34,500 bases of DNA from Nitrospirota bacterium (GTDB lineage: Bacteria > Nitrospirota > Thermodesulfovibrionia > UBA6902). The DNA lies in contig JACRHB010000009.1 in assembly GCA_016217725.1 (NCBI GenBank), positions 1 through 34,500 of the forward strand. The letters run 5' to 3'. The position numbers were made by a program, and so were the translations under genes. Shown here in pieces: positions 1 to 34,500 of the stretch; the stretch's first letter is position 1; every line of letters starts with the position of its first letter. The notes below the pieces were generated by a model. That model saw nothing but the letters and a program-made list of their open reading frames with translations, had not been told where the DNA came from and did no database searches.

Positions 1-111
1 GATGCACGAAAAATCTATGATATTCTGAAAATCCGGAGATATTGCACCCCGTACATAATAAAGAAAATGTAGTGCCCACAAGAAAATTAAAATCCTTATA
101 TCTTAAGGAGT

Positions 112-612
112 TTGTCAAATTCATATATGAAGTCGGGAAATTGTGACGGAGACTGCGACGACAACAACGCCGCAGTCAACCCCGGAGCAGCCGAGATAAA
201 CAACAACGGCTTAGACGACGACTGCAATCCAGCAACGCCTGTAAATACTGTTTCAGGTATTGGAGCAAACCAGCCTTTGCCGGGCTTTAACGCAAGCATA
301 CAGGTAAATGTCAACGAAGCAAACCTCCCAGAGGGTATGGTGAAGTACCGTTACAGTAAAGAGAGATTAACGTTCACGAGCACGACAATCTTATCTATCT
401 ATGCTTCGGGAGGCACGGCAACTATTACAGGCATGGGTAATGCTGTAAGGACAGGCGGGGCAAGTTGCATGGGCTGTCCGTTTACTTTAATAATAGTTGA
501 AGGCAGTCCTGACAGTATGAGCATAAGTATAAACAACGGCGCATATTTTAAAGACCCTGTGTCAGGCACACGGGATTTGACTTCCGGCAATTTCAATCAA
601 ACAGGACAATAA
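112..612 (+). CDS. MopE-type acidic repeat protein, probable 5'-truncated fragment
   Basis: The first 40 residues carry one MopE-like metal-binding module (CDGDCDDNNAAVNPGA, then NNNGLDDDC), as found in exported Ca- or Cu-binding surface proteins. The rest is a roughly 120-residue beta-rich domain that I do not recognise. The reading frame opens inside the module, with no signal peptide. The only starts are TTG at 112, with AAGGAG 1 nt away, or ATG at 127, with that Shine-Dalgarno 16 nt away; neither spacing is good. Upstream, the same frame is closed by TAG at 70 and TAA at 88. This looks like the 3' part of a larger gene cut by a rearrangement, although a short expressed protein is possible. 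It lies 21 bp before the PEP-CTERM gene. The giant protein at the right edge carries the same module type. Confidence 0.5.
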   Translation: MSNSYMKSGNCDGDCDDNNAAVNPGAAEINNNGLDDDCNPATPVNTVSGIGANQPLPGFNASIQVNVNEANLPEGMVKYRYSKERLTFTSTTILSIYASGGTATITGMGNAVRTGGASCMGCPFTLIIVEGSPDSMSISINNGAYFKDPVSGTRDLTSGNFNQTGQ

Positions 613-633
613 AAAAAGAAAGGAGAAACTATT

Positions 634-1164
634 ATGAAAAACAAACAATTTTTTGTATTGGCAATTGCTGCAGCAGTGATATTACTGATGGCTTCAATTG
701 CATCGGCGGTTCCGGGCGCGGACGTGGTGTATTACGAAAGTCCGTGGGACGGTGGTTGGCGGTATGACTTCACATTCTACAATACATCAGATGACGGGGA
801 ATCACTTTTTGAGATGTTTTTATTTTTACCTCAGGATGAAACAGTTACCGGCCTGCTGCCTTTTCCGGTGGGATGGGACAGTATTCCGTCGCCATGGACA
901 GAAACAAATACAACCGCGCTGGTAGATGTATTTTCAACTGACACTCCTTATGATATAGCTGCTGGAGATTATCTCGGCGGATTCAGCTTTAAAGCCGACA
1001 GAAAGGTGAGTCTGGACGGCAATATCACTTATACCGCAAATCTCTCCGGAGACAATAATGTTTCCGGCACAGCGACTTTAGCTCCCGAACCGATAAGCTC
1101 AATCCTCTTTGTAACCGGCGGTATATTATTGGCAGGCAGAAGATTATTAAGAAAGAGGACATAA
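634..1164 (+). CDS. PEP-CTERM sorting-signal exported protein
   Basis: A 176-aa protein with an N-terminal signal peptide (KNKQFF, a hydrophobic run, then SAVPGA near residue 25). Its C-terminus is a PEP-CTERM signal: Pro-Glu-Pro near residue 151, a hydrophobic stretch (SSILFVTGGILLAG) and a basic tail RRLLRKRT. Such proteins are exported and processed by an exosortase in EPS-producing Gram-negatives. The roughly 120-residue middle part is acidic, beta-rich and aromatic, with no domain that I recognise. A clear AAAGGAG Shine-Dalgarno precedes the ATG. A hairpin follows the stop. No exosortase gene is in the window, so it must be encoded elsewhere if the signal works. Confidence 0.85.
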   Translation: MKNKQFFVLAIAAAVILLMASIASAVPGADVVYYESPWDGGWRYDFTFYNTSDDGESLFEMFLFLPQDETVTGLLPFPVGWDSIPSPWTETNTTALVDVFSTDTPYDIAAGDYLGGFSFKADRKVSLDGNITYTANLSGDNNVSGTATLAPEPISSILFVTGGILLAGRRLLRKRT

Positions 1165-1173
1165 CGTTATGCA

Positions 1174-1395
1174 GAGGGATGCGGAAGAAGCCGGCGCTTT
1201 TCCGCATCCCATAGACGAACAGGGTCAGGCTTAACTGTTGAATTTAATATCTCAGGATATAAGTTTGCTTCAATACTTGCCCTCACAAGAAAAAAATTAC
1301 TTATCCCCAACTCCTTCATATCCGCCACCGGAAGCCCGATGACGGCATCCGGAAAATCCCCTTCTTGACATGCTCTATATTGTTCTTCATACTAA
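1174..1395 (-). other. Intergenic open frame, possible gene remnant
   Basis: The gap between the PEP-CTERM and TPR genes holds an uninterrupted minus-strand frame of about 70 codons. It contains GFPDAVIGLPVADMKELGIS and DPVRLWDAEKRR and ends in TAA at 1174. It is closed upstream by TAG and has no good start or Shine-Dalgarno; the first ATG is internal. Its last codons coincide with the hairpin. It may be the decayed end of a gene or chance. No function is assigned. Confidence 0.2.
1176..1210 (+). terminator. Strong hairpin after the PEP-CTERM gene
   Basis: Perfect 11-bp inverted repeat (gggatgcggaa / ttccgcatccc), with an inner AAGC/GCTT extension. It starts 11 bp after the stop at 1164. No T-tract follows, so it may act as an mRNA 3' stabiliser or a Rho-assisted stop rather than a classical intrinsic terminator. 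Confidence 0.55.
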
Positions 1396-1417
1396 CAATT
1401 AAAAAGAGGTGTAACGA

Positions 1418-1975
1418 ATGGATGCAAAAGAATTATTCCGGGAAGGACAAGGCTTCTTCGTCGAAGGTAAGTACGGAGAAAGCATCACATCGTTTTCAAG
1501 AGCCATCGAGGCCGGCGAAAAAACTGAGATAGCCTTTTTAAGCAGAGGTGTTGCATATTTCAAGATGGAGCAGTTCGATAAGGCGGCGCAGGATTTCAAC
1601 GTTGTCATTGACATAAACAGCGGGAATTTCCGGGCCCACTTCTATCGAGGGATATCGTATATGGCAAAACAGGATTATGAAAATGCTATAAAGGATTTCG
1701 ACAATACCATAAAAATCAACTCCGCCTATGGGGCGGCCTTTTTCGCCCGAGGCACAGCTTATGCCCAGATAGGAAATGAATATGAAGCGCAAAGGAGCAT
1801 CCAGACAGCGATCTCCTGTTCTGAGGCATCAATGCAATGGGTTGCAGACCACTATGGCATGTTCAGGACACAGTTTGATCAGGCCATGGCGCTTATGCCG
1901 GGTGAAAGCGATTTTTCTGAAAACCGCAGCGAGCGGATAAACAAACTGAGAGAGTTTTTTGAAGAAGATAAATAA
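1418..1975 (+). CDS. Tetratricopeptide repeat protein
   Basis: A 185-aa protein made of about four consecutive TPR units (residues about 3-140). They show the A/G/Y/A pattern, for example AFLSRGVAYFKMEQFDKAAQD, AHFYRGISYMAKQDYENAIK and AFFARGTAYAQIGNEYEAQ. It has no signal peptide or membrane segment, so it is probably a cytoplasmic protein-interaction scaffold. The partner is not evident. The last 45 residues are charged. AAAGAGGTG provides the Shine-Dalgarno before the ATG. It is convergent with ftsY, with only 5 bp between the two stops and no terminator visible between them. Confidence 0.85.
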   Translation: MDAKELFREGQGFFVEGKYGESITSFSRAIEAGEKTEIAFLSRGVAYFKMEQFDKAAQDFNVVIDINSGNFRAHFYRGISYMAKQDYENAIKDFDNTIKINSAYGAAFFARGTAYAQIGNEYEAQRSIQTAISCSEASMQWVADHYGMFRTQFDQAMALMPGESDFSENRSERINKLREFFEEDK

Positions 1976-1980
1976 GTGAA

Positions 1981-2886
1981 TCAATCAAACAAGGCTTCAA
2001 CGAATTCCGAGGGATCGAAATCCTGCAGGTCCTCGACCGCTTCTCCTACGCCTATTAATTTAACGGGTATATTGAGCTCTTTATTGATCGCCAGGATGAT
2101 GCCGCCTTTTGCGGTGCCGTCGAGTTTTGTCAGGGCGATGCCGGTCACGCCCACTGCGTCATTAAATATCTTTGCCTGGTTAATGGCGTTCTGCCCCGAT
2201 GTGGCGTCAACCACGAGCAGCACCTCGTGAGGGGCGGATGCCGCCTCTTTGCCGACAGCGCGTTTTATCTTTTTGAGCTCCTCCATGAGATTCGTTTTTG
2301 TGTGAAGCCTGCCCGCGGTGTCGATGATTACGACGTCGACATTTTTGGCCCTGGCGGATGACACGGCGTCAAATGCGACCGCAGCCGGGTCCGCGCCGCT
2401 TCGGTGCTTGACGATCTGCGAGCCGGCCCTATGCGCCCAGATCTCAAGCTGCTCGATTGCCGCAGCCCTGAACGTATCCGCAGCCGCGAGCGTAACGGAA
2501 AAGCCCTGATCGGTAAAGCGTCTGGCAAGCTTCCCAATGGTTGTGGTCTTTCCGACGCCGTTGACGCCGACGGTAAGGATGACATAAGGCTTTTCCCCGG
2601 CGCAGATTATCTTTGCGCCCCCTTTAAGCATCTTTTTGATCTCCTCTTTCAGCGCCGCCTTGAGGTCGCGGAAATTAATCAGCTTCCCCTGCTTGACCTT
2701 TTCTCTAAGGGAAGTCGTTATGGAAGCCGCCGCCTGCGGTCCGACGTCGGCCATGATCAGTATCTCTTCAAGCTCTTCAAGGGAGCTCTCGTCAACGGCT
2801 CGGCCCCGGAACAGGGCCTCGGTATTTTCTATAAGGGTCTTTCTCGTCCTGGCTAAACCTTGCTTAAGCTTTTCAAAAAATCCCAC
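1981..2886 (-). CDS. ftsY: Signal recognition particle receptor FtsY
   Basis: The SRP-receptor GTPase that docks ribosome-SRP complexes at the inner membrane for co-translational insertion. Its 301 residues contain the helical N domain (1-85) and the G domain: P-loop GVNGVGKTTT (107-116), DTFRAAAIEQL (137-147), DTAGRLHTK (189-197), TKLDGTAKGG (253-262) and the closing LIGVGEAVEDLQDFDP. The long acidic A domain of E. coli FtsY is absent. The N-terminus is a short amphipathic helix (MGFFEKLKQGLARTRKTL), as in many compact FtsY proteins. Convergent with the TPR gene and upstream-adjacent to the zinc-ribbon gene on the same strand. Confidence 0.97.
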   Translation of the reverse strand: MGFFEKLKQGLARTRKTLIENTEALFRGRAVDESSLEELEEILIMADVGPQAAASITTSLREKVKQGKLINFRDLKAALKEEIKKMLKGGAKIICAGEKPYVILTVGVNGVGKTTTIGKLARRFTDQGFSVTLAAADTFRAAAIEQLEIWAHRAGSQIVKHRSGADPAAVAFDAVSSARAKNVDVVIIDTAGRLHTKTNLMEELKKIKRAVGKEAASAPHEVLLVVDATSGQNAINQAKIFNDAVGVTGIALTKLDGTAKGGIILAINKELNIPVKLIGVGEAVEDLQDFDPSEFVEALFD

Positions 2887-2980
2887 TGTGTTCTCCTTTG
2901 CAATTAAACTTGATCCTCAGATTACACGGACTTGCGCGGCTCTTTTGGAGAAGGTTCAGTTAAATCTGAGCAATCTGCGG

Positions 2981-3196
2981 CTAATGACACGAGCTGCAGG
3001 ATGAAGATTTGCACGACGTGCAGCCGGAGCCGGAAGAAGTTACCGGCTTCTCAACCCCGCTCATGCCGAAAAGGGAAAATTTCTTTTTGATGTTTTTTGA
3101 GCTGCACTTCGGGCATGACACGTCAGGGTTCGCCCCAGAGACAAGCTTCTCAAAATCCTCTGCACAGTCATTGCATTTATATTCATAAATAGGCAT
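2981..3196 (-). CDS. FmdB-family small zinc-ribbon protein
   Basis: A 71-aa protein starting MPIYEYKCNDCAEDFEKL, the hallmark of the FmdB/CxxC_CXXC_SSSS putative regulatory family. Two CxxC knuckles (CNDC at 8-11 and CPKC at 28-31) would bind one zinc. The tail is rich in Cys and Ser (CTSCKSSSCSSCH) and may bind metal. The family has a loosely supported regulatory role, and its true function is unknown. GGAAGGAG lies 6 nt before the ATG. It precedes ftsY on the minus strand with a 94-bp gap, so co-transcription is possible. Confidence 0.9.
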   Translation of the reverse strand: MPIYEYKCNDCAEDFEKLVSGANPDVSCPKCSSKNIKKKFSLFGMSGVEKPVTSSGSGCTSCKSSSCSSCH

Positions 3197-3215
3197 TTAA
3201 ATCTCCTTCCTATGA

Positions 3216-3311
3216 TTCCCTCTCCCCTTGTGGGAGAGGGTTAGGGTGAGGGGGTATAACTTATTTTCACCCTCCCCTTAATCCCCTCCCATCAAGGGAG
3301 GGGAAATCCCC
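3216..3311. repeat. G/C-run palindromic repeats (intergenic copy)
   Basis: Two adjacent inverted repeats built from CCCTCTCCCC...GGGAGAGGG and CCCCTCCC...GGGAGGGG arms. They fill the gap between the zinc-ribbon and transaldolase genes. They belong to the same family as the copies at 4016-4083, 15655-15787, 12948-12984, 13800-13908 and 24252-24427. Confidence 0.8.
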
Positions 3312-3316
3312 TGCAT

Positions 3317-3961
3317 TTACTTCGGCACCTTTTCCCAGTCCTTCAGGAACTTCTCGATGCCGATGTCCGTCAACGGATGCTTTGAAAGCTGCTCTATTAC
3401 CGAGAAAGGGATTGTCGCTACATGAGCGCCCATCCTTGCGGCGTCCAGGACGTGGAGGGGGTTGCGGATGCTCGCGACGATAACCTCCGTTTCAAAGCCG
3501 TAGTTGTCGTATATCTCAAGGATCTGCCCCACAAGGTCCATGCCGTAATGAGTGATGTCATCGAGTCTTCCTACAAACGGGCTGACATAAGCTGCTCCGG
3601 CTTTTGCGGCCAGCAAGGCCTGATTGGGTGAAAACATAAGGGTGACGTTTGTCTTTATCTTGAGCGCCGACAACGCCTTTGTCGCCTTCAACCCGTCTTT
3701 TGTCATCGGAATTTTTATTACGATGTTTTTATGGATCTTTGCCAGCTTCTTTGCCTCCTTGACCATCCCTTCCGCCTCGAGACTGACAACCTCGGCGCTT
3801 ACGGGACCGTCCACTATCCGGCAAATTTCCCTGAGCAGGGCAATCGGCTCTTTCCCCTCTTTCGCTATCAATGAAGGGTTCGTGGTTACGCCGTCGATAA
3901 CTCCGAGCGCATATGCTTCCTTGATCTCTTTGACGTTTGCCGTGTCGATAAAAAATTTCAT
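3317..3961 (-). CDS. tal: Small (subfamily 3) transaldolase
   Basis: Transfers a dihydroxyacetone unit between sugar phosphates in the non-oxidative pentose phosphate pathway. A 214-aa single TIM barrel of the TalC/FSA type: [10 protein letters not shown] (4-13), [10 protein letters not shown] (24-33) and Schiff-base lysine K83 in VIKIPMT. At the positions that separate fructose-6-phosphate aldolase (Gln, Tyr) from transaldolase (Glu, Phe), this protein has E57 (SAEVV) and F129 (SPFVGR), which favours true transaldolase. I chose the ATG at 3961 because AGGAGG sits 6 nt upstream. The ATG at 3967, two codons earlier, directly abuts that Shine-Dalgarno and is unlikely to be used. Confidence 0.93.
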
Positions 3962-4015
3962 GCACATCCTCCTTTAGACCAATTAATACAGACGTAATAA
4001 GACTTATTATATAAA

Positions 4016-4083
4016 TCTCCCCTAACCCCTCTTTGCTAAAGAGGGGGAAACACACCCCTAACCCCTCTTGATAGAGGGGAACA
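4016..4083. repeat. G/C-run palindromic repeats (intergenic copy)
   Basis: Two tandem units of the type CCCCTAACCCCTCTT...AGAGGGG(A), lying upstream of tal and downstream of the GlcF-like gene. Each forms a short G/C-rich hairpin. Same family as the copies translated inside the helicase and the envelope-protein gene. Confidence 0.8.
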
Positions 4084-4127
4084 ATCTCCCCACGTCTTCA
4101 TTTATTCTTATTCATACGCATTGTTCA

Positions 4128-5318
4128 TTATTTTACTTCAGCGTTCACGGCCTCATCAACTATCTCGACGATATGCCTTACATCTATATTCAAACCGACC
4201 TCTTTCTTTAACCCTTCCAATTGCATAATACAGCCCGGGCATGAAGTGACTACGGTATCAGCCGCCGTCCTGGAAATGTTATCGATCTTTTTCCTCCCTA
4301 TTTCCCTCGAAATGTTTTTAAAATGCAGGCTGAATAACCCTGCAAACCCGCAGCACTCATCGGCGTCCTGCATTTCTGTAAATTCAACCCCTTTTATCCC
4401 CTTGAGGATATGTCTCGGCTCGTTTTTGATCCCCAGGCTGTAATGGAGATGACAGGGGTCATGATATGTAACGACCGCCGGGCTGAGCTCAAGCCCGGAC
4501 GCAATATCGTATTTGACGAGAAATTCATTCACGTCCATAAAGCTCGTAATCGTATCCCCGGCAAGTGAGGGATACTGTTCGCGTATAAACATAGTGCATG
4601 TAGGGCACATGCTGATTACGGCTTCCGCCCTTACCCTGTTGAAGTGTTCAACGTTCTTCTTTGCAAGCGCTGCCGCTTCCTCCTCAAGCCCGGCAGCCCT
4701 CAGCGGTGCGCCGCAGCAGACTTCGCCTTTAAAGACGACGACTTCATATCCTTTTGAGATCAGTATTCTTAAAAGCGCCTTGCCGAGATCGGGATAAAGA
4801 TAATTCACGCTGCATCCTGCGAAGACGGCCATCCTGCCGATCCTTTTTATGTTCTTGTAAACGCTTACGCTGTTTTTAAATGGCTCCGGGGCCAGCTCCG
4901 GTATATAAGGCAGCAGACCCGCGTTGAAAAGCGGCCCGTAAAACATTTTCCGCATGATCCTCAGCGCGGGGAAAACGGCATCCATCCTCGTTGATGAATA
5001 TTTCAGTGCCGTCCTGATCAGACGCCCTTTGCTGAATAAGCTCTTAAGCCTGTCTCTTCCGTTATATATAAGCTCCGGTATATTGATGCCGGCCGGGCAG
5101 AGGTTCTTACAGGCCCCGCAGAGCATGCAGCTGAATATCCTGTCGGCAAGCCTTTCGGTCGGCGCAAGGCGGCTGCCTTCAAGCTCTCCGAGCATTGCAA
5201 CCCGGCCCCTGGCCCCCATCGTCTCATTTAGCGTCGTCAGATAGGTAGGGCACAAGGCCTTGCAGGCGCCGCACCGGACGCACCTTGAGAGCTCTCTGGA
5301 ATAATCGATATCATTCAT
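4128..5318 (-). CDS. glcF: GlcF-like Fe-S oxidoreductase subunit (two 4Fe-4S, two CCG domains)
   Basis: About 396 aa with the architecture of the glycolate/lactate oxidase iron-sulfur subunit. Two ferredoxin motifs lie near the N-terminus (CVRCGACKALCP and CMLCGACKNLCP), followed by two cysteine-rich CCG domains (GEVCCGAPLRAAG...CPTC and DPCHLHYS...DECCGFAG...CPGC). It should pass electrons from a flavoprotein (GlcD/LldD type) to the quinone pool or to another Fe-S partner. No flavoprotein gene is next to it, so the substrate is open; a heterodisulfide-reductase-D-like role is an alternative. I chose the ATG at 5318, with GGAG upstream. An in-frame ATG at 5363 would add 15 residues unlike the family. 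Confidence 0.85.
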   Translation of the reverse strand: MNDIDYSRELSRCVRCGACKALCPTYLTTLNETMGARGRVAMLGELEGSRLAPTERLADRIFSCMLCGACKNLCPAGINIPELIYNGRDRLKSLFSKGRLIRTALKYSSTRMDAVFPALRIMRKMFYGPLFNAGLLPYIPELAPEPFKNSVSVYKNIKRIGRMAVFAGCSVNYLYPDLGKALLRILISKGYEVVVFKGEVCCGAPLRAAGLEEEAAALAKKNVEHFNRVRAEAVISMCPTCTMFIREQYPSLAGDTITSFMDVNEFLVKYDIASGLELSPAVVTYHDPCHLHYSLGIKNEPRHILKGIKGVEFTEMQDADECCGFAGLFSLHFKNISREIGRKKIDNISRTAADTVVTSCPGCIMQLEGLKKEVGLNIDVRHIVEIVDEAVNAEVK

Positions 5319-5423
5319 GGTTAATTCGCTCCAATGGCCGAAAAGCCGGGGTATTACATACAAAATCCATTATGGAATATTATTGATAAAATAGCAAAGC
5401 GGCGGCAGCCCTAAAAAAATAAC

Positions 5424-5452
5424 TTGACAGGAGTATTAGTTTTTGATTGAAT
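5424..5452 (+). promoter_or_regulatory. Possible sigma-70 promoter for the YeiH-family gene
   Basis: TTGACA at 5424-5429, a 17-nt spacer, then TTGAAT at 5447-5452. This is a consensus -35 with a weak -10, about 100 bp upstream of the start at 5550. An AAGGAGGTGA at 5471 has only a two-codon frame after it. Confidence 0.35.
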
Positions 5453-5549
5453 TTAATTAAACTTTTTTATAAGGAGGTGAAGCAGTAAGCTATGCTGTAA
5501 CTTATAAACCTTGATCCGTTGCCTTTAATGAAGGAAGGAGGTTAAAGGT

Positions 5550-7100
5550 ATGGAAGAAGAGAAAAAGAAAATTGATTGGTCAAGCTTGTGGAAAAAGGAG
5601 GACTGGCTCGCTGTCTGGGTCGGCTTCCTGATTATTATTGTTATGCTTGCCGGCGTCAGTATCAAACTTCCCAAATTCAAATGGACGACCGACGCTGAAT
5701 TCAGCACGTTCATGTCGGACACCGCACCGTCCGTAAACAACCTTATCAGCGTCTCGGAACAAAAAGGCGAATCCGTCCTTAGAGAAGCCCTGATCGCCCT
5801 GAGAATAGCCATCGATACAAAAGACAGGGCCACCATCACCCGGGCTTCAAAGAATGCCGAAGAGATCTCGAATGGCGTCCAGGATGCGGGTTTGAAGAAA
5901 AAATCCGGGAAGCTCACAAAAAACATCAGCGATGAAGGGGGCAACCTACCATCCAATATCACGTCAGGCAAGAACATATCGTACGCCCTGCTCATCTGCG
6001 TGATTTATCTGATAATAAGCGTAATAGCGATGGCCCTCATGGGGGAAAGCGCCGCCAGCTTCGTCAAGGGGTTCCCTATCGTCTTCGCCATCACGCTTAT
6101 CGCCCAGGTTATTGCAGGCAATTACACGGTGCTGTATTACGGACTTGAATACGTCATCTGGTGTCTGGCGCTCGGGCTGTTTATCAGCAACGTCCTGGGG
6201 GTCCCGGACTGGATGAAGGCCGCCGTAAAAACGGAATTCTTCATCAAGACCGGCGTAGTGGTGTTAGGCTCGGGCATATTGTTTAAAGAGATTGTGACTG
6301 CTGGGTCTTACGGCATCATGCAGGCGGCCCTGGTCGTCATAGTCGTCTGGTATGCATGCTTCTGGCTCGCAAGGAAGCTCAACGTAGACGACGATTTTGC
6401 AGCCATACTTTCAAGCGCTGTGTCCATCTGCGGCGTATCGGCTGCGATTGCTACGGCCGGCGCGGTAAAGGGAGACCCGAAGAAATTAAGCTATGTCACC
6501 TCAATTGTCCTCATATGCGCCGTTCCCATGCTTATAGTTCAGCCGATTATCGCCAGGGCCTTAGGGATGCCGGACATTGTGGCGGGCGCATGGCTCGGCG
6601 GGACCCTTGATACAAGCGGCTCCGTCGTTGCGGCAGGCGCTCTTATCAGCGAGCAGGCGATGAAGACCGGCGTCATTGTAAAGATGTCCCAGAACGTGCT
6701 TATCGGCCTGGCCGCCTTCATACTCTCTATAGTTTGGGCGTTAAAAAGCTGCGAAGTCGGGGCCGGCATTGAGAAGAAACCGAGCGCGATGGAGATCTGG
6801 TACAGATTCCCGAAGTTCGTCCTCGGCTTCATCATCGCTTCAATCATATTTTCATTCTTTGTCGGACCGAATACGTTAGCCTCGACCAAAGGCGCACTCG
6901 GAGGCCTGAGGACCTGGTGGTTCGCGCTTGCGTTCACAAGCATCGGGCTTGAGACAAATTTCAAAGACCTTGCCAAACTCGGCGGCGGGAGACCGGCCCT
7001 TGCGTTTGTTGCCGCTCAGGGGTTCAACATACTGTGGACCTTGCTCCTTGCATACCTGCTGTTCGGCGGGATTATTTTCCCCGTTCCCGAGATAAAATAG
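5550..7100 (+). CDS. YeiH / UPF0324-family membrane protein (putative anion exporter) with extra soluble segment
   Basis: A 516-aa polytopic inner-membrane protein. The core from about residue 150 on matches the YeiH family (Cons_hypoth698): FFIKTGVVVLGSGILF, SSAVSICGVSAAIATAGA, AGAWLGGTLDTSGSVVAAGAL and WWFALAFTSIGLETNFKDL. The family is annotated as a putative sulfate exporter on thin evidence; an anion role would fit a sulfur metaboliser, but this is inference. Unlike typical members of about 340 residues, it has TM1 at 17-38 followed by a roughly 95-residue soluble, charged and helical segment (about 45-140) before the family core. GGAAGGAGG precedes the ATG. A very strong intrinsic terminator ends the gene. 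Confidence 0.85.
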   Translation: MEEEKKKIDWSSLWKKEDWLAVWVGFLIIIVMLAGVSIKLPKFKWTTDAEFSTFMSDTAPSVNNLISVSEQKGESVLREALIALRIAIDTKDRATITRASKNAEEISNGVQDAGLKKKSGKLTKNISDEGGNLPSNITSGKNISYALLICVIYLIISVIAMALMGESAASFVKGFPIVFAITLIAQVIAGNYTVLYYGLEYVIWCLALGLFISNVLGVPDWMKAAVKTEFFIKTGVVVLGSGILFKEIVTAGSYGIMQAALVVIVVWYACFWLARKLNVDDDFAAILSSAVSICGVSAAIATAGAVKGDPKKLSYVTSIVLICAVPMLIVQPIIARALGMPDIVAGAWLGGTLDTSGSVVAAGALISEQAMKTGVIVKMSQNVLIGLAAFILSIVWALKSCEVGAGIEKKPSAMEIWYRFPKFVLGFIIASIIFSFFVGPNTLASTKGALGGLRTWWFALAFTSIGLETNFKDLAKLGGGRPALAFVAAQGFNILWTLLLAYLLFGGIIFPVPEIK

Positions 7101-7114
7101 ATCCGGTTTCTGCT

Positions 7115-7153
7115 AAGATATGGGAAGGCGTCAGCCTTCCCATATCTTTTTTT
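7115..7153 (+). terminator. Rho-independent terminator of the YeiH-family gene
   Basis: Perfect 15-bp stem (7115-7129 / 7134-7148) with loop GTCA, followed by a run of seven T. It lies 15 bp after the stop at 7100. The A-rich left flank is short, so its main direction is plus. Confidence 0.93.
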
Positions 7154-7157
7154 ATAC

Positions 7158-7180
7158 TTAACCACAGAGGACACGAAGAG
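7158..7180. repeat. Accacagag-type interspersed repeat
   Basis: TTAACCACAGAGGACACGAAG, one of five copies of an A/C-rich intergenic repeat in the window. The others are at 12512-12541 (reverse), 25661-25688, and the inverted pair within 26538-26679. Here it lies between the terminator and the TerC-family gene. Confidence 0.6.
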
Positions 7181-7218
7181 AAATATTTTAACAGCGGCTT
7201 GATTTACAAGGTGACAAA

Positions 7219-7959
7219 TTGGATTTAGGCATTCTCGGCAATATAACTTTTGACCTTGATTTTCTTTCAAGTCTTGCAAGTATAATAATAATCGATCTGA
7301 TACTGGCGGGAGACAATGCCGTTGTTATTGCTATGGCGGTGAGGTCTCTGCCCGCGCAGCAGAGAAAAAAGGGGATATTCTATGGAGCAGGCGCAGCCGT
7401 TTTGTTGAGGGTGGCTGCGACGTTTTTCGTAGCGCAGCTTCTCCAGATAAATTACCTGAAACTTGTCGGAGGCGCACTTATTTTATGGATAGCGGTTAAG
7501 CTTTTTATCGAAGGCGTGCCGGAAGACAGTTCTGGGAGAGAGGCTAAAACCATAGTGCAGGCGATGAAGATAATAGTCATTGCCGATATTACCATGTCTA
7601 CCGACAACATGCTGGCTGTAGGCGCGGCCTCTCACGGCAATCTGTTCCTCCTTCTCTTCGGTCTCGGATTAAGCATACCTTTCGTGGTCTTCACAAGCAA
7701 CCTGCTCTCCATACTGATGGACAAATATCCCGTTATTATCTACATCGGCGCAGCCGTTCTTGGAAAAGTCGGAGGGGAGATGATCATTACGGACCCGGTT
7801 GTAGTAAATATGGTAGGCGCAAGCAAGGCGTTAAAATATTCCGTAGAGATCATCTTTGCAATCGGCGTCATAGCAGGTGGCAAACTCTGGATGAAATGGA
7901 AGGTTTCGAGGGAAGAGAAGAGGGAACGAGTGCATGAGAATAAATCAATTAATAATTAA
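7219..7959 (+). CDS. TerC / YjbE-family integral membrane protein
   Basis: A 246-aa protein with about seven hydrophobic segments and the two TerC signature repeats, each with paired acidic and Asn residues in the membrane: DLILAGDNAVVIAMA (about 26-40) and DITMSTDNMLAVGAAS (about 121-136). The family is linked to metal export and oxyanion (tellurite) resistance; the YjbE-like branch is thought to move Mn2+. No ter genes are nearby, so metal homeostasis is the better guess. Start is TTG at 7219, with AAGGTG 5 nt upstream; no ATG fits the N-terminus. The kinase-like gene follows 74 bp later on the same strand. Confidence 0.88.
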   Translation: MDLGILGNITFDLDFLSSLASIIIIDLILAGDNAVVIAMAVRSLPAQQRKKGIFYGAGAAVLLRVAATFFVAQLLQINYLKLVGGALILWIAVKLFIEGVPEDSSGREAKTIVQAMKIIVIADITMSTDNMLAVGAASHGNLFLLLFGLGLSIPFVVFTSNLLSILMDKYPVIIYIGAAVLGKVGGEMIITDPVVVNMVGASKALKYSVEIIFAIGVIAGGKLWMKWKVSREEKRERVHENKSINN

Positions 7960-8033
7960 CAATTATCAATTAAGGTATTCTTTATTCTAATTCATCATTG
8001 CTCATTATTCATCGTTAATTCATAGGAGAAATC

Positions 8034-8831
8034 ATGGCTATACTAACCGTATCAAGGGAATTCGGAAGCGGCGGGAGGGAGCTCGCTCAGGCGGTTGCTT
8101 CGCAATTAAATTATGCGTACATTGACAAGCAAAGTATACTTTCCGACTTGAAGGCAGCCGGAAACGAGTGGGGGAAATGGGCCCAAGACCTTGATGAGCA
8201 CTGCCCCACCGTATGGGAAAAATACGACTGGTCTTTCAAGGGCTTTTCCGCGCTGATTCAGAGCTGCATCCTTAATTATGCGCTCAAAGACAGGGTCGTG
8301 CTTATGGGAAGGGGGGGGAACTTTCTGCTCAAAGACATCCCGTCCGCGTTCAGAGTCAAGTTTATTGCGCCGCTCGAGAGCAGGATCGAAAGAATTATGA
8401 AGCGGGAGTCGGTTGATAAAAAGACCGCAAAATGGCTGGCTGAAAAGACTGACAGTGAAAGGGCCTGCTTCATACGCTCCATTTACGGCAAAGAATGGGA
8501 TGACCCTTATGAATATGACAGGGTATTTGACACGAGCGCCCAGGATGAAGACGAGATAATCAACGTCATTAAAGCCACGCTCTCGAAAAAAGAAAAGTCG
8601 GCAGTCGATATAAAGCCGCTCCGGATGCGGGCTGAAGCGGCAAGGATAAAGGCTGCTTTGTTGACAAACCCGAAGTTCTTGATCCCGACCCTGGACGTTT
8701 ATTGTGATGACAAAGGCATTGTCCTGCGCGGCGTGGTGCATACCCCGAAAGAGCACGCGGCTGTAGAAGATGAGGCGAAGAAACTGGGGAAAGATATCCC
8801 CGTAAGGTGCGAGCTGCATTACAGGAGATAA
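8034..8831 (+). CDS. Cytidylate-kinase-like protein with C-terminal BON-like domain
   Basis: 265 aa. Residues 1-190 resemble the cytidylate kinase-like family (Cytidylate_kin2): TVSREFGSGGRELAQAVA is the phosphate-binding loop, and VVLMGRGGNFLL and FIAPLESRIERIMKRE form the nucleotide-binding core and LID-like region. Residues about 205-265 look like a BON domain (IKAALLTN, LDVYCDDKGIVLRGVV, then HTPKEHAAVEDEAKKLG), usually a phospholipid- or ligand-binding module of periplasmic proteins. There is no signal peptide, so the BON-like part would be cytoplasmic. The substrate is unknown and true CMP kinase activity is doubtful. AGGAG precedes the ATG. It may share an operon with the TerC-family gene. 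Confidence 0.75.
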   Translation: MAILTVSREFGSGGRELAQAVASQLNYAYIDKQSILSDLKAAGNEWGKWAQDLDEHCPTVWEKYDWSFKGFSALIQSCILNYALKDRVVLMGRGGNFLLKDIPSAFRVKFIAPLESRIERIMKRESVDKKTAKWLAEKTDSERACFIRSIYGKEWDDPYEYDRVFDTSAQDEDEIINVIKATLSKKEKSAVDIKPLRMRAEAARIKAALLTNPKFLIPTLDVYCDDKGIVLRGVVHTPKEHAAVEDEAKKLGKDIPVRCELHYRR

Positions 8832-8889
8832 ACTTCAACTTAACCAAGCCCTTTATACAAAATATTGACAGATTTCCCCAAGACCTGAT

Positions 8890-8921
8890 CCTTTAAAAAG
8901 CATTTTGCCACAGACTTTCAC
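8890..8921 (+). repeat. Left arm of 32-bp inverted repeat around the MFS gene
   Basis: Matches the reverse complement of 10520-10551 at 31 of 32 positions. It lies in the 414-bp gene-free gap 8832-9245, which also holds the MITE-like element 8925-9059. I see nothing else definite in that gap. Confidence 0.85.
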
Positions 8922-8924
8922 TGA

Positions 8925-9059
8925 CTACTTAGTGTCTGTTTATAAATTGCGATCATTTGTCATTCCCGCAAGCGAAGCGCGTCGGGAATCCTCTTGGGAA
9001 AAGATTCCGGACAAGCCGGAATGACAGACAGATAGCGTTTATAAACAGACTCTACTTAG
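8925..9059. mobile_element. MITE-like palindromic element with target duplication
   Basis: Terminal 13-bp perfect inverted repeats (gtctgtttataaa at 8934 and tttataaacagac ending at 9050) enclose a palindromic core of ATTCCCG/CGGGAAT and ATTCCGG/CCGGAAT arms. The octamer CTACTTAG occurs directly on both sides (8925-8932 and 9052-9059), as expected for a target-site duplication. The element is about 118 bp and non-coding, so any movement would need a transposase in trans. The core is shared with 11867-11946. Confidence 0.7.
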
Positions 9060-9245
9060 CTAAAAGCTGCTCAACAATAACTCACTCACTGGACTTTTAA
9101 AAAATTTGTAATATACTTTAATTATATAAAGGCTGCTCCGGGGGATGGAAAAAGCCGATTAAATAGAAAGTATGTCATTTCTGCAAATTCATCAATCCGG
9201 AAGCGTCTGACATACCATTTTCCTTTCTGAAAAGAGGGGAAGGCG

Positions 9246-10454
9246 ATGAAGAAGGATGAATGGAGATTGCTGTGGCCGTTTTATCTGATGGCGCTCGGAG
9301 CGGCCTCTTTCTCCGTGACCCTTCCCGTATGGATGATCTTTTTCCAGCATAAATTCACCTTTACTCAAATTTCATTTGCGGTGTCGGTACAAGCGCTTGC
9401 CGCGATCTTGCTTGAGATCCCCGCAGGGGCCGCAGCCGATCTCTTCGGCAGAAAATTCTCCGTTGTCGCGGGGGTTTCCCTGCAGGGTCTCTTGTGGTCG
9501 GCGCTGCCCTTTATCAACTCGTGGAGTTTATTGTATGCCGCCTTTTTCTTAATGGGAGGATTAAGGGCGCTGGAATCAGGGGCGGATAAAGCATGGATCG
9601 TGGATTGGTTAAAATGCAACGGGAAAGGGGACCTGATACATGATATGTTTATTAAGATCCAAAGCTTGAGCTCGGCAGGTCTTATTATAAGCTCTCTCCT
9701 TGCGTCTCTCTTATTATTTTTCTTTGAGATTGAGATACTGTTTTTTGTGCAGGGGTGCGGATATTTGATTGAGGGTCTGTTCCTGTTCTTTTTCGCTAAA
9801 GAAGAGAGCGGGAAAAGAGAGAAGATAAATAACGGATTGATCCATAATACGCTGCGCACCTCAAAAGAAGGCGTTTATCTCCTGTGTAAGAATAAATCGC
9901 TGCTTTATCTGGTCCTGGCGACGGCCTTTGCGGTCTGTTTAAAAGATTTCGGCTGTCTGGCGTGGCAGCCGCTTCTCGTGGAGATGTCTCTGCCGGCGGA
10001 ATATCTCGGGGTCGCCTTTTCGATTATCAGTCTGACGGGAATCGTCACGCCTTTCTTTTCCAAAAAATTGTTGGAGAAGATCGGCCGTGAGAAACACTAC
10101 CTCGCATTTACGACGTTTGTGGAATTCATAACCTTGCTGTTGTTGTATTTTGTCAACAAACCCTTCTTCACCCTTGCGCTGATCGTGTACCTCTCGGTTA
10201 CGGTCCTTTCTGATTTGCAAGCGCCGGTCGGCTCCAGGTATTTTCAAGCCCTCATTCCTGGTAGTCTACGGGCGACGATGGGGTCGGTGCAAGCGATGAT
10301 CTTCGCTGCATTCTCTCTCGTCATCACCGTTATCGGGGGTCACATTATGGATATGAAAGGCCCGAAGACGGCGATAATGTATTTTTCTTTTTTCCTCATC
10401 CCGTCAGCCGTCTTTTATTTACGTATCAAAAATAGAGCACCGGACCATCCTTGA
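9246..10454 (+). CDS. Major facilitator superfamily transporter
   Basis: A 402-aa protein with about 12 hydrophobic segments. The loop 2-3 motif AADLFGRKFSVVAG (about residues 63-76) is the MFS motif A. The N-half shows MEIPAGA-like packing (LLEIPAGAAADLFG). The C-half contains GSRYFQALIPGSLRATMGSVQAM, typical of a drug- or metabolite-efflux-like MFS clade. The substrate cannot be told. GAGGGGAAGG is the Shine-Dalgarno. It is a single gene flanked by the inverted repeat pair 8890-8921 / 10520-10551 and faces a convergent minus-strand gene. Confidence 0.88.
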   Translation: MKKDEWRLLWPFYLMALGAASFSVTLPVWMIFFQHKFTFTQISFAVSVQALAAILLEIPAGAAADLFGRKFSVVAGVSLQGLLWSALPFINSWSLLYAAFFLMGGLRALESGADKAWIVDWLKCNGKGDLIHDMFIKIQSLSSAGLIISSLLASLLLFFFEIEILFFVQGCGYLIEGLFLFFFAKEESGKREKINNGLIHNTLRTSKEGVYLLCKNKSLLYLVLATAFAVCLKDFGCLAWQPLLVEMSLPAEYLGVAFSIISLTGIVTPFFSKKLLEKIGREKHYLAFTTFVEFITLLLLYFVNKPFFTLALIVYLSVTVLSDLQAPVGSRYFQALIPGSLRATMGSVQAMIFAAFSLVITVIGGHIMDMKGPKTAIMYFSFFLIPSAVFYLRIKNRAPDHP

Positions 10455-10519
10455 ACCTAAAAAAACGGCAGTCAGCCCTGACCCCTAATCCCCTACCCCT
10501 AAAAAGACTGTGAAAGTCT

Positions 10520-10551
10520 GTGAAAGTCTGTGGCTAAATGCTTTTTAAAGG
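10520..10551 (-). repeat. Right arm of 32-bp inverted repeat around the MFS gene
   Basis: Reverse complement of 8890-8921 with one mismatch. Immediately left of it, the motif TGAAAGTCTG is repeated in tandem (10511-10530). It lies between the convergent ends of the MFS and QueG-like genes. Confidence 0.85.
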
Positions 10552-10588
10552 TTGAAAGAAGGAGCACACGCGGGGTGAAAGCGCGGGA

Positions 10589-11242
10589 TCAGCTATGACA
10601 GACTTTGACGCAGAGACCGCAGATATACTGGCCTACGTTATATTCTTTGGCAAAGTATTTCAGCTTTGCAAGGCAGGCCGGTTTATCCCAGTCTTTGTGT
10701 GATTCTTTGATTGCGGAGACCGGGCATATCTCGAGGCACTTTTTACATCCTCCGCAATCTCTCTCAAGAGACTTGTCGGCCTGAAGCGGCATATCGGTCA
10801 GAATGGTCGCAAGCCTTATTTTCGAGCCGGCTTCGGGATGCACGAGGAGATTGTTCCTTCCGATCCAGCCGATGCCGGAGCGCAGGGCTATCATCTTGTG
10901 CGAAAGATGCGCCGTCTGTTTTTCCCAGTCGACGATCTGGCTTGCCGGGATCGGGAGCGCATTGTAACCTTTGTCCTGAATGGCAAGCGATATTTTCAAT
11001 GCGGTCTGATCGAGCAGGAGATTAATCATTTTATAGTGGTGAAGGTAATGGCGGGTCGGACCTGTTATACAGCTTTTGAGAACAGCTGTGGAAATCCTCG
11101 CCCCGAGAGAAATTCCATACGACAGACCTTCTGTCTGGTCCATGGGAAGCGCGTCAAAATGCGGTCTTAAGTCTTCGATGTGTCCAACGCCGAATGCGGT
11201 CAAGCCTGAAGAGCAGGCGATGTTTTTGAGCTCGTTGTACAT
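10589..11242 (-). CDS. QueG-like double-cluster Fe-S protein (short)
   Basis: 217 aa resembling the central and Fe-S part of epoxyqueuosine reductase: ALRSGIGWIGRNNLLVHPEAGSK (about 119-141), TDMPL, then CGGCKKCLEICP (C163, C166, C169, C173) and, after C190, CGLCVKVC (C208, C211, C215). QueG reduces epoxyqueuosine in tRNA using cobalamin and two [4Fe-4S] clusters. This protein is about 130 residues shorter than QueG and lacks the C-terminal HEAT-like region, so it is more likely a family member with another redox job. Its ATG directly follows the TAG of the TlpA-type gene (TAGATG), which implies translational coupling. Confidence 0.75.
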   Translation of the reverse strand: MYNELKNIACSSGLTAFGVGHIEDLRPHFDALPMDQTEGLSYGISLGARISTAVLKSCITGPTRHYLHHYKMINLLLDQTALKISLAIQDKGYNALPIPASQIVDWEKQTAHLSHKMIALRSGIGWIGRNNLLVHPEAGSKIRLATILTDMPLQADKSLERDCGGCKKCLEICPVSAIKESHKDWDKPACLAKLKYFAKEYNVGQYICGLCVKVCHS

Positions 11243-11761
11243 CTACAAATACTTCTCGAGCATGGCAATATTTTCAGCGCTGCTCCATTCTCTCGGTCCG
11301 ACGAACTTTTCCCTGACGACGCCGTTTTTATCTATGATGAAAGTCTCCGGGACGCCGGTTATGCCGAAGAGCTTCGCGGCTTCGTTTTCCGGGCTTATGA
11401 GGGTAGGAAAACTGAAAGGCTGCATCCTGTAATACGAGCTGAGATTTGCCGGATCGTCCCTGAAGAGAACGCCTAACATCTGGAAGGGCTTGCCCTGCAT
11501 CTTCCTTGAAAGGGCTTCTTTGTACGGCGCTTCCGCTTTGCAGGTAGTGCACCACGTGGCCCAGAAATTCAGAAACACAACCTTGCCCTTGAGGTCGGAG
11601 AGCTTCCACGGGCTGCCCCTTTCGTCCCTGAGCTCCAGCGCCGGCGCGGGTTTGCCGACCGCCGCAATTTCATCATACTTTTTCCCTCCGGGTCCGGAAA
11701 GAAGCAGCGCCGCGAGAGAGACCAGCATGACGATCAAGAGAATAAGTCCTTTATATTTCAC
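11243..11761 (-). CDS. TlpA/ResA-type membrane-anchored thioredoxin
   Basis: A 172-aa extracytoplasmic thiol-disulfide oxidoreductase. An N-terminal anchor (residues 4-23) is followed by an AhpC-TSA/thioredoxin fold with active site WCTTC (C71, C74) and the cis-Pro loop GVPETFIID. ResA/TlpA proteins reduce apocytochrome c cysteines or supply reductant to periplasmic proteins. A link to the c-type cytochrome in the dsr cluster is possible but not shown by linkage. Start is GTG at 11761, with AGGAGG 5 nt upstream; the overlapping ATG is out of frame. It forms a tight two-gene unit with the QueG-like gene. Confidence 0.92.
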   Translation of the reverse strand: MKYKGLILLIVMLVSLAALLLSGPGGKKYDEIAAVGKPAPALELRDERGSPWKLSDLKGKVVFLNFWATWCTTCKAEAPYKEALSRKMQGKPFQMLGVLFRDDPANLSSYYRMQPFSFPTLISPENEAAKLFGITGVPETFIIDKNGVVREKFVGPREWSSAENIAMLEKYL

Positions 11762-11866
11762 ATGTGCCTCCTAAAAAATGAACTGAAAGTATTATAACCT
11801 AACTCAGTTGCCGGTTTTCATGCTGACAACTGACAACTATTAAGCGGGCATGTAAATGTTTGAATT

Positions 11867-11946
11867 CCGTCATTCCGGCTTGTCCGGAATCTTTTTTTAT
11901 TTTCTGTGTGATATGTCGTCCGATTCCCGACAAGCGGGAATGACGG
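11867..11946. repeat. Palindromic repeat sharing its core with the MITE-like element
   Basis: CCGTCATTCCGGCTTGTCCGG at the left and CGACAAGCGGGAATGACGG at the right form an imperfect inverted repeat around a T-rich centre. The arms match those of the core of 8933-9051, but here without the TTTATAAACAGAC ends. It lies in the 207-bp gap between ispF and the TlpA-type gene. Confidence 0.75.
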
Positions 11947-11968
11947 ATTATAGTATTTGATTGCAGGG

Positions 11969-12445
11969 TTAATAAGAACTCTTATTCAGCAAACACACCG
12001 CCTGCGCCGCTATGCCTTCGCCTCTGCCGGTAAAGCCCATGCCTTCGCTGCTTTTGGCTTTTATGTTAATCAAATTTGCCGGGATTCCGGTGCGTGAGAT
12101 ATTTTCCTTCATCTTGTCTATGTAAGGAGCGAGCCTCGGTCTTTCGGCAATAATGATCGAATCAACCCACATGATATCGAAGCCATTCTGTTTCATTAAT
12201 TCCACAACCTTTGAGAGCAATTCAATGCTTGATGCATCTTTCCATTTACTGTCCGTATCGGGGAAATGCCTGCCGATGTCTCCAAGTCCAAGCGCGCCGA
12301 TTATCGCATCGATTATCGCATGGCACAGCACATCAGCGTCTGAATGTCCATGAAGCCCCTTTTCAAAAGGGATGTCCACGCCGCCGAGGATAAGCCTTCT
12401 GCCTTCAACCAGTCTGTGCGAGTCATATCCGATTCCGATTCTCAT
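11969..12445 (-). CDS. ispF: 2-C-methyl-D-erythritol 2,4-cyclodiphosphate synthase
   Basis: Fifth step of the MEP isoprenoid pathway: it converts CDP-ME-2-phosphate to MEcPP with release of CMP. The 158 residues match the full family length. Visible motifs are [11 protein letters not shown] (metal ligands D8 and H10), [13 protein letters not shown] (metal His), the [13 protein letters not shown] substrate loop, and [22 protein letters not shown], the CDP-binding and catalytic Thr region. No ispD is adjacent, although many genomes fuse or couple the two. The cytoplasmic trimer is expected from the family. Confidence 0.97.
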
Positions 12446-12511
12446 ATAAATTCACTAAACAAAACCGGACGAGCCGGAACCAAAATATTTTTTAAAGATT
12501 TTCAAGTCTTT

Positions 12512-12541
12512 CTCTGTGACCTCCGTGTTCTCTGTGGTTAA
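12512..12541. repeat. Accacagag-type interspersed repeat (reverse copy)
   Basis: Reads TTAACCACAGAGAACACGGAG on the minus strand, between the helicase stop and the ispF start. Same family as 7158-7180, 25661-25688 and 26538-26679. Confidence 0.6.
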
Positions 12542-12558
12542 TTCTTCTTTTCATTTGA

Positions 12559-14340
12559 TTAAAACAACCCGATCTGTCTGTCTTTCTCGCGGCTTCTTAT
12601 TTTATCAGCTATTACCCTGTTTTGTACAAATTGATCGGGGAGCTCTCCCAAAAAAGTTGAGGGCGATGGAGAAAGTCTCTGCCCGTATATAAATCTGTTC
12701 CTTGCATGGATGAGGAAAAGCTCGTCCTTAGCCCTTGTCATGCCGACGTAGAAAAGCCTTCTTTCCTCTTCTATATCAACATCCTCTTTATTAAGAGTAA
12801 ATGGGATTAAACCATCCTCGACTCCTGCGATAAACACAACCTTGAACTCAAGTCCCTTTGCCGTATGCATGGTCATCAACGTAACGGCCTCGGCTTTTGG
12901 GTCGTAAAAATCGGCTGCGGTCAGGAGCTTCTCTTCATTAGCTGTAAGCCCCCCTTTAGCAAAGGGGGGTATGGGGGGATTTTCCGGCTTCAAGATAGAT
13001 CTGAGATATGAAACGGTCTCTTCAAGCTCTTTCTTCTGAATGGAATTCCCTTTGCCTATCACCTGGTAGGGAATGCCGGACTCTATGAAGGCCTCCTCAA
13101 TCGCCCGCGCCTGCGCATTTGTCCTGAAAATAACGGCAAAGTCCGAGAAGCGGTAAGATTGCCCCGAAAACTCATCCGCCGCTTTCTTGTTAATCAATTT
13201 AAAATGGCTCGTGCCGCCGATCCTTTTTTCTATCTCGCTTACAATGATCCTGCCTTCCGCTTTATCGTCAGGCGCGGAGATGATGTTGAGGGGGCTTCCG
13301 CTTTCTCCTGCCGGACGGAGCTCTTTGTCGATCCTCTTCAGGTTGTTTTTAATCATCGCACCGGAGGCGTTGAGTATTACGCCGGTGGAACGGTAATTAT
13401 CCGTGAGCGTTATTGTCCTTGCGCCTCCAAAATCTTTTGTGAAATTCAGGAAGTGCTCCACGTCCGCTCCCCTGAATGAATAGATAGCCTGGTCCGGGTC
13501 GCCGACCGCGCAGATCCTGCCGTCGCTTCCGGCGAGCAGTCTCAGCAGCCTGTACTGCGCCGGATTTATGTCCTGGTATTCGTCGACGATTATGTATTTG
13601 AATCTCTCTCTGTATTTTTTCAATAACGCATTGTCATTATCAGCAATGTCACCCTGAACTCGTTTCAGGGTCTCAAAATGACAGGAATCGGCATTACCGA
13701 ACATCTCAATCGGCTTTAAAATGAGGTCGTCAAAGTCAAAGGCGGAGTTTTTCGCAAGGGCCGACTGATATAGTCCGTAAACCCGTTTTATTTGTTCTGA
13801 AAATCCCCCTGCTTCCCGTTGCAATGCTTCGCGGCAACGGGAGCCCAGCCCCTTTTTCAAAGGGGGATTTATTATTCCCCCCTCAACAAGGGGGGACTCA
13901 GAGGGGTCATACGAATCTTCCGTAAAACTTTTTATCCTTGAAATTCTGTCCGCTGCCTGCCGGGCATTCATGCCGGAATCTTTGAATAATGCTTTAACGA
14001 GCTTTGTCTGCTCATCTCGGTTGTAGAGAATGAATTCATCCGTCAGATTGTCCCTGATGATTTTCAGGCCGAGAAGGTGAAAGGTGCCGATGAAGATTTT
14101 GTCCGCGCCTGATCCCAAAAGCGCATTGACTCTCCCTTTCATTTCCCGTGCAGCGCGGTTGGTGAATGTTACAGCGAGGATGTTTTCTTGCTTCGCGCCT
14201 TGTTGAATGAGGTACGCTATTCGGCGGACAATGGTTAGTGTCTTCCCCGTGCCGGGACCTGCAACAACAAGCACAGGGCCTTCGGTCGTCGTTACAGCCT
14301 GTCTCTGGGATTCGTTGAGGTCGTGGAAGATTTGAGTCAT
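12559..14340 (-). CDS. UvrD/PcrA-like superfamily 1 helicase lacking the 2B subdomain
   Basis: 593 aa with all SF1A motifs: Q motif LNESQRQAV, Walker A GPGTGKT (28-34), FTNRAAREMK, GTFHLLGLKII, Walker B VDEYQDINP, GDPDQAIYSFRG, LTDNYRST, TMHTAKGLEFKVVF and RLFYVGMTRAKDEL. Between the YLR motif and TMHTAKG only about 40 residues remain where UvrD/PcrA/Rep carry a roughly 150-residue 2B subdomain. Palindromic repeats are translated in frame at three places (about residues 144-180, 220-231 and 453-465). I chose the ATG at 14340, one base after the EndoQ-type stop, because the 55-residue extension to 14505 is antisense-like sequence inside the neighbour. Likely role: unwinding in excision repair. 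Confidence 0.88.
   Translation of the reverse strand: MTQIFHDLNESQRQAVTTTEGPVLVVAGPGTGKTLTIVRRIAYLIQQGAKQENILAVTFTNRAAREMKGRVNALLGSGADKIFIGTFHLLGLKIIRDNLTDEFILYNRDEQTKLVKALFKDSGMNARQAADRISRIKSFTEDSYDPSESPLVEGGIINPPLKKGLGSRCREALQREAGGFSEQIKRVYGLYQSALAKNSAFDFDDLILKPIEMFGNADSCHFETLKRVQGDIADNDNALLKKYRERFKYIIVDEYQDINPAQYRLLRLLAGSDGRICAVGDPDQAIYSFRGADVEHFLNFTKDFGGARTITLTDNYRSTGVILNASGAMIKNNLKRIDKELRPAGESGSPLNIISAPDDKAEGRIIVSEIEKRIGGTSHFKLINKKAADEFSGQSYRFSDFAVIFRTNAQARAIEEAFIESGIPYQVIGKGNSIQKKELEETVSYLRSILKPENPPIPPFAKGGLTANEEKLLTAADFYDPKAEAVTLMTMHTAKGLEFKVVFIAGVEDGLIPFTLNKEDVDIEEERRLFYVGMTRAKDELFLIHARNRFIYGQRLSPSPSTFLGELPDQFVQNRVIADKIRSREKDRQIGLF
12948..12984. repeat. G/C-run palindrome translated in frame in the helicase
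   Basis: CCCCCCTTT...AAAGGGGGG hairpin, read on the minus strand as PENPPIPPFAKGGL. It sits where the 2B subdomain of UvrD-type helicases would be. Confidence 0.85.
13648..13682. repeat. GTCATTTTGA-type palindrome translated in frame in the helicase
   Basis: GTCACCCTGAACTCGTTTCAGG is followed by an inverted GTCATTTTGAGACCC end. It is read as SCHFETLKRVQGD, in a loop just before Walker B. A different repeat family from the G/C-run ones. Confidence 0.75.
13800..13908. repeat. Nested palindromes translated in frame in the helicase
   Basis: G/C-run units (TCCCCCT...AGGGGGA and CCCCCCTC..GAGGGG) carry a second palindrome inside them (TTCCCGTTGC...GCAACGGGA, about 13813-13843). It is read as ESPLVEGGIINPPLKKG, then RCREALQREAGG, in the 1B region of the helicase. 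Confidence 0.8.
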
Positions 14341-14341
14341 G

Positions 14342-15613
14342 TCAGAACAGCGTCTCCTGCCCTTTGATCTCTTTTCTCTCGACAGCTTCAAAGATTTTAA
14401 TCTTTCCGTATTCGCCGTCATAGCCCGGCGCAATATGGACTCTGCCTTCACGCATCCGGGAAATCGCTTCGCGTAAAAGCGGAGAGCCGGCCTTTTCAAT
14501 ATCATTCAACGGGACGTCCATGAGGATTTTAAATTCATTGCCGAATTTATACAGCATGCTCTGATATACATTATCCACCGCCTTGCTGTTTACGCCGACC
14601 TTCAGGGTCTCTGCGATGATTTCGGGAAGCGGTATTATTGAGTGGAATGAAGGAGCGCCTTTGAGCTTGAAGCCTTCTTCCCTGTCCGCGAGTTTTTCAA
14701 CGCGGTGCATTACGCCTATCGTTACCTTCTTGCCGCAAACGGGACAGAGCCCGTTGTGCTTTATCGTCTCTTTCGGTGAAAGGCTGACTTCGCAAAGCCT
14801 GTGGCCGTCGTAATGATATTTGCCTTCTTCCGGGAAAAATTCGATTGTCCCGGTAAATCCTTTTCCAGTCTTCAAGGCATCAATCATCGCCTTGTATGAA
14901 ATCTCCGTATCAAAGATGTTTGACTCTCTCCCGATTTTGGCGGGCGAGTGTGCGTCGGAATTGGATATCAAAGTTATCCGGTCGAGCGCCGAGAGCCGCC
15001 GGTTCATGGCAGGGTCCGATGAAAGGCCGGTTTCTATGGCATAAATATACGGCGTCAGCTCTTCATAGCATTCCTCAAGCGAATCAAAGCCGGAGGCCGC
15101 GCCGAAGACCGAGAAATGCGGCGTCCACGCATGGGCGGGAACGAGCATCGCGTCAGGCGAAGCGTCCATTGTAATTTTCAGCAGCTCTTTTGCATCCAAT
15201 CCTAAAATCGGTCTTCCGTCAGCGGTAAGGTTCCCGATTTTCGACAACGCCAGGTTTATCTTTGCGGCGTCTGTAAAATCAGGGACGAAAATTATGGAAT
15301 GAATCTTTCTTGTCTTGCCGTTCTTGCCGTAGATACAGCTTATCTCCGCGGAGAGGAGAAAGGAGACGTCCGCTTTGCATGAAGCGGGAACATTGTCCGA
15401 TTTAAATTCATCTTTCAGCTTGAACAGTCCATTGCCTGAGGATCCGAGTTTCTCATTTAACTCCTTGAACCATTTCGGGTGGGTGAAATCTCCCGTGCCT
15501 ATCACGGTGATGCCTTTAAGCTGCGCCCATCGCCATATGCTTTCCGGCGACATGTCTTTGCTGGTGGCGCGTGAATATTTTGAATGGATGTGCAGGTCGG
15601 CGATAAAACGCAT
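14342..15613 (-). CDS. EndoQ-type PHP-domain endonuclease
   Basis: 423 aa, the length of endonuclease Q, which in Thermococcales nicks DNA 5' of deaminated bases (uracil, hypoxanthine) and has bacterial homologues (TIGR00375 family). N-terminal PHP metal motif DLHIHSKYSRATSKDM (6-21), GTGDFTHPKW, then HAWTPHFSVFG and SNSDAHSPAKIGRE, supply the His/Asp/Glu metal ligands. A zinc-binding part follows: YHYDGHRLCEVSL, GLCPVCGKKVTIGVMHRVEKLADR. The C-terminal HhH-like segment ends KGQETLF. The helicase gene begins one base after its stop, suggesting a joint repair function. The enzyme activity is inferred from the family, not shown. Confidence 0.82.
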   Translation of the reverse strand: MRFIADLHIHSKYSRATSKDMSPESIWRWAQLKGITVIGTGDFTHPKWFKELNEKLGSSGNGLFKLKDEFKSDNVPASCKADVSFLLSAEISCIYGKNGKTRKIHSIIFVPDFTDAAKINLALSKIGNLTADGRPILGLDAKELLKITMDASPDAMLVPAHAWTPHFSVFGAASGFDSLEECYEELTPYIYAIETGLSSDPAMNRRLSALDRITLISNSDAHSPAKIGRESNIFDTEISYKAMIDALKTGKGFTGTIEFFPEEGKYHYDGHRLCEVSLSPKETIKHNGLCPVCGKKVTIGVMHRVEKLADREEGFKLKGAPSFHSIIPLPEIIAETLKVGVNSKAVDNVYQSMLYKFGNEFKILMDVPLNDIEKAGSPLLREAISRMREGRVHIAPGYDGEYGKIKIFEAVERKEIKGQETLF

Positions 15614-15654
15614 GGGAGATTATAACACGGAGAGGTGTAATATATTTTATCTGA

Positions 15655-15787
15655 AAATCCCCCTTCATCCCCCTTTTACAAAGGGGGAGATTTCCCCTCT
15701 ATCACACCCCCCTGCACCCCTCTCAAGAGGGGAAAGGGGCAGGGGTGTGTTACCCTCTTTGGAAAAGAGGGGTTAGGGGAGATTTTG
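15655..15787. repeat. G/C-run palindromic repeat cluster (intergenic)
   Basis: Three adjacent units (CCCCCTTTT...AAAGGGGG; ACACCCC...GGGGTGTGT around CCCCTCTCAAGAGGGG; CCCTCTTT..AAAGAGGGG) fill the 185-bp gap between mutL and the EndoQ-type gene. No other feature is seen there. Confidence 0.85.
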
Positions 15788-15798
15788 TAAAAAATTAT

Positions 15799-17523
15799 TT
15801 ATTTCCTTTTAAACATCTTTGCCAATTCATCGAGAGAAAGTAAAATCCTCGTCGGTCTTCCGTGCGGGCATCTGTCGGGATCTTCGGCTTTATCGAGATC
15901 GATCATCATTTTTGACAGCTCCTCATTGTTAAGCGGCTCGCTTCCTCTTACGGATTTGTGGCACGCAAGCCTTGCGGCAATGTTTTTCAGAAGCGCCTCT
16001 CCGGTCATATCCCCTTTTATGCCGCTTGTTTCTTCTTCAAGAATACCGGTTGCAAGGTCTATCAAAAGCCCCTTCATGTCCGCCTTTGTCAGCTCTTTAG
16101 GCAGCGACCTCACGATTACATTGTTGCCGCCGAACTCCTCAACGTCAAGACCCAACGTATGAAGGAAGTCCTTATGTTTGACTATGAGATGATATTCCTT
16201 GACCGGCAGCTCTATCCTCAGCGGAAGGAAAAGAGGCTCGGGCTCGATTGACGTCTTCCTGAGAAGCTTTTCATAGAGGATCCTTTCATGCGCGGCATGC
16301 TGGTCGATAATAAGCAGGCCGTCTTTTGAAACCGTTGCAAAGAAGGATTCCCCGATATGGAAAAACGGCCGCACGTCCTGCGTTATGCCGGATGTGAAAA
16401 AATCGGTCTGGGAGACCTTAAAACCCGGGGGTGCGGATTCACGGACAATGGGGTTATCGTAAAATCCATATTCACCAGCCGGTTTTGTTTTAAAATCAAT
16501 GCCGGTGAGCTCCGCATAGCTTATCCCTTTATCGCCCATTGGGTTCAGGGCTTCATGCACAGCGGCTCCGATCAACCTGTGGATTTCATCCGGGTTCTCA
16601 AACCTGACCTCCCGCTTTGCGGGATGTACGTTTACGTCCACTCTTTTCGGATCAATATCCAGAAAAAGAAAGTATGCCGGATGCCGGTCTTTCGGGATGA
16701 TATTGCCGTAGGCATTATAAACCGCGTGGCTGATCGTCGGGTTTTTCACGGGCCGTCTGTTGACGAATATATGCTGGTGGCTCCTCCTCGTCCTTGCAAA
16801 ATCGGGGGCGGAGACAAAGCCGTAAACCTTCAGACCTCTTTCCTCTTTTTTAAAATCAAAAAATTCCTTGGCCAGCTCATCGCTGTACAGTTGAATAAAT
16901 CTCTCCTTCAAATCAGACACCGACGGGGCATTCAGGATTTCGCCGCCGTTATGTGAAAGAGAAAACGAGATACCGGGATATGCAAAGGCCTTCTGCACAA
17001 CGGTTTCGATGACGTGAGAGAGCTCGGTGGTCGTGCTTTTTAAGAATTTTCTCCTGGCAGGGGTGTTGTAGAAAATGTCGCGCACCTCAACCGTCGTCCC
17101 CTGCACGGGCGGCGCATCCGATATTTCTTTCTTCTGACCCACGCCTATTTCTATTTTTACGCACGTATCCGATCCCGCTGTCGCCGTAGTGAGCGAAATC
17201 TTTGTCACCGAGGCGATCGCGGGAAGCGCCTCGCCCCTGAAGCCGAGGGTGGAGATGTCGAATAAATCCCCTTCAGATTTTATCTTGCTCGTCGCGTGTC
17301 TTTCAAAACATAACACGGCGTCGTCCCTGTCCATGCCCGCGCCGTTGTCCTGCACCTTGATAAGCTTTTTGCCGCCGTGTATGGTCTCAATCTCAATCCG
17401 GGTCGCGCCTGCGTCTATTGAATTATCGATCAATTCCCTCAGCACTGATGCAGGCCGCTCTATGACTTCACCGGCTGCAATTTTGTTTATCAGGTTCTCC
17501 GGAAGAACGGCGATTTTGGACAT
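15799..17523 (-). CDS. mutL: DNA mismatch repair protein MutL (endonuclease type)
   Basis: 574 aa. The N-terminal GHKL ATPase has E30 and N34 in RELIDNSIDAGA, KVQDNGAGM (56-64), ATSKI (77-81) and TLGFRGEALPAI (92-103). After a short linker comes the C-terminal dimerisation and nicking domain, with DQHAAHERILYE (D407, H409, E413, E418; the DQHAx2Ex4E motif), ACHKSVRG (520-527) and CPHGRPT (552-558). It therefore belongs to MutL proteins that nick the nascent strand themselves, as in bacteria without MutH. mutS is not in the window. The gene starts immediately downstream of the repeat and terminator region that separates it from the ferredoxin gene. Confidence 0.97.
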   Translation of the reverse strand: MSKIAVLPENLINKIAAGEVIERPASVLRELIDNSIDAGATRIEIETIHGGKKLIKVQDNGAGMDRDDAVLCFERHATSKIKSEGDLFDISTLGFRGEALPAIASVTKISLTTATAGSDTCVKIEIGVGQKKEISDAPPVQGTTVEVRDIFYNTPARRKFLKSTTTELSHVIETVVQKAFAYPGISFSLSHNGGEILNAPSVSDLKERFIQLYSDELAKEFFDFKKEERGLKVYGFVSAPDFARTRRSHQHIFVNRRPVKNPTISHAVYNAYGNIIPKDRHPAYFLFLDIDPKRVDVNVHPAKREVRFENPDEIHRLIGAAVHEALNPMGDKGISYAELTGIDFKTKPAGEYGFYDNPIVRESAPPGFKVSQTDFFTSGITQDVRPFFHIGESFFATVSKDGLLIIDQHAAHERILYEKLLRKTSIEPEPLFLPLRIELPVKEYHLIVKHKDFLHTLGLDVEEFGGNNVIVRSLPKELTKADMKGLLIDLATGILEEETSGIKGDMTGEALLKNIAARLACHKSVRGSEPLNNEELSKMMIDLDKAEDPDRCPHGRPTRILLSLDELAKMFKRK

Positions 17524-17565
17524 AACTGATTATATTACCACAATCGCAAAGAAGCAAAGAGAAAC

Positions 17566-17619
17566 GTAGCGTCGGGGTTTATCCCCGACGAAAACGCCCC
17601 CAATAAATGGGGGCGCTAC
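17566..17619. repeat. Three-way palindromic repeat
   Basis: Outer arms GTAGCG/CGCTAC enclose two hairpins, CGTCGGGG-loop-CCCCGACG and CGCCCCC-loop-GGGGGCG. It could fold as a three-way junction in RNA or ssDNA. It lies 43 bp upstream of mutL. Confidence 0.75.
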
Positions 17620-17644
17620 ATTTTATAGGTCGTGCGCGCCATTA

Positions 17645-17678
17645 AAAAAGGCGTCCCGAAGCTTCGGGACGCCTTTTT
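17645..17678. terminator. Bidirectional intrinsic terminator
   Basis: Perfect 34-bp palindrome with AAAAA/TTTTT ends and a G/C-rich stem (centre AAGCTT). It lies 20 bp beyond the ferredoxin stop, so it should end the dsr-ferredoxin transcript. It would also stop plus-strand readthrough. Confidence 0.93.
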
Positions 17679-17698
17679 GTAGGTCCTTATTTCAAATG

Positions 17699-17884
17699 CT
17701 ACATCTCGGTGACGGTAATGGCGCTGTTGGGACAGGATTCTACGCAGGTTAAGCAGTTGGCGCACTCTGAAGCCTGATAAGGATCTGATTTTCCTTCAGC
17801 GATCTTGAAGACTTCGGACGGGCAAAGATTTACACATTCCTCGCAGCCGTCACATTTTGCATTATCAACCGTAACGATCATCAT
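17699..17884 (-). CDS. 2[4Fe-4S] ferredoxin
   Basis: A 61-aa bacterial-type ferredoxin with two complete motifs, CDGCEECVNLCP (C11, C14, C17, C21) and CANCLTCVESCP (C42, C45, C48, C52), and nothing else. AGGAGG lies 11 nt before the first of two tandem ATGs; the second ATG is also plausible. It is the last gene of the minus-strand dsr run, 126 bp after the DsrJ-like gene with a hairpin between. A soluble electron carrier for the Dsr system is a reasonable inference from position, but it could have its own promoter and other partners. Confidence 0.95.
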   Translation of the reverse strand: MMIVTVDNAKCDGCEECVNLCPSEVFKIAEGKSDPYQASECANCLTCVESCPNSAITVTEM

Positions 17885-17937
17885 AATTTTTATATCCTCC
17901 TCTCGTTGTTGTATTCGAATTCTATAGAAGCTAATTT

Positions 17938-17973
17938 TTGTAGCCGCAGGCTAACTAAAACCTGCGGCTACAA
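17938..17973. repeat. Hairpin between DsrJ-like and ferredoxin genes
   Basis: Perfect 13-bp inverted repeat (TTGTAGCCGCAGG / CCTGCGGCTACAA) with a 10-nt loop and no T-tract on the minus strand. It may be a REP-type element or an mRNA-processing or stability hairpin that separates ferredoxin expression from dsrMKJ. Confidence 0.65.
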
Positions 17974-18010
17974 TCATCTTTACACTTCAACGTTCATAAG
18001 GTCAAACGCA

Positions 18011-18430
18011 TTACTCCGCAGAGACCAGATTGACGCCGACATAGCTGTGGCAGTTATTGCAGGACGTCTGCTCGTTATGGCAGTCAAGACAGCTTTCTTC
18101 CGCATCGGCAAGAAGCGCAGGTTTTTTAACCCCGGTGACAAGATTGGGATGATTCGCCTTCCAGAAATCGAGTCCCTTCAGACCGCTCTTAAACATCTGC
18201 CCGACGACCGGTATCGAGGAATAGGGATTGACGAGAGCTTTGCCTTCCGCCGTTGTATTGGCTATATGTGACTGCGGCGCTTCGTCAACTTCTATAACTA
18301 TCGCCATCGGTCCTTTTGCGTCTCTCGTAGGCTTTTCCACCTTCTGACAGCCGATAACCATCAGCATAAGCACGAGGAGAGGTATTGCAATGAATTTGAA
18401 ATTTGAAATTTGAAATTTGAAATTTTTCAT
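18011..18430 (-). CDS. dsrJ: DsrJ-like diheme c-type cytochrome lipoprotein
   Basis: 139 aa. A hydrophobic signal ends in the lipobox VIGC, so the protein should be a lipid-anchored periplasmic protein. Near the C-terminus are two haem-binding motifs, CLDCH and CNNCH, spaced as in DsrJ (TCxxCH..CxxCHNY), followed by SYVGVNLVSAE and the stop. DsrJ normally has three haems, the last in a CWDCH-like motif shortly after this point; that motif is absent here and in the next 70 bp in any frame. The gene starts one base after the dsrK stop, with AGGAGGGG in the overlap. The first codons consist of 7-bp repeats (18393-18420). Identification as DsrJ rests mainly on context and the haem region. Confidence 0.65.
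   Translation of the reverse strand: MKNFKFQISNFKFIAIPLLVLMLMVIGCQKVEKPTRDAKGPMAIVIEVDEAPQSHIANTTAEGKALVNPYSSIPVVGQMFKSGLKGLDFWKANHPNLVTGVKKPALLADAEESCLDCHNEQTSCNNCHSYVGVNLVSAE
18393..18420. repeat. Four tandem 7-bp repeats at the start of the DsrJ-like gene
   Basis: Four exact AATTTGA units (plus strand), then AATTTTT and the start codon complement. They encode KNFKFQISNFKF at the N-terminus. The 7-bp unit is not a multiple of three, so gain or loss of one unit would shift the frame. Confidence 0.85.
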
Positions 18431-18431
18431 C

Positions 18432-19928
18432 TTATATCCCCTCCTTTGCGCCTAAAATGATAGCGTTGCTTATCAGTTGGTGAACGCCGCCGACTTCTTC
18501 CATTTCAAACCCGTAATACGGGAAGACCTTTGTAAACTGCGCCTTGCATATGGCGCAGATAAGGGCGAAGAAGTTCGCTCCGTGAGAATCTCTTATCTTT
18601 TTATACATCTGCATCCTCGGCATCGCGCCTTTTACCCTGATTTCTACGACCTCGTCCGTCAGCACGCCCCCGCCTCCGCCGCAGCAGAACGTCTTTTCCC
18701 CGATGGTATCGGCGTCCATCTCAACGAATTTGCTGCATACCGCATTTATAAGCTCACGGGGTATCGTGAACTGGTCGCCCGGGGTGTCGCCCATGCTCGT
18801 GGCCCTTGCAACGTTGCATGAGTCATGAAAGGTCACAGTGAATTTATCGTTTGCGGATTTATCCAGTTTCAGAGCGCCTTTTTTTACAAGATCGAGAGTG
18901 AACTCGCAGATATGCATCGGTGATTTATATTTCTGATCAAGAAAATCAAATGGTCCGTTAAGAGTATTGCTGAAAGCATAGAGCACCCGCCACGCATGTC
19001 CGCATTCTCCGGCTATGACGCGTTTTACCTTTAAAGCCCTCGCTGCATCCCATATTCTCTTGTTGATTTGTTTCATGTGATCGTAGTTCCCGATGAACAT
19101 CCCGAAATTGCCGCCTTCCGAGGCATGGGTGCTCATCGTCCAGCTGACGCCGGCCTGGTGGAATACCTTTGCATATCCTTCAAGTGAATAAATATGAGGC
19201 TCTGCAAAGAAATCCGCTGAAGGTGTTGCCAATAAGATATCCGCTCCTTCAACGTCCACGGGTAGTTTTACCTTTACTCCGGTCTTATCAAATATCTCCC
19301 CTTCGACAAACTCCCAGGTGCTTTTCAGGGCGGCGGGGTTCATGCCGAGGTTGTTGCCGATGGTTTCGGCTTTATTAACGATCTCCAGGTTATATTTGGA
19401 GCCCATGCCGACTGAGGCCATTATCTCTCTTGCCGCCATTGTTATCTCGGCCGTGTCTATGCCGTAAGGGCAGAAAACCGAGCAGCGTCTGCATTCCGAG
19501 CACTGGTAAAAATACGTCCACCATTCGTCAAGAAGCTCATCCGATATCTCCCGGGCGGCAGACAGGTTGCCGAAGAGTTTGCCTCCGGTCGTAAAATATT
19601 TCCTGTAGACGCTCCTCATTAATTCCTGCCTGTATACAGGCATATTCCTCGGATCTCCCGTGCCCAGGTAATAGTGACACTTGTCGGTGCATGCGCCGCA
19701 TCTTACGCATATATCGAGGAATACCTTTAAGGATTTGTACTTTTTCAGCATCTCCCCCATTTTCTGAATGAACAGCTCCTTCCAGTTGGAAGGTCTTTCC
19801 TTGGGAAATTTTACCTTTTCCATCAACTCCGGCTTTGCGGGAAATTGCTTGATGTCTTTACTTGCGCCGGGTGTTACTTTCGGTGTTATTATTTGTCCTG
19901 TCAGGACTGGAGTTTCAAATTTTGCCAT
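18432..19928 (-). CDS. dsrK: DsrK, catalytic Fe-S subunit of the DsrMKJOP-type complex
   Basis: 498 aa, HdrD-like, on the cytoplasmic face of the membrane. Two ferredoxin-type motifs occur: CVRCGACTDKC (C74, C77, C80, C84) and CSECRRCSVFCP (C143, C146, C149, C153). The C-terminal CCG domain has HDSCNVARATS and FCCGGGGGVLTDE, matching the site of the unusual [4Fe-4S] centre thought to reduce or oxidise the DsrC trisulfide/thiol. Start is ATG at 19928. It follows dsrM by 12 bp and precedes the DsrJ-like gene by 1 bp, so it is clearly one transcript. Direction (sulfate reduction or sulfur oxidation) cannot be told from this gene. Confidence 0.95.
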   Translation of the reverse strand: MAKFETPVLTGQIITPKVTPGASKDIKQFPAKPELMEKVKFPKERPSNWKELFIQKMGEMLKKYKSLKVFLDICVRCGACTDKCHYYLGTGDPRNMPVYRQELMRSVYRKYFTTGGKLFGNLSAAREISDELLDEWWTYFYQCSECRRCSVFCPYGIDTAEITMAAREIMASVGMGSKYNLEIVNKAETIGNNLGMNPAALKSTWEFVEGEIFDKTGVKVKLPVDVEGADILLATPSADFFAEPHIYSLEGYAKVFHQAGVSWTMSTHASEGGNFGMFIGNYDHMKQINKRIWDAARALKVKRVIAGECGHAWRVLYAFSNTLNGPFDFLDQKYKSPMHICEFTLDLVKKGALKLDKSANDKFTVTFHDSCNVARATSMGDTPGDQFTIPRELINAVCSKFVEMDADTIGEKTFCCGGGGGVLTDEVVEIRVKGAMPRMQMYKKIRDSHGANFFALICAICKAQFTKVFPYYGFEMEEVGGVHQLISNAIILGAKEGI

Positions 19929-19940
19929 TTTCAGTCTCCT

Positions 19941-20666
19941 CTATTGCGCCCAGGGAGCCACGTGTCTGGCCTCCCTCGGGTTGTCTACCTGCGCCCTTGC
20001 CGGGCTGATTAACACGCCCCATGCATGCATCAGTTTGCTGAACGGGAAATATACAAGAAGAATTAAAACCAGGCTGAAGTGAATGACAAACAAAGGGCTG
20101 TCAGGAAGCTGCGCCGGGCTTAAAGAAATAAGGCCGAGAATGAACGCCTTCACGTCTACAAGGTTGGTCCTGACGAAATATTTCAGCAGCAGGCCCGTTA
20201 ACCCTATCGCTATGATCAGGATCAGGACAAAATAATCCTGGAAAAGCGAGATGGTCGCCAATCTGTCGTTTGTAAACCTTCTTATTATCAGGATCAAAAG
20301 GGCGATGGGGAATATGAGACCGGCCCAGATGCCGATATCCTGCAAAGACATTACCCATCCGGGAACAGGATAAAAGAATAATCTAAGGTGCCTTAACACT
20401 ATGAGTAAAAATGAAACGTGGAAAAACCAGCCTCCAACCCATAATATCTTCTCTGCCGCACCTCCCTTTAGAAGGCTTCTGAAAAAAAGTATCTCCGGGA
20501 TCAGCCTTATAACTACGCCGAATGCGCTTTTAGGAGCAGGGGTTGTGGCGATTTTCAGCGGAGAAGGCGTTTTGAAGTACACGATTACTTTATTCAGAAA
20601 GCCTAAAGTAAATACCGCCGCGGCAAGATACGCGAGGAGGTTAAAGACATTGCTCAGTCCGCTCAT
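19941..20666 (-). CDS. dsrM: DsrM, NarI-like cytochrome b membrane subunit
   Basis: 241 aa with about six hydrophobic segments of the nitrate reductase gamma type. Candidate haem-b ligands are His in WFFHVSFLLIVLRHLRLF and in FVIHFSLVLILLVYFPFSKLMHAWG. The C-terminal ISPARAQVDNPREARHVAPWA is cytoplasmic and typical of DsrM. It should exchange electrons with menaquinone and pass them to or from DsrK. A GGAGG Shine-Dalgarno precedes the ATG. dsrC lies 98 bp upstream, with a hairpin between. No dsrO or dsrP follows in this run, so the full five-subunit complex, if present, is completed elsewhere. Confidence 0.93.
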   Translation of the reverse strand: MSGLSNVFNLLAYLAAAVFTLGFLNKVIVYFKTPSPLKIATTPAPKSAFGVVIRLIPEILFFRSLLKGGAAEKILWVGGWFFHVSFLLIVLRHLRLFFYPVPGWVMSLQDIGIWAGLIFPIALLILIIRRFTNDRLATISLFQDYFVLILIIAIGLTGLLLKYFVRTNLVDVKAFILGLISLSPAQLPDSPLFVIHFSLVLILLVYFPFSKLMHAWGVLISPARAQVDNPREARHVAPWAQ

Positions 20667-20704
20667 ACAAATTCCCTCCTTCAGTCATTTTCATGACTTT
20701 CTAA

Positions 20705-20743
20705 AATTAACGATAGCCCGCTTTGTGCAGGCTATCGTTAATT
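20705..20743 (-). terminator. Hairpin between dsrC and dsrM
   Basis: Perfect 14-bp stem (20705-20718 / 20730-20743) with an 11-nt loop. On the minus strand it is followed by TTTTAG. It is a moderate intrinsic terminator, so it probably gives a short abundant dsrC mRNA with partial readthrough into dsrMK. Confidence 0.75.
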
Positions 20744-20764
20744 AAGGTTAAATGGATTTTTGAT

Positions 20765-21100
20765 TTATACGCATCCAGTAGGTTTCGGAAGTCCGGCATA
20801 TCTACAAGCCTGTTTCGCAGGTCCTCCGGGATAAAGCTCGTATAGATATTTTGTATTGCCTTTTTCCGGGCCCATGACCTTGCCAATCTCTTTGGTAAGT
20901 ATTTTGATCATCGGGGCGATCTGATATTTCTCAAAATAATCTCTGAGGAATTTGATAACCTCCCAATGAGCATTGGATAACTCAATTCCGTCATCCTGAG
21001 CCATTTTCTTGGCAACACCTTCATTCCATACCTGCCAGTCCTGCAAATATCCCTCTTCATCAACTTCATATGCTTTTCCTTCGACGTCTAAAGTCGGCAT
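20765..21100 (-). CDS. dsrC: DsrC sulfur-carrier protein
   Basis: 111 aa. DsrC carries sulfite-derived sulfur as a trisulfide between its two C-terminal cysteines, linking DsrAB to DsrMK. Both are present in the canonical arm: C99 in YPGGPAKQAC and penultimate C110 in GLPKPTGCV, spaced by 10. This marks a true DsrC rather than TusE or a regulatory RspA-type homologue. The helical body (NAHWEVIKFLRDYFEKYQIAP) is also typical. GAAAGGAG lies 7 nt before the ATG. It is the first gene of the module; dsrAB is not in the window. Confidence 0.97.
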   Translation of the reverse strand: MPTLDVEGKAYEVDEEGYLQDWQVWNEGVAKKMAQDDGIELSNAHWEVIKFLRDYFEKYQIAPMIKILTKEIGKVMGPEKGNTKYLYELYPGGPAKQACRYAGLPKPTGCV

Positions 21101-21274
21101 TACAATACTCCTTTCTTATTTGAATTTTTTGGTATCTTCTATATCAAGTGGAAGATATATTAATGACAATATATTGAACTGGAAACAGGTTTAAAGTTTA
21201 ATACAAGAACGCCCCTCCGGTCAAATAAGAAAATTTAATAAAAACATTTGGCAATATTTCAGACCTGGATCCCG

Positions 21275-21634
21275 TTACCGCTTATATAGTATTGATTTGG
21301 TATTCCCGCGTTTCATTCGAATAAAAACAAGCTTGCTCGACCTTCTTGACACCTCAGGCCGGCTGCTTATCGTATTCGTATGGATGTCGTAATCAAGCGT
21401 CTCTGTTTCGTAATCGTCAGGCATTAAAGACAATGCCATATCTATATCACCCTTGCATAAAAAAGTCAAGGCGTCCATAAATATCTCGCCGAGATTATGT
21501 CCCGTGCGGTCCAGGGCGTATACTGCGCCGCATTCGCATATACCGCCGATTATCTCCACCGATTTCAAATCAATATCAACGGGGCTTGCCGGGCAGCTTT
21601 CACAAAAAGGACATTGCAGCGGTTGCCGTCTCAT
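21275..21634 (-). CDS. Zinc-ribbon-like protein of unknown function upstream of dsrC
   Basis: 119 aa, not recognised. CPFCESCP (8-15) and CECGAVYALDRTGHNLGE form a probable zinc-binding pair. The middle is acidic (LMPDDYETETLDYDIH) and the C-terminus basic (RRSSKLVFIRMKRGNTKS). There is no signal peptide or membrane segment, so it is a cytoplasmic protein. It lies 174 bp upstream of dsrC on the same strand, between dsrC and tRNA-Ile. A regulatory or accessory role for sulfur genes is possible but rests only on position. Start is ATG at 21634; its Shine-Dalgarno is poor. Confidence 0.65.
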   Translation of the reverse strand: MRRQPLQCPFCESCPASPVDIDLKSVEIIGGICECGAVYALDRTGHNLGEIFMDALTFLCKGDIDMALSLMPDDYETETLDYDIHTNTISSRPEVSRRSSKLVFIRMKRGNTKSILYKR

Positions 21635-21770
21635 AACGGAATTCAGTTTATAATAACCCTGACCATTAAATCAAATCTGCCTTTGAACCCCAATGTGACA
21701 TCACTCCAGCTTCACTTTTAAAGCTTTAACCTCACAACTTAAAAAGGGGCCGGCACACAAGTTAAGAAGC

Positions 21771-21847
<77 letters not shown>

Positions 21848-21974
21848 TCTGATCACCTTAATGCAGTACAAGAGATTAAAAATAACCTAAAAAAAGATTA
21901 ATTGTCAATCGACCCACCCAGCGGGAAACCGTTAAACAGATCGACTACCTTCAACGGAAATTTCGCGGCAATGG

Positions 21975-22370
21975 TCACTTCACAACAACCGCCTGCCCGG
22001 GGAAGACGGGGTATTCGCCGTCATTCCATTGAAGAACGCCGGCATGTGAATCGTATGAAGCGTAATTCTCTTTCGCCTTGATTGTCGCCTCGATCTCCAC
22101 TTTCCTGCCGTCTTTGCCGAGCAGCACTATGCGATGAGATCCCCGGTTAACGGGAAATGATATGATTTCTTCAACGGGCAGATGCTCTCCGGCAGAATTA
22201 TTTTTATTCATATCGCTGAATGCGCTCTTGCCGTCAACAAGAACTTCCGAAAGGGAAAAGCTCTTTCCTGTCACAAGCAAGTCGACTCCTGCCTTTTGCG
22301 GAGTGCAGGCTGATATCATAACGGATGACAGCAATATTAACGAGATCAACATAAACTTTCTGAATCTCAT
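21975..22370 (-). CDS. Small lipoprotein of unknown function
   Basis: 131 aa with a lipoprotein signal (RFRKFMLISLILLSSVMISAC; lipobox ISAC, Cys at 22). The mature part (about 110 aa) is beta-rich, with FPVNRGSHRIVLLGKDGRKVEIEATIKA, resembling a small Ig- or PEGA-like fold. No known domain is assigned. It is divergent from the large peptidase-propeller-barrel gene, with 93 bp between the two starts, so the two may share a regulatory region and both act in the envelope. Confidence 0.75.
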   Translation of the reverse strand: MRFRKFMLISLILLSSVMISACTPQKAGVDLLVTGKSFSLSEVLVDGKSAFSDMNKNNSAGEHLPVEEIISFPVNRGSHRIVLLGKDGRKVEIEATIKAKENYASYDSHAGVLQWNDGEYPVFPGQAVVVK

Positions 22371-22463
22371 TGGTTATTCCTTATAATCCTTAACATTTTT
22401 TTGTCAAATATTATATATTAAAGCACACTTTTTTTAAAAAGCATCGGATATATCGGGGGGTTT

Positions 22464-25400
22464 ATGAAAAGACAAATATATTTGAGCGCCTTGCTTCTGT
22501 GCCTTCTGATCTCAATGAATGCTTCGCCGGCCTCTTCAGCGACGATAGACCCGTCTTTCAGGTTCTCGACTATCGAGACGGAGCATTTCATTATTCACTT
22601 CCATCAGGGTGAAGAGGAGTTAGCCGACAAGCTGGCCCTGATCTCGGAAGACGTCAACAGGAAATTGTCCGAAGCTTTTCTATGGGCGCCGCCGGAGAAG
22701 ACGCGGGTGGTCCTGATCGACAACTCCGATTTTGCAAACGGGTTCGCCAACGTCCTCCCTTACAATATAATTTATATCGTTGCGGTCCCCCCCCGGCCCG
22801 ACATGACCATCGGAGAATATGACAACTGGCTTGAGATGGTCTTTATACATGAATACACGCATATCCTCACGATGGACACTTCAAAGGGTTATGCAGCCGT
22901 GACAAGGAGCGTCTTCGGCAAGACACTGCCGGGATATGATCCTCTGTCTTTCCTTTTGTTCTTATTGACTGCGCCGCCTAATGTCTTCCTGCCCGACTGG
23001 TGGCTTGAGGGCGCTGCCGTGTGGGCTGAATCCGAATTCACCCCTTCAGGCCGAGGCAAGAGCTCTTACGTCGAGATGATATTCAGAATGGCGGTTGCCG
23101 AGAACAATATACCCAGGGTGGACCAAATAAATGGAGACGTGCCTTACTGGCCGTCAGGGAACCTGCCTTACCTTTACGGGATGCTGCTTGAGAAGCACGT
23201 CGCCCTTACCTACGGTAAAGATAAGATCGGCGAGCTGAGCAGCGAGCATGCCGGACGCCTGCCGTTTATGATAAGCGCGCCGCCCCAAAGACTTACCGGA
23301 CTGAACTATGCCCGGCTTTACAGAGACGCGGTAAAAGAGCTCAAAGAAGACCAGAGCAAAAAAATAGAGTATCTCAAGTCAAAGCCTTTTACAAAATACA
23401 CCGGGCTCAAGATTAAAGGTGAGAGGGTGACAAACCCCCGCCTTTCCCCGGACGGCAGGTATATTGCTGCAAACAGAAAAGACCCCCATCGTCATGAAGA
23501 GATAATAATAGTCGATACAAATAATTTTAAGGAGATCTCAAGGGTCAGGAGACTGCCTTCGGACTCAAACGTTTCATGGGCTCCCGACAGCCGGAAGCTG
23601 TATTTTACCCAGGCGGAGTTGAGATACACCTATAATCTTTACCAGGACGTTTATTCATACGACCTCGTTGACAGGTCGGTAAAAAGGGTTACAAAAGATC
23701 TGCGGGCCAAGGACGTTGATGTATCTCCCGACGGAAAAGATCTTGCTTTCGTTATGGTGGGAACAGGCCGCCAGAGTATTGCCGTCCTTAAGGCCGGCTC
23801 CGACAAGGCGGAACCCCTTACGGATCTCAAGGATTCGGCTTTATCGTCTCCCAAATGGTCTCCGGACGGAAAATCCATCGTATTCTCAAAACACGACAAC
23901 TCCGGGCAGGTATCGATTGAGCTGCTTAACGTCGAGACGAAGACCGTTGAGACGCTGCTTTTGAACAAATATAACAACGTCTTCCCTACGTGGTCGCCGG
24001 ACGGAAAGTTTGTAATCTTCACGTCAGACCGGACAGGGGTATTTAATCTCTTCGCTTATTCCATCCAGGATAAAAAACTTTACCAAATATCTCATGTCCT
24101 CGGCGGGGCTTTTCAGCCCGATGTTTCACGTGAGGCAAACAAGATATTGTTCTCCGCTTATTCTTCAAAAGGCTTTTATCTATCTGAAATGTCTTACGAT
24201 CCTTCGCAGTGGTCTGAAACTCTAAGTCCCAGGATCAATATTGAATGGGATAACCCCACCCATCCTCCCCTTAATTTAAAGGGAGGCGAGGAGGGGTTAT
24301 TGGAAAAGGCCGATGAAAATAATCCCCCCTCCCCCCCCTTTAGTAAAGGGGGGGACACACCCCTGACCCCTCTTGATAGAGGGGAATTAACTCCCCCTTT
24401 GGAAAAGGGGGACGAAGGGGGATTTTCAGAACAGGCTCCCGTAGAGGTATCTGAAAAGAAGCCGTACTGTCCCCTGCCGTCGCTGCTGCCGAAATTCTGG
24501 CTGCCGACGCTTACAGCCGATCATGAGGGCGCGGTATTCGGGGCGTTCACTGCGGGGCAGGACGTGCTCGGCTATCATACATACACTCTGCAGGGAGGCT
24601 ACGGGGTCAGCCATAAGGGATATTTTGATGTGAATTATGTATATGACAGATGGTATCCGACGTTTTTCGCCAGGTGGTATTCCGCGCCGGTCTCTTATTC
24701 TGAATTTTTTAATGACAACGACGATTATTTTGAAAGGAGAAGCGGTCTGACCGCGGGAGTAAGCATGCCTCTTTACAGCACGCTTGAAAAGAGATTAAGC
24801 CTTGTCGCCGGTTACAACACGGAAATATCAGAGCAACTGACCGATATAGACAACAGAAAAGTTGACGGCCTTGAGGTGTTTGAAGGCCGCAGAAGCAGTG
24901 TCTTTACAGGCCTGAGATACAGGGATGCGCTGAAATATCCCTATTCGATTAGCCGGGAAGAAGGAAGGGATATATCGCTGTCTTACAGGAATTACTCGGA
25001 AAACGTCGGGAGCGATCTGAGCCAGAGCGAATACACGGCAGGCTATGAAGAGTTCATCGGCGTGGGCAAGCATCACGTCATCTATTTAAACTTCAAAGGG
25101 GCGACGGCAGGCGGCGACCGAATAGCACAGCAGGCATACGGGCTCGGCGGCATTTCTTCCGCAGTGAATCAATATTCGCTCAGGGGATTCGCTTCAGGCT
25201 TTCAGACCGGAAAGCATCTTGCAACTGCGTCGCTTGAATACAGGTTCCCGGTGAAATACATCTTCAGAGGCCCTAATACAAAACCGTTTTTCTGGGACAG
25301 GCTCCACGTCGCGGCATTCACGGATGCAGGGGATGTGTGGGGAGACAATAGGAAGTTTGAATGGGACGAGGTCTCCGTAGGCCTCGGCGCGGAGGTGAGG

Positions 25401-25514
25401 CTGGATATGGTGCTGGGATATAAATTAAAGATAACCCCCGCGCTCGGCATCGCGCAGGGAATAACCGACGACGGCGAGACGCAGGTATATATTACGATAT
25501 ATTCGGAATTGTAG
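22464..25514 (+). CDS. Peptidase-like / PD40 propeller / outer-membrane barrel protein
   Basis: 1016 aa. Signal peptide 1-26 (ending SSAT). Residues 30-320 form a gluzincin (Peptidase_MA-like) domain with H129-E130-Y131-T132-H133 and a downstream Glu in WWLEGAAVWAE (E182). Residues about 330-580 hold five or six TolB-type PD40 units (LSPDGRYIA, WAPDSRKLYF, VSPDGKDLAFV, WSPDGKSIVF, WSPDGKFVIF). Residues 597-655 are a Pro/Gly linker made wholly of translated palindromic repeats. Residues about 680-1016 look like an Omp85/D15-type barrel (LRGFASGFQTGKHLA, EYRFPV, FTDAGDVWGD, closing VYITIYSEL). It is probably an outer-membrane protein with a periplasmic or surface propeller. Substrate and proteolytic activity are unknown. 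Confidence 0.82.
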   Translation: MKRQIYLSALLLCLLISMNASPASSATIDPSFRFSTIETEHFIIHFHQGEEELADKLALISEDVNRKLSEAFLWAPPEKTRVVLIDNSDFANGFANVLPYNIIYIVAVPPRPDMTIGEYDNWLEMVFIHEYTHILTMDTSKGYAAVTRSVFGKTLPGYDPLSFLLFLLTAPPNVFLPDWWLEGAAVWAESEFTPSGRGKSSYVEMIFRMAVAENNIPRVDQINGDVPYWPSGNLPYLYGMLLEKHVALTYGKDKIGELSSEHAGRLPFMISAPPQRLTGLNYARLYRDAVKELKEDQSKKIEYLKSKPFTKYTGLKIKGERVTNPRLSPDGRYIAANRKDPHRHEEIIIVDTNNFKEISRVRRLPSDSNVSWAPDSRKLYFTQAELRYTYNLYQDVYSYDLVDRSVKRVTKDLRAKDVDVSPDGKDLAFVMVGTGRQSIAVLKAGSDKAEPLTDLKDSALSSPKWSPDGKSIVFSKHDNSGQVSIELLNVETKTVETLLLNKYNNVFPTWSPDGKFVIFTSDRTGVFNLFAYSIQDKKLYQISHVLGGAFQPDVSREANKILFSAYSSKGFYLSEMSYDPSQWSETLSPRINIEWDNPTHPPLNLKGGEEGLLEKADENNPPSPPFSKGGDTPLTPLDRGELTPPLEKGDEGGFSEQAPVEVSEKKPYCPLPSLLPKFWLPTLTADHEGAVFGAFTAGQDVLGYHTYTLQGGYGVSHKGYFDVNYVYDRWYPTFFARWYSAPVSYSEFFNDNDDYFERRSGLTAGVSMPLYSTLEKRLSLVAGYNTEISEQLTDIDNRKVDGLEVFEGRRSSVFTGLRYRDALKYPYSISREEGRDISLSYRNYSENVGSDLSQSEYTAGYEEFIGVGKHHVIYLNFKGATAGGDRIAQQAYGLGGISSAVNQYSLRGFASGFQTGKHLATASLEYRFPVKYIFRGPNTKPFFWDRLHVAAFTDAGDVWGDNRKFEWDEVSVGLGAEVRLDMVLGYKLKITPALGIAQGITDDGETQVYITIYSEL
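24252..24427. repeat. G/C-run palindromic repeats translated as the linker of the envelope protein
   Basis: Four consecutive units (CCTCCCC..GGGAGG, CCCCCCTTT..AAAGGGGGG, CCCCTCTT..AGAGGGG, CCCCCTTT..AAAGGGGG) stay in frame over about 176 bp. They encode PTHPPLNLKGG, PPSPPFSKGG, TPLDRGE and PPLEKGDEGGF, between propeller and barrel. Confidence 0.9.
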
Positions 25515-25660
25515 GTAATTTGATTGCATATTACAACAGGCGTCTCCGCCTGTCTCGGACCCCCTGTCCCTCACGCCATCCCCTCAAACGGCGTGAAGGG
25601 CAAAGGAGGGAAGTACTGTCGATTATCCTAACCCGGCAAAGCCGAAACCAAAATTTATAT

Positions 25661-25688
25661 TAACCACAGAGACACGGAGGCACAGAGA
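25661..25688. repeat. Accacagag-type interspersed repeat
   Basis: TTAACCACAGAGACACGGAG followed by GCACAGAG. It lies in the gene-free stretch 25515-26046, which otherwise holds only the palindrome at 25876-25952; I see no gene there. Confidence 0.6.
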
Positions 25689-25875
25689 TAAAACAAATAA
25701 GTATCTTTTTCTCATTTTGTACAGAATCTATCTGCTAAGGGACTAAGAACGGTAGTTATATCCACAGATTTCACAGATAAAGACAATGACATAAATGAGA
25801 TAGTCACATATGGTATATTCACCCAAAAGGTGAAAGGCAAAAGTTAGTTAACCCTTCAGTTACGGGATGTCACCT

Positions 25876-25952
25876 GTCATTCTGAGGAGCGAAGCGACGA
25901 AGAATTTCCTGCTTTATTAAGTATTGAGATTCTTCGCTTCGCTCAGAATGAC
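25876..25952. repeat. GTCATTCTGAG-type palindromic repeat
   Basis: GTCATTCTGAGGAGCGAAGCG at the left and CTTCGCTCAGAATGAC at the right form a long imperfect hairpin around a T/A-rich centre. It is REP-like, related in outline to the in-frame copy at 13648-13682. Confidence 0.8.
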
Positions 25953-26046
25953 AATGTCATGCACTATTGCCACCCATAACTGAGGAGTTACGGCTAACAA
26001 GTCTTTTTTCTTGAAAAGGTTATCCGTATATTTGATAAAATGTTTT

Positions 26047-26541
26047 ATGCTCAAACGCAGCTCCATTATTTTAATGTGCGCAGTGTCGGCTGCTGCATTC
26101 TGCGGCACGGATTTACAGGCGGCTATCCGTCAGGTTCATCCGCCGATCATACTCCCGGCGCCGAGACCTCCGCAGCAATATCTGCGGAAGGCCTTTTTCT
26201 ACAAACTTGAAAGCAGGGACGTTGTCAAGGCATTTAAGGATCACGGCCTGGAAGCAGAGGAAGTCTCCGGATTTACCATGGGGGCGACTGCTGCAAAGGA
26301 GACCGTAATGTTCTTCACGCCCTCATACGGCAGCGACGTCGGAGGATTGGCGGCAAGCTACGATTCCAAAGACCAGCTTGAAGATGCCGCAAGATACTAT
26401 TCGGCAATGAATGTAAATCCCGCTTCCCCTGCGTGGCGGATATACAGAAGATACAACATCCTGCTTCTAATCAGCGGCAGGGTGCCTGAGGAAAAGGCGC
26501 GGGAGTATGAGAGGGTGTTGCATGAGATGGACAAGAAATAA
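26047..26541 (+). CDS. Small exported protein of unknown function
   Basis: About 164 aa starting MLKRSSIILMCAVSAAAFCG, a signal peptide likely cleaved after LQAA (about 28). The mature part has FYKLESRDVVKAFKDHGLEAEEVSG and ends in a charged helix (PEEKAREYERVLHEMDKK). The central segment (AKETVMFFTPSYGSDVGGL) resembles small periplasmic proteins with one mixed alpha/beta domain, but I cannot name a family. I chose the ATG at 26047; a TTG at 26011 would add 12 residues before the signal peptide. The Shine-Dalgarno is weak for both. It is convergent with glnA, with a long inverted-repeat region between. Confidence 0.6.
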   Translation: MLKRSSIILMCAVSAAAFCGTDLQAAIRQVHPPIILPAPRPPQQYLRKAFFYKLESRDVVKAFKDHGLEAEEVSGFTMGATAAKETVMFFTPSYGSDVGGLAASYDSKDQLEDAARYYSAMNVNPASPAWRIYRRYNILLLISGRVPEEKAREYERVLHEMDKK

Positions 26542-26679
26542 CCACGGAGACACTGAGGCACGGAGGGAAAGTAATAAGTAGAGGGTAGAAAGCCGTAAGA
26601 TCTTTTTCATCTCTCTAGCCGTTAATCTCTACTTTCTACTTTTTTCCTAATCTCCGTGTCTCTGTGCCTCCGTGGTTAT
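26538..26679. repeat. Long hairpin from an inverted pair of accacagag repeats
   Basis: ATAACCACGGAGACACTGAGG at the left and its near-complement (CTCCGTGTCTCTGTGCCTCCG, then TGGTTAT) at the right. Further pairing inside (gtagaaag / ctttctac) gives a roughly 140-nt hairpin. It overlaps the TAA of the exported-protein gene and ends 30 bp before the glnA stop, so it probably works as a bidirectional transcript end. Confidence 0.75.
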
Positions 26680-26708
26680 AAAATATTTTTCTCGATTAAT
26701 TTACAAAG

Positions 26709-28040
26709 CTACAGTATCGGCAGATACCTCTCCAGCTCATAGGGATGGATCTTTATCCGGTAGTCGTCCCATTCGATCTTTTTGCTCTCGATCAAGTTAT
26801 TGAATATATGCTCTCCCAGGGCTTTGCGGATGACTTCGCTTTTCTCCGCTATTTCTACGGCCTCGAGCAAGCTTCCGGGCAGGGATGTTATTCCTAATTC
26901 ATGCTTCTCCCCGTCGCTGAGATGGTAAATATCCTTTTCCACCGGCTCAGGGAGCTCATAGCCTTTTTCGATGCCTTCCAGGCCGGCGGCAAGCATTACC
27001 GAGAAGGCCAGATAAGGATTGCATGCGGGGTCCGGGGAGCGGAACTCGATCCGCGTCGCCTTTTCCTTGCCGGGTTTGTACAAAGGCACTCTCACAAGAG
27101 AGGAGCGGTTTCTCCTGGCCCACGCGATATAAACCGGGGCTTCATATCCGGGCACGAGCCTCTTGTATGAATTGACCCATTGGTTGCAGACCGCGGTAAG
27201 CTCGGGTGCATGGCTTAACAGCCCGGCTATGTATTTTTTCGCAAGGTCGGAGAGGTAGTATTTGTCTTTTGCGTCAAAGAAGGCGTTTCTGTCTCCCTTG
27301 AAAAGCGACTGGTGCGTATGCATGCCGCTGCCGTTCTTTCCGAAGATCGGCTTTGGCATAAAGGTGGCATAGCAGCCGTATTTCGACGCAACCTCTTTTA
27401 CCACAACCCTGTAGGTCATTACGTTATCCGCCATAGTCAATGCATCCGCATACTGCAGGTCTATCTCATGCTGGGACGGGGCGACTTCGTGATGTGAGTA
27501 TTCAACCTTTATCCCCATCGCCTCAAGCGTAAGGACGGTCTCCCTTCTCAGGTCGCTTCCCGCATCCAACGTCGTGAGGTCGAAATATCCGCCCTCATCC
27601 AGCACCTCCGTGCCTTTGTCGTTTCTGAAATAGAAGAATTCAAGCTCGGGACCGAGATAAAGCGTGTAGCCTTTTTCTTTTGCCCTCTCGAGATTTCGCT
27701 TCAAGGCGTAACGCGGGTCTCCGTCGTAAGGCGTGCCGTCGGGATTGAGGATGTCGCAGAACATCCTTGCGACCGCCTGCTCTTTGGGTCTCCAGGGAAC
27801 GATCTGAAAGGTGGAAGGGTCGGGTTTTGCGATCATGTCGCTTTCATCGATCCTTGCATACCCTTTGATCGATGAGCCGTCAAAGCCCATCCCCTCGTCA
27901 AAGGCCCCCTCAAGCTCCTCGGTGGTTATCGCAAAGCTTTTCAGTTGCCCTAAAATATCGGTGAACCACAGCCTGATGAATTTGACGTTGTGTGTCTCCA
28001 CCAGATCCAGAACGTCTTTTTTATCTCTCGGCTTTTCCAT
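26709..28040 (-). CDS. glnA: Glutamine synthetase, type I (alpha)
   Basis: Makes glutamine from glutamate, NH4+ and ATP. 443 aa, the GSI-alpha length. Key parts are GFDGSSIKGYARIDESDM (52-69; R63 corresponds to the feedback-inhibition Arg of Bacillus GlnA), the LGPELEFFYF metal site, HHEVAPSQHEID, NGSGMHTHQSLF and ARRNRSSLVRVP. The end of the chain has EKDIYHLSDGEKHELGI, without the NLYDLPP adenylylation motif of GSI-beta. Control by adenylylation is therefore unlikely, and feedback inhibition more likely. AGGAGG precedes the ATG. No glnB, glnK or amt is adjacent, and I found no sigma-54 promoter motif upstream. Confidence 0.97.
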   Translation of the reverse strand: MEKPRDKKDVLDLVETHNVKFIRLWFTDILGQLKSFAITTEELEGAFDEGMGFDGSSIKGYARIDESDMIAKPDPSTFQIVPWRPKEQAVARMFCDILNPDGTPYDGDPRYALKRNLERAKEKGYTLYLGPELEFFYFRNDKGTEVLDEGGYFDLTTLDAGSDLRRETVLTLEAMGIKVEYSHHEVAPSQHEIDLQYADALTMADNVMTYRVVVKEVASKYGCYATFMPKPIFGKNGSGMHTHQSLFKGDRNAFFDAKDKYYLSDLAKKYIAGLLSHAPELTAVCNQWVNSYKRLVPGYEAPVYIAWARRNRSSLVRVPLYKPGKEKATRIEFRSPDPACNPYLAFSVMLAAGLEGIEKGYELPEPVEKDIYHLSDGEKHELGITSLPGSLLEAVEIAEKSEVIRKALGEHIFNNLIESKKIEWDDYRIKIHPYELERYLPIL

Positions 28041-28134
28041 GACTGCCTCCTTTTGTTTTTAGTCCGTTTTGTCTTTTGCGCAGCGTCCTCAAGGTGAGAA
28101 TATTTTAGCACATCATTCATGAGAAAGAAGCAGT

Positions 28135-28170
28135 AAAACACCCCCAACGCTTTTGCCTTGAGGGTGTTTT
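28135..28170 (-). terminator. Terminator after the giant repeat-protein gene
   Basis: A 13-bp stem with one mismatch (28135-28147 / 28158-28170). On the minus strand it ends in a TTTT run. It lies about 70 bp beyond the stop of the giant gene, in the 201-bp gap before glnA. Confidence 0.8.
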
Positions 28171-28241
28171 CTTGATACGTCTGGAATAAACACGTACGCT
28201 ACGGAATATTTCTTCTTTGCCTCATTATCTATATCAGTGTC

Positions 28242-31200
28242 TCACGTGTCGCAAGCGTCGCCAATGCCATTGCCATCATCATCCGCCTGATCCGGGTTGT
28301 AATCATAAGGACAATTGTCGCACACATCGCCGATCCAGTCGCCGTCATAGTCCCATTGATCCGGATTGTACACATCCGGACAATTGTCCGAAGCATCCCC
28401 TACGCCGTCATTGTCGACGTCCTCATCCGGGCAAACAGCATCATCTATATAGCCGTTGCAATCATTATCTGCGCCGTCACAGACTTCGTCTGCAGCAGGA
28501 TTGACCGCAGGATCGTCATCATCACAATCCATCTCGCCGCAAGCGCCGCCTTCAATCGAATACGTGTCCCCGTCATTGTCGGTGCATACCGTGTCTCCAT
28601 TGAGCCGCATGATAATTCCATCTCTGTCGGCTCCTGTGCGAATTCTACCGACGGCAATAATAGTGTCATCAGGCAAAACAGCGCCGTAAACAAGACCTCC
28701 GGAGTTGCCCGGATAACCAAATGTCACAATCCCCCCGCTACCGAGCGTGCTGTCAAGAGTGCCGTTGCCGTTCAGGCGCATTACACCGGGAAGACTGTCT
28801 GATGAGCCTGCGTCTGATATCGAACAGAATATAAGTATTTTGCCGTCAGTCTGAATACCGACCCAATTTCCACCGTCCCATTTATCCTCGTCTCCCCCAT
28901 ACAGGAATATGCCACCTGTCCCAAAAGAAGCGTCAGGCGATCCGTCTTCGTTGTAGCGCGCAACAATAACCTTGGATGATGAATCCGTGTAGGACTCGCC
29001 TGTTACCACAATCTTCCCGTCCGTCTGGACGGCTATTCCGTAGTAACCGTCATAGACACGATCCGGATTATTGTAAGTGACCTGCCCGTTTGTGCCGAAT
29101 GAGTTGTCCGGAGCGCCGTCCTCGGTCAGCCGCATCATCCAGGCAACACCTCCGTCTACGCCCTCACCGATTATAAGAACCTTCCCGTCGGGCTGGAAAG
29201 CCACATTCTCGACCCATGTTTCCCCGAAATTTGAACGGTAGACGCCGCCGCTTCCAAATGAGGGATCAATATCACCGTTTGGCATTAGACGAAGAATCAG
29301 GGCATCGTTATTACTTCCGTTAAAAGAATTTGCGGCAACAATTATTTTCCCGTTGTCCATTACGCCCAGCGTTCCGAATCCCCAGGCAAGATTTGTTTGA
29401 CTGCTGTAAGTAAAGACCCCGTTGACTGCAAATGACGAATCGGGGGTCCCGTCGGTGTTAAGCCGCCTGACCTGCACCTCGCCATATGCCCCGTTCGGCG
29501 CCATGCTCATAAAGAGAATTTTTCCATCGGCCTGCAGGGCTTCTTTAGGCGCCCTTCCAGCCAGGCCTGTAAAGGTTACCATTCCTCCTGATCCGAAACC
29601 GTTATCGGGTGTCCCGTCGCTGTTCAGTCTTCTGATGAAATGGTCCTTCCCCCCGGAGCCGTTGACGCTTGATCCAGTTACATAGAATTTGTCATTAAAC
29701 GTCAGCACCATATTCAGCCGGTCATCGGTGTTCAGGGGATTGTTGTAGATTTCATATCCATTCGGCGCATTGAATGTCGTATCAAGCCCTCCCTCACCAA
29801 AACGGTTGACGGTAGTAGTTTGCCCCGCAATAATCATGTTCCCTGTCAATTCAGGGCCTGCTGATACTGAATAGTCAACTGTCCCGCTGCCCGTGCCGCT
29901 TGAGCCAGATGTTATAGTTATCCACGGCACGCTGCTTGTAGCCGTCCAATTGCATGAGCCGGCAAGCGACACGTCAACAGTGCCTGAGCCTCCGATGAAT
30001 GGGACCCGTACCTGCTGAGGCGATATGCTGTATTCACCGTAGCAGACCTGAACATTGTCCACCCATCCCGCATCCGCGCCGCTGCTTCCTGAGTCGTTCT
30101 TTGAATAAATCCATCGGATAGTATGAGCCCCGGACGGCACGGCATACTGCCTCTGCTGCCAGTCCACCTCGCCGCTGATACAGCCGGGCTGCTCTACTCC
30201 GTCAATTACGAAGCAAAGGAAATCGTAATTTTGCTGCGAGGAAACCTTCCACTCAAAATCGATCAGGGCCGGGCCGGTGACCTGCGTCTCCATCCACGTC
30301 GCCTGACCGTCACCCATATTTCCGCTTTGGGCCGCGCTGCCGCCCGTGTATGAAACCACGCTCTGGCCGTACCAGCCCGTATCCCCGCCGATAGTCATTG
30401 TTAAAGAAGGATTATCGACCGCGTCCCCCAGGGAGGCCGGCGAAAGATCGAAATTTATTTGATACGGTGTGGTCCTGCACGAAACCGCGTCGTTTCCGAG
30501 CTGGCCGTAGCCGTTCCACCCCCAGGCATAAACATCTCCGGAGGCGGTGACAGCCAGTGAATGATTAGTGCCGCCGGCAATGGCCACAATGTTCGAAAGA
30601 CCGTTGACTTGCACGGGGGTCAGTCTCCAATCGGTTGTTCCGTCACCCAACCATCCGAGCTCGTTATTGCCCCAGGTCCAGACAGTGCCGTCGGCCTTGA
30701 GGGCAAGAGAATGGTCCATCCCTGAGGCAACGGCAACAACGCCTGTCAGACCGCTTACCTGCACGGGTGTACTGTGCTGTTCCCATGTGCCGTCTCCAAG
30801 CCGCCCTCCCATGCCCCACGCCCACACAGTGCCGTCATTCCTGAGCGCAATAGAATAACCATAACCTCCATCTGCTGCTGTTATGCCTGTAAGTCCATTT
30901 ACCTGAACAGGGATGCTGCTGCCGGTCCCCGTCCCATTTCCCAACTGTCCCCACTCGTTACGCCCCCACGCCCGGACCGTGCCGTCGGTCTTGACAGCTA
31001 AACTGTGAAATGTCCCGGCGCCTATTGCGACAACATCGCTTAGGGTGCCGACGCCTGATGGATCGACTACCTGGACCGGTGTCGACCTGTCGGTAAAGGC
31101 TCCGTCGCCGATCTGACCCATGGCATTCCAGCCCCAGGTCCATACCGATCCGTCATCACCGAGGGCAACGCTATGCCCGCTGCGGCTTGCAACGTCGGTA

Positions 31201-34200
31201 ATGCCGGCAAGTCCGCCCACCCCGACCGGGACACTGCTGTTGTCAAGCGTGCCGTTTCCCAGCCTGCCGGATGCATTCCACCCCCAGGACCACGCGATAC
31301 CGGATTCATTAAGAGCAAGTGTATAATTCTCGCCTCCGGCAATTGCGTTAATATCAGTGAGCGCTCCCGTACCTGCCGCGCCGACAACCTGGACAGGGGC
31401 ATTTCTGTTTGTCAATGTCCCATCTCCAAGCTCCCCGGCATAATTACGTCCCCAGGCCCAGACAGTCCCGTCATCCTTTATGGCCAAAGAATGGTTATAA
31501 CCGGCAGCAACGCCGGTAATCCCCCACAGCGCATCAACCTTTACAGGCGCCGTCTCCATTATAGTTACACCATTCCCTAACTGACCGTAGCCGTCCCAGC
31601 CCCATGAGATAACCGTGCCGTCGGACAGCACCGCAACGGAGTGGCCGTATCCGGCCGCCAAAGCAGAGACGTCCGACAGACCGCTTACCTGCACCGGGGC
31701 GTTCATCTCCGATGTCGATCCGTCTCCGAGCTGACCGAAGATATTCCATCCCCAGGCCCACACCGTGCCGTCGTTTTTCAGGGCAAGCGAATGTCCGTTA
31801 CCGGCAGATAGGGCTTTTATTCCTGAGAGCCCGATTGCCTGTACGGGAATATTGCTGTTATAGCCTCCGCCTGACAGGCCGTTGCCTAAACGTCCCGACT
31901 CATTCCACCCCCAGGTCCAGACTGTGCCGTCACCCTTCAAGGCTTCGCTGAAGGTATTTCCGGCAGACACCGCTGTAATACCCGTCAAACTGCTCACCTG
32001 AACAGGAATCGAACTGTCCGTCCATGTTCCATTGCCCAACTGTCCGCCGTTATTGCTCCCCCAGGACCAGACAGTCCCGTCATTCCGGAGCGCGACAGTA
32101 TGTCTGTCTCCTCCAGCGATCGCAACTATGCCGGTCAGGCCGCTCACCTGAACAGGCGCAGACCGGTTTGCCGTGGTCCCGTCCCCTAAACGGCCCTCTC
32201 CATTATATCCCCACGCCCAGACAGTTCCGTCGTTCTTCAGTGCGAGGTTATGATGCTGACCGCTTGCAATGGCGACAATATCTGAAAGCCCGCTCACCTG
32301 AACCGGTGTATTAGCAGCATTCGAGGTCCCGTCACCAAGCTGATTGAGCCAATTGGCGCCCCAGGACCATACCGTCCCGTCTGTCTTCAGCGCAACAGTA
32401 TGGTATTCACCGGCAGAGATCGCCATGATACTTGTCAACCCGCTTACCTGAACGGGCGTTGAGCTTGCTTTATTGGTCCCGTCCCCGAGCTGACCCGCAT
32501 TGTTATATCCCCAGGTCCACACTGTGCCGTCATCCGTGACCATCGCGGTGTGATAATATCCCGCGGCGATCCGCGCCGAGAATACAGCGGGGGCTCCGGG
32601 ATAGACGGTGTTGTCATTATCATCAATATCAGGCATGCCCGTTGAACCGCTGCATCCGCTTATATCATAATTGCCGTCTCCGTATCCGTCGCCGTCCGCA
32701 TCCGTGCAGGTATCGCATGCGTTGCCGGTCCCGTCGCCGTCGTTATCCGCCTGATCCGGATTGTACACATCCGGACAGTTGTCGCAGGCATCGCCGAGGC
32801 CGTCGCCGCTAAAAGTTTGCTCGTACACTTCAATTTCAGACCAGGAAACCCATGAAGGAGAACTTGTCGTCGAAACATATAAGTACAGTATATTTTCTAA
32901 GACAGGATTAAAATCCAGTGAGATTACTTCACCTGCTGACATGTACTTGCTGACAGTCCTGACCCATCGCCAGGTTTCATCATATGTATAAATGTCATGA
33001 GTTGCATACCCTTCAGGAAACTGATTAACAGTCAATTTTATCTGTGCAATCGTATAAGCCTGACCGAGGTCAACTGCGATCCATTGCGGAGAGGAGCCTC
33101 CGGCGTTCCAGGCACTCGATGGATTTCCGTCAAAAGCCTTATCCGCGGTTTCTGAATTATTAAAATTTGAAGCCCATGCAAATTTGTTAAGGGCGATATT
33201 GACCGGCTCAGCGGGATCACTATCAATCTGGTCAGGGTTGTACGCTGACAGGCAGTTGTCAAGAGCATCATTTACGCCATCACCGTCAGAATCATCACAA
33301 GCATCTCCAATGCCGTCATTATCATTATCCGCCTGATCAGGATTCGGATTATTTATGCAATTATCATCGCAATCGTAAACATTCCCGTCCGTGCATTTGT
33401 TGTCCCCGACTGTACCGCTGCCGTCTCCGTCATCGTATATTCCATCACTGTCAGAATCATCACAAGCATCTCCAATTCCGTCACCGTCCAAGTCCGCCTG
33501 GTTCGGATTATATACGTCCGGACAGTTGTCGGTAACATCATAAATTCCATCACCGTCGGAATCATCATCACAAGCATCTCCAATTCCGTCACCGTCCAGG
33601 TCCGCCTGGTTCGGATTATACACGTCCGGACAGTTGTCACAGGCATCTCCGACGCTGTCGCCTTCGAGGTCTGTGGTGCATCTTGAGGTTGTAGTTGTAA
33701 CGCACTCCATAATGCCGGTATCGCACTCGCCGATGCTGTCACATGCTGCGCCGATATTGAACCCCTCATCAATCTGCCCGTCACCGTCATTGTCCTTACC
33801 GTCGCACAGTTCCGGGGCGCCGGGATAGATACTGTTGTCATTATCATTAAAGTCGGTATTATTAGCGGCATAGCCGGCCGGCCGGCCGCATACCTGCACC
33901 GGGCTTGTCGCATCTCCGTATCCGTCCCCGTCGGAATCCTTATACCATGTCTCTGCATCACTTCGCACGCGCACAAATATATCATAATAACTATTTGTCT
34001 TATCCGTAACGAGATTTGCCGGGGATTCAAATGCCGTAAAACGTCCATCCGCGCTGATTGAAGGATTATAGCTGTCGTTGTTTCCCTGGACGCCGTTGGG
34101 ATCCACGCTCACCCTCACGGTCTGTCCCGTCTGACGGTCATGCACAAACACATCCATATAACCATTTGTATCACCTGTGACGAGATTTGACGCCCTGGAT

Positions 34201-34499
34201 CCAAATGCCACAAAACGGCCATCCACGCTGATTGAAGGATACTCGCTGTAGCTGTTTCCCTGGACGCCGTTGTTATCAACGCTCACCCTCACGGTCTGTC
34301 CCGTCTCACGGTCATGCACAAACACATCGCTTCGACCGTTTGTGTCACCCGTGACGAGATTTGACGCCGAGGAATCAAATGCCACAAAACGGCCATCCGC
34401 GCTGATTGATGGATTATAGCTGTAGCTGTTTCCCTGGACGCCGTTGGTATCCACGCTCACCCTCGTGGTCTGTCCTGTCTGACGGTCATGCACAAACAC
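28242..34499 (-). CDS. Giant exported Ca-binding/propeller repeat protein (N-terminus beyond the window)
   Basis: At least 2085 aa, open to the right edge. In order: three 58-aa PD40-like repeats ([22 protein letters not shown]) at about 1-175; MopE and thrombospondin type-3 Ca repeats ([20 protein letters not shown]) to about 420; an F5/8-type discoidin domain ([13 protein letters not shown] ... [17 protein letters not shown]) to about 560; a short Ca repeat; 14 RCC1 repeats (TVWAWGxNxxGQLGDGT) at about 640-1345; a MAM-like carbohydrate-binding type domain; a BACON domain ([17 protein letters not shown]); seven delta-60 repeats (DGTPDxxFGxGG); and a MopE/TSP3 tail ending GIGDACDT. No C-terminal anchor or PEP-CTERM signal is seen. 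A secreted or surface adhesion role is inferred from the domains. Confidence 0.9.
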
Positions 34500-34500
34500 A

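Follow-up and report, generated by a model that had tools for sequence, protein, structure and literature searches.

Helicases of superfamily 1A (SF1A), such as PcrA, UvrD and Rep, have a four-subdomain architecture that includes the 2B subdomain, and the role of 2B (auto-inhibition, loading, protein displacement) has so far been argued mainly from engineered deletions. It has been shown that Rep without 2B unwinds DNA better, displaces proteins less well and fails as a replication accessory helicase, and that it remains able to support phiX174, in which Rep is recruited by the nickase CisA (PMC6158625). In the literature that we searched only one natural SF1A helicase without 2B was found, namely PcrA-s (MPN340) of Mycoplasma pneumoniae, a highly active helicase that is reported to be specific to M. 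pneumoniae; its gene measures 1590 bp, and a full PcrA is encoded in the same genome (PMC3720892). Another short UvrD-like protein is GajB of the Gabija system (about 494 aa), which has a nuclease partner, carries a divergent accessory domain at the 2B position and shows no unwinding activity (PMC10681800).

In Thermococcales, the endonuclease EndoQ is recruited by the sliding clamp PCNA through a C-terminal motif, binding through which has been proven, and a clamp-type motif has also been noted in bacterial EndoQ; no helicase partner is described in that study (PMC4858679). Bacterial sliding clamps recognize a C-terminal pentapeptide of the QL(S/D)LF type (PMC9690074). The literature searched yielded no helicase partner of EndoQ with this kind of tail.

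The window analyzed here, a stretch of 34,500 nucleotides from a Nitrospirota genome, contains on its minus strand the gene order mutL, endoQ, helicase and then an ispF-like open reading frame (ORF). The helicase ORF (12559-14340, minus strand) encodes 593 aa, with its ATG at 14340 and its stop at 12559, and this ATG lies one nucleotide past the stop codon of endoQ (TGA-C-ATG). A longer alternative ORF begins at 14505 and runs into endoQ; the start at 14340 is backed by the relatives. The protein matches the Pfam families UvrD-helicase (E 4.6e-74) and UvrD_C (E 3.9e-44), and stays below the NCBIfam equivalog cut-offs of pcrA (469 versus 911 bits), uvrD (383 versus 1144) and rep (399 versus 951); a separate canonical UvrD with 2B (C80, 702 aa) is encoded in the same genome. 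The adjoining gene (14342-15613, minus strand) encodes 423 aa that match PfuEndoQ (5zb8) over its full length (residues 5-417, E 3.8e-51) as well as TIGR00375 (E 4.6e-54), in the latter case with 184 bits, under the curated cut-off of 327 bits, and judged by these matches its product is a genuine EndoQ homologue. The next gene upstream, identified with Pfam, encodes MutL (15799-17523, minus strand), whose closest relatives are those of genomes of the same genus (70-76% identity), so that the contig belongs to this genus and a contaminant contig is ruled out; the helicase itself is patchy in distribution.

The motor of the helicase is intact. All SF1A motor motifs are kept, i.e. the Q-motif, Walker A, the DExQ box and motifs III-VI, with the strings GPGTGKT, VDEYQD, GDPDQAIYSFRGA, NYRST, TMHTAKGLEF and EEERRLFYVGMTRA, and the key positions are invariant or nearly so. 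In the alignment to PcrA (1pjr), residues 3-454 and 482-573 of the helicase pair with residues 7-407 and 555-647 of PcrA, leaving 27 residues at the 2B position, compared with 147 in PcrA. Between YLR (residues 445-447) and TMHTAKGLEF (from residue 490) we counted 42 residues, in agreement with the roughly 40 of a preliminary description of this DNA, which had proposed the absence of 2B. What is retained is the N-terminal edge of 2B, residues 428-454 ending in ELEETVSYLRSILKPEN (12979-13059, minus strand), which aligns to PcrA up to its residue 407 and to a relative that contains 2B (L086). Past residue 573 of 593 the PcrA alignment stops; PcrA runs on for 77 residues and the helicase for 20, to QIGLF, an end that by its length appears too short for the C-terminal Tudor-like RNA polymerase-binding region.

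An AlphaFold (AF2) model built from 46 family and canonical sequences (mean pLDDT 82.7, pTM 0.84) contains neither 2B nor an additional domain anywhere in the chain, and thus the four-subdomain architecture is absent from both alignment and model. The top Foldseek match of this model in the PDB is PcrA 1pjr (E 1.5e-48, TM 0.72 by query length). An assembly frameshift that hides 2B, the other explanation which the preliminary description had asked to be checked, is rejected, since the coding space at this place amounts to only about 40 codons, with no room for a hidden frame, and the relatives are also without 2B: the closest ones found in genomes of the same class (L036, L037, L038, L039, L040 and L041-L043; 515-579 aa) have a likewise reduced 2B. 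The helicase therefore lacks 2B while its motor is intact, which matches the definition of the PcrA-s type (PMC3720892).

Compared with the described systems, the window helicase shares fold and motifs with PcrA, UvrD and Rep, which are its best PDB fold and sequence matches, and differs from them in the loss of 2B, in its QIGLF end and in its scores below their equivalog cut-offs. In engineered Rep the same domain was removed artificially, and its partners are CisA of phiX174 or DnaB, whereas the window helicase is accompanied by EndoQ and, as predicted, by the clamp; the natural proteins closest to that construct are two relatives in which 30 residues remain in the 2B segment (L037 and L039). 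PcrA-s resembles the window helicase in the loss of the whole 2B, in its similar length and in the additional full-length enzyme of its genome, but the window helicase belongs to a family with graded and repeated 2B loss, EndoQ linkage and QxxLF tails, and no mention of an EndoQ linkage or a clamp tail was found in the accessible part of the PcrA-s report (PMC3720892). GajB is a weak sequence match.

To delineate this family, a profile was run against 396 genomes of the phylum, mostly metagenome-assembled and all from one genome collection, and the neighbourhoods of the matches were inspected together with those of earlier matches. Family members score from 905 down to about 544 bits and canonical UvrD proteins 529 bits and below, while one extra member (G290) scores within the canonical range. 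Measured as the span from the FAV-R-Q motif to motif V, the size of 2B turned out to be graded. It is 190-205 residues where 2B is present (L086, L197, L200, L203 and L089), 157 in L196, about 125 in L038 and the G058-type clade, 104 in L040 and L208, 85-91 in the window helicase, L036, L209, L210, L211, L213, L216 and L218, and 66, the shortest, in L037 and L039. A tree computed without the 2B columns implies at least five switches between a full and a reduced 2B, and a single clade of all reduced-2B proteins is rejected (p-AU 4e-38). In particular, the reduced L219 is sister to the full L215 (support 100/99), and the reduced L038 and L196 cluster with the full L197 (support 99/95). By these phylogenies, 2B has been reduced several times independently within the EndoQ-associated helicase family. 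A single clade of the roughly 50-residue group, which includes the window helicase, is not rejected (p-AU 0.12), so that the loss in the window helicase itself could be a single event common to its relatives. A natural 2B-less SF1A helicase was already known in PcrA-s; what the present family adds is a way to test the role of 2B, because orthologues with the same partner span from a full to almost no 2B and can be compared as natural enzymes.

The partner in question is EndoQ. It adjoins the helicase or lies close to it in most of the loci with enough contig, forming operons with it outside the window too, and is within a few kilobases of it in L038 and L210. Helicases with full 2B (L086, L200 and L203) are also found next to EndoQ, and in a deltaproteobacterial contig (L089) one ORF of 1127 aa (36-3419) fuses EndoQ to a UvrD with 2B, with QKQLF at the junction and QLQLF at the C-terminus. 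The model of this fusion shows a folded EndoQ domain and a folded, helical 2B, with the N-terminal part of the helicase at low confidence; no EndoQ-helicase interface can be read from it owing to this low confidence and to its pTM of 0.54. The linkage is not universal, as EndoQ is absent beside the helicase at L040 and L208 and in the L214-L219 group, nor does EndoQ depend on the helicase, since among 61 related genomes EndoQ occurs in 56 and the helicase in only nine.

Both proteins of the module end in similar pentapeptides, QIGLF in the helicase (12562-12576, minus strand) and QETLF in EndoQ (14345-14359, minus strand), which we predict from their sequence to be sliding-clamp-binding motifs of the QL(S/D)LF type. 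QxxLF ends every helicase of the family whose C-terminus is seen. Of the 764 ORFs scanned in the fetched loci, 64 have an end of the QxxLF type, and all 64 are EndoQ or family helicases. Some EndoQ homologues are without the tail: in the sample of related genomes, by a hand count that ignores shared ancestry, EndoQ carries it in 9/9 helicase-bearing genomes versus roughly 13/33 informative helicase-less ones.

Taken together, we favour, with a probability of about 60%, the reading that the window protein supplies the helicase of a bacterial EndoQ repair module, in which a nickase and a helicase are tethered to the clamp and 2B is dispensable. In such a module, clamp-tethered EndoQ would nick 5' of a deaminated base (uracil or hypoxanthine) or of an abasic site; the helicase, on the same clamp, would load at this nick and track 3'-5' along the intact strand, displacing the damaged strand, and the gap would be refilled by a clamp-bound polymerase. 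A clamp-sharing helicase that could displace the damaged strand is thereby proposed as a downstream step of bacterial EndoQ repair. EndoQ and the clamp would set the site at which the helicase acts, and we propose that, with this choice made by them, the 2B switch would no longer be needed and has been repeatedly eroded; the loss of 2B should cost least in a helicase that has a nickase as its partner. The stronger form of this proposal, namely that EndoQ and the clamp-tethered helicase form a single nick-and-peel unit, and that the nickase/clamp partnership makes 2B superfluous and so accounts for the parallel losses, at least several in number, is tentative, and we put it at somewhat below even odds. 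As for the substrate, a uracil-DNA glycosylase (UDG) was found in this genome and EndoV was not, although the absence of the latter is not certain in an assembly that is about 93% complete. EndoQ would then be the hypoxanthine nickase of this genome, and hypoxanthine would be its likelier main substrate, uracil having another repair route through UDG.

MutL and a clamp participate in bacterial mismatch repair, and the mutL gene stands just upstream of the module in the window; the helicase might accordingly work in mismatch repair together with MutL, which is able to activate UvrD-type helicases via 2B. We consider this unlikely. At the other fetched loci MutL is not next to the helicase, and it accompanies EndoQ only at L047 and L076; besides, the genome encodes the canonical UvrD with 2B mentioned above. 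Furthermore, the activation of UvrD by MutL goes through a rotation of 2B (according to the title of a reference in PMC10681800), a subdomain that the window helicase is without.

The preliminary description had suggested that a helicase without 2B may be constitutively active and held in check by the neighbouring EndoQ. The first part is plausible by analogy, since Rep is activated by the removal of 2B (PMC6158625) and PcrA-s is active without it (PMC3720892), and the window helicase may well be active too. For the second part, which we regard as quite unlikely, the adjacency of the two genes can be adduced, but no support was found otherwise. EndoQ also stands beside, or is fused to, members with full 2B (L086, L200, L203 and L089), so that its link to the helicase predates 2B loss or is independent of it; this speaks against an origin of EndoQ as a replacement for auto-inhibition by 2B, i.e. 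as an inhibitor gained after the loss. In addition, both proteins bear tails of a recruitment type. Given the one-base spacing or overlap, the gene fusion and the common QxxLF tail, co-recruitment of EndoQ and the helicase to the same clamp is likelier than restraint.

The helicase gene carries three in-frame insertions of dispersed repeats, all matching copies elsewhere in the genome at 91-100%, of which the 2B junction hosts only one. This is the palindromic repeat R1 in the linker that replaces 2B (12948-12984, minus strand; residues 453-465), whose palindrome (12949-12969) is translated as ENPPIPPFAKGG. The preliminary description had recognized this translated repeat and missed the other two. 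One of these is an R1-type composite element (about 13801-13911, minus strand; residues ~144-180), which is 94% identical over 67 nt to L238 and missing from the helicase relatives; the other is an insertion of a second repeat, R2 (about 13633-13692, minus strand; residues ~217-236, SCHFETLKRVQGD), with copies elsewhere that match at up to 100% over 31 nt, and it is not present in most relatives. The three sites coincide with the low-confidence or disordered segments of the model (residues 458-463, 142-174 and 218-233, respectively). Repeat-like peptides (PPQPSFAKGG; SSHFSKGGKGEFSKE) were also seen in L218 (residues 220-235), near the second insertion site of the window helicase, and in L197 (residues 454-468), there within 2B.

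R1 (core CCCCCTTTNNNAAAGGGGG) occurs at 127 sites in the genome, versus none for the reversed control pattern, and in the window the palindrome-type pattern has 13 matches on both strands with up to three mismatches, versus 0.03 expected by chance. Of 50 R1 sites in a 250-kb sample, 33 are intragenic, a share close to the 0.72 of random positions, and the full copies encode about NPPSPPFAKGGDTPLTPLDRGELSPPLEKGD. The hosts identified with Pfam include an AcrB-type pump, nitrogenase component 1, a Mur ligase, LpxK, KdtA, pyruvate kinase and ResB. Within the window, R1 is also found at 24321-24433, and a PD40 beta-propeller protein (22464-25514, 1016 aa) has an in-frame composite element that contains two R1 palindromes. 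R2 (CACCCTGAACTNGTTTCAGGGTCTC) has 24 genome sites, including 13650-13674 of the window, and unlike R1 it is mostly intergenic (two of 19 sampled sites inside genes). Among the related genomes G000-G060 the count of exact R1 cores ranges from 0 to 155, and inside one genus from 1 to 155, a spread that suggests recent bursts. Rickettsia palindromic elements (RPE) are likewise palindromic repeats found in frame within many protein genes; we set R1 beside them by description, as a likeness of behaviour, both being dispersed palindromes in frame inside many genes of unrelated hosts. No paper on R1-derived peptides was found in the literature.

Three such insertions in one gene, together with its patchy distribution among the related genomes, might be taken as signs of a decaying gene that has lost 2B and is no longer under selection. 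This is very unlikely to be the case, however, as all motifs are intact and the frame is open over 593 codons, R1 also resides in conserved enzymes of the genome such as the pyruvate kinase, LpxK and Mur ligase named above, and the same 2B-less form has been kept across many genera. Moreover, the dN/dS of 0.17-0.20 between pairs of 2B-less relatives indicates purifying selection, and hence that these helicases are maintained proteins. That 2B was deleted in this lineage by repeat insertion or by recombination between repeats, as a copy lying exactly at the 2B junction (12948-12984) might suggest, is hardly credible, because the helicases are also 2B-less in genomes that have no exact R1 copy (G010, G030 and G057-G060), the junction linkers of further 2B-less members, among them L036 and L210, are ordinary, and L037 and L039 have lost even more of 2B. 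The tie between repeat and 2B loss drawn by the preliminary description is therefore given up; we regard the insertions as passengers of a mobile repeat that are tolerated in surface loops and stand outside the mechanism, and the position of one of them at the 2B junction is coincidental.

Two other regions of the window deserve mention. A 2085-aa ORF (28242-34499) that runs past the window end contains many RCC1 repeats, thrombospondin type 3 repeats and an F5/8 type C domain, and probably encodes a large surface protein. The region 18011-20666 encodes an iron-sulfur cysteine-rich protein, a nitrate reductase gamma-like membrane protein and a small haem-motif protein, which resemble a DsrMKJ-type electron transfer complex.
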